A stretch of DNA of 64,000 bases from an uncultured Bacteroidales bacterium (GTDB taxonomy: Bacteria; Bacteroidota; Bacteroidia; Bacteroidales; UBA932): assembly GCA_944322585.1 (NCBI GenBank), contig CALUPB010000002.1, positions 68,729 through 132,728 of the forward strand, read 5' to 3'. This document shows, in pieces, positions 1 through 64,000 of this stretch. Each line of letters begins with the position of its first letter. The first letter of the stretch is position 1. Both the position numbers and the translations under genes were made by a program. A model generated the notes under the pieces. That model was not told where the DNA came from. It was given only the letters and a program-made list of their open reading frames with translations, and did no database searches.

Positions 1-159
1 GATGCCGAAAGCCTTCTCGAATTCCATGATGAGCTCAACAGTATCAAGTGAGTCGGCACCGAGATCGTTTGTGAAGCTTGCGGTCTCTTTTACTTCAGAA
101 GGGTCTACACCAAGCTTATCAACGATGATTGCTTTTACTTTTTCTGCAACTTCTGCCAT
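1..159 (-). CDS. acpP: Acyl carrier protein (partial, 3' end beyond window)
   Basis: The first 53 codons of acyl carrier protein, read leftward from the ATG at 159-157 and running off the window edge. The start [19 protein letters not shown] and the later [12 protein letters not shown] stretch are typical. The Ser in DSL is the known 4'-phosphopantetheine attachment site of the family. ACP carries acyl chains in fatty acid synthesis in the cytoplasm. It normally has 75-80 residues, so about one third is missing here only because of the window boundary. Confidence 0.95.
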
Positions 160-338
160 AATCGTAAGATTTAATTAATAATTTAAGGTTATATTTTAAT
201 ACACTAAAAGTCGCTTATGGTTCGTAATCGGGTGCAAAGTAAGTAAAAAAATCCGAAAAATGAAAATTAAACGTACACATAGCCCCGGAAGGACACATCT
301 GCTTAAGGATTTCTGCCGACTCTGCATTTTCCGGAGCA
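160..338. other. Intergenic region between uvrC end and acpP start
   Basis: AT-rich upstream region of acpP, which is read leftward. It must hold the acpP promoter and the uvrC terminator. I see a near-match TTACTTTG on the minus strand around 236-243 but no full TAnnTTTG box, so no promoter is called. No gene is seen. Confidence 0.4.
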
Positions 339-2135
339 TCACTGATCCTCTGTCAAAGCCCTGTGGATACGTTCGGCGAGGTCGGGGCCGACAAGGGTAG
401 CGAGGTCATCGACAGAAGCGGCTGCGATGCGGGCCACACTGCCGTAATGGAGTATCAGCCTCTGCTCGGTCTTTTCGCCCACTCCCTTTATCTCCCTGAG
501 CGCGGACTCTGTCTGGGCCTTGCTCCTGCGGTTGCGGTGATGGGTGATGCCGAAACGGTGCGCCTCGTCCCTGATACGCTGGAGCACTTTCAGAGCCTGC
601 GAATTTCGGTCTATGAACAACGGATACGGGTCACCCACCCGGATGACCTCCTCAAGCCTTTTGGCAAGACCGATGACAGTCAGCCTTTCAGTAAGCCCGA
701 GCTCCGCAAGGGCCTCGTACGCGAAAGCAAGCTGCCCTTTGCCGCCGTCTATCACGACAAGCTGAGGAAGGTCGTCCGGAGCCTCCCGCAGCATTCTCGA
801 GTATCTCCTGTTGACCACTTCCTTCATTGAGGCATAGTCATTTGCCCCCACGACAGTCTTGATATTGAAATGACGGTAGTCCTTCTTGCTCGGCACTACG
901 CCGCGGAAGACCACGCAACTGGCTACCGGATTGGTCCCCTGGATATTGGAGTTGTCGAAACATTCGATATGTTCCGGAAGCACATCCATCCCGAGGGCAT
1001 TCTTCAGCTCCTCCATTACTTTCTGTCTGAAATCGTCCGGATCGGTGTGCTCCCGCTGTTTCAGGGCATTGAACCTCATCTCCTTTGCGTTCTTGGCACT
1101 CAGCTCCAGCAGGGCAAGTTTGTCCCCTCTTACAGGAATCCTGAATTCCACACCATCAATCTCCACATCCGGGAGAAAAGGCACGATCACTTCCTTCGAC
1201 AGCCGCCCGAACTTGGACTCTATCTCGCTGATGAAAGTGGACAGCACCGCAGCCTGTTCCTCCTCGATATTCATTTTGAATCCGAGGTTGAGCGACTGGA
1301 TGACAGCCCCGTCGTGGAGCCGGAGGAAATTGCCGAACGCCTCTCCCGCGTCGAAGACAAGGGAGAAGACATCCAGACTGCCCATTGTCGTATTCATTAT
1401 CAAGGATTTGCTGTAATGCTTCTCAAGAGACTGCATCTTCTCCTTGCAGACATTGGCCTGCTCGAAATCCATTTCTTCGGACGCCTTCAGCATCAGTTCC
1501 CTGTAATGCTGTATCATCTCCCGGCCGCCGCCCTTGAGCAGACGGACAATCTCCCCGATATTGTCATTGTACTCCTGCCTCGATATGGCGCCTATACAGC
1601 ACCCTCTGCATTTTCCGATATGGAAATTGAGGCACGGACGGAACTTGTGCCGCAGTATCGAGTCGGAGGTTATCCTGTTGTTGCATGTCCGCAGCGGATA
1701 CAGATTAGAGAAAAGCTCAAGCAGGTTCCTGGCATGCATGACACTGCTGTACGGGCCGAAATACCGCGAGCCGTCCTTCACTATTCTGCGCGTAAGGTAT
1801 ACCTTGGGATATTCGTCAGCACTCACGCATATCCACGGATAGGTCTTCGAATCCTTGAGGAGGATATTGTATTTTGGCTTGTACTGCTTTATCAGGTTAT
1901 TCTCGAGAAGCAGGGCGTCGGCCTCGGTATCGACCACCGAATACTGTGCATCCGCTATCTTCGAGACCATTATAGCCGTCTTGCGCGTCAGCCTTTCACG
2001 GGGTACGAAATACTGGGCCACCCTCTTGTGCAGATCCTTGGCCTTGCCCACATAAATGACATTCCCCTCGGAGTCATAGTATCTGTAGACCCCTGGGGAA
2101 TGCGGAAACAATGATATTTTTTCTCTGATGTCCAT
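339..2135 (-). CDS. uvrC: Excinuclease ABC subunit C
   Basis: UvrC, 598 residues, the usual length. It makes the 3' and 5' incisions around bulky DNA lesions after UvrA/UvrB loading in nucleotide excision repair. Domains visible in order: GIY-YIG nuclease near residues 12-90 (GVYRYYD and VIYVGKAKDL); a cysteine-rich stretch near 150-180; a UVR helical UvrB-contact motif near 214-242 (EEMDFEQANVCKEKM); the RNase H-like endonuclease core near 385-540 (IECFDNSNIQGTNPVAS, LVVIDGGKGQL); and a C-terminal helix-hairpin-helix pair from about 545 (LREIKGVGEKTEQRLILHYG). The start ATG at 2135 gives the canonical short N-terminus before GIY-YIG. It stands alone, 120 bp from the upstream gene. Confidence 0.97.
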   Translation of the reverse strand: MDIREKISLFPHSPGVYRYYDSEGNVIYVGKAKDLHKRVAQYFVPRERLTRKTAIMVSKIADAQYSVVDTEADALLLENNLIKQYKPKYNILLKDSKTYPWICVSADEYPKVYLTRRIVKDGSRYFGPYSSVMHARNLLELFSNLYPLRTCNNRITSDSILRHKFRPCLNFHIGKCRGCCIGAISRQEYNDNIGEIVRLLKGGGREMIQHYRELMLKASEEMDFEQANVCKEKMQSLEKHYSKSLIMNTTMGSLDVFSLVFDAGEAFGNFLRLHDGAVIQSLNLGFKMNIEEEQAAVLSTFISEIESKFGRLSKEVIVPFLPDVEIDGVEFRIPVRGDKLALLELSAKNAKEMRFNALKQREHTDPDDFRQKVMEELKNALGMDVLPEHIECFDNSNIQGTNPVASCVVFRGVVPSKKDYRHFNIKTVVGANDYASMKEVVNRRYSRMLREAPDDLPQLVVIDGGKGQLAFAYEALAELGLTERLTVIGLAKRLEEVIRVGDPYPLFIDRNSQALKVLQRIRDEAHRFGITHHRNRRSKAQTESALREIKGVGEKTEQRLILHYGSVARIAAASVDDLATLVGPDLAERIHRALTEDQ

Positions 2136-2255
2136 TATGACAAGCCGGATTCACAACCGGCATAAGCATCGGGCACTGCCGGCTGAATGCCGGGACGGCC
2201 CGAAAGCGGCACTTCAATATCCCGACAGCCGTTTACGGCTCCTGACGGGAATACG

Positions 2256-3338
2256 CTATTCGATATATTTGGAAATCTCCTGCCCTATCTCCTCTCCGCG
2301 CAGATTTCTCTTGAGAATCGTACCGTCCGGCCCGAAAAGAATGATATGAGGGATACCCTCTATGCCGTAAAGTTCGGTCGGGACCTGTCCGGCATTGATA
2401 ATCTGGCTCCAGTTCACCCCATATACCTTGGCGGTATCCTTGGTGGCCTCAGGACGGTCCCACACCGCCACGCTCAGCACTTCCAGACCTTTCTTGTGAT
2501 ATTCGTCATAGACGGCCTTGATATTCGGGATTTCCGCCTTGCACGGGCCGCACCACGAAGCCCAGAAATCCACAAGCACATATTTGCCCTTGCCTACATA
2601 GTCGGAAAACTTCACCTTCTTCCCGTCTGAATCCTCAACGGTAAAATCCTTGAACATCTTGCCCTCGGCAGTCTCCATCCTGGTCCGGATGCCCTCTTTC
2701 ATGGCAACCACATCCTCGTTTGCCGCAATGGCAGGGGAAAGCGTATTGATAAGGGAATCCATCTGGGCGTCATCCTGCAGCAGGACGGCAAGACTCGAAA
2801 GGGCGGAAATGGCTATGATATTGTCGCTGTTCGCAGCAAGAGCCTCTTTGGCAAAGCCGATGAACTCTCCCGTAAACCTGTCATAGTTGGCAACCAGAAG
2901 AGAATCCCTCTGCTCCTCGGTCACATCCGTCTTCGCCTGGATATTCTGGACCTCTGTCATGAAATTCTCCTGGAATGCGATCGACCTTTCAGAGAATTCG
3001 ACAAACCTTGCATTTACGGAATTCGGGGAAGACTTCACGGACGACTCCGGCCCGAGAACCACCTTCAGCTTCGTCCCGTCCGGGATGAATCTGGCCTGAT
3101 ACGGGCCGGCAGCCACAAGCCCGGTTACAGTCACGTCAGTCGGCACCTCAACGGAGAATTTCCCGTCCGTAACAGTCAGCAATGTATCGATCCCGTAGTC
3201 TTCAAGTATAACATTGACCTCATCGAGGCCCTCCACAGCGGCTATAGTACCTGTAATCTTAGTCGTTTCCGAAGTGCCGCAGCAAGAGGCTGCAAGCACG
3301 GCTGCACCTACGGCAGCCATAATTGTCCTGGTTTTCAT
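2256..3338 (-). CDS. TlpA-like thioredoxin-fold lipoprotein with DUF4369-type N-terminal domain
   Basis: A 360-residue exported thiol-disulfide protein. The N-terminus has a lipoprotein signal ending in LAASC, giving a lipid-anchored Cys. Residues about 25-130 form a beta-rich DUF4369-like domain (TGTIAAVEGLDEVNVIL), followed by a helical linker. The C-terminal thioredoxin domain carries WASWCGPCK, with active-site cysteines near residues 263 and 266, and a cis-proline loop at GIPHI. Proteins of this architecture are common in Bacteroidota and act as periplasmic reductants or resistance-type thioredoxins; the exact partner is unknown. It stands alone, and a -7-like box lies about 100 bp upstream. 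Confidence 0.9.
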   Translation of the reverse strand: MKTRTIMAAVGAAVLAASCCGTSETTKITGTIAAVEGLDEVNVILEDYGIDTLLTVTDGKFSVEVPTDVTVTGLVAAGPYQARFIPDGTKLKVVLGPESSVKSSPNSVNARFVEFSERSIAFQENFMTEVQNIQAKTDVTEEQRDSLLVANYDRFTGEFIGFAKEALAANSDNIIAISALSSLAVLLQDDAQMDSLINTLSPAIAANEDVVAMKEGIRTRMETAEGKMFKDFTVEDSDGKKVKFSDYVGKGKYVLVDFWASWCGPCKAEIPNIKAVYDEYHKKGLEVLSVAVWDRPEATKDTAKVYGVNWSQIINAGQVPTELYGIEGIPHIILFGPDGTILKRNLRGEEIGQEISKYIE

Positions 3339-3444
3339 ATCTTTACACCTTTGTGCATTTAGAAGTCCTTAATAATTCGGGATTTTCAGAAGCCATCCGC
3401 GATTTTACCGATTTGAACCGTAGACAGCCCGTCCGATCCAGCCG

Positions 3445-3452
3445 CAAAGATA
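3445..3452 (-). promoter_or_regulatory. Candidate -7 box for the TlpA-like gene
   Basis: On the minus strand this reads TATCTTTG, an exact match to the Bacteroidota TAnnTTTG -7 element. A TTG lies 22 nt further upstream, a wider gap than the usual 19-20. It would give a leader of about 100 nt for the gene starting at 3338. Predicted from motif only. Confidence 0.4.
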
Positions 3453-3510
3453 TGTATTTTCTCCGAAAATCATACAAGCCACGACTGTCCTGCATGCAAT
3501 ATTAGATTTC

Positions 3511-3600
3511 ATGATTGTCCGCAAGAATACTTCTTTTATAAGATAAGTCTGACCGGCCAATGAAAACTTTCGGGAACGACACGGTATCATATCCTGATAC
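3511..3600. repeat. Repeat copy A, left part (matches 13681-13766)
   Basis: This 90-bp stretch starts ATGATTGTCCGCAAGAATAC and aligns nearly end to end with 13681-13766. There is one 4-nt gap and roughly 85 percent identity by eye. A second matching part follows the ATPase gene at 4961-5046. Together they look like a repeated sequence that the ATPase gene interrupts. No transposase or classical terminal inverted repeat was recognised, so this is a repeat of unknown type. Confidence 0.75.
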
Positions 3601-3657
3601 GGTAAATATACATTGTCATCTTCTTTCCAGATTCAACTTCTTCGCTATGACATTGAG

Positions 3658-3688
3658 TTTGGTCGGTTAAATAATTTGTGTAATTTTG
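3658..3688 (+). promoter_or_regulatory. Bacteroidota-type promoter of the DUF4143 ATPase
   Basis: TTTG at 3658-3661, a 19-nt spacer, then TAATTTTG at 3681-3688. This is an exact match to the -33/-7 consensus of the Bacteroidota housekeeping sigma factor. Transcription would begin around 3693 and leave a short leader before the ATG at 3718. That supports the ATG at 3718 over upstream in-frame starts. Confidence 0.75.
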
Positions 3689-3717
3689 CAGTCGTACTTC
3701 AGATTTGCACAAACAAT

Positions 3718-4887
3718 ATGGAACAGGTTTATATTCAGCGGGAATTGTCCGGAGCCATTGAAGAGGCGGCACGTTATTTCCCGGTCATAACGATTTCCGG
3801 GCCACGACAGTCCGGGAAAACGACATTGATCAGGAACGAATTCAGCCATTTGCCGTATTATTCATTGGAAAATCTCGATATAAGAAGTTATGCCGTGAAC
3901 GACCCTGTGGCTTTTCTGAACCACAATCCCGAAGGAATGATTCTTGACGAAGTACACAACGCCCCGGCCTTGCTGTCGTATATCCAAGGCATAGTGGACG
4001 AGTACCCGGAGCGGAAATTCATACTTTCCGGCAGTTCACAGTTTGCAATGTTGCGAAAAGTTTCGCAGTCGTTGGCCGGCCGTACAGCCGTATTTGAACT
4101 GCTGCCGCTATCCTATTCGGAAATCAAGGAGCGGGCAGAAGGCAAGCCGCTGGATGACCTGTTGTTCGAAGGTTTCTATCCAGCTATATATGCCGGGCGC
4201 AATGTCCCGAAGTTCCTGTATCCGTCCTATATCAAGACCTACCTCGACAAAGATGTGCGCGACCTGCTTCAGATCAAGGATATGATGCAGTTCCATACAT
4301 TCATCCGGCTATGTGCCGGGCGCATCGGCTCACTGCTTAAAGTCTCTGAACTGGCAAACGAAATCGGGGTCAGTTCCCACACGATAACGTCATGGCTGTC
4401 AGTGCTGCAGGCTTCTTACATCGTGATATTGCTGCCTCCTTATTTCGAGAACTCCCGCAAGCGGCTTACGAAAACTCCCAAGCTGTACTTTACTGATACA
4501 GGGCTTGCCTGTCATCTGCTCGGCATCGAATCCGCACAGCAACTCGCAAGGGATAGGATGAGGGGCGCATTGTTCGAGAATTTCATAATCATGGAGGCAC
4601 TTAAAAGAAGATACAACACAGGCAAGGAGAGCAACCTTTATTTTTACCGTGATTCCCACCAGAATGAAATAGACCTTATATTGAAGAACAGTTCCGGACT
4701 GTTCGGTATAGAGATCAAGTCCGCCATGACCTATCACGCTGACTTTGAAAAGGCTTTGAAACAGATGTCCGGATGGGTGAGCGAACCTGTACTCGGAAAG
4801 GCCGTTGTCTACGCAGGTTCTTTAGAGAACACGGCAGGCAGCATCAAACTATTGAACTACAGGCACCTGCATGATATTATGGAATAG
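3718..4887 (+). CDS. DUF4143-family AAA+ ATPase
   Basis: A 389-residue ATPase of the family with an AAA_14 N-terminal domain and a C-terminal DUF4143 domain. Walker A is SGPRQSGKTT (residues 27-36) and Walker B is GMILDEVH. Sensor and arginine-finger-like regions follow (FILSGSSQF). The C-terminus contains NEIDLIL and GIEIKSA, resembling the acidic-Lys core of PD-(D/E)xK nucleases, a known trait of this family. The start at 3718 fits the promoter 30 bp upstream; longer starts would lie inside the promoter. The function of these ATPases is not settled; they are often present in many copies and vary between strains. Here the gene sits between two halves of a repeat that exists in an ATPase-less form at 13.7-14.1 kb. 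Confidence 0.88.
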   Translation: MEQVYIQRELSGAIEEAARYFPVITISGPRQSGKTTLIRNEFSHLPYYSLENLDIRSYAVNDPVAFLNHNPEGMILDEVHNAPALLSYIQGIVDEYPERKFILSGSSQFAMLRKVSQSLAGRTAVFELLPLSYSEIKERAEGKPLDDLLFEGFYPAIYAGRNVPKFLYPSYIKTYLDKDVRDLLQIKDMMQFHTFIRLCAGRIGSLLKVSELANEIGVSSHTITSWLSVLQASYIVILLPPYFENSRKRLTKTPKLYFTDTGLACHLLGIESAQQLARDRMRGALFENFIIMEALKRRYNTGKESNLYFYRDSHQNEIDLILKNSSGLFGIEIKSAMTYHADFEKALKQMSGWVSEPVLGKAVVYAGSLENTAGSIKLLNYRHLHDIME

Positions 4888-5224
4888 TCACACAAATATC
4901 AGAAAAGTCACGCATACAGGAATAAACATGAAGATGTGCGAAATCAGAAATCAAGTATTTTGACCGCAATCATGGCTTCGGACCAAGAGACGGGAAATCC
5001 GTTTGGTACACACAGTAAGGCAATAAACATGAGCATTCATACTTCACGGACGGGAAAACATGACAATGGGAGCCAGATGCAGATTTTGGTTAAGATGAAG
5101 AAACATACAGTTACATTTTACTCAATGTTCCTTTTCAATTTACTCAAATCCTTTACAATATGCCATCATCTCAAGACAGGCTTCAATCAGGATACCCGTG
5201 CCGAAGCCCATCCGGCCCGGCCAC
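4888..5224. other. Intergenic region with repeat copy A right part
   Basis: 337 bp between the convergent ATPase and TolC-like genes. It contains the right half of repeat copy A (4961-5046). The remainder, roughly 5047-5224, shows no coding frame with a plausible start and no clear hairpin terminator. Confidence 0.4.
4961..5046. repeat. Repeat copy A, right part (matches 13821-13871 and 14114-14148)
   Basis: 4961-5013 (TGACCGCAATCA at the left, GTTTGGTACACAC at the right) aligns with 13821-13871. 5012-5046 (ACAGTAAGGCAATAAACATG onward, ending CATTCATACTTCA) aligns with 14114-14148 at about 30 of 35 positions. In copy B these two blocks are separated by the six-box inverted array; here they are joined directly. 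Confidence 0.65.
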
Positions 5225-6727
5225 TCAATCCTGCGGAGCAGCAAGGCCGCGGTAACGTGAAAGTGCGGTACAGTATGCGATACGGGCATCGACAAGGGCA
5301 TCGGCACTCCGGCGCAGGGACGCCTGGACTTCGAGAAGGTCTGAAAGCGGGACAAGACCCGCCCTGTAATGTGCAGTCATATCGTCAACTGTAGACTGCG
5401 CTGCCTGTACGCTTTCCTCCGCCACCTTGGCCTGCTCCCAGCTGACAGTCAGGTCGAGCCACTGCTGCCTTATCTGCAGGAGGAGCTGCGCGTCAAGATA
5501 TTCCCTGTCATTCTCGGTCTTGCGTAACTGGCTGTCATATCTCTGGAGCCGTCTGGAATACTTGCCCCAGTCGGAAAGAGGTATCTTGAGAGTCGCAAAG
5601 ACAGCCCCGTTGAAGCGTGCGTCATTGAACATCATGTCATTGTAACCGTATGAAACTCCGACACCGACCTGCGGGAGAACCTCACCGAGAACCATCCGTT
5701 TCTCCATCCGTTTTGCCTGGACGGAAATGTCGAGCAGTCGCGACTCCTCGCGCGATGCAAGAATCTCATTCTCGTCCTTCCAGTAAACGGACGGCTCCTC
5801 AAGCCTCATAAGATCATCGGCAAGGACAATGCTGTCTATAAACGGAAGGGAATCCGTTCCGACCGTACTGTACGGCGTATATTCCATACCTATGGCATTG
5901 CACAGGTTCATCTTGGCGAGACGGATGCCCCCTTTCAGTTTCGACCTTGCCGCCCGGAGTTCATTCCGTTTCAATTGCAGCCGGAGCCTGTCCGTCTCCG
6001 TGGCAAGCCCAGCACCCACAGCGGCATCGACATCTTTCTCCAGATTGTCCAGCATCTCCTGTACGCTCCCGAGTGTCTTCATCTTCTCCTCCAGGGAGAT
6101 TACCTGCCAGTAATCCTGCTCTACCTCCTCCACGCTCTTGCGCCTCTGCAATGAACTCTTGAGACGGGCGGCTTCCACACCAAGGGAGGCGAGCCTGTTG
6201 CCGCTGACGATCCTGCCTCCGGCAAAGACGGGCTGCACTGCGGATACGGTCGCACTGTAACCCTGTTTCATCGTGGAAAATACCGGGTCAATCCCGTACA
6301 GAGGAGCAATCTGGGATACCCAGCTGTTCAGATTGTTCGCGGCATCCGAATCCCCGAGAATATCCTTGACACCTACTTCAAGCATCGGATCGAAAGCATA
6401 ATAGCCGAATGCGTTTACGGACACCTTGGGAAAATATTCCGAGAGAGCCTCCCCTTTCTGTGCCCGGGCGGCAATGACATCCAACTGCGCATTCCGCACG
6501 GCAGCATTGTTCCGGAGAGCCATCGAGCGGCACTCCTCCATGGTAAGGACCACCTTGTCTGAACGGCTGCCATCCCCGCCTGTCACCTGCGGAACATCAG
6601 CAGCCTGGCATACATCACTACAAATCCGTGAAGGCACAATTGCTGCCGCATAAACCGGCAGGATACCTGCCACCGCAAGCCATGACACCGCCATTACCGT
6701 AAGAATATGTCTGTAGATTCTGTTCAT
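5225..6727 (-). CDS. TolC-family outer membrane efflux channel
   Basis: A 500-residue outer membrane factor that forms the exit duct of a tripartite pump. It has an N-terminal signal peptide (hydrophobic residues 7-27), then two OEP repeats rich in long amphipathic helices, e.g. LTMEECRSMALRNNAAVRNA near residue 62 and DAQLLLQIRQQWLDLTVSWE near 410. A predicted trimeric beta-barrel/alpha-tunnel fold is typical of the family. The gene starts 2 bp after the RND pump gene ends, so it is the last gene of the efflux operon. The substrate is unknown. Confidence 0.92.
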   Translation of the reverse strand: MNRIYRHILTVMAVSWLAVAGILPVYAAAIVPSRICSDVCQAADVPQVTGGDGSRSDKVVLTMEECRSMALRNNAAVRNAQLDVIAARAQKGEALSEYFPKVSVNAFGYYAFDPMLEVGVKDILGDSDAANNLNSWVSQIAPLYGIDPVFSTMKQGYSATVSAVQPVFAGGRIVSGNRLASLGVEAARLKSSLQRRKSVEEVEQDYWQVISLEEKMKTLGSVQEMLDNLEKDVDAAVGAGLATETDRLRLQLKRNELRAARSKLKGGIRLAKMNLCNAIGMEYTPYSTVGTDSLPFIDSIVLADDLMRLEEPSVYWKDENEILASREESRLLDISVQAKRMEKRMVLGEVLPQVGVGVSYGYNDMMFNDARFNGAVFATLKIPLSDWGKYSRRLQRYDSQLRKTENDREYLDAQLLLQIRQQWLDLTVSWEQAKVAEESVQAAQSTVDDMTAHYRAGLVPLSDLLEVQASLRRSADALVDARIAYCTALSRYRGLAAPQD

Positions 6728-6729
6728 TG

Positions 6730-9700
6730 CTATTCTTCCTCCCCGATGCGGGCCTCTGCCGGCCCTTCAGTTCTGTCATGTTTGAAAATCTGCCAGTAGG
6801 AAACCGGCATTATGAATACTATCAGGAAAATGGACAGCATCGTTCCGAAACATATCACCACTCCCATAGGCATCCACAGCGCATCCCGGCTGATAATCAT
6901 CGGCAGCACCCCGAGGGCCGTAGTGCATGATGTCAGGAAGATAGGCCTCATCCTGCGCTTCCCGGCCTCTTCCGCCGCCTCCTTCACCGGAAGACCGTGC
7001 TGGAACCGGAGCTCCTCGGCATATTCGAACATTATGATACCGTTCCTGACAATGATGCCGACAAGACTTATCAGTCCGAGTACGGACGTAATCCCGAAAT
7101 CGAACCCGTATATCCAAAGACCGAACGAAGCTCCGAAAAGACAGAGCATACTCAGCACGATGGACAGCACCGCAAGGGAAATCTTCTTGAAATGGAACAG
7201 CAGGAAGAAAAACAGCACGGCCACGGCACAGATGAAACTGAGCATTATTTCCGGTATGACGCTGTCGTTCACTCCGGAAAGGCCTCCGTATTCTACCGTA
7301 ACGCCCTCCGGCAATACCGGAACTATCACATCATCTACATATTTCCCAATCCTTTTCATCGCCTCCGGCTGGCTACGGCCCATCACCATGTCGGCATAGA
7401 CGGTAACTGTCTGTCTGCCTCCGATATGAGGTATTGTCTCCGGTTCCCATCCCGGCGAGACGGACGCCACCTGCCGCAAAGGCACCGACACCCCCGGAAC
7501 GGAAGTGGCCACCATCTGGTTGTCCACCACGTCATACTGCATGTCTTTAGCGACAGACTCGCTGTAGAGGGTGACGGGAATCCCTTTGTCACCTTCCCAC
7601 ACAGTGGCGATGGTCTGCCCGTCGAATATTCCGGAAAGGGACAGAGACAGCAGGGCACGGTTGATGCCAAGCCGTGCGGATTCCTCCGGATCCATATTCA
7701 CTTCTACCGTCGATATATATTCATCGAAATCACTGTGGACCCATTTCATCAGGTCCGTCTGTCCGGCCATGTATCTTTTGAGAGAATCTGCATATGGCTT
7801 CATGCTCTCTATGTCCCCTCCCTTGAAAGTCACAGCCACAGGAGCCGTAACCCCCTGATAATCCATCTGCTTGAATCTTATCTGCGCTTCGGGGAAATAA
7901 TGTTCGTACCTGGAGCCGTACTCCCACAGCACTTCTTCAGTCTCCTTTGAAGTCCTCGTGTTGACTATGAACTGGGCGAAATTACTTCCAGGCTGCTTCG
8001 GGACATAAGTCGCATGGAAACGGGGAGCGCCCGAGCCTATGAAAGCAGTCACGGACTCCACTCGTTCGTCTGCAAGCAGGATATGCTGAAGGGAATCGCT
8101 CACTTCTTCAGTCCTGTCGAGACTTGCACCGGCATCGAGATAAATCTCCACGGCGAAACAGTCCCTCTCGGCCATAGGCATCATCTGGATGTTCAGCTGA
8201 AGAAACATGAGGACTCCGAGGGCAACGGCAATTACACCTGTCATGATTGTAACCAGCGGATAACGGAAACATACAGCCTGGATCCTGTCGTATCCCCGCT
8301 GGAGCAGATCGAAGAAGCTGTTCTGTATCCTGACGAACCGGCTGTTCCCGGTAGCCCGCGCCGTCTTTATATACTTCACTTCAAGGGACGGGACTACAGT
8401 CACCGCATAAACAAGGGAAGTACCGAGGGAAAATGCGATGATCCACGGAAAACTCTTGACAAAATCCCCGAGATATCCGGTGATTATGCCTATGATAGGG
8501 AAGAACATCAGACCTATTGCAGATGTCGCAAGCAGCATCGGAGGGAAAAGTTCCTTAGTGCTGGCACATGCCGCATCAACCCTGTCCATTCCCCTGCCCA
8601 ACTTGTCCATATATCCGTCCATCGTAATGATGGAATCGTCCACAATCATTCCCAGGACCACTATCAGAGCCGCAAGAGTGACAGTGTTGAGATTCATTCC
8701 CGTCAAGAACATGACAGCAATGGCCACGGCCGTACAGACCGGGACTCCGGAACTCGCAATCAGGGCGGAACGCACCGGGAAAAGCAGAAGCATCACCACA
8801 ATCACTACAAGCATCGAGATGACGAGGTCACGGAGGAAAGACCATACCGAAGTCCCCACCACTTTAGGCTGGTCCGTCACCTTCGAGACTTTCACGCTGT
8901 CCGGAAGCGTACTTCTGAAACTGTCCAGGACCTCATCCACCTCCTTCCCGAAAGCGACTATATTGTTGTCAGGTCTCATCTCTACCGAAATGATGAGTGC
9001 GGAATGCCCATTGTAGTCCACCAACGAAGAAGGCTCTTTGTATCTGCGTTCTACGTCGGCTATATCCTTGAGTCTGATGACATTTCCGGCCTTGTCGGCA
9101 TACACGATCTTCTCCGCGACTTCCTTTTCGCCGTTCACGAGGCTGTTGACGTGCACCGGAGACATGGCATAGTCCGTCTCGAACTTTCCGCTGGAAACCT
9201 GCATTCCGGAGGTCTGATAGTCCAGCATCAGCATAGACGGAGTTATCCCGTAGGCCGAAAGTCTCTCCATGTCGAGATGGACTGCAATCTCTTCGGACTG
9301 TGCACCGTAGACCGTCGCCTTGGCGAGGTCGGGTATTTCATGCAGTCTGTCGCAAAGATCATCGGCATATTCCTGGAGCTCGGTATAGCTCTTGTCGGAG
9401 GATTCGACCGTTATCAGGGCGGATGACACGGAGCTGAAGTCATCCAGAACAGCAACTGCAAGCACACCCGGAGGCAGGAGCTGTTTCCTGGCATTGAGGC
9501 TGTGCCGGATCTTGGACCACACTTCGTCCTTCCTGCTGGCCGGGGAATTCAGTTCGACATAGATATAGCACATTCCCGCCTGGGAATAGGAATATGAACT
9601 CCTGTCCACTTCCGGAAACGTGAACAGCAGGTCCTCCAAAGGCTTGGTAAGCTGCGCTTCCACCTCCGAAGCGGAAGCTCCGGGATATACGCCGACTATC

Positions 9701-9852
9701 AGACCTTCCTTTATCTCGAATGTCGGGAACTCATCCTTGTTGATCTCCACAAGACCGTAGATACCGACCGCGACCATCAGGAAAAGAATGAGATATACAA
9801 TCTTCCTGTACTTGATCGTCCCTCTTATGAACTGTCCTTCGCCGCGCATCAT
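6730..9852 (-). CDS. RND efflux permease (AcrB/HAE-1-like)
   Basis: A 1040-residue inner-membrane proton-driven RND transporter, full length. It shows the family plan: one N-terminal helix (KIVYLILFLMVAVGIYGLVE), a large periplasmic porter domain, helices 2-6, a second periplasmic domain, and helices 8-12. The TM4 motif VLGMIVDDSI contains the paired aspartates used for proton transfer. GLISLVGIIVRNGIIMFEYA near residue 930 is the conserved C-terminal repeat motif. Its start overlaps the adaptor gene's stop by 4 bp, indicating translational coupling. Drug or metabolite specificity cannot be read from the sequence. Confidence 0.95.
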   Translation of the reverse strand: MMRGEGQFIRGTIKYRKIVYLILFLMVAVGIYGLVEINKDEFPTFEIKEGLIVGVYPGASASEVEAQLTKPLEDLLFTFPEVDRSSYSYSQAGMCYIYVELNSPASRKDEVWSKIRHSLNARKQLLPPGVLAVAVLDDFSSVSSALITVESSDKSYTELQEYADDLCDRLHEIPDLAKATVYGAQSEEIAVHLDMERLSAYGITPSMLMLDYQTSGMQVSSGKFETDYAMSPVHVNSLVNGEKEVAEKIVYADKAGNVIRLKDIADVERRYKEPSSLVDYNGHSALIISVEMRPDNNIVAFGKEVDEVLDSFRSTLPDSVKVSKVTDQPKVVGTSVWSFLRDLVISMLVVIVVMLLLFPVRSALIASSGVPVCTAVAIAVMFLTGMNLNTVTLAALIVVLGMIVDDSIITMDGYMDKLGRGMDRVDAACASTKELFPPMLLATSAIGLMFFPIIGIITGYLGDFVKSFPWIIAFSLGTSLVYAVTVVPSLEVKYIKTARATGNSRFVRIQNSFFDLLQRGYDRIQAVCFRYPLVTIMTGVIAVALGVLMFLQLNIQMMPMAERDCFAVEIYLDAGASLDRTEEVSDSLQHILLADERVESVTAFIGSGAPRFHATYVPKQPGSNFAQFIVNTRTSKETEEVLWEYGSRYEHYFPEAQIRFKQMDYQGVTAPVAVTFKGGDIESMKPYADSLKRYMAGQTDLMKWVHSDFDEYISTVEVNMDPEESARLGINRALLSLSLSGIFDGQTIATVWEGDKGIPVTLYSESVAKDMQYDVVDNQMVATSVPGVSVPLRQVASVSPGWEPETIPHIGGRQTVTVYADMVMGRSQPEAMKRIGKYVDDVIVPVLPEGVTVEYGGLSGVNDSVIPEIMLSFICAVAVLFFFLLFHFKKISLAVLSIVLSMLCLFGASFGLWIYGFDFGITSVLGLISLVGIIVRNGIIMFEYAEELRFQHGLPVKEAAEEAGKRRMRPIFLTSCTTALGVLPMIISRDALWMPMGVVICFGTMLSIFLIVFIMPVSYWQIFKHDRTEGPAEARIGEEE

Positions 9853-10979
9853 TCAAGAATTTTAACAGGCATCCCCGTACTGACCTTATGCGCCCCTTCC
9901 ACTATCACGACATCTCCCGGCTCCAGACCGGATGTCACCACGACACCGTTCCCGGCAAAACCGCCCGTTACAATCGGGGATTTGGCCGCCTTGCCGTCCT
10001 TTACCGTCCAGACATATTTGCCGTCCATGCCGGTCATGACCACTGATGCCGGGACAGTTATACCTGGAACATCCTTCCCCGTGCGTACTTTGCAGACCAT
10101 ACCGGGCAGCAGACCTTCCACCTTTCCGTCAGGCACAAGAGTGCAGCTGTAGCTGTGGGAAAGGACGGAAGCCGAAACTCCCCTTACGGTAATGCGACCC
10201 CCGAACTGCCTGTCTCCCAATGCCGGGACAGACACTGTCACTGCCATTCCTTCGGAAATGTCCCCCATCTCCGATTCCGGGACGGAGAACCCGATCTCCA
10301 GCGACGATATGTCCATAAGCCTCACTATCGGCTCAGACACATTCAGTTCGACTCCTTCATCCGCATAGACTTCACCTATTACACCCGAATACGGAGCCTT
10401 GACCGTACAGTCTTCATATGCCTTCCGTGCCGCAGCCGCCGAAGCCTCGGCCTTTGCCAGCTGCGTCTGTACTTCCACCCATTTCACATCGGCCATGCTT
10501 CCGCTCTCATGCACTGTCCTGGCCCTTTCATACCCGTCCTCAGCCTGGTCAAGAGTAGCCAAAGCCATGTCCCTCATGCTTATGACACTTTGGGAATTCA
10601 CTACAGCAACCGTATCTCCCTTGCTGACATGCTGCCCCTGACTTACATTCAAGGAAACAAGGTTTCCGGAATAGCGGCATGACAGGACAGTGGATCTGGA
10701 CGCCCGGACAGTCCCGACATATGTCAAAGAGGATATATTCTGCTCCTGCTCTATCCTGAGCGCCTTTACAGGGACAGGCTGTGCCGTGCCTGTCTCTTCC
10801 GCACCTGACCGCTGTCCGCCGCCACATCCGGTCAGAGACATCACGACAGACAATATTACAGCAACCGGACTGCCGCAACACCGCTTTATGAGACTGCACG
10901 GCACGACATCTCTCCTGTATGTAGCTGATAGGACTGTTCCGCTTGACAGAACACGATCCGCCTTATGACAATTCTCCAT
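9849..10979 (-). CDS. RND efflux periplasmic adaptor (membrane fusion protein), lipoprotein
   Basis: The adaptor linking pump and channel, 376 residues from the chosen ATG at 10979. An in-frame start at 11108 exists but would overlap the upstream lipoprotein gene by 122 bp, so the shorter start is preferred. A lipobox at SLTGC follows a hydrophobic stretch, so it is probably lipid-anchored. Typical segments follow: a biotinyl-lipoyl half (VLSCRYSGNLVSLNVSQGQH), an alpha-hairpin (VQTQLAKAEASAAAARKAYE), the second lipoyl half (VKAPYSGVIGEVYADEGVEL), and beta-barrel and membrane-proximal domains (LEPGDVVIVEGAHKVSTG). Confidence 0.92.
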   Translation of the reverse strand: MENCHKADRVLSSGTVLSATYRRDVVPCSLIKRCCGSPVAVILSVVMSLTGCGGGQRSGAEETGTAQPVPVKALRIEQEQNISSLTYVGTVRASRSTVLSCRYSGNLVSLNVSQGQHVSKGDTVAVVNSQSVISMRDMALATLDQAEDGYERARTVHESGSMADVKWVEVQTQLAKAEASAAAARKAYEDCTVKAPYSGVIGEVYADEGVELNVSEPIVRLMDISSLEIGFSVPESEMGDISEGMAVTVSVPALGDRQFGGRITVRGVSASVLSHSYSCTLVPDGKVEGLLPGMVCKVRTGKDVPGITVPASVVMTGMDGKYVWTVKDGKAAKSPIVTGGFAGNGVVVTSGLEPGDVVIVEGAHKVSTGMPVKILE

Positions 10980-10986
10980 ACCGCAT

Positions 10987-11505
10987 TCAGTTTTCCCTGG
11001 CCCAGCAGCTGATGTCGCTGTCCACGATTTCATATTCCACTCCCTGCCACGTGTATGTCCCTTCATACTCAAGCCAGAAAAGCAGGGCGTCAGCATACCG
11101 TTCGGCATATCCGGTCACTGTTACCGTCGCCTCGGGATGTGAAATCTCCATGAGCCCTCCCTCTTCAGCCACAGGAACCGTAAGCTGGCGGGAAAACGGA
11201 GTGACAGTCAGAGTCTTGCCGTCCGCAACGGCATCAAAGGTCATTACGCTTCCGCCTACGATATTCATCGCCACCACCATATTGCCGGAGGACTTGTCGG
11301 CAGTCACGATGTCCATCTGCCCGCTCTCGTCCGAAAGCGATATCCTGACAGTCTCCGCCGCCTCGTCTCCCGACGGTCTGACAGTAATCGTTCCGCTTGT
11401 CTTGAAAGTATAGTTACCCTTGAAACGGGGAGCCCCCTCTTTGGTGCAGGAAACTGCCAGAACGACAGACACCGCCACCGCAGCCACAGTCAAAAATCTT
11501 TTCAT
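10987..11505 (-). CDS. Small lipoprotein heading the efflux operon, function unknown
   Basis: 172 residues from the ATG at 11505; an ATG 15 bp earlier is also in frame. The start chosen gives a clean lipoprotein signal (MKRFLTVAAVAVSVVLAVSC). The mature part is beta-rich with no recognised motif. It is only 7 bp from the adaptor gene and on the same strand, so it is probably co-transcribed with the pump. Proteins of this kind might modulate the pump or sit there by chance. I do not recognise the family. Confidence 0.75.
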   Translation of the reverse strand: MKRFLTVAAVAVSVVLAVSCTKEGAPRFKGNYTFKTSGTITVRPSGDEAAETVRISLSDESGQMDIVTADKSSGNMVVAMNIVGGSVMTFDAVADGKTLTVTPFSRQLTVPVAEEGGLMEISHPEATVTVTGYAERYADALLFWLEYEGTYTWQGVEYEIVDSDISCWAREN

Positions 11506-11755
11506 CAGTAATGTTATCATGAATTATTGTCAGAAGCCGCACAGCGCGCAAATTACATGCCGGAAACTTTTGACATTCACTGTCAATATGCACGTTGAAT
11601 TACGTAATTGTCATTTCCGGACTTAGGTTTGCTTTGGAATATCCTTATCGAAGCCTGTCTCGAAATGAGGTCCATGTTGTAAAAGATTTGAGTAAAGTCA
11701 AAAATAAAATTGAGCAGGATTTTGTAATTGCAAGACTGTCTATAAACCGGAATTG
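11506..11755. other. Intergenic region with unrecognised open frame
   Basis: Upstream region of the efflux operon. On the plus strand a frame stays open from the TTG at 11595 to the TGA at 11754-11756, about 53 codons, ending VKNKIEQDFVIARLSINRN. It has no ATG and I cannot match it to a family. It may be the 3' end of a lost gene, since it ends exactly where the AlbA_2 remnant begins. No clear promoter for the leftward efflux operon is visible. Confidence 0.35.
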
Positions 11756-11938
11756 ATGATGGAAGAAAAGAAGCCCAAAAGTTGGCTGAAAAGCATAAGC
11801 GCTTTTGCAAATGGTATTGGAGGTTCCCTTTTCTTTGACATCGACAATGAGGGTGTTATCAGGGGTATTGATGATGGGCAGCGAGTTGCTTTTCCAAGGC
11901 TAAGGAACAAATTACTTGGTAATTTATTATTTATTTGA
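11756..11938 (+). pseudogene. Remnant of an AlbA_2 (Schlafen-type) domain protein
   Basis: 60 codons encode EKKPKSWLKSISAFANG followed by GIGGSLFF and GIDDGQ. This strongly resembles the start of the AlbA_2 putative DNA-binding/ATPase-associated proteins, where the motif reads roughly KPKSWLKSxSAFANGxGG. After the GIDDGQ turn the frame becomes unrelated and stops. Full proteins have 350-500 residues, so this is a 5' fragment. Such genes are frequent in accessory islets of Bacteroidota, fitting the neighbouring toxin-antitoxin pair. Confidence 0.7.
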
Positions 11939-11948
11939 ATTCTTTCCG

Positions 11949-11956
11949 TATTTTTG
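11949..11956 (+). promoter_or_regulatory. -7 box of the AbiE-type operon
   Basis: TATTTTTG matches TAnnTTTG and lies 33 bp before the ATG of the antitoxin-like gene. A -33 TTTG at the normal distance is not evident; the nearest TTTG leaves only 11 nt. The weak -33 is compatible with an autoregulated promoter, but this is only a prediction. Confidence 0.5.
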
Positions 11957-11989
11957 CATTTGAAAAATCATCAAAAATTCAAAGGTAGT

Positions 11990-12598
11990 ATGGCTAATGA
12001 AAATTCTATAGATAGTACTACTCTCAAGCAACGTATAGAAGCGATGCCTGAAGATTGCATCCTGTTTCGTTCAAACTTCCCTGAATATCATACAGAATTT
12101 GTTGGTAGTATTTTGACTGAATTGACAAATGAAGGTACACTTGTTAAAATTGCACATGGAATATATACCAAGCCGAGAAAAAGTCGATTCGGTATTGTAC
12201 TTCCTTCGGTCGATAAAATTGTACAGGCAATTGCAGTCCGAGATAATGCAAAGGTGTTACCATCAGGTATGACTGCATTGAATTCATTAGGACTATCGAC
12301 TCAAGTACCGATGAATTATACATTTCTGACTACTGGAAGTGAAAGGACAATAATTATATCAAATAGGAAAGTAGTATTAAAACGAGGTGTCCCCAAAAAC
12401 TTCTGTTATAGTACCCGTCTGATTTCACTACTTGTTCAAGCACTTAAGGCTCTGAAAAAGGAGAATATAGGAGAAGGTGAATTGAATATAATTCGACAAT
12501 TGATATCAAAAGAAACAGATAAGGAGACTTTAATCAAAGATGTAGATATGATGCCTGCATGGATGAAACGAATTATAAAACCAATGCTAACCGCTTAA
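11990..12598 (+). CDS. DUF6088 / AbiEi-like antitoxin
   Basis: 202 residues. The N-terminal winged-helix-like segment (LKQRIEAMPEDCILFRSNF, then LTNEGTLVKIAHGIYTKP) and the following domain (VLPSGMTALNSLGLSTQVP) match the AbiEi/DUF6088 type. Those proteins bind DNA and autoregulate the operon of type IV toxin-antitoxin systems. The ATG at 11990 is preferred over a TTG at 11954, which overlaps the promoter box. The gene is AT-rich and differs from the housekeeping genes around it. The toxin gene starts 14 bp downstream, so the two form an operon. Confidence 0.85.
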   Translation: MANENSIDSTTLKQRIEAMPEDCILFRSNFPEYHTEFVGSILTELTNEGTLVKIAHGIYTKPRKSRFGIVLPSVDKIVQAIAVRDNAKVLPSGMTALNSLGLSTQVPMNYTFLTTGSERTIIISNRKVVLKRGVPKNFCYSTRLISLLVQALKALKKENIGEGELNIIRQLISKETDKETLIKDVDMMPAWMKRIIKPMLTA

Positions 12599-12612
12599 AA
12601 GAAACTTAAATT

Positions 12613-13638
12613 ATGGGAAAACTGTGGTTAAACAATGAGATAGTGGACCGTTTAGCAATGTTACAGCAGACGGAGGTCGGACATCCTGGCGTTAATCAGG
12701 TAGCTATAGAAAAGGACTGGTGGGTAACAGTTACGCTGAAAGCATTATTTCAAACAGATTGCCGTGATTCTTTGATATTCAAAGGCGGGACATCGTTGTC
12801 AAAAGGTTTTAATATCATAGAGCGTTTCTCTGAAGACATTGATTTGGCAATCAATCATTCGTTCTTTGGTATTGAGGGAACAAGTAAAAGTCAGCGGGAG
12901 AAATTACGCAAAAAGGCACGAGCATATATTCACGAGACCCTTTCTTCACAATTAGATGCCCGTTTGAAAGAAATGGGAGTTTCTGGTTACAGTATAGAGA
13001 ATGTATCTCAAGAACAAGATAAAAATGGAGAATGGAGACTAATAGATTCGGACAAAGATCCTAGTGTAATTCTATTGCGCTACCCGTCAATTCTTGAAGA
13101 TTCAATAAATTATATTCCTCCTCGTGTAAAGATAGAAATCAGTTGCCTTTCAATGGATGAGCCAACAGAGATACGACACATAAGTTCTTTGATAGGCGAT
13201 AGTTTTGATGGCGAAGATGCTGATGCTGAAAGTTTTGTCAGGACTGTAGTTCCGACTCGTACATTCCTTGAGAAGCTGTTTCTTTTGGCGGAAGAATTCC
13301 AAAAAGAAAAGCCACGGAGCGTACGAATGTCACGACATCTGTATGATTTAGAAAAGTTGATGGATACAGAATATGGAGAAGAAGCTTTGACGAATCGAAA
13401 ACTTTATGATGCCATTGTTCAACATCGTAAAACTTATAATGCTTTGAAGTATGTAAACTATGATTTACATGCCCCATCAACCATCAACTTTATGATACCG
13501 GAATCGGCTATGGAAGCATGGCGAGATGATTATGCCGATATGAGGCGTTTCTTTATTTATGGCAAATCTTTAGAGTTTGATGCGCTTATGCAGAAAATGG
13601 CAGAGTTGCATGAAAGAGTTAGAGCTATAAAAATTTAG
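12613..13638 (+). CDS. AbiEii/AbiGii-type nucleotidyltransferase toxin
   Basis: 341 residues. The nucleotidyltransferase core is clear: KGGTSLSKGF, then RFSEDIDLAI about 15 residues later, the GG-TxLSK...D-x-D arrangement of AbiEii toxins. Members transfer nucleotides to target RNAs and cause growth arrest, often protecting against phage. The partner is the DUF6088 gene 14 bp upstream. C-terminal helical parts (FLEKLFLLAEEF, MSRHLYDLEKLM) also fit. The gene is AT-rich, suggesting horizontal origin. It is intact. Confidence 0.9.
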   Translation: MGKLWLNNEIVDRLAMLQQTEVGHPGVNQVAIEKDWWVTVTLKALFQTDCRDSLIFKGGTSLSKGFNIIERFSEDIDLAINHSFFGIEGTSKSQREKLRKKARAYIHETLSSQLDARLKEMGVSGYSIENVSQEQDKNGEWRLIDSDKDPSVILLRYPSILEDSINYIPPRVKIEISCLSMDEPTEIRHISSLIGDSFDGEDADAESFVRTVVPTRTFLEKLFLLAEEFQKEKPRSVRMSRHLYDLEKLMDTEYGEEALTNRKLYDAIVQHRKTYNALKYVNYDLHAPSTINFMIPESAMEAWRDDYADMRRFFIYGKSLEFDALMQKMAELHERVRAIKI

Positions 13639-13680
13639 TTTTAAGAATCTGTTGAGAAAATAAAATTTACAATATATAAT

Positions 13681-13766
13681 ATGATTATCCGCAAGAATAC
13701 CCCTTCTATAAGATCTGACCGGCCAGTGAAAACTTTCGGAAACAACATGGTATCACGTCCTGAAAC
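13681..13766. repeat. Repeat copy B, left part (matches 3511-3600)
   Basis: Starts ATGATTATCCGCAAGAATAC and aligns with the left part of copy A. In copy B only about 54 bp (13767-13820) separate the left and right parts. In copy A about 1.36 kb with the DUF4143 ATPase gene lies in that place. A 66-codon open frame runs through here but is not convincing as a gene. Confidence 0.75.
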
Positions 13767-13820
13767 CGGACGAAGCGTCAGTCCTGCCAACCGTCCATAT
13801 CCGGAACGGATACCGGTCTT

Positions 13821-14148
13821 TGACGGGAATCAGAGTCATTACTTGAGAGTGCAAATCTGTTTGGTGCACACCTGGAATTGAACAATACGCATAATCGCTT
13901 ATGTAACATATGTTTACATGATTTTGTTCCTTCCAGGTGTAACAGTTTCCGGCACACCTGGAAGAGAGAATCGCTCTCCGGCGGCAACCAAAGGCTCATC
14001 GGCAGTTCCAGGTGTGCTCAAAGATGTTACACCTGGAATTCAGAATAGAATATAATTTACTATAACTCATAGAATTGCGCAATAGTTACATTTCCAGGTG
14101 TGTTATTGTTCATACAGCATGGCAGTAAACACGAACATTCATACTTCA
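13821..14148. repeat. Repeat copy B, right part, interrupted by an inverted-box array
   Basis: 13821-13871 corresponds to 4961-5013 of copy A, and 14114-14148 corresponds to 5012-5046. Between them copy B carries about 240 bp absent from copy A: the six-box array at 13868-14101. The final bases (CATTCATACTTCA) overlap the 3' end of the small lipoprotein gene on the other strand. Confidence 0.65.
13868..14101. repeat. Symmetric array of six 10-bp boxes TTCCAGGTGT in alternating orientation
   Basis: Six exact copies of TTCCAGGTGT or its complement ACACCTGGAA: 13868-13877 (reverse), 13931-13940 (forward), 13954-13963 (reverse), 14006-14015 (forward), 14029-14038 (reverse), 14092-14101 (forward). 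Gaps between boxes are 53, 13, 42, 13 and 53 bp, so the layout is mirror-symmetric about 13984/13985. Box extensions are also mirrored: boxes 2 and 5 read TTCCAGGTGTAAC, and boxes 1/6 and 3/4 read CACACCTGGAA on the matching strand. The spacers themselves have diverged. No gene is seen inside. It could be a protein-binding array, a transposition or recombination end structure, or a folded RNA. Confidence 0.85.
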
Positions 14149-14396
14149 TACTGTCTTTCCGGATACAGGACTACTATCGGATACTCGAACTCATAGGAAT
14201 AATGATACACATCCTCTCCTGAATCACTGGAAAGGTCAAGTGTACAAATAGTGTCCATAAATGTCAGAACCTGTAATACTCCTGATGCCTCCTGTTCCCA
14301 GGTGGTATTGATGATTGACATTTCCTGATCTTTTTTACACCCGGTCAGGCTCACAATAAAAGCCGTCATCAGGACTACGGATAGAATTCTTCTCAT
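14139..14396 (-). pseudogene. Small lipoprotein, probably 3'-truncated by the repeat
   Basis: 85 codons with a lipoprotein signal (lipobox SLTGC, then KKDQEMS) and a short beta-rich region with TTWEQE and YSYEFEYPIVVLYP. Small lipocalin-like lipoproteins of this look usually continue for several more strands. Here the last five codons (RQYEV) and the stop are formed by the end of repeat copy B. I therefore infer truncation by insertion or recombination. It could instead be an intact short lipoprotein. Confidence 0.55.
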
Positions 14397-14510
14397 CGTT
14401 CTGATACCAAACTCATCCCAACCCCTGGATGAAATTCAGGTAATACAAGAAAGTGTGGAGTTGTTCGTCTATTGAATCGGAGGTTCTGACAAAACCTTAC
14501 GCAAAATAAA

Positions 14511-14553
14511 CAATACTCCACGTTGCCGACTTTCCGACATTCGTGGAGTATTG
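14511..14553. terminator. 12-bp perfect inverted repeat, likely terminator
   Basis: CAATACTCCACG (14511-14522) pairs with CGTGGAGTATTG (14542-14553) across a 19-nt loop. No long T-run follows on either strand, so termination is likely but not certain. It could also be an operator. Confidence 0.5.
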
Positions 14554-14612
14554 CGTTATAAATTTAAGAAACTGTTATTAAACGCTATCCACATCAGTAC
14601 CTCCTAAAAGAA

Positions 14613-14722
14613 AGCAGACCGGAAATGTTCGGACGGCGTGGCCGCCCGTGGCCTCGTGAACGGGAGGGACCCGCGACGAAGTCGTGGGAGGGATTTACCG
14701 GTCCGAACATTTCCAGTCTGCT
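14613..14722. repeat. REP-like GC-rich palindromic element
   Basis: Outer arms AGCAGACCGGAAATGTTCGG (to 14634) and its complement at 14701-14722 match at 21 of 22 positions. Inside lie further dyads, e.g. CGACGAAGTCG near 14673-14685 and GGCCGCC-type palindromes. The base composition is clearly higher in GC than the flanks. It lies just past the stop of the GH97 gene. Such elements are often dispersed extragenic repeats or rho-independent terminator-like structures. Only one copy occurs in this window. Confidence 0.6.
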
Positions 14723-14755
14723 TCTATAAGGTATTTTGCGGATAATCACCATTTA

Positions 14756-16717
14756 TTATTTCACAGGGGTGAACTTTATTGCGAAGCCACCGCCCGGAGC
14801 CATATGGACCTTGAGGCTGAATACGTCATTGTCAGCTCCTTCCAGTGTATATTCCGTCTTGCGGAAGTCTCTTGCAGCCCTGTGGGCATTCACACCGTCA
14901 GTAAACATTTCGACCTGCCATTTCCCGTCACCGAGGAACTTCCTGAGGTCGATCTCCATATCCCTTGCATCCCAGTTCGTCATGCCTCCGACATACCACA
15001 CATCGCCCTTCCTCTTGGCTACGGCAACGTATTCGGCAACCTTTCCGTCAAGAGGGACTATCTCATCCCATACAGTCGGTATTTCCGCTATATATTCAAG
15101 ACATTCAGGTTCCTTCATGTAATTGCTCGGAGAATCGCACAGCATCGTCAGCGGAGAATTGAAGACCACATACTCTGCAAGCTGGCGGCACCTCGTACCC
15201 TGACTCATTCCTTCGCTGTTGACCGGACGGAAATTCTCCCTTGTCGCGTTGCGCATCGCTCCCTGCGTATAGTCCATAGGCCCGGCGACCATCCTTATGA
15301 AAGGTATGGTGACATCATAGGTCACCTGGTCCACTTCGCTTCCCGACCATTTCAACTGCTCCAGACCGTGTACGCCCTCATAATTGACCACGTTAGGATA
15401 TGTCCTGTCAAGACCTGCCGGCTTGTATGTCCCGTGGAAGTCCACAAGAAGATGATATTTTGCAGCCGTTTCCGCTGCACGTCTGTGGAAATCCACCATT
15501 ATCTGGTCGTCCCTGTCCATAAAGTCTATCTTGAAGCCCTTTATGCCAAGTTCAGAGAAATAACGGCATACATTCTCCATATCCCTGTCGAATGCCCAGT
15601 ATCCTGCCCAGAGAATAAGGCCCACATTACGCTCACGTCCGTACTCAACCAATTCCTTCAGGTCAATTTCCGGCACCACCTGCATCAGATCCGCCTTCAG
15701 ATTTACAGCCCATCCTTCATCGAGGATGACATACTCTATCCCGTGCTGCGAAGCGAAGTCTATATAATATTTGTACGTCTCGTTGTTGATGCCGGCCTCG
15801 AAATCGACGTCGGTGATATTCCAGTCGTTCCACCATTCCCAGGCCACCTTGCCCGGACGAACCCAGCTGAAATCCGACCCCTCTGCGGGAGGTGTTGAAA
15901 GCCGGCGGACAAGATTGTTGGCAAGCAGGTCGCTGTCTTTTTCAGCCACGGCCACTATCCTCCACGGGAAAGATGTCGCCCCGTCGTATCTTGCAATATA
16001 GTTCTCCCTGCTCTTCACCAGCATCTGAAGCATATTGTGGCCGCCCTGCTCCAGATCCTTCGGATACGGTGCGAAATTACCCTCAAGGGACGTGTCCCCG
16101 TCTCCGTTATAAAGATACATTCCGGGATAGTTCAGCAGATCAGACTCCATGATGCAGAGCTTCGTCCCGTGCGGTGCCTCCACCAGCACCGGAAGGAACG
16201 CCAGCCGGCTCCGTTCCCAGCCCGAGATGTTGAAATGGCTGTACAGATTCTCGAAAGAGTTGAAATACTGGGACTCGAGACTTGTAGTGTTCTGCCTTAC
16301 ATATGACGCATACATCGTCCAGTCTTCAGGGAAAGAGAATGCAGCCTGCTCCGAGAGCACCTTGAACGGGGACTTCGACTTTGAAATGAACCTGTATGCC
16401 ACTCCCTCATCGAATGCCTTGAACACAAGATCGCAGTTTTTGAACTTCAGGGTAAGGCTGTTGCTGTCTTCACAGCTTCCCTTTACAGCCCGGCAGCTTC
16501 CAGTCCCGTAGACAGTCCCGTCCACGAGTGTCATGGAAATCCCGGACGGGGACATAAGGCAGGTCTCCCCCTGATACAATGACCAGGTCACCCCCTCACC
16601 GGCGGAAATCTTTACGGTCAGGCTTCCGTCCGGCGAAGACAGAGAGTAATCTTTCGGCGCAGCCGCCGCTCCAAATGCAATCATGATTGCAGTCATCAGT
16701 GTCAGTGTCTTTTTCAT
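14756..16717 (-). CDS. Glycoside hydrolase family 97 (alpha-galactosidase/alpha-glucosidase type)
   Basis: 653 residues, the usual GH97 length. It has a signal peptide cleaved near AAAAP, an N-terminal beta-sandwich, a central (beta/alpha)8 barrel and a C-terminal beta domain (from about 560). GFKIDFMDRDDQ places an aspartate (about residue 398) where retaining GH97 enzymes have their nucleophile; inverting SusB-like members lack it. NYEGVHG carries a glutamate near 447 that is a candidate acid/base. I therefore infer a retaining enzyme, probably an alpha-galactosidase. It is periplasmic and not linked by operon to the PUL at 29-57 kb; mutS lies upstream on the same strand, 52 bp away. Confidence 0.9.
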   Translation of the reverse strand: MKKTLTLMTAIMIAFGAAAAPKDYSLSSPDGSLTVKISAGEGVTWSLYQGETCLMSPSGISMTLVDGTVYGTGSCRAVKGSCEDSNSLTLKFKNCDLVFKAFDEGVAYRFISKSKSPFKVLSEQAAFSFPEDWTMYASYVRQNTTSLESQYFNSFENLYSHFNISGWERSRLAFLPVLVEAPHGTKLCIMESDLLNYPGMYLYNGDGDTSLEGNFAPYPKDLEQGGHNMLQMLVKSRENYIARYDGATSFPWRIVAVAEKDSDLLANNLVRRLSTPPAEGSDFSWVRPGKVAWEWWNDWNITDVDFEAGINNETYKYYIDFASQHGIEYVILDEGWAVNLKADLMQVVPEIDLKELVEYGRERNVGLILWAGYWAFDRDMENVCRYFSELGIKGFKIDFMDRDDQIMVDFHRRAAETAAKYHLLVDFHGTYKPAGLDRTYPNVVNYEGVHGLEQLKWSGSEVDQVTYDVTIPFIRMVAGPMDYTQGAMRNATRENFRPVNSEGMSQGTRCRQLAEYVVFNSPLTMLCDSPSNYMKEPECLEYIAEIPTVWDEIVPLDGKVAEYVAVAKRKGDVWYVGGMTNWDARDMEIDLRKFLGDGKWQVEMFTDGVNAHRAARDFRKTEYTLEGADNDVFSLKVHMAPGGGFAIKFTPVK

Positions 16718-16769
16718 CGTTTTGATTTATTTGGTTGATAATGTTTCTTTGTCCGTCGCCTGCCACGGG

Positions 16770-19601
16770 TCATATCCCCATTTTCTCTTTCATGGACCGG
16801 AGCAGGTCGAATGCCTGCAGCGGGGTCAGATTGTTTATGTCGACATTCACAAGGTCATCCCTCAGGGATGACAGCAGAGGGTCATCGAGCTGGAAGAATG
16901 ACAGCTGGAGCGAGCCGTCGCTCTCTATACGCCCCTCCCGGACATTATGCGGCCGGGTCATCCTGTGACGCACTCCGGCCTTTGTAGCTGCCGCTGCGTA
17001 CCGACCGGTATCCGGATGCCCGGCAGTCTGCTCCTGTCCGTTCCCGGCCTGTTCCGCATTCCTGTCCGCCGCATCCGCCGCCTGTTCTCCGTTCCCTGTC
17101 TTCCCCGCAACATCCTGAGACCTGACCACCGGCTGCGTCATGTTTACGTCAGCCCCCCGGTCCGCCTGTTGCACAAGATTGCGTATAGTCCCTTCCTCCA
17201 ATGACTTCAGAGTCTTCTCGGCAGACTCGATCACCTGCCGGGGCATACCCGCCATCCTCGCGACATGAATACCGAAACTGTGGGCGACCCCGCCTTCCTT
17301 CAGTTTCCTGAGAAAGATGACATTCTTGCCTACCTCCTTTACCTCTATATGGTAATTCTTCACCCTTTCGTATATGCCTTCAAGGTCGTTAAGTTCGTGA
17401 TAATGCGTGGCAAAAAGCGTCTTGGCCCCCTGACCGTATTCATGGATATATTCCACGATAGCCCTGGCAATCGACATCCCGTCATAAGTGGAAGTACCCC
17501 TGCCTATCTCGTCCAACAGCACGAGCGAGCGGGGAGACAGGTTGTGAAGTATCATCGAAGTCTCCAGCATCTCCACCATGAATGTGGATTCACCGCGTGA
17601 AATGTTGTCCGAAGCCCCTACACGGGTGAAAATCTTGTCACAATACCCTATCCGGGCCGAAGCGGCAGGCACGAACGAACCCACCTGGGCCATAAGCACG
17701 ATCAGGGCCGTCTGCCTGAGCAGCGCCGACTTACCGGCCATATTCGGTCCTGTCAGGATTATTATCTGCTGCGTTTTGTTGTCCAAATAGACGTCATTCG
17801 GCACGAATTCCTCCCCTGCCGGCATCATGGTCTCTATGACAGGATGGCGGCCTGCCCTGATATCGAGGACATGACTGTCATTCATCTCAGGCCTGCAATA
17901 GCGGTTCTCCACTGCCAGCTGCGCAAAGCCTGCCAGAACATCGAGCCGCGCAAGTATCCGGCAGTTGGACTGGATGGCAGGGATATTCTTCTGGATTTCA
18001 GAGACAAGTCCGGCATAGAGCTCGGCCTCGAGTATATATATCTTCTCTTCGGCGCCGAGTATCTTTTCCTCATATTCTTTCAGTTCCGAAGTAATATATC
18101 TCTCGGCATTCACAAGGGTCTGTTTCCTTATCCATTCAGGCGGGACCTTGTCCTTGTGGGCGTTGCGGACTTCTATGTAATATCCGAAAACATTGTTGTA
18201 GCTTATCTTGAGAGACGGTATCCCCGTCCTTTCGCTCTCCCTCTGCTGGATGGACAGCAGGACCTCCTTGCTGTGGGACGAAATGTCCCGCAGTTCGTCC
18301 AGTTCGCTGTCCACTCCGGACGCTATCACCTGCCCTTTCCCGACAGCAGCAGCCGGATCAGGATGCATTGTCCTTTTCAGCATGGACAGAAGTTCCGCAC
18401 ATCCGTCCAGATGCCCTGTCATGGCATCCAGAGCCTCCACGCCTTTCCCCCGGCACAGTTCCATAACGGGAGCCGTCTGATCAAGCCCCCTGATAAGCTG
18501 CATGACCTCCCGCGGAGCGATTTTGCCGGCAGCCGCCCTCGATATGATCCTTTCAAGATCCCCTATCTCCCCTATATGCTCCTGCAGTTTCTGCAACGGA
18601 GCGCCGTCCCTGGTAAAATACTCCACTACGTCATACCTGCTGCCGAGTTCATCCAGATCCATGACAGGCATTGAAAGCCATGTCCTCAACAGCCTGGCCC
18701 CCATAGGAGAGGAACATTTGTCCATTACGTCCACAAGAGCCACGCCGTCCTTGCCTGCCGAAGAACCGAATATCTCCAGATTGCGGAAAGTGAACCTGTC
18801 CATCCACACAAACCTGTTCTCGTCGATTCTGGATATGGAACAGATATGTTTCAAGCCTGTATGCTGAGTCTGTTCCAGATACACAAGCAAAGCTCCGGCG
18901 GAAATGACGCCCAACGGATATATGTCAATGGCAAAACCCTTGAGGGAATCGACCCCGAGCTGCTTCCTGAGCTTCTCCACCGCATAGTCGTATACAAACG
19001 CCCATTCTTCCAGAGACGAGACGTAATAATTGTCCCCGAACTTCTCTTTCACTCCCTTTTCATATCCTTTAGGGACAAGCAGTTCCTTAGGGGCAAACGA
19101 CGACAGAAGCGTGGCTATATAGTCCAGCGAGCCTTCGGCGACCTGGAAAGTGCCGGTAGAGACATCCAGAAAAGCCGCCCCGCACCTGTCCTTCTCGAAG
19201 GTAAGGCCTGCCAGATAGTTATGCTCTTTCTGCTCCAGGAGCTGGTCGCTGAAGGCAATTCCAGGAGTGACGAGCTCTGTCACACCTCTTTTGACTATCT
19301 TTCTGGTAAGTTTCGGATCTTCCAGCTGGTCACAGACCGCCACCTTGTATCCTGCCCGCACGAGCCGCGGAAGATACATGTCTATGGAATGGTGGGGAAA
19401 GCCGGCAAGCGGCACGGAAGAGGCGGCCCCGTTTGCCCTCTTGGTCAGCACGATACCGAGTACCTTGCTGGTAATCAATGCATCGTCCGCAAAGGTCTCG
19501 TAAAAATCTCCCACACGGAAAAGCAGCACAGCCTCAGGATATTTGGCCTTGACACTGAAATACTGCTTCATCAACGGCGTCTCTACTATCTTGTCTCCCA
19601 T
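16770..19601 (-). CDS. mutS: DNA mismatch repair protein MutS
   Basis: 943 residues from the ATG at 19601 (MGDKIVETPLMKQYF). An in-frame start at 19676 would add 25 residues unlike the family. MutS recognises mismatches and recruits MutL. The mismatch-binding motif shows as LLFRVGDFYETF (Phe-x-Glu). The ATPase has Walker A ILTGPNMAGKSALLRQ and Walker B LVLLDEIGRGTSTYDG. A low-complexity Ala/Gly/Gln/Asp-rich linker of about 80 residues sits between the ATPase and the C-terminal helices (around residues 805-885, e.g. ADRNAEQAGNGQEQTAG). That linker is longer than I would expect for the family. Confidence 0.96.
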   Translation of the reverse strand: MGDKIVETPLMKQYFSVKAKYPEAVLLFRVGDFYETFADDALITSKVLGIVLTKRANGAASSVPLAGFPHHSIDMYLPRLVRAGYKVAVCDQLEDPKLTRKIVKRGVTELVTPGIAFSDQLLEQKEHNYLAGLTFEKDRCGAAFLDVSTGTFQVAEGSLDYIATLLSSFAPKELLVPKGYEKGVKEKFGDNYYVSSLEEWAFVYDYAVEKLRKQLGVDSLKGFAIDIYPLGVISAGALLVYLEQTQHTGLKHICSISRIDENRFVWMDRFTFRNLEIFGSSAGKDGVALVDVMDKCSSPMGARLLRTWLSMPVMDLDELGSRYDVVEYFTRDGAPLQKLQEHIGEIGDLERIISRAAAGKIAPREVMQLIRGLDQTAPVMELCRGKGVEALDAMTGHLDGCAELLSMLKRTMHPDPAAAVGKGQVIASGVDSELDELRDISSHSKEVLLSIQQRESERTGIPSLKISYNNVFGYYIEVRNAHKDKVPPEWIRKQTLVNAERYITSELKEYEEKILGAEEKIYILEAELYAGLVSEIQKNIPAIQSNCRILARLDVLAGFAQLAVENRYCRPEMNDSHVLDIRAGRHPVIETMMPAGEEFVPNDVYLDNKTQQIIILTGPNMAGKSALLRQTALIVLMAQVGSFVPAASARIGYCDKIFTRVGASDNISRGESTFMVEMLETSMILHNLSPRSLVLLDEIGRGTSTYDGMSIARAIVEYIHEYGQGAKTLFATHYHELNDLEGIYERVKNYHIEVKEVGKNVIFLRKLKEGGVAHSFGIHVARMAGMPRQVIESAEKTLKSLEEGTIRNLVQQADRGADVNMTQPVVRSQDVAGKTGNGEQAADAADRNAEQAGNGQEQTAGHPDTGRYAAAATKAGVRHRMTRPHNVREGRIESDGSLQLSFFQLDDPLLSSLRDDLVNVDINNLTPLQAFDLLRSMKEKMGI

Positions 19602-19704
19602 ATATGATGTCTGCCCGGCAGACTTTAATTTATTGAATATATACAATTTATACCAGCATCGGCCTTCAGAGTCCATCCTCAGGGAAACCGACCGCCTATC
19701 TTTG

Positions 19705-19712
19705 CAAAGTTA
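19705..19712 (-). promoter_or_regulatory. Candidate -7 box of mutS
   Basis: The minus strand reads TAACTTTG, matching TAnnTTTG, about 105 bp upstream of the mutS ATG. No good -33 TTTG is present at the normal spacing. Confidence 0.4.
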
Positions 19713-19783
19713 CTCAATTTTTTCATAGATAAAGATTCGGAAGCATTCAAATTTTCGGTGAAAGCCAAAACAGTCCTTAAAAT

Positions 19784-19815
19784 TTTGTCTTTATAAATTT
19801 TATAGGATATTTTTG
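19784..19815 (+). promoter_or_regulatory. Promoter of the glycosyltransferase-yfhO pair
   Basis: TTTG at 19784-19787, a 20-nt spacer and TATTTTTG at 19808-19815, just 15 bp before the ATG at 19831. Both boxes match the Bacteroidota consensus. The very short leader would make the ATG close to the transcript start. Confidence 0.6.
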
Positions 19816-19830
19816 TAAGGAACTTGAGCA

Positions 19831-21174
19831 ATGAACTGGAAACGGATGAAAAGAGTCCTTATAATATCATATTACTGGCCCCCCGCAGGCGGATCCGGAG
19901 TCCAGAGATGGGTTAAATTTTCAAAGTATCTTCCGTCCGAAGGATGGCAGCCTGTCATTTATACCCCCTCCAATCCGGAGCTGATTGCAGAAGATCGCTC
20001 CCTGGCAGACGACATCCCTCCTGAGGCGGAAGTCATCCGGAAACACATATTCGAACCGTACAATGCCTACAGGAAACTGACAGGGAAAACGGGATCCGAA
20101 AGCGGAGAGGTCAATCCGATAAACGCCGGCTCAAAGACCCCATGGCAAAGACTCGCACTGTTCGTAAGGGGGAATTTCTTTATCCCCGACCCGAGATGTT
20201 TCTGGGTGCGCCCGTCCGTCCGTTTCCTGGAAAAATACCTCAAACGGCATCCTGTAGACATCATTGTAAGCACAGGTCCGCCTCATTCCATGCATCTCAT
20301 TGCGATGAAACTTGCCCGGGCCACAGGTCTGCCCTGGGTGGCCGATTTCAGGGATCCGTGGACAAGAATGTTCTATTTCAAGCACCTGTCCCTTACAAGA
20401 TGGGCAATGGGGAGACACAGAAGATTGGAGAAGAAAGTATTGGACAACGCTTCCGTAATCGTAGCCGTATCCCCGCTTGTACAGAAAGAATTCATGGAGA
20501 TGACCGGGACCCGGGTGGAACTCATAACCAACGGCTATGACGAAAGCGATTTCGATGACGCGGTAGTGGAATCCGACGGTTATTTCAACATCACTCACAC
20601 CGGACTTTTTGCCGCTGACGGCAATCCCACCCTCCTGTGGGATATTCTTGCCCGGAAATGCAGGGAAAATCCCGAATTCAACCGGATGCTTCGGATCAGG
20701 CTCGCAGGCAAGACAGACGCTGAAATCATAGAAGCCATAAGGGCTGCCGGACTCGGAGGCCATCTGAGGGACAACGGCTATCAGCCCCACACCGTGGCAG
20801 TAAAGGAACAGAAAAGCGCATCCGTACTGCTGCTTCCGCTCAGAAAGGAGCCGGAATACAAAGCTGTCCTGCCCGGAAAGCTGTTCGAATACCTTGCCGC
20901 AGGAAGGCCCGTACTGGGAATAGGCCAGCCTGACGGAGCCATGGCAATAATTCTGAAAGACACGGGAGCAGGAACCGTCGCCGACTGGAACGACTGCGAA
21001 ACGATGTCCGGTTTTATCGACGGTTGCTGGAAACGCTTTCAGGAAGACAGCCCGGATGCCGGCACGGAGAATATTTCGGCATATTCGAGAAAAAACCTTA
21101 CCGCGCGGATGGCCCGTCTTCTGGACTCCCTGACCGGAAATGCCTGCAGCCGTCCTGCCGGTGAAGGGATATAA
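19831..21174 (+). CDS. Glycosyltransferase family 4-like protein
   Basis: 447 residues with a GT-B fold. The N-terminal donor-loop motif is YYWPPAGGSGVQRWVKFSKY, common in GT4-like enzymes. The C-terminal half has LPLRKEPEYKAVLPGKLFEYLAAGRPVLG, with the E-x7-E type nucleotide-sugar-binding region (GKLFEYLAAGRPVL). It is cytoplasmic or membrane-associated and probably builds a surface glycan or O-glycan; acceptor and sugar are unknown. An alternative start lies at codon 6. The YfhO gene follows 16 bp downstream. Confidence 0.85.
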   Translation: MNWKRMKRVLIISYYWPPAGGSGVQRWVKFSKYLPSEGWQPVIYTPSNPELIAEDRSLADDIPPEAEVIRKHIFEPYNAYRKLTGKTGSESGEVNPINAGSKTPWQRLALFVRGNFFIPDPRCFWVRPSVRFLEKYLKRHPVDIIVSTGPPHSMHLIAMKLARATGLPWVADFRDPWTRMFYFKHLSLTRWAMGRHRRLEKKVLDNASVIVAVSPLVQKEFMEMTGTRVELITNGYDESDFDDAVVESDGYFNITHTGLFAADGNPTLLWDILARKCRENPEFNRMLRIRLAGKTDAEIIEAIRAAGLGGHLRDNGYQPHTVAVKEQKSASVLLLPLRKEPEYKAVLPGKLFEYLAAGRPVLGIGQPDGAMAIILKDTGAGTVADWNDCETMSGFIDGCWKRFQEDSPDAGTENISAYSRKNLTARMARLLDSLTGNACSRPAGEGI

Positions 21175-21190
21175 TGAAACGATTGTCAAT

Positions 21191-23941
21191 ATGAAATACA
21201 GCAAGACTTTAAGAGAAATCATAGTTTACGCGGGAATAGCGGTCCTGTTCCTGGTTCTGGCATATGCCTTCGTACCGGAAGTGCTTTCAGGGAAAGTGGT
21301 AAACCAGTCCGACACTTCCGCCTGGAAAGGGATGACACACGAGATATCGGAACACAATGCCGCCCATCCGGACGACAAGACCCTGTGGACGAATTCCATG
21401 TTCGGTGGGATGCCGACAGTAGCCATGTATGACGAATTCCACGGGGACTGGACAAATCCGTTGTACAAAGTCCTGATGACAGGCGCGAGACCGGCCAATT
21501 TCCTGTTCATTTCGCTGATAGGAGGCTTTCTGCTGATGCTGGCTTTCGGAGTGAACCGGTTCCTCGCCATCGCCGGGGCCATCGCCATTACCTTCTGTTC
21601 ATACAACCTGCAGATCATCCAGGTCGGGCACAATACGAAAATGCAGGCAATTGCATTCATGCCATGGGTGCTTGCCGGAATAGTATTCACATACAGAAGC
21701 GCTCTCGAAACATACCGTAAGGCCGGACAGGCGGGCATGTCCGGACGGAAAGCCGCAAGTCAGATCGGGACAGATGCACCGGACGACGGCCATATTGCTG
21801 CGGACAAATCCGGAACATGGAAGGAATGGCTGCCGAAGACCGTGCTCGGAGCCATATTGTTCGCCCTTGCCCTGAGTTTCCAGATAAAGGCGAACCATCC
21901 GCAGATAACATATTATCTGGCAATAATAATTTTCATCTACGCCATCACCCTGTTCGTCTGGCTATGTTCGGACCGGGACAGGCGCAGGCTTCTCGGAAGG
22001 TTTCTTATCACATCCGTCCTCCTGCTCGTCATAGGAGGGACAGGAATATGCACGAACCTCAACAAACTCATACCCACCTACAGATACTCGGAGTACACCA
22101 TGCGCGGAGGGTCGGAACTTTCTCCGGACTCCGAATCCCACAATGACGAAGGGCTCGATCTCGATTACGCAACCGCATGGTCCTACGGCATAGAGGAGAC
22201 TCCAAACCTCCTGATACCCGACTTCAACGGCGGAGCATCTTCGGGAGAACTCAAAGGTCGCAGTTCCGAGACCTACAGACTGCTTCAGAGGGCCGGACAG
22301 ACAGGATTGGACAGCATAATGAAATCCCTGCCGCTCTATTGGGGCCCGCAGCCTTTCACGGCAGGACCGATGTACATGGGGGCCGTCACCATATTCCTGT
22401 TCGTTCTCGGCCTTTGCCTGTACAGGGGCAAGGAAAAATGGTGGCTGCTTGCCGCCACTGTCATAGCGATACTGCTTGCATGGGGGAGCCATTTCATGTG
22501 GTTCACCAAGCTGTGGTTCGAATATGCGCCGATGTACAACAAGTTTCGTACTGTGTCGATGGCTCTTGTCTTACTCCAGGTCACGCTCCCGATACTCGGC
22601 TTCATCGTCCTTGACAGGATACTGAAAGGGGACTACAATTCCGAAGCCGTATTGAGCTCCACTGGAATAGCCTTTGCCGTCACCGCCGGATTCTGTTTCA
22701 TCTGCATCCTGTTCCCGGGACTGGCCGGAGATTTCAGAGGCGCAGCCGACGCGCAGATGCCGGAAATGCTTTCGGATGCGCTTGCCGCCGACAGGAGAGG
22801 GCTTTTGGTGTCGGATGCCTGGAGATCATTCATCCTGATTGCACTGACTGTCATCCTGCTGGCATATCTTTTCCTGTCGAAGAAAATGTCCTCTTCCGCC
22901 CGCGGAGGCATTGCCGCCGGGGTTATCTGCCTGATGGTGCTTTTCGATCTCTGGGGTGTAGGAAAGAGATACCTCAACAGCGACCATTTCATCTCGAAAA
23001 GGGATTTCAGCGGACAGTTCACACCGAGAACGGTAGACAAGATGATCCTCGAAGACACTGACCCCGACTACCGTGTCCTCGACATCAGCGTCAACACTTT
23101 CAATGATGCTTTCCCGAGCTATTTCCACAAGTGCATAGGCGGATACAGCCCGGCAAAACTGCAGAGATACCAGGATCTGATAGACAGGTATATCAGCGGA
23201 GAAATCAATTCTGTCATCAGTACCGTCAACGAGGAACAGACCGTCAGTGGGACAGAGGAAAACCTTCCGTATCTGCCTGTCCTTTCGATGCTGAACGGGA
23301 AATATATAATCGTGGGCGAAGACTTCCCTCCTGTTGTCAACCGCCACGCATTCGGCAATGCCTGGTTTGTGGACAAATTCGTGACAGCAAGGACTCCGGA
23401 TGAGGAGATTGCCATGCTCGGGAAGGTCGATCTTCACGATACGGCTGTCATCGGGAATGACTTCCAATGGGCACAACAGTCCGGAGTCTGGTCTGGAAAT
23501 CCCGACATGAAGGAAAGCATCGATGACTCCGAAGACTATATCCGGATGACGCATTATGCCCCTAACGAGCTCAGGTACCGGTACAGGGCAGGTAGCGACA
23601 GAGCCGTGCTGTTCAGTGAAATATACTATCCTGAAGGATGGACTCTCACTCTATACAGGGACAGCAGTCCGGACAGTGCCGCATCAGGCACAGACGGTGC
23701 ATCCGGCATTTCACAGGAAGCCGGGACTGCCAGGGCAGACATTGCCCTGTTCAGGGCCGACTGGATACTGCGCGGCGCCATACTGCCTGCAGGTGAAGGG
23801 GAACTCGTAATGCGTTTCGACCCGCCGTCATACAGGACAGGAGAAACACTTTCCCGCGCATCTTCCATCACCCTCCTGATACTGCTCCTGCTCTCTTCCG
23901 GAGGTCTTGCCATCATCGGCAACAGGAAAAAATCATTATGA
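21191..23941 (+). CDS. YfhO-family polytopic membrane protein
   Basis: 916 residues from the ATG at 21191, which leaves a 16-bp gap to the glycosyltransferase; an in-frame start at 21140 overlaps that gene. About 12-13 hydrophobic helices are visible, from IIVYAGIAVLFLVLAYAFVP to SITLLILLLLSSGGLAIIG. A large extracytoplasmic loop follows the first helix (VVNQSDTSAWKGM, MFGGMPT), and a C-terminal soluble part contains LFSEIYYPEGW. YfhO proteins are GT-C-like and involved in lipoteichoic acid or surface glycosylation in Firmicutes; in Bacteroidota the role is open. The pairing with a glycosyltransferase suggests a lipid-linked sugar step. Confidence 0.88.
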   Translation: MKYSKTLREIIVYAGIAVLFLVLAYAFVPEVLSGKVVNQSDTSAWKGMTHEISEHNAAHPDDKTLWTNSMFGGMPTVAMYDEFHGDWTNPLYKVLMTGARPANFLFISLIGGFLLMLAFGVNRFLAIAGAIAITFCSYNLQIIQVGHNTKMQAIAFMPWVLAGIVFTYRSALETYRKAGQAGMSGRKAASQIGTDAPDDGHIAADKSGTWKEWLPKTVLGAILFALALSFQIKANHPQITYYLAIIIFIYAITLFVWLCSDRDRRRLLGRFLITSVLLLVIGGTGICTNLNKLIPTYRYSEYTMRGGSELSPDSESHNDEGLDLDYATAWSYGIEETPNLLIPDFNGGASSGELKGRSSETYRLLQRAGQTGLDSIMKSLPLYWGPQPFTAGPMYMGAVTIFLFVLGLCLYRGKEKWWLLAATVIAILLAWGSHFMWFTKLWFEYAPMYNKFRTVSMALVLLQVTLPILGFIVLDRILKGDYNSEAVLSSTGIAFAVTAGFCFICILFPGLAGDFRGAADAQMPEMLSDALAADRRGLLVSDAWRSFILIALTVILLAYLFLSKKMSSSARGGIAAGVICLMVLFDLWGVGKRYLNSDHFISKRDFSGQFTPRTVDKMILEDTDPDYRVLDISVNTFNDAFPSYFHKCIGGYSPAKLQRYQDLIDRYISGEINSVISTVNEEQTVSGTEENLPYLPVLSMLNGKYIIVGEDFPPVVNRHAFGNAWFVDKFVTARTPDEEIAMLGKVDLHDTAVIGNDFQWAQQSGVWSGNPDMKESIDDSEDYIRMTHYAPNELRYRYRAGSDRAVLFSEIYYPEGWTLTLYRDSSPDSAASGTDGASGISQEAGTARADIALFRADWILRGAILPAGEGELVMRFDPPSYRTGETLSRASSITLLILLLLSSGGLAIIGNRKKSL

Positions 23942-24009
23942 CGGAAATCTGAAACCCACCATACAGTTACGCAATTCAATCTCTCCGGACATGTCGCCGA
24001 GACTTCCGG

Positions 24010-25059
24010 TTAATCTTCATCCGGCTGTTTCTGAGCCACAAGGGCGATGGAAAGCTCGTACAGGAGATAAAGCGGAATAAATACGAGAGAGAGGGTGAAC
24101 GGATCCCCTGTCGGAGTGATGACAGCGGCAAGGACAAGCAGGGCCACAACTGCATATTTGCGGAATTTCCTGAGCATATCCTTATGTATCAGCCCCAGCT
24201 TGGAAAGTATCCACGCGAGCAGCGGCAGTTCGAACACGACACCCATGACGAAAATCATCATGATGAAGATGCCGATATACGAATTGAGGTTGATCTGGTT
24301 CACCACAAGGTCGCTCGCACTGATCTGATATTCCACAAGAAACCTGAATGTAAACGGGAATACGATACAGTATCCCACCGCACATCCGAGATAAAACATC
24401 CCCGTGCCCATGACAAACGCCGTCCTCATGCTTGAAACCTCCTTTGGGAAAAGGGCGGGGCGGATAAACTTCCATATCTCATATATCAGATACGGGAATA
24501 CAAGCACAAGGGCCAGCCAGAAAGAAGTGCTGATATGCGTCATGAACTGGGAGGCCACGTTGATATTGATTATGGAAACCGAGAAATCTTGATCCCCGAA
24601 ATCCGGCAGGAACGGAATCCTTGTCCCCAACGACGCAAAGAACCTGTACAGGAAGAAATCGGATGTCGTGGGGCCGAGAATGAAAGAATCAAAAACATAA
24701 GGCATGGCAATGAAAGCCGCCACTACCAAAACCGCAAGAACGACAGCCACCCGGACAAGAACCCACCTCAAGGCCTCGAGATGACCCCAGAAAGACATCT
24801 CCACTTCCGCTTCATTGACTTCCTCTTCATCATCGTCATCTCCCGCAGTCCTTTTCTCCGCTCCGGCATCATAGCCGGATTTCCCTTCCGCCTCATCATT
24901 ATTCCGCCCGTGGTCCCTGCCATCACCGCCGTCCTTCCCGACGGAAGACTTCTCTGCAACCTCATTATCCATACCGGCCACGGTATCATGCCGTTCCTGC
25001 ACGGAAGCATTGTCTCCGGCTTCCACTATGTCCGTATTCTTTTCTTCAGTAGGGGTCAT
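24010..25059 (-). CDS. tatC: Sec-independent protein translocase TatC with long acidic N-terminal extension
   Basis: 349 residues from the ATG at 25059, supported by a -7 box about 100 bp upstream. TatC is the receptor for twin-arginine signals. The core starts near residue 88 (MSFWGHLEALRW) and has six membrane helices, e.g. VLAVLVVAAFIAMPYVFDSF, WLALVLVFPYLIYEIWKFI and FELPLLAWILSKLGLI. The conserved first cytoplasmic loop with HLEALR is present. About 87 residues precede it, rich in Asp/Glu/Gly (GDDDDEEEVNEAEVE). This is far longer than the usual TatC N-terminus. Tat substrates and TatA are encoded just upstream at 26.2-27.9 kb. Confidence 0.93.
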   Translation of the reverse strand: MTPTEEKNTDIVEAGDNASVQERHDTVAGMDNEVAEKSSVGKDGGDGRDHGRNNDEAEGKSGYDAGAEKRTAGDDDDEEEVNEAEVEMSFWGHLEALRWVLVRVAVVLAVLVVAAFIAMPYVFDSFILGPTTSDFFLYRFFASLGTRIPFLPDFGDQDFSVSIININVASQFMTHISTSFWLALVLVFPYLIYEIWKFIRPALFPKEVSSMRTAFVMGTGMFYLGCAVGYCIVFPFTFRFLVEYQISASDLVVNQINLNSYIGIFIMMIFVMGVVFELPLLAWILSKLGLIHKDMLRKFRKYAVVALLVLAAVITPTGDPFTLSLVFIPLYLLYELSIALVAQKQPDED

Positions 25060-25155
25060 GTCCAAACAATTAGCGCATGTCCGGCACATCGGTCTCTCAG
25101 GCGCTCCGCGAATCCGGACAGCCGCCCGATTTCCACTTGCCGGACAAATGAAATG

Positions 25156-25163
25156 CAAAAATA
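25156..25163 (-). promoter_or_regulatory. -7 box of tatC
   Basis: The minus strand reads TATTTTTG, an exact TAnnTTTG. It lies about 100 bp upstream of the ATG at 25059 and would overlap the longer in-frame start at 25158, which supports the shorter start. No exact TTTG is found at -33. Confidence 0.5.
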
Positions 25164-25263
25164 GAAAAATTTCCCGAACTATGCAGATGCACCCGAATCT
25201 CCTGCAGACAGAAACCGTTGCGGACCGCAGAAGAAATGTCAGGCATCCGGGACATGACGAAAG

Positions 25264-25293
25264 AGGGCGGCCCCGTCAGTCCGGAGCCGCCCT
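25264..25293 (-). terminator. Terminator hairpin after the DUF1080 gene
   Basis: AGGGCGGC (25264-25271) and GCCGCCCT (25286-25293) form a strong 8-bp GC stem with a 14-nt loop, 28 bp past the stop of the DUF1080 gene on its coding strand. It separates that operon from tatC. Confidence 0.7.
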
Positions 25294-25320
25294 ACAATCC
25301 ATACGTTCATATGAAAGCCG

Positions 25321-26190
25321 TCAGTCCATAACCTTCACGCGGATATTCTTGTACCATACATCGTCACCATGATCCTGGAAACCGATATATCCTTCATGGT
25401 TGTCCCCACCGCAGTTGTTCAGAAGCTCGAAGGCAAGAGGCCATTTCTCCTGGCTGAACTTGCTGGCCTGAAGCATGTCAGTCCACTGAGGAGTCCACAG
25501 ATGATATTCAACAACGTTTGCACCGTTCTGGCCATGGATTACAGTACCCTTGTAGACCATGATCTTTCCGTGGTTCCACTCGCCGTAAGGCTTTGCGTTC
25601 TGAGGCTTTGCAGGTATCATGTCATACAGGGAAGCGGACTTCCTGTTACCGTCTATACCAAGCTGTGCATCAGGATGGTTCTCGTTGTCAAGCACCTGAT
25701 ACTCCGGAGCGGAGATATAGATCGGCTCGTAAACATCCTGACCGTCCTTCTTTGTGGTAACTTCCTGTGCGAGATAAAGCACACCTGAATTGCCGCCCTT
25801 TGAGACCTTCCAGTCGAACTCAAGAGTGAAATTCTTGAACTTGTGGGCAAAGATAAGGTCTCCGCCCTCACCTGTCTGTGCCTCTCCACCGCCTGAACCG
25901 GTGAACTTGATGGCACCGTCCTCTACTGACCACCTTGACGTAGCGACATCCTTGCCGTATGTCCTCCATCCGGTCAGATCCTTGCCGTTGAAGATGATAT
26001 AATATCCGTCCGCATCCTTTTCAAGGGTTGCGAGATCCACCTGAGGCTTGTCCACGACAGTGTACTCAGGAGCCCCGGATTTGGTTTCAGGAGCCGCGGC
26101 CTCGCCTTTCTTGGCGTTGTTCTGGCAGCTGCAGGAAGCAAGTGCAACGACTGCCGCCGACATAGCTGCAAAAGTCAAAATCTTTTTCAT
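25321..26190 (-). CDS. DUF1080 lipoprotein (3-keto-disaccharide hydrolase family)
   Basis: 289 residues with a lipoprotein signal (lipobox LASC) and a single DUF1080 jelly-roll domain. Typical motifs: IIFNGKDLTGWRTYG, WSVEDGAIKFTG, LEFDWKVSKGGNSGVLYLAQ, EYQVLDNENHPDA, and GYIGFQDHGDDVWYKNIRV at the end. Family members hydrolyse 3-keto glycosides made by Gfo/Idh/MocA oxidoreductases, and such an oxidoreductase gene ends 26 bp upstream in the same operon. That pairing supports a keto-glycoside cleavage role. It acts in the periplasm or at the outer membrane. Confidence 0.88.
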   Translation of the reverse strand: MKKILTFAAMSAAVVALASCSCQNNAKKGEAAAPETKSGAPEYTVVDKPQVDLATLEKDADGYYIIFNGKDLTGWRTYGKDVATSRWSVEDGAIKFTGSGGGEAQTGEGGDLIFAHKFKNFTLEFDWKVSKGGNSGVLYLAQEVTTKKDGQDVYEPIYISAPEYQVLDNENHPDAQLGIDGNRKSASLYDMIPAKPQNAKPYGEWNHGKIMVYKGTVIHGQNGANVVEYHLWTPQWTDMLQASKFSQEKWPLAFELLNNCGGDNHEGYIGFQDHGDDVWYKNIRVKVMD

Positions 26191-26216
26191 AATACTTTAT
26201 AGGTTTTTAATGGATT

Positions 26217-27692
26217 TTACTTAGGCATGGCAGGGAGTGAATACCCGTGCTGATATGTATGCTTTACGAGTTCTGCAGCGAATTCGTTTGCATCGACAGG
26301 ATCAGTCCATGTCTTGTCGAATGTAGGATGTCCCTCGTTGATGTGGAACCCGTCCTTGATGACAGAACGCACGGTCGCATCCTTAGGAATATTGGTGAAC
26401 CTCATGTTCTCTCCGTCCCAGTCGAGAACCATGTTGAGCCCCTGGAGCCTTACTGCAAGCACACCCATCACGACCATCTCGTTGAGAGGGCCCGCCTCGC
26501 TGAAATCGGATGCGGAAGGAACCCTGTACTCCGGATCTTCCTTGCAGGCACGTACCCAGTCCATCTGATGGGTCTCGTTGATCCTGCGGAGAACCTTCGG
26601 AGCTTCCGGGACACGTCCTGAAACAAGGAACGGTCTGTCTGCGTAGCAGCCATAGATAAGGGTGTCCTTCGTACCGTACATGATGACTCCGCCACCGCTG
26701 ATATTGAGGTCGACTCCTGCAGGAAGTCCTTCAGGACGCATAGGCTTGAGACCGCCGTCATACCAGTATACCTCAACCTCCGGCATAGCCACCTTAGGCA
26801 TGTTGTCCCTTGCTGGGAAAACCATCTTGATCATCTCTGCGTGAGGGCAGCAGTCTGAAAGGAGAAGGGTGGAACTACCCTCAACCTTGGTCGGATATTT
26901 GAGGTTCAGGGCCTTGAATGCACCGTGAAGGATATGGTTTGCCATGTCACCGAGTGCACCGGTACCGAAATCCCACCAGCCGCGAAAATTCCAAGGAGTG
27001 TAGATGGAGTTATACGGACGGTACGGAGCAGGGCCGATGAAAGAATCCCAGTTCAAAGTCTTCGGAACGCGCTCCTCTTTCTCAGGACGGTTGAGACCCT
27101 GAGGCCAGATAGGACGGTCTGTGAAAGCCTCGACACGCTTTACTTCTCCGATTTCACCGTTCCATACCCACTCGCAGAGGAGACGGAGACCTTCTGAAGA
27201 TGCCCCCTGGTTTCCCATCTGGGTAGCCACCTTGTACTTCTTGGCGAGTTTGGTAAGAAGACGCGACTCATATACCGAATGGGTCATAGGCTTCTCGACA
27301 TACACATGCTTGCCTGCCTCGATTGCCTGTGCGGCAATCACTGCATGGGTGTGGTCTGCCGTTGCGACAACAACTGCATCGGCATCCTTCAGCATCTCGT
27401 CGAACATCACGCGGTAATCATTGTACCTCTTGGCGCCAGGATAACGGTCGAACACCGGTTTCGCATAGTTCCAGTCAACGTCGCACAGACCGATGATGTT
27501 CTGCGAATCGAGCTCGTGGAGGACAGCCGAACCGCGCCCTCCGATACCTACACCGAGAATGTTGAGCTTGTCGCTCGGAGCTGCCGTATGGCCGTGAACC
27601 TTACCGAGGATAGTGCTCGGCGCGATTGTAAGTCCCAGGGCTGCTGCTGTACCGGTCTTGATGAAAGACCTTCTTGACATTTCTTTTCCCAT
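26217..27692 (-). CDS. Tat-exported Gfo/Idh/MocA family oxidoreductase
   Basis: 491 residues. The N-terminus has a twin-arginine signal (SRRSFIKTGTAAALGLTIAP). Next come a Rossmann NAD(P)-binding domain (LNILGVGIGGRGSAVL; unusual glycine pattern but typical for Tat-exported members) and the conserved GKHVYVEKPMTHSVYE, with the Lys of EKP in catalysis. The C-terminal dimer domain includes GGLKPMRPEGLP and TFDKTWTDPVDANEFA. These secreted enzymes keep tightly bound cofactor and oxidise or reduce sugars. Neighbours tatA (17 bp upstream) and the DUF1080 hydrolase make a functional group. An in-frame ATG at codon 5 directly before SRRSF is also possible. Confidence 0.92.
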   Translation of the reverse strand: MGKEMSRRSFIKTGTAAALGLTIAPSTILGKVHGHTAAPSDKLNILGVGIGGRGSAVLHELDSQNIIGLCDVDWNYAKPVFDRYPGAKRYNDYRVMFDEMLKDADAVVVATADHTHAVIAAQAIEAGKHVYVEKPMTHSVYESRLLTKLAKKYKVATQMGNQGASSEGLRLLCEWVWNGEIGEVKRVEAFTDRPIWPQGLNRPEKEERVPKTLNWDSFIGPAPYRPYNSIYTPWNFRGWWDFGTGALGDMANHILHGAFKALNLKYPTKVEGSSTLLLSDCCPHAEMIKMVFPARDNMPKVAMPEVEVYWYDGGLKPMRPEGLPAGVDLNISGGGVIMYGTKDTLIYGCYADRPFLVSGRVPEAPKVLRRINETHQMDWVRACKEDPEYRVPSASDFSEAGPLNEMVVMGVLAVRLQGLNMVLDWDGENMRFTNIPKDATVRSVIKDGFHINEGHPTFDKTWTDPVDANEFAAELVKHTYQHGYSLPAMPK

Positions 27693-27709
27693 AAGATTTG
27701 ATTTTGATT

Positions 27710-27901
27710 TTAGTTATTAGTGCTGAGATTGTCGTTTATATCCTTTTCAATCTCGTTCATTCCGCTCTTGAAGCTCTTGACACCCTTGCCAAGGCCCCGC
27801 ATGAGTTCAGGGATTTTCTTCCCCCCGAACAGAAGGAGCACCACTAAGGCGATGATGATGATCTCGCCGGCCCCAAGATTCAAAAACAAAAAACTGTTCA
27901 T
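27710..27901 (-). CDS. tatA: Twin-arginine translocase subunit TatA/TatE
   Basis: 63 residues, typical TatA size. A short N-terminus, one membrane helix ([15 protein letters not shown]), the hinge and amphipathic helix ([20 protein letters not shown]) and a charged tail. TatA polymers form the translocation pathway for folded proteins with TatC. It sits directly upstream of a Tat substrate gene. Confidence 0.95.
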
Positions 27902-27990
27902 CCCTATTTATTATCTGTTGTAAATTCCTCCTTATCCGCTTTCCCCAACCGCATCGCTCCGTCACTCCGGAACATTCGCAACGGTCCGAG

Positions 27991-29061
27991 TCATCTTTTG
28001 TGCAGAAGTCCGTAACCGTCCTTCATGATGCTTCTCCTGTGCCTGATGGCTTCGAGTTCGGCTTCCGTCCCGATGGCAGGCAGCTCATGAGTCCGCGCGT
28101 CATCCAGGAACTTCCACGCATATTCGGAAGCCACCATCGAATCCCTGAATGTCGGCAGAGATTCCGCTCTCTTCCCGGAAATGACAGAATCCGCGAAGAG
28201 GTCGCACAGACGGTCAATATTCTTGCCGCCGAACGGCTTCTCTATCCTCTCGGTCACATTCTTTCCTCTCAGTTCCACAACCGCCGTATGGAAGTCATGC
28301 GTCATCCTCGCTATCCCCTTCGTCCCTATGATGTCAATATAGGAATTATGGGTCTGGTCCTTGGCCAGCTGCCCGTACACAAAGCCCTGGGTAATGTCAA
28401 AGACCACCCCGTTCTCGAAAGTCCCGTGGCACTGGAGCCACCACGGATCCTTGTAGGACCACATCCTCAGCCCCTGGGCGTGCCATGTCCTGTATCCGCA
28501 TCCGGCATACCATTTCGCGATATCAACATAATGCATCCCGCAGTCATGAAATGCAGGTCCCTCATATTCATGTCCTTCCCCCGGCGCAAGCCCCGGAGTC
28601 ATGTGACAGACCCTGATGATTGCAAGGTCGCCTATTTCCCCCGTCGATATGAAGTCCCTTATACAGTTGTGATACCATGAATTCCGCAGATAAAGGTTCA
28701 CGGCCGTGAACAGATCCGACTTCCCGACCAGCTCCACCAGCTCCTTCTCATGTTCCAGAGTGTCAGCCACCGGTTTCTCGGCAATGATGTGCTTCCCTGT
28801 CGCCAGAGCCTTTTTCACCTGTTCATACCTTGAATCCGCAAGCGTGAAAAGCCCCACTACCTTCACATCGGGATCATTGAACACTTCATCTTCGTCACCC
28901 GTAATACAGGCGTCAGGATATATCTCCCTCGCATACGCTCTCGCTCCGGAAGAAACATCGCATATGTATGCAATATCCCATTTCCCGCTCGCACGCATCT
29001 CCGTCAGATATTTTTCTCCCATCCGGCCGAACCCGATAATCCCGACCCGTATTTTCTCCAT
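27991..29061 (-). CDS. Gfo/Idh/MocA family oxidoreductase (no export signal)
   Basis: 356 residues. The start is IRVGIIGFGRMGEKYL, a classic GxGxxG Rossmann motif, and GKHIIAEKPVADT holds the catalytic EKP. The C-terminal domain carries DCGMHYVDIAKWYAG with the His and Asp expected near the active site. No signal peptide, so it is cytoplasmic. It is the first gene before tatA and the Tat-exported relative on the same strand, separated by 89 bp. Substrate unknown; probably a sugar or inositol derivative. Confidence 0.9.
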   Translation of the reverse strand: MEKIRVGIIGFGRMGEKYLTEMRASGKWDIAYICDVSSGARAYAREIYPDACITGDEDEVFNDPDVKVVGLFTLADSRYEQVKKALATGKHIIAEKPVADTLEHEKELVELVGKSDLFTAVNLYLRNSWYHNCIRDFISTGEIGDLAIIRVCHMTPGLAPGEGHEYEGPAFHDCGMHYVDIAKWYAGCGYRTWHAQGLRMWSYKDPWWLQCHGTFENGVVFDITQGFVYGQLAKDQTHNSYIDIIGTKGIARMTHDFHTAVVELRGKNVTERIEKPFGGKNIDRLCDLFADSVISGKRAESLPTFRDSMVASEYAWKFLDDARTHELPAIGTEAELEAIRHRRSIMKDGYGLLHKR

Positions 29062-29146
29062 CTATAATTACCTTTTTCAATCGGGCGATAAAGTTAAGCA
29101 AAATTTCCCGATAAAGGGTCAGGTAAAATAATTTTTTTAAGGAATG

Positions 29147-31486
29147 TCATTCCCTGCCGGATATCCGCCCGTATTTCCTGACACGGGCATCATCGATCAC
29201 TCCGTCCCAATCCATCCCGTATGCGAAGTCATAGACATGTCCCTCGCTGTCCGTATAACACTCCATGTCATGCGGGATGTCTTCACACTGTTCTTCCACA
29301 GTCCTCATTGATGCCGGCATCTGCATCGGGAGAAGCCCGGACGGCTCCGCATTGCCGCACACCATATCCATCAGGGCCTGATGCTGTACATTGATGCCGA
29401 GAAGCAGGGCGTCGGCATACGGTTCTATCTCCGCCGGCACAAACGGCCGCAATACCGCAACGGCGACAATGACCGGCCTGTCTCCCATGACTGTCCGCGT
29501 ATCCCTGACAAGGGCAAGATCCTCCTTGTTATAGACACTCACGGTCTTGCCCCTGTAACTGCGGTCCGTAAAATCCTCATACGGATCCCCTCCGGCTATA
29601 CTCGGCCTGCGGGCATATTCAGCCGTATAGTCCTCATACTGGAGGCTGATGGGCACATAGCCGTTACCACCTGCCTCTCTGTCATCAACATCATAGCCAT
29701 ACGGTCCCGAGGGTTCAGAAATATAGACAAAGGCGAAATCCGCCTCCGACGGATCATCCGTAATGTCATAGTACCTGCCGACCATCGATGTATCCATAGG
29801 ATATTCCCAGCAGTCCCTGTCCGAGGTCTGTCCGAAAAATCCTTTCTCCGGTGTTATATGACGTTTCGGGAAATAGACTTTCCTTTTCCCGTCCTGAGGC
29901 AGGGCACGGCCCCTGTTCTTCAGCATGACTATGGACTTGAGCTGGGCCTGGTAGCCCTCTTCCATGAATTCCGGACATCCCACTACTGCCTCGGCCGCAT
30001 CCGGGTCAACATACGGGTTCTCGAACAGACCTGTACGGAACATGTTCATCAGAAGTCTTACCGCAGACCTTTCGAAACGTTCCCGTGCACTTTTCTCCCC
30101 GAAATCCCTTGCCCACATCCGGTATGCCTCAAGGACAGGCCCCTTGTCATTGTTCCCTCCGAACTGGTCCACCCCTGCCTTAAGTATCTCATAATGGCGT
30201 TCCCCCTCGGAAAGGTCTTCCCTGCCCCAGCATTTGCCTTCCGCACTCTCTACCTTATGATAGTCATGCGTAACACCCCAATCCGTGCATACTACCCCGT
30301 CATAACCGTACTTCCCTCTCAGCAGGTCATTCACTATATAGCTGCTGTAGCTGTTGCCTACGTTCTTTCCTGACGGGTCTATTCCATAGGATATGGTATA
30401 ATAAGGCATGACTGCCGAAGCTGTCCCTGTCCTGCCGTCAAGACTGAACGCCCCTTCTGTAAAAGGTATCAGCTGCCGGCTGAACCCGTCTCCCGGATAT
30501 ACGGAATATTTCCCGAAACTGTAGTGGGCATCCCTGCCGGCCTCGCCTCCGCCTCCGCCGGGCCAGTGCTTGACCATGGTATTCACACTGCCATAGCCCC
30601 ATCCGTCCCGGATTTCAAGGTCTCCGGACGAAGTCTGGAATCCGTCTATATATGCCTTTACCATATCGGTAGCAAGGACAGGGTCCTCTCCGAATGTACC
30701 GTAGAACCTTAACCACCTCGGTTCAGTACCGAGATCCGCCTGGGGAGAAAGGGCAGTGGCGATACCCATGGCCCGGTATTCGGCAGACGCCACCTCCCCG
30801 AACCTGCGCACTATGTCAGGGTCGAATGTTGCAGCCAGTCCCAACTGGCAGGGCCACAAGGAAATGTCACCTCCGGACCCTGCATTGAATTCCGCCCATG
30901 CCTCGGCCTCATTGCGGGGATCGGAACTGATATTGACAGGTATTCCTTTCCCGAGCCCTTCACAGAAAGACTGAAGGTTGTTGTTCCACTCGGCAGCGAT
31001 ACGCGGACTCTCCACCCGTACGACAAGTACAGCACGCAGATTATCGTTTTCAAGGAAATTCTTCTGCTTGTCCGACAATGCCGAATGAGGGAGTCCGCTC
31101 TCCGCCAGGGAAACCCCGTTGTATGTGGAAGACCAGTAACCCTCCGAGTCAGTGGGAACCGCCTGATGCTCGCTATAGAGCATCAGACCGGCAATCTCAT
31201 CCGCCGTAAGCATCGAGGCCAGATTTTCCGCCCTCTCCTCCATCGGCAGCCGCCAGTCCTCATAAGGATCAAGCTCTCCGTTCCGGTTCAGATCCTTGAA
31301 CGCATAACCGTCGCGGAAAAGAAGAGTTACCCCTGATGACGGAGAATATCCGAGAGTCGCCCCCCGCTTCTGGACAACAAGATTGTACTGCCTCCCCGGT
31401 ATCTCGGTCCATTTCCCGTCTCCGCTACATGAAACAGCCGCAAAAGCGGTTGCGAGAGACGCCGCCAATAGAAAAGTCCTCATCAT
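29147..31486 (-). CDS. Glycoside hydrolase family 3 lipoprotein
   Basis: 779 residues with a lipoprotein signal (lipobox AVSC). The GH3 N-terminal barrel carries KHWPGGGG (the KH-x-GG type substrate-binding motif) and VVCTDWGV, with nucleophile Asp about residue 402. The C-terminal alpha/beta sandwich contains SIVMLKNRGRALPQ (KNxxxLP). The family cleaves beta-glucosides, beta-xylosides or beta-N-acetylglucosaminides. A DLNRNGELDPYEDWR segment near residue 65 is an EF-hand-like calcium loop before the barrel. It is the last gene of the leftward PUL operon, 16 bp after the regulator. Confidence 0.88.
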   Translation of the reverse strand: MMRTFLLAASLATAFAAVSCSGDGKWTEIPGRQYNLVVQKRGATLGYSPSSGVTLLFRDGYAFKDLNRNGELDPYEDWRLPMEERAENLASMLTADEIAGLMLYSEHQAVPTDSEGYWSSTYNGVSLAESGLPHSALSDKQKNFLENDNLRAVLVVRVESPRIAAEWNNNLQSFCEGLGKGIPVNISSDPRNEAEAWAEFNAGSGGDISLWPCQLGLAATFDPDIVRRFGEVASAEYRAMGIATALSPQADLGTEPRWLRFYGTFGEDPVLATDMVKAYIDGFQTSSGDLEIRDGWGYGSVNTMVKHWPGGGGGEAGRDAHYSFGKYSVYPGDGFSRQLIPFTEGAFSLDGRTGTASAVMPYYTISYGIDPSGKNVGNSYSSYIVNDLLRGKYGYDGVVCTDWGVTHDYHKVESAEGKCWGREDLSEGERHYEILKAGVDQFGGNNDKGPVLEAYRMWARDFGEKSARERFERSAVRLLMNMFRTGLFENPYVDPDAAEAVVGCPEFMEEGYQAQLKSIVMLKNRGRALPQDGKRKVYFPKRHITPEKGFFGQTSDRDCWEYPMDTSMVGRYYDITDDPSEADFAFVYISEPSGPYGYDVDDREAGGNGYVPISLQYEDYTAEYARRPSIAGGDPYEDFTDRSYRGKTVSVYNKEDLALVRDTRTVMGDRPVIVAVAVLRPFVPAEIEPYADALLLGINVQHQALMDMVCGNAEPSGLLPMQMPASMRTVEEQCEDIPHDMECYTDSEGHVYDFAYGMDWDGVIDDARVRKYGRISGRE

Positions 31487-31502
31487 AGTCTCGTATTTAC
31501 AG

Positions 31503-34500
31503 TCATTTTACAGAATTCCCGTTCATTATGTCCCGCGGCGACTTGCCGTATTTCGCCTTGAATTTCTTGCTGAAATACTTCGCGTCGCTGAATCCCACGG
31601 AATAGGCAAGATCGGATACCCGTATATTCCCTCCCTGTTCAGTGAGCAGTTTATATGCAGCCGTCAGCCTGGCATTCACCATAAAGGCAGACGGAGTCAG
31701 CCCGGTAAGGCTCTTGAGTTTCTCCGTAAGTACGGTCCTGGACATGGCCATGGCCGAAACGAAATCCCCCTGACTGAATTCCGAATCGGCAATATGGGCA
31801 TTCACCACGTCTATGGCCTGCTGAAGGAATTTCTTGTCGACTGACGTATAGTCTATGTCCTTCACTCCGAAGACCAGCTGGTTCTGGAATTTCTCGCCCT
31901 GCTTCTTCTGCCGTTTCAGGAAATTGTCTATCATTGCCGCGAGCACCGAGAAATTGCACGGCTTTGCAAGGTATCCGTCCGCTCCGTGCTCCAGACCCTC
32001 CACGTGATGCTGTCCGTCAGCCTTTGCCGTCAGCATGATGACCGGGATATGACTGTATTCCACATGACCCTTGATATACGAGCACAGCTCCAGGCCGTCC
32101 ATCCCCGGCATGGCTACATCAGTCACGACCGCATCGACGGTATGACAGGACAGCATCTCTATCGCCTGTCCGGCACTGAAAGCCGTCAGGACATTGAACC
32201 TCTTGGAAAGGATTACGGATATCATGTCGCACATGTCCTCATTGTCATCGACACAGAGCACAGTAGCATCGCTCTTGGAGACCGGCCTGTCGGCAGACAT
32301 GGCAAGAGGAGGATTTTCGCTGATGCCAATGCCGGTGCCGTCATCCGCCTCGATCTCTTCATCGCTGTACCTGTCCCGGCCGATAGGGATACGTACTGTA
32401 AAGCAGTTGCCTACCTGTTCGTTGCTTTCGACGGAAATGCTCCCATGATGCATCTCGACAAGACTCTTGACGAGCGACAGTCCTATTCCTGTCCCTATCG
32501 TATTGAATTTCCTGTATTCGCCTTCATAGAAACGCCGGAAAAGTCCGGAAATCGTTTTCTGCGACATCAGTTTCCCTTCGTTTGTACATGATATGACCAG
32601 CATGTCGCCGTCTTCAAGCCGCGTGGAGACTTCGACCTTCCCGTTCTGAGGGGTATATTTTACAGCATTGGATATCAGATTGTAGATAATCTTGTCGAGT
32701 TTGTCGGAATCGAACCAGCCGGTTATATGCCCAGGCTCGGAACTGCATGATATGGACAGCTGGTGCTTGCGCACCAACGGGATGAATGCCTCTACACAGT
32801 TGCGGACAAACTCCGCGGCGTCCCTCCTGGATACCCTTATCCTGAGATTGTCCGTCTCGACCTTCCTGAATTCAAGCACCTGCTGGACAAGTCTGGTGAG
32901 TCTTATCGTATTGGTGGACATGACGTTCAGTATATTCCTGTCCTGTTCCGACCGAGGGGAAAGATTCTCGATGGACGCCAGGATAATGCTCAGCGGAGTA
33001 AGGAATTCATGGGACACATTCGTGAAGAACTGAAGTCTTGCCTGGTTTATCTCCTGTATCTTCTGACGGTTCATCTGATGGAGTTCAATCCTCCTTTTCA
33101 TCCTGTAACGCGACCTTACGAACCAGAAGACAAACCATGACAGTCCGGCAGCCGCAAGAAAATACGCAAGTACGGACCACCATGCAAGCCACGGACTCGG
33201 GCTTATCCTTATCTGAAGAGACCTGACGCTTCCCATTCCGGACTTCCCTGCTCTCTGCCCGGCGACTTCAAAGACATATTTCCCCGGGCGCAGGCCGTAG
33301 AGGGCAGCCGACGGAGAAGCCCCGCTGACCATATTCCACTCCGCATCTTTCCTTCCGCTTCCCGAAAGCCTGTACCAGTATATGTCACCCGGAGCGGTGC
33401 TGTAATCCAGAAGGGAGAATGAAAGAAGGATATCATTGCAGTCATGAGGCAGGACTACCCTGTCCATATAATTTACGTCGCACGCCGCATACGGACCGTT
33501 GTTGACAGACATTCCGGTAAGCACGACGGATGACGGCCGTTCCAAACCCTTCTCGGGATTGCACGGGAACATGCACAGACCATAGGAACAGCCGAACAGC
33601 ATCTCGTCGGTATCCGGCAGGTAACAGGACACATTCCTGCTGAACTGGCAAGGTTTTCCGGAAGCGGCTATGTTATAAAACCAACCGGGAGATACCGATC
33701 CCTCTCCATCCGGTCTGAGAGATACCGCCGTAGTCCCGGTAGTCACCCATATGTTCCCGTACGGGTCTTCAGTAATGTTCGTTATCGGCTGTCCCTCGAG
33801 AAACACGAGACTGCTCATCGGGATAAAGTCTTCCTTCCCGACGTCATACAGAAACAGTCCGTCCCTCATCGAGCCGGCCCATATCCTGTCACAGGTATCC
33901 GTGAATATACAGTTGAAACCTCCCGACAGCACTTTCCCGCCTACCTGACAGGTTTCCATCCCTCTGCCGGAGGAGACACGGACAATCCCGTCATAACTTG
34001 TGGCAAGCCAGGCATTCCCGGAAGAATCGAATCCGATGGAATTGACATGGTATTCCGGATTCGGCCCGTCTTTTTCAATATACCGGCAAAGCGGCCTGAC
34101 AGTATTGTCCGCTCCGAGGACATACACGCCGGCTCTGGTCCCTATCCAAAGGTTGCCGGAAGGATCTTCCGCAAGAGCGGTGATGCAGTCGTTATTGAGA
34201 TCCGGCGAATTGACAGTGCTTATGACACGTGTCTGGCCGGAACGGGTATCATACGACCATACCCCGGCCGTATAACTCCCGAAAAATATCCTGCTCGAGT
34301 CCCTGGACATGACGATATTGTCCACAGTGCTGGTACTGAGGAACCCGTTGAATTCAGGGATATTCCTGTAATTGACATAATCTCCCGTAGCGGAATCGTA
34401 TCTGATCAGCCCGTGTCCCGAAATCCCGAGCCACCATTTCCGGCTGTCTGTCATGCAGATGCTTCTCACGGCGCTCGTCCTGTAATCTTTCTGTACCTTG

Positions 34501-35573
34501 TCAAGCCCTATCATCCGGAAACCGGGGACACGGCTCTCCACCTTGCAGACCCCTCCTCCGTACATACCGAGGAAAAACGTACTGTCCGTCGTCCTGAGTA
34601 TCGAATTCACCTCATTGTAGGGCAGATTTTCGGGAGCGTCTCCGGGGAAACTGTTCCGGAAGGAATCCCTGAAAATCCCGTCCCTGGAACCGATGATGCT
34701 GAGACCGCTCCTGCTGCCGACCCAGATGCTTCCGTCCCGGCCGTCATCGATATCGTATATGATATTGTCAAGGATAGAATCCTCCCGGGCCGGATCATGT
34801 CTGAAACATACATAGTCGAGTGTATCGCAGGACTTGTCCGAACTGTCCACCATCAGCAGTCCCTTTCCCCATGTACCTATCCACAGATTGCCTCTTCTGT
34901 CGATATGCAGGACATAGGAAGACGCCAGATCGTCCGTATGGAAAGAATAGAGCTTCCCGGCCTTGAGGTCATACCTGAACAGTCCCCTGTTCCATGAGGT
35001 AATCCACAGGTTCCCGTCATCGGTCAGAATATCTATTATGTCCGTAACCGGGTCCTCCTCTCCTGCCGGCAACAGACTTATCCGGACAAAACTGTCCTCT
35101 GCGGAATTCTTGCGGTACAGACCCTTGTCTCCGGCCAGCCATATCTGTCCCGAAGCATCTTTTTCGATATCGGAGATATTGACATCATTGATGACAGGGT
35201 CGTCTATTCTCGAAATCCGGGCTTCCGCCTTGTCGAGTTTCATACATCCTCTTGCAGTAGCTATATAAAGGCTGTTTCCGGATTCCACAATCCTGTGAAA
35301 ATCAGCATCGGGGACATTCTGTCCGTCATTTCCGCCAGAATACAGACGCGCACAGTAGCCGTCATACCTGACAATTCCCGTCGTAGTCACAATCCATACG
35401 AACCCTTCCGAATCCTGATAAAGGCTCGACACTTCATTGGTCGGGATGGCCTCGGTCCCAAGAGGGACAAAGACCATATCATCCTGCCCGGCAGCCGGGA
35501 ATGCCACGGCAGCCGACAATAACAAAAAGAATGCTCCCGCCTTTGTCCACCCCGCCGATTCAGACATATTCAA
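31503..35573 (-). CDS. Hybrid two-component sensor kinase/AraC regulator (HTCS)
   Basis: 1356 residues. Domains in order: signal peptide; two periplasmic sensor propellers made of Reg_prop repeats (about 40-690, e.g. SSLYQDSEGFVWIVTTTGIV); Y_Y_Y domain (about 700-790); one membrane helix near 795-820; HisKA with the phospho-accepting His about 855 in SHEFLTPL; HATPase (about 960-1065, NLISNAVKYTP and GTGIGLSLVKS); receiver (about 1103-1222, acceptor Asp about 1152 in VTDVAMPG); and a C-terminal AraC DNA-binding domain (from about 1270, LAYSVGFSDAKYFSKKFK). HTCS proteins bind oligosaccharides in the periplasm and activate their PUL. Lying between GH20 and GH3, it probably controls both divergent arms. 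Confidence 0.96.
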   Translation of the reverse strand: MNMSESAGWTKAGAFFLLLSAAVAFPAAGQDDMVFVPLGTEAIPTNEVSSLYQDSEGFVWIVTTTGIVRYDGYCARLYSGGNDGQNVPDADFHRIVESGNSLYIATARGCMKLDKAEARISRIDDPVINDVNISDIEKDASGQIWLAGDKGLYRKNSAEDSFVRISLLPAGEEDPVTDIIDILTDDGNLWITSWNRGLFRYDLKAGKLYSFHTDDLASSYVLHIDRRGNLWIGTWGKGLLMVDSSDKSCDTLDYVCFRHDPAREDSILDNIIYDIDDGRDGSIWVGSRSGLSIIGSRDGIFRDSFRNSFPGDAPENLPYNEVNSILRTTDSTFFLGMYGGGVCKVESRVPGFRMIGLDKVQKDYRTSAVRSICMTDSRKWWLGISGHGLIRYDSATGDYVNYRNIPEFNGFLSTSTVDNIVMSRDSSRIFFGSYTAGVWSYDTRSGQTRVISTVNSPDLNNDCITALAEDPSGNLWIGTRAGVYVLGADNTVRPLCRYIEKDGPNPEYHVNSIGFDSSGNAWLATSYDGIVRVSSGRGMETCQVGGKVLSGGFNCIFTDTCDRIWAGSMRDGLFLYDVGKEDFIPMSSLVFLEGQPITNITEDPYGNIWVTTGTTAVSLRPDGEGSVSPGWFYNIAASGKPCQFSRNVSCYLPDTDEMLFGCSYGLCMFPCNPEKGLERPSSVVLTGMSVNNGPYAACDVNYMDRVVLPHDCNDILLSFSLLDYSTAPGDIYWYRLSGSGRKDAEWNMVSGASPSAALYGLRPGKYVFEVAGQRAGKSGMGSVRSLQIRISPSPWLAWWSVLAYFLAAAGLSWFVFWFVRSRYRMKRRIELHQMNRQKIQEINQARLQFFTNVSHEFLTPLSIILASIENLSPRSEQDRNILNVMSTNTIRLTRLVQQVLEFRKVETDNLRIRVSRRDAAEFVRNCVEAFIPLVRKHQLSISCSSEPGHITGWFDSDKLDKIIYNLISNAVKYTPQNGKVEVSTRLEDGDMLVISCTNEGKLMSQKTISGLFRRFYEGEYRKFNTIGTGIGLSLVKSLVEMHHGSISVESNEQVGNCFTVRIPIGRDRYSDEEIEADDGTGIGISENPPLAMSADRPVSKSDATVLCVDDNEDMCDMISVILSKRFNVLTAFSAGQAIEMLSCHTVDAVVTDVAMPGMDGLELCSYIKGHVEYSHIPVIMLTAKADGQHHVEGLEHGADGYLAKPCNFSVLAAMIDNFLKRQKKQGEKFQNQLVFGVKDIDYTSVDKKFLQQAIDVVNAHIADSEFSQGDFVSAMAMSRTVLTEKLKSLTGLTPSAFMVNARLTAAYKLLTEQGGNIRVSDLAYSVGFSDAKYFSKKFKAKYGKSPRDIMNGNSVK

Positions 35574-35588
35574 GAAAATTTTACCATA

Positions 35589-37418
35589 CTAATCCATATA
35601 AGGATAATAATCCCTGTAACTTTCTCCCGGCGTGACGGTCAGCTCCCTTATATAACCCGCACGGCGCCCGCCGATGAACGGAGCGGCCTTTACGGTCACG
35701 GGAGCATCGCCAGACAGCATTACAGGGGAAGAATAAAGGGCAGACCCGATGACCGGATCCGAACCGTCCAGGGTATAGCGCACTTCAGCCTCCGGATTTT
35801 CAGGCTCGATTTCCATTATGCTCCTGTCGCCCGATGCCGTGATTTCTATCTCTGGCGCGTTGTGCAGGTCATAGACATTCCAGCCCCGTGCCTCAAGAAT
35901 ATGTCTGTGGACATTCATCCTGTACCTGAAATCCTGCCAGTCCTTCCTGTCCGGACTGCTCCATGCCTGTTCCGCCACGGCAAGGAACCGCGGGAACATC
36001 ATATATTCGAGATGCTGTTCGTCAGGAATATACTCCGCCCAGGTGGAACCCTGGACACCGATAACGTATCCTGCCATTTCGGGCCGGATGAAAATGGAGG
36101 TATCCGGAGATACATATTTCCCCTGTACCATACTTTCATTCGCGGCAGCCGACTCCGGAGTGACCGGCACAGGATCGAAAGCATACATCTTCTTTATCGG
36201 AGAATAGCCGTACATCGCCTTGGGCTCCTGCTTCGGATCGGCCTGATACCAGTCGAAATACAGGATCTCCCCGGGCGTCATCACAGTCCTTATGCCCCTG
36301 TTCGCGGCAAGTATGCCGCCTCTCTGGCCTCTGTAAGTGTAAGACACGGACAGGCTGTCGAGGTCGTCGTTCACTATGATCTGGTCCCAGCCTGCCATGG
36401 CACGGCCGTGACTGTTCAGGAACTTCTGGAGCCTCGATATCATGTAGCATTGCAGTTCCGACACATCCGTCATCCCTTCGCGCCTCATCAGCTCTGTGCA
36501 GGCAGGACACTTTCCCCAGGCATGTTTCCTCGCCTCGTCTCCCCCTATATGGATGACTTCGGACGGGAACAGTTCCATGACTTCAAGAAGGACATTATCC
36601 GCGAACTCATAGACCTGCTCGTTTGCGGGACAGAACTCCCCGTTGCCATAACGGGTCCCGGTGCAGTTAAGATGAGGATAACCGACAAAGACCGCATCGG
36701 AATGCGCCGGAAACTCTATTTCCGGGATCACATTGATATGCCTTTCCGCCGCGTACGCCACAATCTCCCTTATGTCCTCTTTTGTAAAGAACCCGCCGTA
36801 GGCACCCGGATCGTCCTTCCTGCAGAACAGCCTGCTGTCCATTTCCCACCATCCGTCCCAGTCTTTCATCACCCGGTATGCCCCGAGTTCCGTAAGCAGG
36901 GGATAGCGGTCGATCTGTATTCTCCAGCCGCCGTTGTCCGTCAGATGGAAATGGAAGTTGTTGAACTTGTAACGACCCATCTCATCGAGTATTTTCAGCA
37001 CTTCTTCCTTGGAAAAGAAATGCCGGGACACATCCAGATGGATTCCCCGGTAAGGGAATCTCGGGCTGTCGTGTATAACGGCACATCTGACCCCCCTGCC
37101 GGAAACGAGCTGCATGAGAGTCTGCTTCCCGTAAAAAGCCCCGGCCTCAGTTGCCGCATTGATCCGTATGCCCTTGCGCGTGACTTCAAGTTCATAACCC
37201 TCCTCTCCGACGCTGCCATATCTGACAGAATCCACGCACACCTCCGCAAGCCGGCAGTAATCCTCCGGAGAAGAGGCTCCGCCAGCGGTGTAATACCCTC
37301 CATGAAACACCGCCTCGGACGGGACCGGTATCAATGCGGGAATATCATTGTCAGGGCCGGCACAGGACATCATGCAACAGAGACCGGCAATCAGGGAAAA
37401 TGTCTTTTTCATGATCAT
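35589..37418 (-). CDS. Glycoside hydrolase family 20 beta-N-acetylhexosaminidase
   Basis: 609 residues with a lipoprotein signal (lipobox MMSC). An N-terminal GH20b domain precedes the (beta/alpha)8 barrel, which starts near residue 120 with RGIHLDVSRHFFSKEEV. HIGGDEARKHAW holds the catalytic Asp-Glu pair (about residues 292-293). The Glu protonates while the Asp assists the substrate N-acetyl group. Towards the C-terminus is an FN3/CHB_HEX-like domain (VRYTLDGSDPV). The family removes terminal GlcNAc or GalNAc. The first ATG overlaps the upstream gene's stop by 4 bp; the ATG at 37412 (codon 3) is an alternative. Within the PUL it points to a HexNAc-containing glycan. Confidence 0.93.
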   Translation of the reverse strand: MIMKKTFSLIAGLCCMMSCAGPDNDIPALIPVPSEAVFHGGYYTAGGASSPEDYCRLAEVCVDSVRYGSVGEEGYELEVTRKGIRINAATEAGAFYGKQTLMQLVSGRGVRCAVIHDSPRFPYRGIHLDVSRHFFSKEEVLKILDEMGRYKFNNFHFHLTDNGGWRIQIDRYPLLTELGAYRVMKDWDGWWEMDSRLFCRKDDPGAYGGFFTKEDIREIVAYAAERHINVIPEIEFPAHSDAVFVGYPHLNCTGTRYGNGEFCPANEQVYEFADNVLLEVMELFPSEVIHIGGDEARKHAWGKCPACTELMRREGMTDVSELQCYMISRLQKFLNSHGRAMAGWDQIIVNDDLDSLSVSYTYRGQRGGILAANRGIRTVMTPGEILYFDWYQADPKQEPKAMYGYSPIKKMYAFDPVPVTPESAAANESMVQGKYVSPDTSIFIRPEMAGYVIGVQGSTWAEYIPDEQHLEYMMFPRFLAVAEQAWSSPDRKDWQDFRYRMNVHRHILEARGWNVYDLHNAPEIEITASGDRSIMEIEPENPEAEVRYTLDGSDPVIGSALYSSPVMLSGDAPVTVKAAPFIGGRRAGYIRELTVTPGESYRDYYPYMD

Positions 37419-38986
37419 TCGAACTTGACGTCAACATCTCCGTATATCTCGCATTCAGATCCCTCAGAAAGGATTTTCTGTCCTGCGAATGTAAAATTAC
37501 GGATTGTAAGGTTGGTAATACTGTGCTGGTTGGCATCTATATAGATGGCGGGAGTCGTCACACCGTTCCTGTCGTACACGGTGAAATTCTCCAGAAGCAC
37601 ATTGTCCATGTTGCACGGGCCGCTCATGTCCGGATATTGCCAGATGGCCACATTCCTGCCGGTCTTCCCTATGCTGTCGAACACAAGGTTCCTTGCAGTT
37701 ATGTTCTTCATGTCGCGGGCCGTGCCGCTATTCGTCCAGGCATATTCCGGAGAGGCATACTGCCCTATGGCGAAGGCGGCCCTCAAATCGTCAAGCGCCT
37801 CGCCTCCGGCATGGTGCAGGAATATGCAGTCCTCGACCGTCACATCGTGAAGGTATCCTGTCGCCTGTTCCCGGTTGCCGGCCTCGATCCCCACGACAAT
37901 CCCCCTGGCGAAATCGCCCCAGATGATATTGTCATGGACATGCACGTCATAAAGGTCGGAGACCGGAGAAGCATTGTGCCTGACTTTCAGGGTGATGCAG
38001 TCGTCATAGTTCCTCAGGAAACAGTTCCGTATCTCGACTGCATTGGAACAGACCACATCTATACCGTCGCCGTTCAATATATAACATATGGTATTCACCC
38101 CGTCGATCAGGACATCATAATAATTGTATATGGAAATGTTCCAGCTCGGGCCGTTGACAACGGTGATGTCCCTTATTTCAAGATCCTGGCGGCCCGCATC
38201 CCTGTCCGGATTGCACTCCAGGATAATCGCCCCCATACTCCATGACTGCTCTCCCCAATGCCTCAATCTGTCCCCGGACAGGATGCCATGTCCGGCAATC
38301 CTGCAGTGACTCCCGTCCACTACGACCCTTCCATACACTACCGCACCGTAATCTATATATAGAGTCTGCCCGTCAGTCAGGGTGATGTCTCCGGCATCAT
38401 GCTCCCCCGGGCCGTACCAGATTACTCCCGGATCACCTTCAGAAGGCTTGTCCGGGTCAGGCTCATATCCGAAAAGGAAAAGGTTGTGGTATCTGTCCCC
38501 GTCGAACTCCACGGACACCTTGGCCTTGTCAAGGGAAGGGATTTCAAACTCCACCGTATTGTCCCCGCAGTCCACCGGCACGATGGAATATGTACCTGGC
38601 CTTACTTCGACCGTGTTGAAAGTCCCTGTCCTTTTATGTACGCGCACTTTTACAGGAGAGGAAAAGTCCGCCTCGTATATGGAATAGGACATGGTATCCC
38701 TAAGCTCCTTGTCGTTCCCCCAGTCGTTCCAGATCTGGCTGTGCTTTGCGGCGTCGGAACAAAGGGCGTCATACACCTTTACGCTTTTCCATTCGTTGTC
38801 CGCAAGGATATATACATCATAATGGCCATTGTCCCCGGTATATTCGTTGTCGACGGTTATTTCAGGAGTGTCCGGAACGCCCGGACTGTCCGGAGATCCT
38901 GGAGTCACAGGAGGGCGGGCGGCACTGTCACATGCATTCAGCATAAAGACACCCGCCAGCAATGCGATCATAGTATCGGTTCTCAT
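37415..38986 (-). CDS. Right-handed beta-helix glycosidase, GH28/GH49-like
   Basis: 523 residues with a lipoprotein signal (lipobox LNAC) and a proline-rich linker (PPVTPGSPDSPGVPDTP). The N-terminal beta domain ends near residue 180. A pectin-lyase-fold beta-helix follows: DGQTLYIDYGAVVYG, then NGDGIDVVC and NYDDCITLKVRHN. NxD and DD are the usual GH28 catalytic aspartate pattern, and VRHN and GIVVGIE replace the RIK and GHG motifs. I infer a glycosidase of the GH28 or GH49 clan with uncertain specificity. It is the first gene of the leftward PUL arm. Confidence 0.75.
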   Translation of the reverse strand: MRTDTMIALLAGVFMLNACDSAARPPVTPGSPDSPGVPDTPEITVDNEYTGDNGHYDVYILADNEWKSVKVYDALCSDAAKHSQIWNDWGNDKELRDTMSYSIYEADFSSPVKVRVHKRTGTFNTVEVRPGTYSIVPVDCGDNTVEFEIPSLDKAKVSVEFDGDRYHNLFLFGYEPDPDKPSEGDPGVIWYGPGEHDAGDITLTDGQTLYIDYGAVVYGRVVVDGSHCRIAGHGILSGDRLRHWGEQSWSMGAIILECNPDRDAGRQDLEIRDITVVNGPSWNISIYNYYDVLIDGVNTICYILNGDGIDVVCSNAVEIRNCFLRNYDDCITLKVRHNASPVSDLYDVHVHDNIIWGDFARGIVVGIEAGNREQATGYLHDVTVEDCIFLHHAGGEALDDLRAAFAIGQYASPEYAWTNSGTARDMKNITARNLVFDSIGKTGRNVAIWQYPDMSGPCNMDNVLLENFTVYDRNGVTTPAIYIDANQHSITNLTIRNFTFAGQKILSEGSECEIYGDVDVKFE

Positions 38987-39016
38987 ACTTACCGGTCATT
39001 GTTTGTTATTGTTTTC

Positions 39017-39045
39017 AAAGGTAGAAAATATACCGCATTGTCAAG
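39017..39045 (-). promoter_or_regulatory. Promoter of the leftward PUL arm
   Basis: On the minus strand TTG (39045-39043) precedes TACCTTTG (39024-39017) with an 18-nt gap. This fits the Bacteroidota -33/-7 pattern. It lies about 31 bp upstream of the GH28-like gene start at 38986. Confidence 0.65.
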
Positions 39046-39140
39046 GTGGAAAAAATACCGGAAAAGGCGGCTGTCTTCGGTGGCTGCAGGGCAAATCCCC
39101 GTTTTCGCCGGCCCGAGGGGAAATATTCCGGTAAAATTTA

Positions 39141-39173
39141 CCCCCCCCGATTGACACGGGAACTATATCTTTG
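39141..39173 (+). promoter_or_regulatory. Rightward PUL promoter with C8 tract
   Basis: TATCTTTG at 39166-39173 matches TAnnTTTG and lies 28 bp before the ATG at 39202. The -33 position has no TTTG. A run of eight C (39141-39148) sits just upstream. A poor -33 would fit a promoter that needs an activator such as the HTCS. The C tract could vary in length by slippage. Confidence 0.55.
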
Positions 39174-39201
39174 AAAATACCAAATCAATAACACTAATGC
39201 T

Positions 39202-40941
39202 ATGAAACACATTACAGCTTTTTTCGCCATCATGACAGGACTTTTCCTTCTCGGGTGCGAAAAGGAACCCGAACAGGGAGGACAGGACACGTCAGGTGTA
39301 CCTTTCTCTTCAGTGAAATTCACCATAGGGGAAGAAACAGTGGAAGGTGTGGTTTCTGACAGGACCATAACCATACAGTTCCAGGAAGTGGAGGATTTCA
39401 CCTCGGCTTCCATGACCATCGAACTCAATCCTGGCTATACGCTCACTTATCCGACCGACCTTGCCAATGTCAATCTCTCCGAGGCTCCGGTGCTCAACTT
39501 CCGTGCTCCGGACAACAGTATCGTAAAATATACCATAGTAGTAAAATCATACGCACTCGTCATTGCCGACGCCTCACTTATCTCGGTCAACAGTCTCGAA
39601 CCGGGACAGAATGTAACTTTCGACAATGCCGCAAAGCAGATTGTCATTACTTTCGACAAGGGACAGATGAAGCCGGAGGATATCACACTTACTTTCAATG
39701 AAGGCGCCCTCCAGTCCGAAACAACAGTCCAGGAAGATCTTGCTTTCGACTTTACGGAAGGACTGGTTCAGCCGCTGAAATTCACTGTCGGGGATCAGGA
39801 AAGGGAATATTCTGTAAAATTGGACGTGACCAGTGTCATTCCATATACGGCCCGCTCCATCGGATTCACTGACGAGACATCTTCATATATAAGTGAGACT
39901 GAGAATCTGTATGGGATCGAGGTTTACCGTACAAACGCCCCGGGCATTCCTGTCCCTCTTTTCTGCCTGACAACATGCTGGATGGGAGAAAATCCTTTCC
40001 CTTGGGATCGCTATTGCCAGGTTGACCCGGACGGAGACGGTGAAACTGAAGCTGATAACAATTATCTGAACACCCACGACGGCTTCTCTTTTATGGGAGA
40101 CTGGACAGCGGACAGACGTACAATGATGTGTACCGGAGAATTCCTTATCGTGACTTTCGACCAGAATAGCGTTGCGGGGAACATAGTAAGCGACCAGGGC
40201 CTGTCATTGGATGTAAACGACATGACAAATCTTATAGCTGTCAGCGGGGCGAGGACTGCAGAGGAAGGGAATGAAGACGATGTCCAGAGGACAATCTATG
40301 TCGACGGGTCATATATATACCAGGAAAAGGATCCGACCAGTGGCGAGCCGGAATACCGCGGAGCCCTCGGTTTCGACGCCAGCGGGAAAATGCACTTCAC
40401 CACAATGATTCCTTCAGATTCCCCGACCCAGATACCTCTCAACCTCACACAGGAGAAACCTGACCTGAGTGCGGCCTCTCCATGGGAAATACGGGACGCT
40501 GTCACAAGCATGCCGTTCGCATACCGGGACGGATACGCATTGGAGTTCAGGGACGTATTCCACAATGACTATTACGACGGATGGTATGGTGCTTTCGGTT
40601 ACGGATGGAACAGTTTCTATTCCGGACGTGCCGTCATAGGACGTACATACGACAACAAGATAGGTATCGCCATCGTCAAACCCGGATATGACGTATACGA
40701 CAACCAGCCGGAAGGATATGACTGCCGTCCTGTCGGATATTCCTATCCGCAGATGTGCTATATCCTCAGCCAGCTCGGATGGAGGGATGTGTTCCCGCTA
40801 TTCTTCAACAGTAAGGAAGCAGGCAACCTTGAATGCAACATAAAACTGAACGGGCAGCTCCTGATGAATTACGACAATCCGAAAGACTTCGTCAAGACCA
40901 GTTCATACTGCATCTGCTTCGACCCTAAAGAGCAAGAATAA
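39202..40941 (+). CDS. PUL surface lipoprotein with possible phosphodiester-glycosidase-like C-terminal region
   Basis: 579 residues. Lipoprotein signal (lipobox LLGC) followed by acidic EKEPEQ, as often seen for surface export. Two N-terminal Ig-like repeats of the DUF5018 kind (about 30-120 and 120-205; SLEPGQNVTFDNAAKQIVIT). The C-terminal half has RAVIGRTYDNKIGIAIVKPG, then YSYPQMCYILSQLGWRD and LNGQLLMNY. Spacing and order recall the NAGPA phosphodiester glycosidase domain, but the usual DGGGS active-site loop reads FNSKEAG, so activity is doubtful. It is the first gene of the SusCD operon. It could equally be a surface glycan-binding protein. Low certainty for the domain call. Confidence 0.6.
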   Translation: MKHITAFFAIMTGLFLLGCEKEPEQGGQDTSGVPFSSVKFTIGEETVEGVVSDRTITIQFQEVEDFTSASMTIELNPGYTLTYPTDLANVNLSEAPVLNFRAPDNSIVKYTIVVKSYALVIADASLISVNSLEPGQNVTFDNAAKQIVITFDKGQMKPEDITLTFNEGALQSETTVQEDLAFDFTEGLVQPLKFTVGDQEREYSVKLDVTSVIPYTARSIGFTDETSSYISETENLYGIEVYRTNAPGIPVPLFCLTTCWMGENPFPWDRYCQVDPDGDGETEADNNYLNTHDGFSFMGDWTADRRTMMCTGEFLIVTFDQNSVAGNIVSDQGLSLDVNDMTNLIAVSGARTAEEGNEDDVQRTIYVDGSYIYQEKDPTSGEPEYRGALGFDASGKMHFTTMIPSDSPTQIPLNLTQEKPDLSAASPWEIRDAVTSMPFAYRDGYALEFRDVFHNDYYDGWYGAFGYGWNSFYSGRAVIGRTYDNKIGIAIVKPGYDVYDNQPEGYDCRPVGYSYPQMCYILSQLGWRDVFPLFFNSKEAGNLECNIKLNGQLLMNYDNPKDFVKTSSYCICFDPKEQE

Positions 40942-40965
40942 CACTACAGACTAACCACTGTCAAC

Positions 40966-43900
40966 ATGAACAAGATAGCCACTTTGACACTGACGGTCCT
41001 GATGCTGTCAACGGTATGCCATTTCCCGGCAGCGGGCAGCAGGACATCAGCGGGCAGTGAGACTGCCCTATCCTCCCCGCAAAGGGAGACCGTCTACAGC
41101 GGGAAAGTGATAGATTCCCGTACGAAGGAACCCCTGATAGGGGCAGGAGTAATCCTGAGGGACCAAAGGACAGTCGGGGTGGCTACAGACCTCGACGGGA
41201 GTTTCTCCATCAGTGTTCCTGACGGAGTAAAGCCTGTATTCGAAGTCTCGTATATCAACTACGAAAGTACATTCATAAGTCCGTCGCGTACCTCCGGCAT
41301 CGTTGTGGAACTGGAGCCATCGTCCACTCTTTTGGATGAAGTCCAGGTCATAGCCTACGGTTCGCAGAGGAAGGTGTCCATCACGGGCTCCATCTCCTCC
41401 ATCAACCAGGAAGAGCTGCTCAAGTCCCCGAGCGGGAGTATTGCCAACAGCCTTGCCGGAGCGCTGACGGGAATTTCATCCGTCCAGGTGTCGGGACAGC
41501 CCGGAGCGGAAGACCCCACAATCTATGTCCGAGGGTCGAGTACCCTGAATGATGCCGCCTCCACCCCGCTCATTCTCGTGGACGGGGTAGAGCGGTCATT
41601 CTTCCAGATGGATCCGAACGAGATAGCAAGCATAACGGTACTGAAGGATGCGGCTTCGACTGCCGTATTCGGAGTAAGGGGAGCCAACGGAGTAATCCTC
41701 GTAACCACGAAACGGGGCGAGGAAGGCAAAATGCAGATATCCTGGTCCTCCAATTTCGGCATCACGCAACCGCTCCGCCATCTGAAGAATGTGAGCAGCT
41801 ATGAATACGGTCTTCTCTACAATGAAGCCCAGACATTGGACAATCCGTCCATTTCCGAAAGCGGTCTCATGTTCTCCCCTTACGTTCTTGAACTGTTCAG
41901 GACCAACGCAGACCCGATAATGTTCCCGAATACGGACTGGGACGACTACATCTTCAAGGATCTGGCATGGCAGACCCAGCACAACATCACCATGTCCGGA
42001 GGCTCGAAACGGTTCAGATACTTCGTCTCGCTGGGTTATCTCTACCAGGACGGTATCCTGAAACGTTTCGACATGACCTACAACCCGAACTATACCTACA
42101 ACAGGTACAACTACAGGGGCAACGTCGACATCGACATCACCAATACGACAAATCTGAAAATCAATCTCGGAGGCATAGTCGGAAGAAAGAACGAGCCTAC
42201 AACGTACAACCTCTGGGAAAATATAATGTGGTGCACCCCGTTCTCCAGCCCGGGCTTCGTGGACGGACATTATGTAAAGTCCGGGAACGAATACTACATC
42301 CCGTTGCAGGACCAGGATGCCATAGACCTGTTCTACAACTACGGACATACCGTCACTACATCCAATACCCTCAACATGGATCTCCAGCTGACCCAGAAAC
42401 TGGATTTCATTACAGAAGGGCTCAGCATCAACCTGAAAGGAGCATACAACTCGGTCTACAACGTCGCCGTCACAAGAAATCCTACGGCAGTCCCTTCCAC
42501 CTACAGGACAGCCATGTACATGGGATATTTCACACAGCCGGGGATGGACATCTCCAATCCGATGTACGACAATACTATAGTATACCGTACATCAGGCATC
42601 GACGGGCTGGACGAACCCGAAAGCTACGGCACGTCGACATGGCACAACCGCAACTGGTACCTCGAAGGCAGCATCAACTACAGCCGTGCCTTCGGAGACC
42701 ACGAGGTCAGCGCACTTCTGCTCTACAACCAGTCCAAGACCTATTATCCTGCGGAATTCAAGGAAATCCCTACGGCCTACGTCGGGTATGTGGGCCGTAT
42801 CACATACAACTACAAAAGGAAATATCTGGTTGACTTCAACGTCGGCTATAACGGCTCGGAGAACTTCGCTCCGGGGATGAGGTACGGTCTGTTCCCGGCC
42901 GGTTCGGTAGGCTGGGTCATCTCCGAGGAGCCATGGATGAAGGGGACGAAAGGCTGGCTCGACTTCCTGAAGATAAGGGCTTCATACGGACTCGTCGGAA
43001 ACGACAAATACAGCGGTTCCCGTTTCCTTTTCCTCAACGGTTCATGGAACCCCTACAATTCCATCTGGGCATGGGGATCGAGCGGAAGCTGGCAGTTCGG
43101 CTCACAGTACAGTCCCAACCTTCTTTACGATGCAGCGGAAAATGCCGTAGGCAATCCGATAGTAAGCTGGGAAAAGGTACTGAAACAGAATTACGGAATA
43201 GATCTGGTCCTGTTCAGGCAGCAGCTCAACATAACGGCGGACATATTCTTCGAGCACAGATATGACATACTTTCCACCAGGAACACCCTGCCTGACATCA
43301 CTGCAATCGATCTCCCGATGATGAATCTGGGAATAGTGGACAACCACGGATACGAACTTACGGTCGGATGGAGGTCGAAGGCGAGGGAATTCAACTACTG
43401 GCTGCAGGGGAACATCTCCTTTGCGAGGAATACCATCAAATATATGGACGAAGTCGTCCCTAACGAACCGTATATGGCAGAAACGGGCCGGAGCATAGGG
43501 CTCAACTACGGTTACGTGTTCGACAGGTTCCTGACGGAAGCGGACTTCGACTCCGAAGGCAAACTGCTGGCAACGGATGCTTCCGGAAAGAAAATTCCGA
43601 CCATGACCACGGTAAGTACGCCGAAACCGGGAGATTCCCTGTTCAAGGACATGAATGGAGACGGCGTGGTGAATACGGATGACTGCACATTCTTCGGCTA
43701 CAGCTCCAGACCTGAATACGTCGCCGGATTTATGGCGGGATTCGAATGGAGGGGGCTCGGATTCTCGATGCAGTGGACAGGTGCATGGAACGCTTCAAGG
43801 ATGATAGCGGGAGAGATGAGGGAGCCTTTCGGTTCGCAGAATTCACGCTCACTGCTTACCTATCTTGCGGACGGGAGATGGACTCCGGAGAATGCGGCAA

Positions 43901-44208
43901 ACGCCCGGTTCCCGAGGCTCACGTTCAGCAACAAGTCGCATTATCTTCTCGACTCCGACCTCTGGCTCATCGATGCCTCCTATCTGAGGCTCAAGACTGC
44001 CGAGATTTCATACACATTCCGGGACGGGAGATTCCTCGACAGGCTCGGAATAAGTTCGGTAAAGATGTTCGTAAACGGATACAACCTGCTGACCCTTTTC
44101 TCCGATTTAGAGAAACTGGACATAGACCCGGAAGGGAACACCAACGGTTATGACAACAAGTATCCGAACAACAGGATATACAACATCGGCTTCAACATCA
44201 CTTTCTAA
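40966..44208 (+). CDS. SusC/RagA-family TonB-dependent outer membrane transporter (first)
   Basis: 1080 residues. Signal peptide, then a carboxypeptidase-regulatory-like domain (VIDSRTKEPLIGAGVILRDQ, DLDGSFSISVPDG), the SusC plug (IYVRGSSTLNDAASTPLILV, then ITVLKDAASTAVFGVRGANG) and a 22-strand barrel that ends in the aromatic residue of NIGFNITF. It imports oligosaccharides held by its SusD partner, encoded 12 bp downstream. It is the second gene of the rightward PUL operon, 24 bp after the lipoprotein gene. Confidence 0.96.
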   Translation: MNKIATLTLTVLMLSTVCHFPAAGSRTSAGSETALSSPQRETVYSGKVIDSRTKEPLIGAGVILRDQRTVGVATDLDGSFSISVPDGVKPVFEVSYINYESTFISPSRTSGIVVELEPSSTLLDEVQVIAYGSQRKVSITGSISSINQEELLKSPSGSIANSLAGALTGISSVQVSGQPGAEDPTIYVRGSSTLNDAASTPLILVDGVERSFFQMDPNEIASITVLKDAASTAVFGVRGANGVILVTTKRGEEGKMQISWSSNFGITQPLRHLKNVSSYEYGLLYNEAQTLDNPSISESGLMFSPYVLELFRTNADPIMFPNTDWDDYIFKDLAWQTQHNITMSGGSKRFRYFVSLGYLYQDGILKRFDMTYNPNYTYNRYNYRGNVDIDITNTTNLKINLGGIVGRKNEPTTYNLWENIMWCTPFSSPGFVDGHYVKSGNEYYIPLQDQDAIDLFYNYGHTVTTSNTLNMDLQLTQKLDFITEGLSINLKGAYNSVYNVAVTRNPTAVPSTYRTAMYMGYFTQPGMDISNPMYDNTIVYRTSGIDGLDEPESYGTSTWHNRNWYLEGSINYSRAFGDHEVSALLLYNQSKTYYPAEFKEIPTAYVGYVGRITYNYKRKYLVDFNVGYNGSENFAPGMRYGLFPAGSVGWVISEEPWMKGTKGWLDFLKIRASYGLVGNDKYSGSRFLFLNGSWNPYNSIWAWGSSGSWQFGSQYSPNLLYDAAENAVGNPIVSWEKVLKQNYGIDLVLFRQQLNITADIFFEHRYDILSTRNTLPDITAIDLPMMNLGIVDNHGYELTVGWRSKAREFNYWLQGNISFARNTIKYMDEVVPNEPYMAETGRSIGLNYGYVFDRFLTEADFDSEGKLLATDASGKKIPTMTTVSTPKPGDSLFKDMNGDGVVNTDDCTFFGYSSRPEYVAGFMAGFEWRGLGFSMQWTGAWNASRMIAGEMREPFGSQNSRSLLTYLADGRWTPENAANARFPRLTFSNKSHYLLDSDLWLIDASYLRLKTAEISYTFRDGRFLDRLGISSVKMFVNGYNLLTLFSDLEKLDIDPEGNTNGYDNKYPNNRIYNIGFNITF

Positions 44209-44220
44209 AGGAAAACGACT

Positions 44221-46209
44221 ATGAGACATTTCAAGACGACAACGGTGCTCATCCTTTCCCTCGTGCTGTCCGGATGCAGCGATCTGAAATTCGGGAACGC
44301 TTTCCTGGAAAAGGCTCCTGGAGTGGATGTGACCATCGACACCATATTCTCCTCGAAATTCTATGCGGACAGGGCCCTCGTATCGGCATACGCAACCCTG
44401 AGATGCGGATATACGGTCCACAACCAGGCGTGGCCCATCGGTTCCGGAGGAGCATACAAATACGAGAACTCCGGCAACAAGGTCGGGAATGACGTTCTGG
44501 ATGCCCTTACGGACCTCATCAACTCACACTGCAACTGGGGAGGGGCATACAACACCTACTATTTCGGACAGTATAACGCCGAATTCGAAAACGGGAGCAG
44601 CAGCACCAAATTCGGCTTCACTCCGGAACTGGAAACGGCCTGGATCGGTATCCGCAAGGCCTTCCTGTACATCAACAACGTGGACCGTGTCCCGGACATG
44701 ACCGAGGAGGAAAAGACAAGAGGAAAGGGAGAAGCCTACGTAATAATAGCCACCCATTATCTCGACATGCTGCGCCATTTCGGAGGAATTCCTCTCCTGA
44801 AGACTGACGTGTCCACGAGCAATGATTCCGAAACAGACTATACGAGACAGTCTGTCGAAGCCGTAATCGACTATATCGTCTGGCTCTGCGACACCGCAGC
44901 CGGGATGCTTCCGTGGACAGTGAGTGAAGATCAGGACGGACGCATGACAAGGGCGGCCGCCATGGGGCTGAAATGCCGGGCACTGCTTTTCGCCGCAAGC
45001 CCGCTGTTCAACTCTGGACAGCCTTATTCCGCAGTCCGTCCTGAAATCAGAGGAGGCAACATAGGAAAAGTAAACGACAGCGACGTCCCATCGATGTACT
45101 GGCTCGGGAGATACGATGCGTCCCGATGGGAAGCCGTGGTGGATGCCTGCGAAGCCTTCTTCGAAGAAAACAGGATCAACGGCAACCCATACACCCTGAT
45201 ACAGTCTTCAGGAACGTCATCGGACGACTACCGTTCCACCTGGAACAGGACATACGCCGACAGATACAACGGTGAAATCATCATCGCCACGGGACGGCAG
45301 ATGCCTACATTCGCAGACACTTACCACAGATGCTATTTCGGCCCGTCATCCGACATAGACGGAAATACGGGACGAGGCTACGGAGGAGGCTGCGTAACCC
45401 TGAATTTCGTTGACCTTTTCCCTACTGCCGACGGACACAGGGCCCTGTACCGGGACTGGATAGCCGCCAACGGGAACGAGGGGACCCTGAACGACCATCC
45501 GTTCCAGAACAGGGATCCCCGCCTGTATGAATCCGTCATGATACTCGGAGACCATTTCCAGGGAAGACAGGCCGAAATGTGGATAAACGGCCGTGAAAGG
45601 ATGTCGGAAAGCGACCCGAGAGCCGCCACCGGCTTCTCATCGAGGAAATTCATCTGGGACTACAACAGTGCCACTTTCCATGACAAGCCGGCCAACTACT
45701 CATACCTCAGGCTGGCGGAAATAATACTGACATATGCGGAAGCCCTGAACGAGACCGGAAACCCAGAAGGAGCGATAGAGCAGTTGAATCTGATCCGCAA
45801 CAGGGTCGGGCTGCCTGACCTTACACCTGAACTCCTTGAAGAAATGCAGGCAGGGAAAACCTTCCCGAAATACGATGACTGCACTCTTGTCGGAGACGAG
45901 GCATTGCGGGAGGAAATCCTGGACGAACGGGCAAGGGAACTGTTCTTCGAAGAATGCCGCTGGTACGACATGGTAAGATGGGAGCGGGCGGACATTTTCC
46001 GGAAAGATCTTGAAGGAATACAGATCCGCATCATCAGAGGCACTACTGATGACAACGATTTCAGCGATCTGGTATTCTCCTTCTCCGATCCTGTCAAGGA
46101 AGAACCGAGATACTGGGCCACCAACTGGGATCCGAAATGGTATCTCAGCGCATTCCCTCCGAACGAAATAAACAAAGGGTACGGACTTGTCCAGAACCCG
46201 GGATGGTAA
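44221..46209 (+). CDS. SusD/RagB-family nutrient-binding lipoprotein (first)
   Basis: 662 residues with a lipoprotein signal (lipobox LSGC, then SDLKFG). TPR-like helices carry the SusD core: AEIILTYAEALNETG, IEQLNLIRNRVGLPDL, LDERARELFFEECRWYDMVRW and LVQNPGW at the end. It forms the lid of the preceding SusC and binds the glycan at the cell surface. It is longer than the usual 500-600 residues, mostly from an insertion in the central part. Confidence 0.95.
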   Translation: MRHFKTTTVLILSLVLSGCSDLKFGNAFLEKAPGVDVTIDTIFSSKFYADRALVSAYATLRCGYTVHNQAWPIGSGGAYKYENSGNKVGNDVLDALTDLINSHCNWGGAYNTYYFGQYNAEFENGSSSTKFGFTPELETAWIGIRKAFLYINNVDRVPDMTEEEKTRGKGEAYVIIATHYLDMLRHFGGIPLLKTDVSTSNDSETDYTRQSVEAVIDYIVWLCDTAAGMLPWTVSEDQDGRMTRAAAMGLKCRALLFAASPLFNSGQPYSAVRPEIRGGNIGKVNDSDVPSMYWLGRYDASRWEAVVDACEAFFEENRINGNPYTLIQSSGTSSDDYRSTWNRTYADRYNGEIIIATGRQMPTFADTYHRCYFGPSSDIDGNTGRGYGGGCVTLNFVDLFPTADGHRALYRDWIAANGNEGTLNDHPFQNRDPRLYESVMILGDHFQGRQAEMWINGRERMSESDPRAATGFSSRKFIWDYNSATFHDKPANYSYLRLAEIILTYAEALNETGNPEGAIEQLNLIRNRVGLPDLTPELLEEMQAGKTFPKYDDCTLVGDEALREEILDERARELFFEECRWYDMVRWERADIFRKDLEGIQIRIIRGTTDDNDFSDLVFSFSDPVKEEPRYWATNWDPKWYLSAFPPNEINKGYGLVQNPGW

Positions 46210-46242
46210 CAGATTCCCTTACCTGAATTAATACCTTGGAAT

Positions 46243-49227
46243 ATGAAAAGAACAACAGCAATCATTATATTCTTATGCATGGCAGTATATGCCTATGCCC
46301 GGGAAATCGATGTCACCATCCGTATCAAGGGCGAAAACGGCAGGCCGATGCCCCACGTAGCCGCATGGTACGACAATACCGGAGGCCAGATATTCTCGGA
46401 TGACGCCGGTATCCTGAAACTGACCGTCACCGAAGGCACCCCCATAACCCTTGTCAAGGAAAACGAATACATGAGACAGGTCATTGCCGACAGGGAAGAC
46501 CTGACCGTCATCATGGACGCTTCGTGCAGAATTCTGGGCACGGGCTTCAATGAATTCATAACGAAACGGACGAGTGCCGCCGCGGTCGACGGAGTCGTGG
46601 CCGCCGATTTTGAAGGACACACCCAGCCCCAGATAATGAATGCCCTCTACGGGCTTCTTCCCGGTCTGACCGTCAGCATGTCGGGGACCGAACCGTGGCC
46701 GGGCAACAACAATCCGTACCTGCACGTACGGGGAAAGGGCTCATTCAACGGGAACAAGGTCCTTGTCATAGTCGACGGTACCGTGCGCGACCCTTCGACC
46801 ATAGATGTCAATGAAGTACAGAGCGTATCCGTACTCAAGGATGCCGCCGCACTTGCCATATACGGAGTCCGCGGCGCAGACGGGGCTGTCGTCATCACCA
46901 CGAAACGAGGAGGAGACCATAAATTCAGGGCCAATGTCGGATACCGGTTCGGCATGCTGACCCCGTTCAGGGTGCCCGACATGGCTTCTCCTTCAGAATA
47001 TGCCGAGGCATATAATGAAGCACGCCTGAATGACGGGCTTGCGGCCTGGTACACGCCGACAGACCTGAAGAATATCGCCGCCGGACAGGTGATACCGACC
47101 ACAAGATGGAAGGACGCAATTCTCAGGGACATGGGGTTCAGCCATGATGTCCATATGACCCTGGACGGAAGCAGCGAACGGACAAGATATTTCGTCTATG
47201 CCGATTTCAGAAGCAACAGCGGCTTTTTCAACAGCTACAACACCGGGCTGACGGATGGCATGGACACCCAGCTCGAATACTATTCGCTCAAGCTCAGGTC
47301 CAACCTCGACATAAAGATAACCCGCACCACCGATCTCATCATCAATCTCGCAGCCCGCATCCACCAGCAGCAGACCCCGATCGGAGGGACAGGGCTGGAC
47401 TTCATGTACAACACCCCTACGGCCGGTATTCCGGACAGGTTCAACGGGAAGTGGGTACGGACGGAACTGTTCAGAAACCCGGTCGGACAGATGATGGGCA
47501 GGGGATACAAGTCAAGCCTCGAGCGTATGCTGCAGGGAGACATCACGCTAAGGCAGGATCTCTCGGCAATCACACAGGGGCTCAAGGCAGAGATAAGGGT
47601 AGCCTACGACAATGCATCCAACACCTTTGACCAGAAATCCTTCGACTGGTCGTACTATATCCCGATGGAGGTCAGGAACGATGCAGGGGATATCGCCGGA
47701 TACCGGTTCAGCCAGTACGGCAATGACACCGAAATATCGTTCAACACGGGAATATCCTCCCAGTACATGCAGAGTGACGTATGGGTAAAACTGTTCTGGG
47801 ACAGAACTTTCGACAAGCATGCAGTCAAGGCCGCCGCCCTGTTCAACCGCGACAGGCTGTCCTACACCGGAGCCAACCAGACTTTCGTGCATCACGACTA
47901 CATACTTGCTGCCGACTACAGCTATGCGGGCAAATACCTTCTCAGCATAGCCGGCACATATTCGGGCAGCAGCAAGCTCCCGAAAGGGGACAAGTTCAGA
48001 TTCTATCCTGCCGTATCCGCCGGATGGGTAATCTCGGAAGAGGATTTCCTGCGTGACAGCCGGGCCGTAGACTACCTGAAACTCCGGGGTTCGTACGGAC
48101 TTTCCGGACAGGACAATGCGCTCAGCTACGACATGGACATACAGTTCAACGGTGAAGGCAACAAATATATCTTCTCCGGTTCGACGGAACTGAAAGGCCA
48201 GACGGAAGGAGCCCTGCCATCCTACGGTATCGAGCCGGAGCTGGAAGCGAAAGCCGACATAGGAGTGGAATTCGGATTTTTCGGAGGTCTGACAGGAGAA
48301 GTGGATCTGTTCTACAATCACCGCAGAAACATAAGGACAACCGGCACCAGCACTGTCTCTTCAGTACTCGGCATCGGAGTCGGGGACGTATTCACGGGTG
48401 AAACGGAGAACCGTGGATTCGAAGTTTCCCTTGGATGGGAGCAGCATAAAGGCAACTGGTCATATTATCTTAAAGGAAATTTCGCCTTTGCCCGAAACAG
48501 GATCATTTCCATCAACGAGGAATATCATCCTTATACGTACATGGACTACAGAGGGAACAGTATCGGAACGTTCTACGGGCTTGTCGCTGACGGTTTCTAT
48601 CAGGAGAGCGATTTCGACTCCGACGGAAAGCTCCTGTCTTCACTTCCTGCCAATACCTTTGCATCCGTACAGCCGGGAGACGTCAGGTACAGGGACCTCA
48701 ACGGAGACAAGAGGATAGACTCGTACGACTATACATACCAGTTGAAGCCGGACACTCCGGAAATCTATTACGGCTTCCGGGTCGGGCTCGACTACAAGGG
48801 ACTCGGGTTCAATGCGTGGTTCCAGGGAGCAGGCTCATATACAATCAAGACTACCCTGCCCGGCGTATATCAGCCGCTTTATGGAGGGGACAAGAATATC
48901 TCCCGGCATTATCTTGAAAGCTACTGGTCCGCCGACAACACTTCAGCCCGCTACCCGAGGCTGACCACCATGCAGAACACCAACAACTACCTTGAAAGCA
49001 GCCTCTGGACCGAGGCCGGACATTACTTCAAGCTACGGGAACTCGAAATATACTACAGACTTCCGGAAAAGCTTATGGAATCCTGGAAAATGCAGGATAT
49101 CAAGGTATTTTTGAGAGGCAACAATCTGTTCTCGGCCGACGGCATCGGAATTCTCGACCCTGAATACATCAGTCTGGGATATCCTGTCGCCAGAACATTC
49201 TCAATAGGATTCAATATGGCATTTTAA
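46243..49227 (+). CDS. SusC-family transporter (second, with divergent N-terminal domain)
   Basis: 994 residues. Signal peptide, an N-terminal domain only distantly like the carboxypeptidase-regulatory type (IDVTIRIKGENGRPMPHVAA), then the plug (YLHVRGKGSFNGNKVLVIVD, VSVLKDAAALAIYGVRGADG) and the barrel, ending SIGFNMAF. The TonB-box region differs from that of the first SusC (FNEFITKRTSAAAVDGV). Its partner is the SusD gene 17 bp downstream. It probably takes up a different part of the same glycan. Confidence 0.95.
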   Translation: MKRTTAIIIFLCMAVYAYAREIDVTIRIKGENGRPMPHVAAWYDNTGGQIFSDDAGILKLTVTEGTPITLVKENEYMRQVIADREDLTVIMDASCRILGTGFNEFITKRTSAAAVDGVVAADFEGHTQPQIMNALYGLLPGLTVSMSGTEPWPGNNNPYLHVRGKGSFNGNKVLVIVDGTVRDPSTIDVNEVQSVSVLKDAAALAIYGVRGADGAVVITTKRGGDHKFRANVGYRFGMLTPFRVPDMASPSEYAEAYNEARLNDGLAAWYTPTDLKNIAAGQVIPTTRWKDAILRDMGFSHDVHMTLDGSSERTRYFVYADFRSNSGFFNSYNTGLTDGMDTQLEYYSLKLRSNLDIKITRTTDLIINLAARIHQQQTPIGGTGLDFMYNTPTAGIPDRFNGKWVRTELFRNPVGQMMGRGYKSSLERMLQGDITLRQDLSAITQGLKAEIRVAYDNASNTFDQKSFDWSYYIPMEVRNDAGDIAGYRFSQYGNDTEISFNTGISSQYMQSDVWVKLFWDRTFDKHAVKAAALFNRDRLSYTGANQTFVHHDYILAADYSYAGKYLLSIAGTYSGSSKLPKGDKFRFYPAVSAGWVISEEDFLRDSRAVDYLKLRGSYGLSGQDNALSYDMDIQFNGEGNKYIFSGSTELKGQTEGALPSYGIEPELEAKADIGVEFGFFGGLTGEVDLFYNHRRNIRTTGTSTVSSVLGIGVGDVFTGETENRGFEVSLGWEQHKGNWSYYLKGNFAFARNRIISINEEYHPYTYMDYRGNSIGTFYGLVADGFYQESDFDSDGKLLSSLPANTFASVQPGDVRYRDLNGDKRIDSYDYTYQLKPDTPEIYYGFRVGLDYKGLGFNAWFQGAGSYTIKTTLPGVYQPLYGGDKNISRHYLESYWSADNTSARYPRLTTMQNTNNYLESSLWTEAGHYFKLRELEIYYRLPEKLMESWKMQDIKVFLRGNNLFSADGIGILDPEYISLGYPVARTFSIGFNMAF

Positions 49228-49244
49228 CGGGAGGAAACACCACT

Positions 49245-50849
49245 ATGGGAAAAACACTATATTGTTCAATAATACTGTCAGGATGCCTGCTCCCGCTTGC
49301 AGCCTGCAGTGATCTGGAAATAGACGAGTCCGTCTATCACACAAAAACATACCAGTTCAGCGACTTCGACAAGGTCAAGGAAGTCATGACCAATGTATAC
49401 GGCTATCTCGAAACGGGTTTCGCTCCGGTCGGAGGGACAATGCGGGACTGCGCCAGCGATGATGCAGTCTATGCAGGCATCTATGATCCGACGGAGACAT
49501 TCCATAACGGAAGCTGGTCGTCCAACTATCTTATCGACGACAAATGGAACCATTATTATGCAGGTATCAGGGCGGCGAACTATCTGATGGAAAACTGTCC
49601 TGACGACTTCCCTGCTGCACAGTGGCAGGAGACTTACGAGCGCGATCTCGCACAACTCAGGAACTTCCCGTGGGAGGCTAAGGCCCTCAGGGCGTGGTTT
49701 CATTTCGAACTGCTCAAACGTTATAACAAAATCATCATAGCCGACCGCTCGTTCACTGAAGAAGAAGTGAACGGCCTGTCCCAAAGCACATTCTCCCATA
49801 CGGCCGACTGGATAGCGGCCGAGCTCGAAGAAGCCGCGGAACACCTGCCGGCCGACTATAACAGCGGTCTCCTCGCCCAGTTCTCCGAACTCGGACGTGT
49901 CACCAAAGGCTTCGCTCTCGCGGCAAGGGCAAGAGTCCTGCTTTATGCGGCAAGCCCGCTGAACAATCCGGACGGAGACAAGGAAAAATATTTCAAGGCC
50001 GCGGCAGCTGCAAAGGAATTCATGGACTGGAACCGGACGGCCCGAATATATTCTTTAGTTGAAGGAGAAGAATTCAATAAGGAAAACGCAAAGGGTCTTG
50101 TCTTCGGCATACGGGAAAAGGCAAGCAACGCTTTCGAAAGCGCCAATTTCCCGGTAGGTTATGAAGGTGGCAATTCCGGCGTATGTCCGACAAGAAATCT
50201 GGTGGAAGCATTCGAGGCAGGGGATCCGCGTCTATCAAAAACCGTACTGTCCAACGGGGACGCGTTCAAGGGAACCGCCGTAGAATCCTATACCGGAGGG
50301 AGGAACGGACCGCCACGGGATCTGGCTTCACCTACATCATACTATCTCAGGAAATTCATCCAGGAAAGTACAAACCTTGCTGTCGGCAGCACCACTTCAT
50401 TCCAGCATATCTGGCCAGTACTCAGGCTGCATGAAGTCTATCTCAACTATGCGGAAGCCCTCTTCGAGGCCACAGGCGACCCGTATTTCACCGGTTCCCA
50501 CGGGGACGTGAACTTTTCAATGACCCCGGTGGAGGCAGTCAATGCCGTCCGGGCCGCGGCTCCGATGCCGGATCTTCCCGAAGACCTGGACGCCGCCACA
50601 TTCAGGACAAGACTCAGGAACGAACGGCGGGTGGAACTGGCTTTCGAAGACCACCGTTTCTGGGATATCCGCAGGTGGAAAACCGGTGACGAAACCACTG
50701 AAATCTACGGACTGGCCATCGAATACGGAGGCAGCTCCGAAAAGGAGCTCGTCCAGTCAAGGGTATGGGATGACAGAATGTATTTCTACCCTATTTCCGC
50801 CTCCGAAACATTCAAAAATCTGGAACTCGAACAAAACCCGGGCTGGTAA
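49245..50849 (+). CDS. SusD/RagB-family lipoprotein (second)
   Basis: 534 residues, lipobox LAAC followed by SDLEID. Typical SusD features: LRLHEVYLNYAEALFEATG, LRNERRVELAFEDHRFWDIR, and the terminal LEQNPGW shared by the family. It is shorter and clearly different from the first SusD, consistent with a second ligand specificity. Confidence 0.95.
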   Translation: MGKTLYCSIILSGCLLPLAACSDLEIDESVYHTKTYQFSDFDKVKEVMTNVYGYLETGFAPVGGTMRDCASDDAVYAGIYDPTETFHNGSWSSNYLIDDKWNHYYAGIRAANYLMENCPDDFPAAQWQETYERDLAQLRNFPWEAKALRAWFHFELLKRYNKIIIADRSFTEEEVNGLSQSTFSHTADWIAAELEEAAEHLPADYNSGLLAQFSELGRVTKGFALAARARVLLYAASPLNNPDGDKEKYFKAAAAAKEFMDWNRTARIYSLVEGEEFNKENAKGLVFGIREKASNAFESANFPVGYEGGNSGVCPTRNLVEAFEAGDPRLSKTVLSNGDAFKGTAVESYTGGRNGPPRDLASPTSYYLRKFIQESTNLAVGSTTSFQHIWPVLRLHEVYLNYAEALFEATGDPYFTGSHGDVNFSMTPVEAVNAVRAAAPMPDLPEDLDAATFRTRLRNERRVELAFEDHRFWDIRRWKTGDETTEIYGLAIEYGGSSEKELVQSRVWDDRMYFYPISASETFKNLELEQNPGW

Positions 50850-50890
50850 CATCCCGTACCATGTCGTTCCGTCCATAAAAGACACAGAAT

Positions 50891-52876
50891 ATGCATAAAA
50901 TGATATCAAACATATTTTTGACTGCCATCTCTTTACCATTGATCCTGTCCTGTGACGCCCTCTCTGAAAAGGAATACTCGACTCCTCCCGCGATATTCCC
51001 GGAAGAGGTCAAGGGCATATCCGTAAAGGCAGGAGAGACCGCTGACCTCTATCGCATGCTGTTCCCGTCGGGCGGAGAGTCCGACATATCCTATCAGACG
51101 GAAAATCCCGACATCATATCCGTAGATGATGACGGCACGGTTACAGGGATTGCACCGGGATACACTGCAATAACCGTCACGACTGCCCGGAACACATACA
51201 GGATACAGGCACATGTCCGGGACAGGATATATATGCAGATGCTCGATGCACTGACAAAGCCCGTCGCGGCAAGTTATTCCCCGGCATACGACACCCTTGC
51301 CGTCGCCCGGGGAGAGACTGCCACCCTGCAACTCCTTGTCTTTGCGGACGACGGGGCGGACAACCCGAAGCCGGAACTCGTATCGTTCGCACCCGAAGGC
51401 ACGGAGGGGATCACCGTTAATCCGGAAATGCACTGGGAAAGATATGTCAAATGTTCTCCCAAATGGGACTCCTGGGCCGGAGGCGCCCCGTCCGATGAGA
51501 TTTTTGCGGACACGTACCCCGACCCGCTGATGCCTCTGGACAAATGGGATGTCAGGATCACTCCAGGACAATACGTACCTCTTTGGGTGGAGTTCCACAT
51601 TCCACATTCGGCGACCCCGGGCGTTTACCGTGGCGAGATGAAGGTCTCTTCCGGGACAGAATCGGGAACATACATTTTCTTCGTCCGTATATACAATGTC
51701 GATCTCCCGGAAAAGCAGGGGCTGAAAGTGGTCAACTGGATGAGCGGCAATCTGTCGGCGATGAACGACGGGAACGGCGTTGACATGTATTTAAGGTATG
51801 ACCTCGTGATGAACAGCATAATCCCCGTAATACGCGAATACGGGCAGAATTCCTTTCAGTTGATGTACGCCAACATGAGTGCCTGCTCAAGATGGATCGA
51901 GACGGACCCGGAAACGGAAAAGCAGAAACTGATATTCGATTTCAATTGGTTCGAGAAAGAAATCGGAATGTTCCTGGAGGCATGTCCGGAGCTGCAGATG
52001 TTGCACGCCCAGCCAATCTCATCCGGGAACAGAAGTACCGGAGAGATCCGGCTGTCAGGACTTATCCTTGACGGGGACGGCAAGATAACCGTCGATGATT
52101 CCAATGGAATTCCACTGAAAGGTTATCCGGTATTCGATGAGGTGCCGCGTGAAGTCGAGATGCTGCTCGGGGCCTACTTCAGCCAACTTCAGGAATATCT
52201 CGCTTCCCATAAGCTCCCGGACGGAAGGACATGGCTGGACATCTATACCCAGTCCATAGCCGATGAGCCGACCGACATCGTCGCTCCTGCATGGAACGCG
52301 ATTGCAGGATGTATCAAGAAACATGCACCGGGAATAAAATTCATGGAACCTATCGAGACAGACAAGATCGAGCCGGATCTGCTGGATTACCCGTGCCCGA
52401 CACTCGGTGCAATAGCAGGGAATCCCGCCAGAGGCAACCAGATACAGTATATGTACACCTGTATGCAGCCGCAGGGGGACTATGCCAACCGGTTCATCAG
52501 GATGCCGCTCATCAAGACCAGGATTACCCATTGGGTCAACTACAGATACGATGCAGTGGGGTATCTGCACTGGGGACTGACCTATTGGGAAGGTGCAGAC
52601 TACAAACCTTACGAAGATGTTACCGGAACCTACCCCGGAGGGGACATGTTCATAGTATATCCGGGATACCGGGAAATATATCCGTCCATCAGGCTCAGTG
52701 CCATGCGTGACGGCATCAATGACTATGACCTGCTGAAAATGGTGGAAGAGATTTCTCCGGAGATGGCCGACGAGTTCTGCGGAAGAGTCGTACAGAACAA
52801 TGCGACATACAATACCGATGTGGCATCGTTCCGAAAACTGAGAAAAGATATCCTCGAATATCTTGAAAGCCATTAG
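50891..52876 (+). CDS. DUF4091 lipoprotein with BIG2 domain (first of a tandem pair)
   Basis: 661 residues. Lipobox ILSC, then an Ig-like BIG_2 domain (about 35-115; DDDGTVTGIAPGYTAITVTT), a beta-sandwich (about 130-290) and a C-terminal barrel-like DUF4091 domain. Conserved motifs of the barrel: PDGRTWLDIYTQSIADEP, CPTLGAIAGNPARGNQIQYM and SIRLSAMRDGINDYDLLKM. DUF4091 proteins resemble glycoside hydrolases and occur in many PULs; activity is mostly untested. It is strongly similar to the next gene through its whole length. Confidence 0.85.
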   Translation: MHKMISNIFLTAISLPLILSCDALSEKEYSTPPAIFPEEVKGISVKAGETADLYRMLFPSGGESDISYQTENPDIISVDDDGTVTGIAPGYTAITVTTARNTYRIQAHVRDRIYMQMLDALTKPVAASYSPAYDTLAVARGETATLQLLVFADDGADNPKPELVSFAPEGTEGITVNPEMHWERYVKCSPKWDSWAGGAPSDEIFADTYPDPLMPLDKWDVRITPGQYVPLWVEFHIPHSATPGVYRGEMKVSSGTESGTYIFFVRIYNVDLPEKQGLKVVNWMSGNLSAMNDGNGVDMYLRYDLVMNSIIPVIREYGQNSFQLMYANMSACSRWIETDPETEKQKLIFDFNWFEKEIGMFLEACPELQMLHAQPISSGNRSTGEIRLSGLILDGDGKITVDDSNGIPLKGYPVFDEVPREVEMLLGAYFSQLQEYLASHKLPDGRTWLDIYTQSIADEPTDIVAPAWNAIAGCIKKHAPGIKFMEPIETDKIEPDLLDYPCPTLGAIAGNPARGNQIQYMYTCMQPQGDYANRFIRMPLIKTRITHWVNYRYDAVGYLHWGLTYWEGADYKPYEDVTGTYPGGDMFIVYPGYREIYPSIRLSAMRDGINDYDLLKMVEEISPEMADEFCGRVVQNNATYNTDVASFRKLRKDILEYLESH

Positions 52877-52927
52877 AGGTATTCCTACCTGTCTCTTTAA
52901 CAATATTGATAACCAGCGTCTGACGAT

Positions 52928-54901
52928 ATGTATACGAGATACCTGCACATACTGCCGATTGCCGTTCTGCTTGCAGCCTCCTGCGACATGGTTTCCGAGC
53001 AGAACTATTCCACACCTCCTGCCGTGGCTCCGGAGGAAGTCAAGGGCATCTCTCTGAAAGCCGGTCAGGAAACGGATCTGTTCAATACCATGTACCCTAC
53101 CGGGAACACCGGACCGGTCACATTCACCTCGGATGACCCTTCCGTAGCGGAAGTGGACGGCAAGGGCAATGTCACGGGCATCGCTCCGGGATACACGGCA
53201 ATTACCGTCGATGACGGACAGAAAAAATACCGGATACAGGCTCATGTACAGGATGAAATCCATATGCAGATGCTCGATGCCCTGACAAAACCGATCGACA
53301 CCGGCTATGCTCCCGAATACGACACATTGGCCGTGGCCCGGGGAGAGACAGCCACCCTGCAGCTTCTGGTCTTTGCGGACAACGGTGCGTCGTCACCCGA
53401 GCCTAAAGTGACGCTCTTCGCCCCCGAAGGCAGTTCAGGCGTGACTGTCGTACCGGAACTGTATTGGGAAAGATATATCCCTTGCACACGCATGTGGTAT
53501 TCGTGGTTCGGAGGCGCTCCTTCCGATGAACTTTTTGCCGATACTTATCCGGATCCGCTGATGCCCGTGGACAAATGGAATGTAGATATAGCAGCCGGAG
53601 AATACGCACCGCTATGGATAGAATTCAATATCCCCCGTTCGGCAGTACCGGGCCTGTACAGAGGGGAAGTCAGTGTGACTGCCGGCGGGAAATCCGGAAC
53701 ATATGTCTTCTTTACAAAGGTCTATGACGTCACCTTGCCCGAAGACCAGGAAATGTCCGTCATAGAATGGCTCGATGCCAATCTGGCTCCGATGAACAAC
53801 AATGTGGCGCCTGACAGGGACCTAAGGGACGAACTGATCGAAAAAGCCGTCATCCCGATGGCCCGCAAATACGGGGTCAACTGTTTCCAGATGCTCAGCA
53901 GCTTTGCATTCGATGTCGTGAAGAGTGCAGGCACCGACCCGCAGACCGGCAAAACCATTCCGGTATTCGACCTTTCCGCATACGAAAGGGACATCGAAAT
54001 GTTTCTCAGAGCCTGCCCGGACCTGGACATGATACACGGGCTCAATGTCATTGCCGGCACCAGGGACGGAGGTGTATTCATAATGCAGGGTGTCTACCTG
54101 GACAGCAACGGGGACATTGTGCTGGAAAACGGCAATCTGAAACTCGGGGACTATCAGGATGTCACGGACTATGTCCCTCCGCAGACGGAAATATATTACG
54201 GAAACTATTTCAAACAGCTCCAGGCAATGCTGGAGTCCCACAGTCTGCCGGACGGAAGGACATGGCTGGACATCTATGCCCAGACAATAAAGGATGAACC
54301 GAAAGATGAAGCAGCTCCGGCATGGAATGCCATAGCAAGGATGATAAGGAAATGGGCTCCGGGAATCAAGCTTGTGGAACCTATTGAGACGGATCTGATA
54401 GATCCGGAACTTTTGGACTACCCTTGTCCTACACTCGGGGCGATAGCCGGCAACCTCGCCAAAGGCGACCAGGTACAGTGGATGTATATCTGCTCACAGC
54501 CTCAGGGCGACTATGCCAACCGTTTCATCCGGCTGCCCCTCATCAAGACCAGAATCGTCCACTGGGTCAACTACAGGTACAATGCCGTCGGCTTCCTCCA
54601 CTGGGCCTTCAACTACTGGTCCGGCGTCGATGACCCGTACGGCGACCCTTCAGGGGAGCATATGGGAGGGGACACACATCTCGTATATCCGGGATATCAT
54701 GAAATCTATCCGTCCATCAGGCTCTGTGCGATGCGTGACGGGATCCGCGACTTCGACCTGTTGCGCATGGTAGAGAAGAAATCGGCGTCGCAGGCCGACG
54801 AATTCTGCGCCCGTCTGGTCCAGGACAACGCCACCTACAACACGGACGTCGCTTCATTCCGCCAGCTCCGCAGGGACATCCTCGAATATCTGGAAGAATA
54901 G
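52928..54901 (+). CDS. DUF4091 lipoprotein with BIG2 domain (second of a tandem pair)
   Basis: 657 residues, a full-length paralogue of the preceding gene. Lipobox AASC, BIG_2 domain (KGNVTGIAPGYTAITVDDG), DUF4091 barrel (PDGRTWLDIYAQTIKDEPKD, CPTLGAIAGNLAKGDQVQWM, SIRLCAMRDGIRDFDLLRM). The two differ most in the middle section (roughly residues 290-430), where substrate-contacting loops could lie. The carboxylates in the shared motifs KDEP/ADEP, PIETD and MRDG are kept in both. Likely product of tandem duplication with split specificity. Confidence 0.85.
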   Translation: MYTRYLHILPIAVLLAASCDMVSEQNYSTPPAVAPEEVKGISLKAGQETDLFNTMYPTGNTGPVTFTSDDPSVAEVDGKGNVTGIAPGYTAITVDDGQKKYRIQAHVQDEIHMQMLDALTKPIDTGYAPEYDTLAVARGETATLQLLVFADNGASSPEPKVTLFAPEGSSGVTVVPELYWERYIPCTRMWYSWFGGAPSDELFADTYPDPLMPVDKWNVDIAAGEYAPLWIEFNIPRSAVPGLYRGEVSVTAGGKSGTYVFFTKVYDVTLPEDQEMSVIEWLDANLAPMNNNVAPDRDLRDELIEKAVIPMARKYGVNCFQMLSSFAFDVVKSAGTDPQTGKTIPVFDLSAYERDIEMFLRACPDLDMIHGLNVIAGTRDGGVFIMQGVYLDSNGDIVLENGNLKLGDYQDVTDYVPPQTEIYYGNYFKQLQAMLESHSLPDGRTWLDIYAQTIKDEPKDEAAPAWNAIARMIRKWAPGIKLVEPIETDLIDPELLDYPCPTLGAIAGNLAKGDQVQWMYICSQPQGDYANRFIRLPLIKTRIVHWVNYRYNAVGFLHWAFNYWSGVDDPYGDPSGEHMGGDTHLVYPGYHEIYPSIRLCAMRDGIRDFDLLRMVEKKSASQADEFCARLVQDNATYNTDVASFRQLRRDILEYLEE

Positions 54902-54925
54902 TATTATATATTAATAGAATATCCT

Positions 54926-57312
54926 ATGAAAAACTTTATTGTCCATATCGTGACAATTGCAGCTTATTCTATCGTCATGATACAGTGTTCTGGTCCTGTA
55001 TCAAGACTTGAACGAGCTCTACAGGCAGCCGGCAGCAACAGACATGAACTGGAACAAGTCCTCTACCGTTATTCCTCAGACCCTGCCGACAGCCTGAAAT
55101 ACAGGGCTGCCGTATTCCTTATAGAGAATATGCCTGGACATTCCTATTATGAGGGAGAACAGCTGGACCGGTATCTCGAATATTATCCTGTCCTCCGTAC
55201 AATGATGCAGGCAGGGAAAGCGCCACAAGCTGCCGCAGATTCCATTATCGGCAAATACGGGATTTTTGACTCGTCAAAATTAAAACTCCTGTATGATGTC
55301 GCAACCGTAGATTCCGCCTATTTGTGCAATAATATTGAATGGGCTTTTAAAGTATGGCACGAACAGCCCTGGGGAAAGAATATTCCATTTGAAGATTTTT
55401 GCGAATATCTTCTTCCATATAGAGTCGGCAATGAGACCTTACCGGAATGGCGTGAAAAATATTACAAAAAATACAATGAACTTCTGGATACATTGCGTAC
55501 ATCCCAAAAGACAGACAAAGAAGACCCGTTACAAGCTGCTTTGTGCATAATCAACTCCCTCCTCCAACCAGATCAGATTTACTTCACGACAACTGTTCCG
55601 GCCGACCTGCCCCATGTCGGGCCTGACATGGCAGAAGCCAAAAGCGGCACTTGCAGAGAGATGTCCGATTTTGTATTATATGTATGCCGGGCCTTGGGAA
55701 TACCTTGTGCTGTCGATTATATGCCCGTACGGGGGAATGACAATGTCGGACATTTCTGGGTAACATTATGGGATAAAACAGGAGAATTATATTTTCAGGA
55801 ATTCGGCGAGTCTCCTCAAATACTAAAAGACTCCCACATAATCAGAGCTCCAAAGGCAAAAGTCTACAGATCAATGTATGGTTCCGATCTGGATATGACT
55901 GAAAAATATTCGGATCATTTTCTGAAAAGTATAGAAATCCCTTCTTCTGCCATTTACTCGGGACGCAAGCCTGAAACAATATATTTATGCATGCATTCCA
56001 GATCCGACTGGATTCCTGTTGATTCTACATATTACCGCAGAAATCGCATTGAGTTCAACAATATTTGCGGAGGGAACGTATTCCGGCTCGCGTCAAAACA
56101 TCCGGGAAAGATACGGTTCCGGTCAGACCCTTTCTATCTCGGGACCAACGGGGATTTACACTTTTTTAAAAAGAATAAAGGGAAACAGAATATAACAGTA
56201 TTTGCAAAATTCCCACCGGCTATTTTCAACTCCCGTATGCCAGGAGGAGTATTTGAAGGCAGCAATGATATTTCTTTCAGGCAAAAGGATACATTATTCG
56301 TGATAGACAATAAACCGGTAAGGCTTTTCTCGACGGCTAATATTACGGATACTGCGAAGTACCGCTATATCCGGTATTTCGGTCCGAATAACGGATACTG
56401 TAACGTCGCAGAACTCGCTTTCTATGACAAATACGGCAAAAAACTTCAAGGCAAGCCTGTCGGAACATCATGGGAAAAGACACATGATTATCATAAAGCA
56501 TTCGATGGCACTACCTTGACTTCATTTGATGATTTTAAACCTTCCGGAGGTTGGGCAGGGATGGACTTCGGGAAAGCGGTAACGGTATCCGAAATAATAT
56601 ATATTCACCAAGAAATTACGACAACTATGTAAGAGAGGGTGACAAATATGAACTTTTTTATTGTGACGGTATCTGGAAATCTGCCGGGAAAGCTATAGCT
56701 TCTTCCGATTCTCTTGTTTTCCACGATGTACCTGCCGGTACTCTGTATCTGCTTAAAAATCATTCTCGTGGAGTACAGGAAAGGGCATTCGCATACGAAA
56801 ACGGCAAACAATTATGGGACAGAGAGATTGAAACAGTTTTTCAAGCAAGGGAAATACCGGAAGAGCAATTACATCCTTCCATTGCCAGAATGTCATATGA
56901 AAAAACATGGGAAGGGCATTACACATATGCATACCCTGGCACTGGATGGGAGAAACCAGACTACAACGATTCCGCATGGAGATACGGGAAAGCCGCATTC
57001 GGTACCGCAGGTTTAATAGGGGTCAATACCTTGTTCTTGACTAAAGATATATGGGTCAGGCGGCGTATCATATTCGACCCTAAAACAATACACAGAAAAA
57101 AACTGTTTGTCAGATTTTCTCACGATGATGATTTTCAGCTCTATATCAATGGACTTCCCGTTATTTCAGAGAAAGGATGGCAGACAGATGCAACAGTAGA
57201 AATACCGGATTCCATAACCAGGACAATGGTGAACGGAGAAGCTCTTCTTGCCGCTCATTGCAGGAATTTCAACGGAGACAGCATGGTAGATTTTGGAATA
57301 TATATAAAATAA
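54926..57312 (+). pseudogene. Transglutaminase-like and discoidin-domain lipoprotein split by a 2-nt frameshift
   Basis: Two frames belong to one protein of about 794 residues. The first frame (54926-56632) starts with a lipoprotein signal (MIQC) and has a transglutaminase-like core with Cys about 243 (SGTCREMSDFVLYVCRALGI) and His about 276 (NVGHFWVTLWD). It then enters an F5/8-type discoidin domain (NVAELAFYDKYGKKLQG). It leaves frame after VSEIIY; the second frame resumes with SPRNYDNYVREGDKYELFY. It ends in a galactose-binding-like domain (WRYGKAAFG, LFVRFSHDDDFQLYINGLP). Removing one AT from ATATATAT (56597-56604) rejoins both frames. It may be a sequencing error, a true pseudogene or a phase switch. 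Confidence 0.85.
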
Positions 57313-57333
57313 ATCACTGTTGGATTCATTCGT

Positions 57334-57353
57334 GTCCACTAAAAATAGTGGAC
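57334..57353 (+). terminator. 7-bp hairpin before the first NVEALT gene
   Basis: GTCCACT (57334-57340) and AGTGGAC (57347-57353) enclose a 6-nt A-rich loop, 22 bp after the stop of the split gene. It might end PUL transcription or act as an attenuator for the peptide gene at 57390. The stem is short and no T-run follows. Confidence 0.4.
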
Positions 57354-57389
57354 GATAGTTATAAAGTTTAACTTTTAAATTTATCAGTC

Positions 57390-57611
57390 ATGAAAAGACT
57401 TCTGATTTCAGCGGCTGCTGCGGCAGCTCTTGTGACAGGCCTGGTGCTCGGCCTGCACTCTATGCGTAACCTCGACCCGATCCTCGAAGCCAACGTCGAG
57501 GCCCTGACCAGCGGAGAAACGTCTAAAGAAGGGTTTAACACCGTACTGAAAATTGAATCCAGTCATACCTTGATATGTAAGGGATCCGGAAATCTGGAGT
57601 GTACGTGGTAA
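57390..57611 (+). CDS. NVEALT-family secreted peptide precursor 1
   Basis: 73 residues. Leader of about 43 residues: start MKRLLISAAAAAALVTGLVL, then GLHSMRN, LDPILEANVEALT and SGE. The N-terminus is a signal-like hydrophobic helix. The NVEALT motif defines the Bacteroidota family of that name, whose function is unknown. The tail (TSKEGFNTVLKIESSHTLIC to the end, ECTW) has two cysteines and shares nothing with the other three tails. A beta-propeller lipoprotein gene starts 22 bp downstream. Confidence 0.85.
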   Translation: MKRLLISAAAAAALVTGLVLGLHSMRNLDPILEANVEALTSGETSKEGFNTVLKIESSHTLICKGSGNLECTW

Positions 57612-57633
57612 ATGATTTTAAAACATATCGAAT

Positions 57634-58752
57634 ATGAGGTCGAAACATATACTATGGATTATCGCGGGATTGTCAGTGTTGGGTTCCTGTCGGCAGGAAG
57701 AGATGTCAGGAGATCCTATGCCTGTGGAATTCAGGAGCGGAACGACTGACCTGCATCTTGACATGGAATATCTTGCCCTTGATGTTCCTGATGATATGGT
57801 TCTGGGTAACATCGACCTGATAGACGATGACGGGACATACATCTATCTTCTTCAGGTCCAGTCGGCAGGAGCCGGAGTGTATGTGTTCGACCTTGGGACA
57901 GGCTCATACGAGACAAAGATAGGGAACAGGGGGAGAGGCCCCGGGGAGTATGTAATACCCATGTCCTTTACTCTGATGGACAGTAAGATATGTATTATAG
58001 ACGGAGGGTCACAAAAAGCATTATATTACGATATAGGTGACAGTTTCCGGTATCTCGGTGACAAACCGGTGGAGGATATCAGTTCTTTTGAAAAATATGA
58101 CAGCAACCGTCTGATCAGCGGGAATAATGTATATTACGGAAATTCCGGATTCCGGGACAAGGGCTTTCTGCTGCTTGACAGCAATTTTACGGTGCAGAAA
58201 GGGATGGTGGACAAGATGGTTGTATCCGGATATATGACCGGCCCGCTGAAATCGGTATACAGGAGTGGAGACAGAGTGCGGACGTATATGCAGTCCGATC
58301 CTGTAATATATGAATATGACGGATGTGAGATGGTTCCCGTATATGAACTGTCTTTCGAGGGGTACAGCTTTCCTTCCGCAGATTATCTGAGGAAGATATC
58401 CAGAGGAGGCAGGGATTACACCCGTGCTTTGCGTGAGTCGGGCTATATATCTTATTATGACTTTTTCGAGACGGAAGATGCCATGTTGTCTCTTTTCATG
58501 TCAGGAGGAGAAAGACATGTGGGTATATATTCAAAACGGACGGGCAAGTCGCGCATTTTTACGGAGTCGGGACTGGAGAAAATCTCTCCGTATGGGCCGC
58601 TGTTCATATCGGGGACTGTAGACGAAAGGATTGCGATAGTCCTGCCCGTATCGGAACTGAAGGCTATGGACAATCTCCCCCGTGAACTGCAGCCAATTGT
58701 GCGTAATGCATCGGAAACGGATATTGTTCTCCAATTAATCAAAGTACCATAA
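57634..58752 (+). CDS. Six-bladed beta-propeller lipoprotein 1
   Basis: 372 residues. Lipobox LGSC followed by RQEEMSGD. The mature protein is beta-rich with the family hallmark NRGRGPGEY (about residue 98), seen in the 6-bladed beta-propeller proteins of Bacteroidota. Blade-like repeats continue to the C-terminus. It probably sits in the outer membrane or periplasm. It is paired with NVEALT peptide 1, 22 bp upstream. I infer a partner or receptor role; no catalytic residues are evident. Confidence 0.85.
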   Translation: MRSKHILWIIAGLSVLGSCRQEEMSGDPMPVEFRSGTTDLHLDMEYLALDVPDDMVLGNIDLIDDDGTYIYLLQVQSAGAGVYVFDLGTGSYETKIGNRGRGPGEYVIPMSFTLMDSKICIIDGGSQKALYYDIGDSFRYLGDKPVEDISSFEKYDSNRLISGNNVYYGNSGFRDKGFLLLDSNFTVQKGMVDKMVVSGYMTGPLKSVYRSGDRVRTYMQSDPVIYEYDGCEMVPVYELSFEGYSFPSADYLRKISRGGRDYTRALRESGYISYYDFFETEDAMLSLFMSGGERHVGIYSKRTGKSRIFTESGLEKISPYGPLFISGTVDERIAIVLPVSELKAMDNLPRELQPIVRNASETDIVLQLIKVP

Positions 58753-58784
58753 GAGGTTTGTCAAGTCTTGATTAAGTGGTGGAT

Positions 58785-58792
58785 TATATTTG
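58785..58792 (+). promoter_or_regulatory. Candidate -7 box of NVEALT unit 2
   Basis: TATATTTG matches TAnnTTTG, 70 bp before the ATG at 58862. The -33 element is not at standard spacing. A small stem AGCTC/GAGCT follows at 58809-58825. This suggests that unit 2 can be transcribed on its own. Confidence 0.45.
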
Positions 58793-58861
58793 CCGAGAAT
58801 AAAAGAAAAGCTCCTTGAAAGAGCTGATAATAACATTATTAACAATTAAAAACTCAGAAAC

Positions 58862-59107
58862 ATGAAGAAGTTTTTGATTTCAGCAGCTGCTGCGGCAGCT
58901 CTCGTGACAGGTCTGGTGCTCGGCCTGCACTCTATGCGTAACCTCGACCCGATCCTCGAAGCCAATGTCGAGGCGTTGACAAGGAACGAAGGTGGAGGAG
59001 GATATGATTGTCCCGGCGCATGTCTGACATGGGCAGGAAGTACAGGCGGTGGGATAGATTGCATGTGTCACAGGTATGCAGGAAGGTGTAAGAGATGGTG
59101 TGACTAA
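58862..59107 (+). CDS. NVEALT-family secreted peptide precursor 2 (six-cysteine tail)
   Basis: 81 residues. The leader is nearly identical to precursor 1 (MKKFLISAAAAAALVTGLVL, LEANVEALT). The tail begins RNEGGGGYDCPGACLTWAG and ends GRCKRWCD. It has six cysteines (DC, AC, DC, MC, RC, WC), plus Gly and several Trp/Arg, which suggests three disulfides in a compact extracytoplasmic peptide. A propeller lipoprotein and a CxxC lipoprotein follow in the same unit. Confidence 0.88.
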   Translation: MKKFLISAAAAAALVTGLVLGLHSMRNLDPILEANVEALTRNEGGGGYDCPGACLTWAGSTGGGIDCMCHRYAGRCKRWCD

Positions 59108-59130
59108 TTGTCGGATTATGTCATGATTAT

Positions 59131-60177
59131 ATGAGAAAGTTTGTAAAATATGATTTGGGTATTCTGATAATATCCTGGATGTTCTATTCTTGTACATCTT
59201 ATCATGGTGCAGAGAAGCACTTCGATGCAACTGTTAAAATAAATGCGGAATGTATTATTATCAATGAACTGTTAGGGATAAACAATATCATCAAACTCGA
59301 TGATTATCTAATATTGCAGAATGGAAGTGAAGGCGTTGAGGATTTTTTCTTTGTATATTCCTGTCCCGAAATGGATTTCCTTTATTCTTTTGCCAAGCGA
59401 GGAAGAGGTCCAAATGAATATTTTTTTCCTGCAATAATAAAGAATACACCAGGGAATATTCTGGGCTTCCGGGATCATGCGACAGACAAACTGGCTTTTT
59501 ATGAGGTCACTGATACTTGCGCCAACTTATGCAATACAATCCCTTTCAAATCCCAGGACAATTTTCGCTTCTTTTGGGAAATAACTTATGTTTCCGATTC
59601 ATTATATTTAACTAAGCATCAGGGATATAAAACAGGAGCTACAGAACTGTGGAATATAAAAACGGCTACTTTAACAGACAGTCTTCCCAATACCTTTAAA
59701 AATTTACCCCGGGAATTGGGTAAAGATTACTATACTATTTTCGATGATTACTTTATCGCCGGGAACGGAAACAGGTTCGTATTGGCCTATCTCATGATAG
59801 ACAGGATAGATTTCGGAATTATTGACGGAGGCAAAATGTCAATTGTGTCATCGGTGGGAACTACATCAACTCCAAATTTCTATTTATATAAACGAAACGA
59901 GACAACGGAATTCAATGTAGATAGAAACATAGTATACTATGAGAATGTATTTGCCGGAGCAGAATATGTATATGCCCTTTATTCGGATGACCGACTTGAT
60001 AATACTGAACGAAATCATTCTTCCATCATTGAAATATACGATTGGTCGGGATCTCCGGTAACACTATTGCGACTTGATATTCCCGTTGCTTATTTCACTG
60101 TTGATGAAGCGAACAGAATTATTTATGCGGTGAACCCGGAATTATCAGAAGAACAGATATTAAAATATACATTTTAA
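59131..60177 (+). CDS. Six-bladed beta-propeller lipoprotein 2
   Basis: 348 residues, 23 bp after peptide 2. Lipobox FYSC. Family hallmark KRGRGPNEYFFP near residue 90. More AT-rich than propeller 1 and only weakly similar outside the hallmark, so it appears to co-vary with its own peptide. Likely lipid-anchored outside the cytoplasm. Confidence 0.82.
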   Translation: MRKFVKYDLGILIISWMFYSCTSYHGAEKHFDATVKINAECIIINELLGINNIIKLDDYLILQNGSEGVEDFFFVYSCPEMDFLYSFAKRGRGPNEYFFPAIIKNTPGNILGFRDHATDKLAFYEVTDTCANLCNTIPFKSQDNFRFFWEITYVSDSLYLTKHQGYKTGATELWNIKTATLTDSLPNTFKNLPRELGKDYYTIFDDYFIAGNGNRFVLAYLMIDRIDFGIIDGGKMSIVSSVGTTSTPNFYLYKRNETTEFNVDRNIVYYENVFAGAEYVYALYSDDRLDNTERNHSSIIEIYDWSGSPVTLLRLDIPVAYFTVDEANRIIYAVNPELSEEQILKYTF

Positions 60178-60189
60178 GATTTCGCATAT

Positions 60190-60762
60190 ATGCATTTTCG
60201 GTATAAATTGATAGTAATTTGTATTTTGATGATGTCTCTGTCAGCATGTAAAGAGTATCATATCTCAAGGCAGTTAAGATCATTTATGAACAACACGATA
60301 ACTGTGCCATCTGAAATGCAAGTTATTTGTGGCAGGAATATATGTCCTGTAGATACTTATTCAGCCAATAAAGCACGACTGATAATTCTATTCGATTCAT
60401 TGGAATGTTCATCTTGTCAAATCAATAAGTTATTTAATTATGTATCAGCATACGAAAAAATCAGAGCTCTTCCTGATTGTGATTTAATGACAGTGTTTTC
60501 TCCTAGACAAGAAGAGTATGACGAAACTGTCAGACAACTGATGATACTGAATTTCCCTTATCCCATATATATTGATTTTTGGGGAAATTTTCGAAAATTA
60601 AACAAATGTATACCGGATGATACTAAATTTCACAGTTTTCTGATAAATAAAAATGGCAAGCCGGTATTTGTCGGGAATCCTATGCATAGTCCTCAAATGA
60701 TGGAATTATTCATGGAGACTATGGATAGATTAAGAATGGACGAAGAAGTGCAAAGGGAGTAA
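60190..60762 (+). CDS. Thioredoxin-like lipoprotein with CxxC motif
   Basis: 190 residues, 12 bp after propeller 2. Lipobox LSAC. The line IILFDSLECSSCQINKLFNY has a CxxC pair placed after a beta strand, as in thioredoxin folds. LNFPYPIYIDF and FLINKNGKPVFVGNP follow, typical of TlpA/redoxin-like proteins (strand plus K-x-G-x-P turn). Probably a membrane-tethered thiol-disulfide protein. Its place next to the six-cysteine peptide suggests a role in disulfide formation or reshuffling of that peptide, which is inference. AT-rich. Confidence 0.75.
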   Translation: MHFRYKLIVICILMMSLSACKEYHISRQLRSFMNNTITVPSEMQVICGRNICPVDTYSANKARLIILFDSLECSSCQINKLFNYVSAYEKIRALPDCDLMTVFSPRQEEYDETVRQLMILNFPYPIYIDFWGNFRKLNKCIPDDTKFHSFLINKNGKPVFVGNPMHSPQMMELFMETMDRLRMDEEVQRE

Positions 60763-60914
60763 TGAAAAATATTTTAACAATAACATTATTGACCGGTGCT
60801 TCATTGTTCTCATCAGACCTTCATGCCCAGCAGCTGACGCCGAATGAGGCAATCGGAGTGGCGCGGATGCAGAATTTCGCGGCGGTCATTACCGACATAG
60901 GACAGACGTTATGA
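60762..60914 (+). pseudogene. Short exported ORF, possible truncated protease N-terminus
   Basis: 50 codons: signal peptide MKNILTITLLTGASLFSSDL and HAQQLTPNEAIGVARMQNF, ending TDIGQTL. The start overlaps the stop of the CxxC lipoprotein (TAATG), so it would be translationally coupled. The part after the signal (QQLTPNEA) recalls the propeptide start of C10-type cysteine proteases in Bacteroidota, but the rest is missing. Likely a 5' fragment left by recombination when the next peptide unit arrived. Confidence 0.45.
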
Positions 60915-60974
60915 TACAGATGCCATAATGGTATCAGTTATAGCTGTTTTATTAACTTTTAAATTCTGTCAGTC
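60910..60974 (+). promoter_or_regulatory. Conserved leader with hairpin before NVEALT gene 3
   Basis: Matches 62586-62650 at most positions. It contains GATGCC (60919-60924), loop ATAAT, GGTATC (60930-60935), then TTTTATTAACTTTTAAATTC and TGTCAGTC directly before the ATG. The copy at 62.6 kb has GATACC in the left arm, so the difference keeps RNA pairing (G-U versus A-U). The TTAACTTTTAAATT and CAGTC parts also precede peptide gene 1 at about 57.37 kb. Confidence 0.6.
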
Positions 60975-61250
60975 ATGAAAAAACTTCTGATTTCAGCGGC
61001 TGCCACGGTAGCTCTCGTGACAGGTCTGGTGCTCGGCCTGCACTCGATGAGTGACATCGACCCTATCCTCGAGGCCAATATCGAGGCCCTGACCAGCGGA
61101 GAAGGGAATTATGATTATCCGGATGGATATCCATACTCCGTCAAATGTAACGTAAGTTTAGGCGGATTACGGAAATGTCAGGCTACAGTAATAACATGTC
61201 AAGGCGGTGGATCCGGCTGCAATGAAAGGCCATGCCCGGTACATCATTAA
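60975..61250 (+). CDS. NVEALT-family secreted peptide precursor 3 (five cysteines)
   Basis: 91 residues. Leader as in the others with small changes (LHSMSDIDPILEANIEALTS), i.e. NIEALT. The tail is longer: it starts GNYDYPDGYPYSVKCNVSLG and ends CNERPCPVHH, with five cysteines. An odd number could leave one free thiol or allow a dimer. It is followed 10 bp later by propeller 3. Confidence 0.87.
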   Translation: MKKLLISAAATVALVTGLVLGLHSMSDIDPILEANIEALTSGEGNYDYPDGYPYSVKCNVSLGGLRKCQATVITCQGGGSGCNERPCPVHH

Positions 61251-61260
61251 TAATGCATAG

Positions 61261-62364
61261 ATGAGAAATTTCTATTTCATTTTACTGATCATTCTGGTCC
61301 AGGGCTGTGTCTCTGAACCGGATATCAGTTTTGACTGTACCATAGACTGCAATACAGATGACATGACGGATAACAGTCCGGATTATGTCGGAAGTGTTTC
61401 ATATCTTCCCCTTGCCGCATACGGAGATGCCGTATTCAGGAATATCGACAAGATGTGCTTTAGGAACGGCCTGATATATATTGCAGACTATAAATCAGGG
61501 AAAATCATTGCGTATACACTGAAAGGCGATATTGACTTCGTGCTTGACAGGAAAGGAAGAGGACCGGGAGACTATCTCGACATCAAGAGTTTCACTGTGG
61601 ACAGCGACTGCCTGTATATCCTCGACAATTTCAACAGGAAAATATTCGTCTATGACAGTACCGACGGGACTTTCATAAGGTCGGCTGACATCGGTTTCGT
61701 TGCCTGGGATATGGAGGTCTTTGATAACGGTGACTTTGCCTTTGCATTCTCTCCGATGAAAGGCGGACATTTGAATAGCGGACAGCCTCGTGGAAGAATT
61801 CTTATTACGGATGGTGAGTTCCGGATCAAAGAATCGTTGCTTGAATATAAGGCCGGAAAATATGACCTTATAGGTCAGTTGAGGTATTTCTCCACATACG
61901 GTGAGAAATTGCTGTACTCTTCAATATGTTTCGACGGTTTCATGATTTTCGACAGAGGAAATCCGGAGAACAGGAAATATGTGGGACTCCGGTTTTCCCG
62001 GCCAATTCCGAAGTCCTCGAGACAGGATGAGAACGTTCTGGACAAAAATTACAATTATCTGGCAAATGTCCCTATATTGTGTGATGACTATGTCATGACG
62101 ACAATCAATGACAAGTCCGGTTATATATCGAATTACATGTACAATTCTGCCACAGGAACATGGTCTGAAAATCCGGAAGGCGGATGCAGGAATTATATTT
62201 ACTTCCCAATCGCGAGTTATGACGGTAGTTTCGTGAGTCTGATTGACGCAGAATCTGTGTATGACGAACTGATAGCGACAGGTTTTACCCGGGCGGATGA
62301 GGTAACGGAAAAACATTTGAGGCAAGGCAATCCCGTGCTGCTGTTTTATAAAATGAAAATATAA
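61261..62364 (+). CDS. Six-bladed beta-propeller lipoprotein 3
   Basis: 367 residues. Lipobox VQGC. Hallmark DRKGRGPGDYLDI near residue 98. Blade-like strands continue (LYILDNFNRKIFVYDS, FAFSPMKGG). It is 10 bp after peptide 3, so the two are co-translated. The same lipoprotein-plus-propeller plan as its three relatives, with low sequence identity outside the hallmark. Confidence 0.85.
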   Translation: MRNFYFILLIILVQGCVSEPDISFDCTIDCNTDDMTDNSPDYVGSVSYLPLAAYGDAVFRNIDKMCFRNGLIYIADYKSGKIIAYTLKGDIDFVLDRKGRGPGDYLDIKSFTVDSDCLYILDNFNRKIFVYDSTDGTFIRSADIGFVAWDMEVFDNGDFAFAFSPMKGGHLNSGQPRGRILITDGEFRIKESLLEYKAGKYDLIGQLRYFSTYGEKLLYSSICFDGFMIFDRGNPENRKYVGLRFSRPIPKSSRQDENVLDKNYNYLANVPILCDDYVMTTINDKSGYISNYMYNSATGTWSENPEGGCRNYIYFPIASYDGSFVSLIDAESVYDELIATGFTRADEVTEKHLRQGNPVLLFYKMKI

Positions 62365-62371
62365 AAGTCAT

Positions 62372-62587
62372 ATGTCTATAATAAGCAGGCGAATATCTAT
62401 TCTGTATGTTGTCGGTCTTGCGATGTCCATATTATACGATGAGTGGACGGCATTACTGATGCAGAGAAGTCGATATGATAAATCTGTTATAGCAATTGAT
62501 AAAACTGTGATAATAAAATGCTCCGAGCGAGTTTGTAACGGAATACAGCGCAATTGGCTGTTGGGGAAAGATCATTTCGGGAAATAA
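62372..62587 (+). CDS. Small protein of unknown function
   Basis: 71 codons starting 7 bp after the stop of propeller 3. N-terminal positive residues (MSIISRRISILYVVGLAMSI) and a hydrophobic stretch suggest membrane insertion. The C-terminus has two cysteines (KCSERVC) and ends KDHFGK. It has no family I recognise. It occupies the place taken by the CxxC lipoprotein in unit 2. It may be a fragment or a small membrane protein; no strong ribosome-binding site is seen. Confidence 0.4.
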   Translation: MSIISRRISILYVVGLAMSILYDEWTALLMQRSRYDKSVIAIDKTVIIKCSERVCNGIQRNWLLGKDHFGK

Positions 62588-62650
62588 TGATACAGATACC
62601 ATAAAGGTATCCGTTATAACTGTTTTATTAACTTTTAAATTCTGTAAGTT
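62586..62650 (+). promoter_or_regulatory. Conserved leader with hairpin before NVEALT gene 4
   Basis: Copy of the leader at 60910-60974. The stem GATACC (62595-62600), loop ATAAA and GGTATC (62606-62611) pair perfectly. The same TTTTATTAACTTTTAAATTC follows and runs up to the ATG. No TAnnTTTG box is seen inside, so it may be a post-transcriptional element or carry an alternative promoter. Confidence 0.6.
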
Positions 62651-62908
62651 ATGAAAAGACTTCTGATTTCAGCGGCTGCCGCGGCAGCTCTTGTGACAGG
62701 TCTGGTGCTCGGCCTGCACTCGATGAGTAACCTCGACCCTATCCTCGAAGCCAATGTCGAGGCCCTGACTAACGGGGAGGGAGATGTCGTCGATGTACCA
62801 TGCGTCTCCAGAGACAGTGAGTGTGTCATGACTGTCCGGGATATCAATGGCAACCAATATGAACTGACAATATCAGGGTTAGCCAATAAAGGCATTTTGG
62901 TCAGATAA
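62651..62908 (+). CDS. NVEALT-family secreted peptide precursor 4
   Basis: 85 residues. Leader MKRLLISAAAAAALVTGLVL, LHSMSNLDPILEANVEALTN. Tail starts GEGDVVDVPCVSRDSECVMT and ends ANKGILVR, with two cysteines. Its leader codons differ from those of peptide 1 at only about a dozen of 129 bases, whereas the tails are unrelated. The next gene begins 1 bp after its stop. Confidence 0.87.
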   Translation: MKRLLISAAAAAALVTGLVLGLHSMSNLDPILEANVEALTNGEGDVVDVPCVSRDSECVMTVRDINGNQYELTISGLANKGILVR

Positions 62909-62909
62909 G

Positions 62910-63971
62910 ATGAAATGTTATTCCATAATACTTTGTGCCGGTCTGGTCCTGTCGTGCAGTACAGGACCGGATATAAATGACAGAAAACCGGTTACGGATT
63001 ACATATCCGGACAGGTTCTGTATAGTCGGGATTTAATCGGTGATACTTTCATCGGCATAACCGGAGATACCGTATTGATGGAATTCTATAAGGCCGATAA
63101 AATCTGCGGTATATTCAAGGTGGAAGGCGATTCTCTCGTGAAAATAAATGAAGTACTGTACAGAGGCAGAGGGCCGAACGAATTTCTCACTCCTATGCTG
63201 AAAATCAGCGGAGACAGCCTGTATGCAGTAGACAGAAATGGTCGTGGCCCGGGCAAGATATGCCGGATGTCACTCGGAGATTTGTCAGTTATGGGGAATA
63301 ATCATGCTTCATGGGAAGGGTCAGATTTGACATGGAGCAATCCTATGAAGTCCGGGAGCGATTTCCAGCCGTTGGGAGAGGGACGGATATTGCTGACCGG
63401 AGATGTCTATGGCGCCATGAACATTCTTTCTGTTCTTGACGTACGTGAACGGAAACGGACGCAGGTCGGGTATTGGATAAAAGACGGGTATACTGGTCCG
63501 GTTATTCCCAAGCAGTCCATCTATACTGCCGGAGCTTCGCTTTCCCGTAAGGGAGACAGGATCCTGTATGTATGCGGAGAAGGGAGGTATATGGAATTGC
63601 TTGATTTGCGGGACGGGAAAATCGTTGATAGAAAGGCGATATATTCAGAGTATCCGAAATATGCTGATATTGACGGTCTCAATTTCGGAGCTGACATAAA
63701 AGGCAACAGGGGCATGAAAGTATATGCGACATCGGATTATATATATGCAATGCTTTATGGCTCATTGGACTACTCCAAGACATATAAAGGATATCCGTGC
63801 TATTTCTTCGATGAGGTGGAGGTTTATGACTGGGAGGGGAATTTTGTCCGGAATTACCGGACATCGCAGCCGTTTATGACATTTGCGGTAGCGGATGACG
63901 ACAGTGCGCTGTATACGCTTTCAATGGATTTGGATACATCGGAGCCACAAATGGTAAAGTATGATTTATGA
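62910..63971 (+). CDS. Six-bladed beta-propeller (TolB-like) lipoprotein 4
   Basis: 353 residues. Lipobox VLSC. Hallmark LYRGRGPNEFLTP near residue 88. Further blade features: SGDSLYAVDRNGRGPGKI and VEVYDWEGNFVRNYRTSQPF, the latter typical of the BF3164/TolB-like group. It starts 1 bp after peptide 4, the tightest coupling of the four units. Confidence 0.85.
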   Translation: MKCYSIILCAGLVLSCSTGPDINDRKPVTDYISGQVLYSRDLIGDTFIGITGDTVLMEFYKADKICGIFKVEGDSLVKINEVLYRGRGPNEFLTPMLKISGDSLYAVDRNGRGPGKICRMSLGDLSVMGNNHASWEGSDLTWSNPMKSGSDFQPLGEGRILLTGDVYGAMNILSVLDVRERKRTQVGYWIKDGYTGPVIPKQSIYTAGASLSRKGDRILYVCGEGRYMELLDLRDGKIVDRKAIYSEYPKYADIDGLNFGADIKGNRGMKVYATSDYIYAMLYGSLDYSKTYKGYPCYFFDEVEVYDWEGNFVRNYRTSQPFMTFAVADDDSALYTLSMDLDTSEPQMVKYDL

Positions 63972-64000
63972 TGGCGTTATTGAAGGAACTGTTATGAAGT
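63972..64000 (+). other. Window end, possible start of the next gene
   Basis: An ATG at 63994-63996 begins MK and runs off the window. An ATG overlapping the previous stop gives only nine codons. Nothing further can be said. Confidence 0.2.

Follow-up and report, generated by a model that had tools for sequence, protein, structure and literature searches.

Polymorphic toxin systems place the immunity gene directly behind the toxin gene. The available sections of one account describe large multi-domain toxins in which a constant N-terminal trafficking part is followed by an exchangeable C-terminal part (PMC3482391). In the pneumococcal blp region, as excerpted in its source, peptides are tied to particular immunity genes, leaders recombine, immunity genes outnumber bacteriocin genes and two-peptide bacteriocins occur (PMC4860687). 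Bacteroidetocins, according to the portions available, have a 42-aa mature part with four cysteines, a neighbouring thiol oxidoreductase, the likely source of the disulfides, and a 15–16-aa double-glycine leader that a peptidase-containing ABC transporter removes; an immunity protein is not obvious there, and the genus Bacteroides is said to lack general machinery for disulfide formation (PMC6671954). A survey of Bacteroidales RiPPs describes short leader-core precursors and GG motifs tied to PCAT transporters and, in its main text, mentions neither NVEALA nor a propeller (PMC10352776).

Our literature search found no paper naming NVEALA and no title dealing with a locus of the kind described below; the papers retrieved by family accessions concern, to judge by their titles and the beginnings of their abstracts, Plasmodium or enzyme profiles. 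Here we demonstrate the architecture of such a Bacteroidales peptide–propeller array, the co-variation of its variable parts, and the exchange of its cassettes.

A six-unit array of peptide and propeller genes

The window, which is the whole stretch of 64,000 nucleotides that was analysed, contains units 1–4 of a six-unit array. The array continues beyond the window with units 5 and 6 and two propellers that lack a peptide, and leads on into TolC-adaptor-RND-RND pump genes, a gene for a Wzy_C protein and one for an extra S26 signal peptidase. The features within the window are as follows (coordinates of the locus's own numbering, L013, become window coordinates by adding 55771):

54926..57312, + strand: transglutaminase-like lipoprotein, gene 1 of the locus, in two overlapping frames (568-aa ORF 54926-56632, 253-aa ORF 56551-57312)
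57326..57520, + strand: repeated upstream-plus-leader cassette of unit 1 (direct repeat D1, copy 1 of 5)
57390..57611, + strand: precursor peptide of unit 1, 73 aa, tail SGETSKEGFNTV..., with an orthologous tail in genome G124
57634..58752, + strand: propeller lipoprotein of unit 1, DUF5128 (Pfam E 6e-44; PDB relative 4raa, E 7.6e-39)
58798..58992, + strand: repeated upstream-plus-leader cassette of unit 2 (D1, copy 2)
58862..59107, + strand: precursor peptide of unit 2 (ORF), 81 aa, six Cys in the tail
59131..60177, + strand: propeller lipoprotein of unit 2, TolB_like (Pfam E 4.9e-13)
60190..60762, + strand: thioredoxin-like CxxC lipoprotein, duplicate of the copy at the array end
60762..60914, + strand: TolC-family gene remnant, N-terminal ~40 residues only (matches the intact TolC at L013:14037-15515 with 46% identity over 41 aa)
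60911..61105, + strand: repeated upstream-plus-leader cassette of unit 3 (D1, reference copy)
60975..61250, + strand: precursor peptide of unit 3 (ORF), 91 aa
61261..62364, + strand: propeller lipoprotein of unit 3, DUF5128 (Pfam E 1.1e-21)
62587..62781, + strand: repeated upstream-plus-leader cassette of unit 4 (D1, copy 4, 91% identical to unit 3)
62651..62908, + strand: precursor peptide of unit 4 (ORF), 85 aa
62910..63971, + strand: propeller lipoprotein of unit 4, TolB_like (Pfam, above cut-off)

The four peptide ORFs had been proposed in a preliminary description to share a leader of about 43 residues and to diverge completely behind it, and both points hold. Comparison of amino acids and of 195 nt of DNA confirmed the common leader, which ends in N[VI]EALT plus three residues, and the tails that follow EALT (33, 41, 51 and 45 aa) have no mutual similarity. 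The repeat extends beyond the leader to include ~64 nt upstream of it (−64 to +131 relative to the start codon); its identity to the unit 3 copy is 73% in unit 1, 71% in unit 2, 91% in unit 4 and 69% in a fifth copy past the window, and leader amino-acid identity among units 1–5 is 79–95%. Two of the cassettes, those of units 3 and 4, contain a short hairpin-like element (60913-60935 and 62589-62611) that occurs three times genome-wide. Each of the four ORFs encodes a short protein with a hydrophobic N-terminus followed by the N[VI]EAL motif, which we take, from the family name, to be the hallmark of Pfam NVEALA (PF14055), and they score 23.4, 18.1, 14.6 and 15.5 bits against this model, all below its cut-off of 27 bits. 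An AXA cleavage site (EALA) was considered, a candidate weakened by the V, L and M found at the supposed site in diverged leaders; because these residues vary, the cut site is uncertain.

Amino-acid changes are far rarer than silent changes in the unit 1 propeller and in both tails for which an ortholog allowed comparison (for the unit 1 tail against its G124 ortholog, dN 0.18 and dS 2.2), which makes the peptide ORFs look like genuine genes. The ratios are rough, since several comparisons show high or saturated silent divergence and the unit 4 propeller yielded no dS.

Behind each peptide, after gaps of 22, 23, 10 and 1 nt, lies a lipoprotein gene as initially described, with a lipobox recognizable by eye. 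The RGRGP motif put forward as the hallmark of all these lipoproteins is less general: unit 3 has KGRGPGDY, and only 59/104 paired propellers carry a GRGP-type motif. Pfam assigns the products, above cut-offs, to DUF5128 (PF17170; units 1 and 3) and TolB_like (PF15869; units 2 and 4), and a model of the unit 4 propeller aligns with 3s9j and 4raa. Because the fold matches comprise many general propellers, these searches reveal no propeller function. No NCBIfam name passed its cut-off for the ten window proteins, and the eight proteins run through PADLOC likewise received no name.

Tails co-vary with propellers and leaders track genomes

Relatives were collected as 30 stretches, with matches that cover part of a leader inside other ORFs mostly left out. 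Three stretches had no peptide by the first motif (L050, L052 and L072); diverged peptides were found in L050 and L072, and that of L052, which has no start codon, was missed by the ORF rule. The 110 paired units, 12 of them from outside the genus, fall into 70 tail classes. A set of 65 distinct tails has a median of 44 aa after EALx and 2–8 cysteines, and among the distinct tails of paired units at least two cysteines are present in 100/100, with an even number in 74. Near-identical units were removed before counting, leaving 98/110 for the pair test and 60/68 for the score and rank comparisons.

Leaders are far more alike within genomes than between them (median score 0.66 vs 0.27), whereas tails are no closer within a genome than between genomes among the relatives collected (median similarity 0.108 vs 0.104). 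The leader thus tracks the genome rather than the tail. The partner of the tail is the propeller: of 47 cross-genome pairs whose tails are similar, 46 have similar propellers too, compared with 72/4,564 of the remaining pairs. Co-variation of this kind had been named beforehand as the result on which the proposal of a conserved leader, a diversified tail and a cognate propeller would stand or fall, and in the 98 non-redundant units tails and propellers co-vary across genomes and leaders do not. Because most tails are unrelated, ranking all cross-genome comparisons together yields only a weak correlation (0.16 vs 0.04 for the null); the informative test is the contrast among similar tails. The exception to the rule is L064_6892 vs L115_9036 (tail 0.49, propeller 0.16); examples at lower tail scores are L055_10583 vs L073_8952 (0.39, 0.14) and L059_5922 vs L073_16358 (0.36, 0.05).

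Adjacency alone could yield co-variation, with the propellers being general envelope lipoproteins that merely travel with the peptide; hitch-hiking would be expected of window genes that lie 1–23 nt apart. We regard this explanation as very improbable, since the leader shares an ORF with the tail and yet does not co-travel, whereas the propeller, encoded by the next ORF, does. When similar-tail pairs are restricted to those with dissimilar leaders, 35/36 still have similar propellers, and 2,000 within-genome shuffles gave a mean of 10.4 and a maximum of 25, compared to the 46 observed.

Tails and propellers can also be seen to move together. A tail-plus-propeller block with 95% DNA identity is present behind unrelated leaders in two species, as unit 5 of the genome studied here (G000) and in G362; dS is 1.8 for the leaders, 0.05 for the tails and 0.14 for the propellers, and the identity breaks at the DPI.EANVEAL codons, with the 95% identity beginning at the DPI codons. 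Paralogous leaders in our genome differ by a dS of only 0.16–0.50, and the leaders of two units orthologous to units of G124 by a dS > 1. The tail class of unit 3 recurs in G339 behind a dissimilar leader (tail 0.52, leader 0.21), and a metagenomic protein, P0002, has a tail identical to that of unit 4 and a different leader. Metagenome assembly could in principle mimic such patterns by collapsing repeats or joining them into chimeras, as the genomes are drafts in many contigs and the source of P0002 is a single 1,104-base contig. Such an artefact is extremely improbable given that the same array anatomy recurs across dozens of species, other Bacteroidales families included, and that identity in the G000/G362 block is 95% rather than 100%.

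One partner per peptide, as first proposed, describes the array only in part. Nearly every unit has an adjoining propeller, and NVEALA members above cut-off from four other families also precede propellers; six loci, however, have two peptides before one propeller, an arrangement that we counted for a bacteriocin. By model search, an intact propeller within range is lacking for 7/117 peptides, compared to 70/174 propellers that have no detected peptide, some of which may have peptides missed by the leader model. Two of the seven lone peptides precede Pfam DUF5128 or DUF4221 genes missed by the propeller model, two precede propellers split in two pieces (with a Pfam propeller match on 3/4 pieces), two have an extra ORF before the propeller, and that of L107 is followed by a 138-aa ORF and a thioredoxin-like gene, with no propeller. 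There are also propellers whose peptide has apparently decayed (L046, peptide 9839-9979 before propeller 9976-10986; L047, upstream of 12049).

The propellers might instead be dedicated carriers or scaffolds, acting as chaperones that fold, modify or deliver to the pump or surface peptides that are non-toxic surface or matrix components. The propeller adjoining nearly every unit, the maturation genes in the loci, and the location in the array of all propellers found genome-wide with the two Pfam models (8/8) would suit this explanation. We nevertheless consider it unlikely, as a carrier would be expected neither to outnumber its cargo, as the propellers do with 70/174 lacking a detected peptide, nor to persist after the peptide has apparently decayed, as in L046 and L047.

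Processing, redox and pump genes

The array is accompanied by genes with predicted roles in maturation and export. The 568-aa piece of the transglutaminase-like gene matches Pfam Transglut_core (E 1.9e-6), and a model of the array transglutaminase matches both ORFs of 54926..57312 and has matches in 18/23 array genomes. The thioredoxin-like lipoprotein, which lies together with the TolC remnant between units 2 and 3, has no Pfam match and aligns with L013:13469-14026 at 34% identity over 176 aa; its AlphaFold2 model (pLDDT 77, from 3 sequences) has the thioredoxin-like PG_2175 as its best PDB match, and CxxC is kept in 40/41 relatives.

The accessory S26 peptidase scores 86 bits against TIGR02227 (cut-off 47), and Ser39 and Lys112, presumably the catalytic pair of signal peptidase I, are kept in 35/35. 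A dedicated S26 gene is present in 18/23 array genomes vs 18/377 other genomes, a count that assumes that the leader and S26 searches drew the same 400 genomes; it was not found in 5/23 array genomes, four of which are <90% complete. In a blind check of 18 genomes chosen solely by their extra S26, propellers were found in 15 and a peptide plus propeller in 11.

The tripartite RND set lies in one gene run, with OEP, RND_mfp (138.5 bits vs a cut-off of 94.9) and two RND permease genes; the permease scanned scores below NCBIfam cut-offs. TolC, adaptor and RND genes were not found in the collected stretches of the four genomes outside the genus. The RND and adaptor models also match an unrelated pump at window 6730-11108, and both tallies may include other pumps.

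A proposed toxin–immunity reading and known systems

Taken together, the sequence comparisons lead us to favour a polymorphic, Sec-type, disulfide-rich bacteriocin-like system, for which secretion, killing and immunity are inferred. We give about an even chance to the proposal that the cysteine-rich tails are secreted bacteriocin-like toxins and the co-varying propellers their cognate immunity proteins. The asymmetry between peptides without a propeller (few) and propellers without a peptide (many) is immunity-like. The placement in this array of all eight propellers detected genome-wide with the Pfam models also speaks for the proposal, as do the cysteine content of the tails, the conserved S26 and CxxC residues and the concentration of dedicated S26 genes in array genomes. 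The hydrophobic leader would carry the precursor through Sec; the locus-encoded S26 signal peptidase would cut it off near the NVEALx/GE border; the CxxC lipoprotein would make disulfides, and the transglutaminase-like and Wzy_C proteins would also act in maturation; the TolC-adaptor-RND set would, in this genus, export the peptide; and the adjoining propeller, in the cell envelope, would bind the tail of its own unit and prevent self-killing. Each genome would have one house leader, distributed over its units by recombination in the DPI.EANVEAL codons (the break is seen in sequence for one block, and the spread is judged from leader similarity), and new specificities would arise by insertion of a tail-plus-propeller block behind the resident leader. 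That all of this amounts to an undescribed class of Bacteroidales peptide weapon is a tentative proposal: the precursors would be Sec-routed and cut by a dedicated signal peptidase, CxxC, transglutaminase-like and Wzy_C enzymes would oxidize and perhaps modify them in the envelope, an RND pump would expel them, cognate propellers would neutralize them, and blocks placed behind a house leader would diversify them.

Several observations sit less easily with toxins and immunity proteins. Usual bacteriocin immunity proteins are far smaller than the ~350-aa propellers, and RND pumps are not known to export ribosomal peptides. Nor is it obvious what a plain bacteriocin would need transglutaminase-like and Wzy_C proteins for. 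Peptide-less propellers would also fit receptors, and they and the tail–propeller co-variation would suit pairs in which each tail is a strain-specific signal and its own surface or periplasmic propeller the sensor. Some arrays have neighbouring TPR proteins, of which two match DUF6377 weakly; the TPR gene was seen in 6 genomes, some of them near-duplicates. Among the families common to at least three genomes (names judged by eye, Pfam scans of part) no kinase, sigma or anti-sigma gene was seen, and two peptides per propeller and abundant cysteines are atypical of signals; we thus hold a pheromone–receptor system to be decidedly unlikely.

If correct, the toxin–immunity proposal would explain what members of NVEALA, DUF5128 and TolB_like, three Bacteroidota families so far uncharacterised, do, and would reveal a large library of cysteine-rich peptides in 70 tail classes; it also provides a directly testable rule for matching peptide to partner. 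If the peptides kill, they would be a new arsenal, with a new route to specificity, in anaerobes of the order of Bacteroides.

The window peptides resemble NVEALA in being short precursors with a hydrophobic N-terminus and N[VI]EAL, while scoring below its cut-off, and share the leader-then-core order of Bacteroidales RiPP clusters as described in the available part of PMC10352776. As far as the available portions on Bacteroidetocins go, the likeness lies in the redox partner and the peptide (here two CxxC thioredoxin-like lipoproteins and Cys-containing tails with a median of 44 aa); unlike in Bacteroidetocins, the leader here is hydrophobic, 43 aa long and has no GG site ahead of the tail, the locus includes genes for an S26 peptidase, an RND pump and a propeller that co-varies, and no peptidase-containing ABC transporter was seen among the genes of the locus read or scanned. 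With polymorphic toxin–immunity systems it shares a constant N-terminal and a variable C-terminal part and an adjacent partner specific to the variable part, although those toxins, as excerpted, are large and multi-domain whereas these precursors are of 70–100 aa without a recognised toxin domain. The blp region differs, in the sections available, in being Gram-positive and in its double-glycine leaders, ABC export, quorum-sensing control and small membrane or CAAX-protease immunity proteins (PMC4860687), yet peptide–partner association, leader recombination, a surplus of partners and two-peptide units are common to blp and to the array described here.

Organization of the array in its own genome

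ORF reading and a Pfam scan bore out the four peptide ORFs and adjoining propeller lipoproteins (units 1–4) of the preliminary description. According to a repeat search, the repeated DNA is 195 nt long, starting 64 nt upstream of the start codon and stopping where the leader stops, and because it spans this interval we regard the upstream region and the leader as one cassette; the search found no repeat family covering the tails. The array is cut by the window end, and the contig carries on with two peptide-less propellers, units 5 and 6, a thioredoxin-like lipoprotein, TolC, an adaptor and an RND protein. Farther along lie a second RND, a Wzy_C (O-antigen ligase-like) match that is the genome's only one (E 0.01), and an S26 signal peptidase distinct from a longer, housekeeping-type copy on another contig. 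All eight propellers that the two Pfam models (DUF5128 and TolB_like) detect in the 2.87-Mb genome sit in the array.

Features of the locus (window positions; L013 is the stretch reaching past the window end)
54926-57312, transglutaminase-like gene at the locus start, in two overlapping frames
60190-60762, thioredoxin-like lipoprotein, 34% identity to the distal (array-end) copy
60762-60914, 50-residue ORF, TolC N-terminus
60913-60935, 62589-62611 and L013 10564-10586, 23-nt inverted-repeat element, each copy ending ~40 nt upstream of a leader

The lipoprotein at 60190-60762 and the 50-residue ORF appear to have been duplicated from the array end. AlphaFold2, working from three sequences, models this lipoprotein as thioredoxin-like (pLDDT 77), and the best match of the model is the thioredoxin-like protein PG_2175. 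A second array, on contig CALVAC010000019 of another uncultured Bacteroidales genome (G124), contains eight units, ordered differently, between the same outer flanks. Its counterpart of the transglutaminase-like gene is a single long ORF (114-2192 of the fetched stretch L015); the split in our genome reflects either decay or an assembly error. The inverted-repeat element (about GATACC-ATAAA-GGTATC, with G-U type changes) occurs in three copies genome-wide and is possibly a shared 5′ regulatory hairpin. Upstream of the array, window positions 40966-50849 hold two TonB-dependent receptor/SusD pairs in a polysaccharide-utilisation-type locus.

Relatives and the accessory genes

Sixty other genomes, 36 from the genus and 24 from the order, were searched with the exact leader, and none gave a match at E 0.001. 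A nine-leader profile matched in 48 of 400 genus genomes, many matches being short and partial. Stretches from plausible profile matches (30 fetched) and the own locus formed a first set of 72 peptides bearing the motif; behind 68 of them a propeller lies within range. Beyond the family, the NVEALA model (PF14055) scored above cut-off at 15 places in four genomes from four other families of the order (4/148 genomes at E 1e-6), with a propeller directly behind the peptide at 14 places and after a 206-aa ORF in one (L080). All genomes compared are drafts.

The accessory genes form a putative dedicated machine of the array. Across the fetched stretches of 23 array genomes, in which short contigs depress the tallies, we found the transglutaminase-like gene and the CxxC lipoprotein in 18 each, Wzy_C in 14, TolC in 13, S26 in 11, and the adaptor and RND in 12 each, two counts that unrelated pumps could inflate. 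S26 Ser and Lys are kept in 35/35 sequences, CxxC in 40/41, and transglutaminase Cys and His in 92% of 36, some being fragments.

In a blind test, the dedicated S26 was the only query against the 400 genus genomes. It matched in 247 at E 1e-30, with a clear gap between 1.4e-52 and 4.7e-37 (the longer housekeeping type); the 36 genomes above the gap include 18 of the 23 array genomes. Among the other 18, a propeller was present in 15 and a leader-type peptide preceded a propeller near S26 in 11, some leader matches being weak (e.g. G394, E 0.003). Near the dedicated S26, G343, G170, G274 and G294 have a propeller without a peptide, and neither was found in G208, G199 and G358, the first two on contigs < 5 kb. 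The same scan of the window's first 54 kb returned zero peptides and zero propellers; one unrelated RND and adaptor are present there.

A protein starting like M.KLYPVGIQNFE, presumably of AAA-ATPase type, adjoins the array in three genomes, one from another family.

Array neighbours of this type
L094 6952-8499
L014 2520-4064
L097 16169-17356

Co-variation of tails with propellers and exchange of leaders

The preliminary description had proposed a partner propeller for each tail, and across genomes the two do co-vary. In a first set of 60 non-redundant units, compared across genomes 1,671 times, propellers scored a median of 0.37 where tails matched at > 0.4 (n = 25) and 0.03 where tails matched at < 0.2; the correlation over all comparisons was weak (0.16), a value that none of 2,000 within-genome shuffles attained. 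A larger set kept 98 of 110 units spanning 36 genomes (4,611 comparisons). Here 46 of 47 similar-tail pairs had similar propellers, as against 72 of 4,564 others, and within-genome shuffles gave a mean of 10.4 and a maximum of 25 against the 46 observed. With leaders below 0.4 similarity, propellers were similar in 35 of 36 similar-tail pairs vs 1.4% of 4,101. Leaders show the reverse pattern, being alike inside a genome (similarity 0.66 in the first set, 0.50 in the larger) and unlike between genomes (0.27 and 0.24).

Unit 5 of our array and one unit in genome G362 share an identical 29-residue tail and propellers 95% identical, whereas their leaders are 60% identical; the DNA match starts at the DPI codons. 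Judged from sequence, this pair is a cassette exchange caught in DNA, which fits its synonymous divergence (leader 1.8, tail 0.05, propeller 0.14). A weaker case, on a single short contig, is a metagenomic protein with the unit-4 tail unchanged and another leader in front. The own leaders of units 1–5 differ pairwise by dS 0.16-0.50, below the 1.07 and 1.46 of the leaders of two orthologous units vs G124, a pattern pointing to gene conversion or to a single house leader that has recently spread among the units. Tail dN/dS is ~0.08 for unit 1 and ~0.27 for unit 4 (rough, as dS is high), so the tails behave as constrained coding sequence. We place the putative peptide cleavage site by where conservation stops. 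In two stretches (L058 12967-14091, L066 5240-6304) the leader model gives a weak match on the propeller's signal sequence (E 0.027 and 0.005), as would be seen had the propeller exchanged its native signal for the beginning of a leader.

Possible immunity or signalling roles, and known peptide toxins

By model, 110 of 117 peptides have a propeller. Of the seven exceptions, six are accompanied by a propeller that is broken, lies farther away or carries another name. Conversely, 70 of 174 propellers stand without a detected peptide, a few adjoining apparent decayed peptide remnants, and at six loci (G138, G209, G234 and the related G140, G167, G285) two similar peptides precede one propeller. 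A role of peptides and propellers in signalling is possible; among gene families common to at least three genomes no regulator was seen, apart from a TPR protein in six. This protein adjoins the arrays of L053, L054, L056, L059, L064 and L070, measures about 570-600 aa where complete, in two cases has a weak DUF6377 match, and is possibly a regulator.

The array system was absent from the open-access papers covered. In the pneumococcal blp bacteriocin region, too, partner genes outnumber peptide genes, leaders recombine and two peptides can form one unit (PMC4860687). Together with the counts above, this likeness favours reading the propellers as putative immunity proteins rather than carriers. 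All distinct tails carry at least two Cys (65/65 in a smaller set, median length 44 aa; 100/100 in a larger), in even number in 47/65 and 74/100. The proven peptide toxins of this order, the bacteroidetocins, have 42-aa cores with four Cys, a thiol oxidoreductase gene, a double-glycine leader and an ABC peptidase transporter, and are described with no obvious immunity gene (PMC6671954); set beside them, the present array would be a parallel solution made of other parts.
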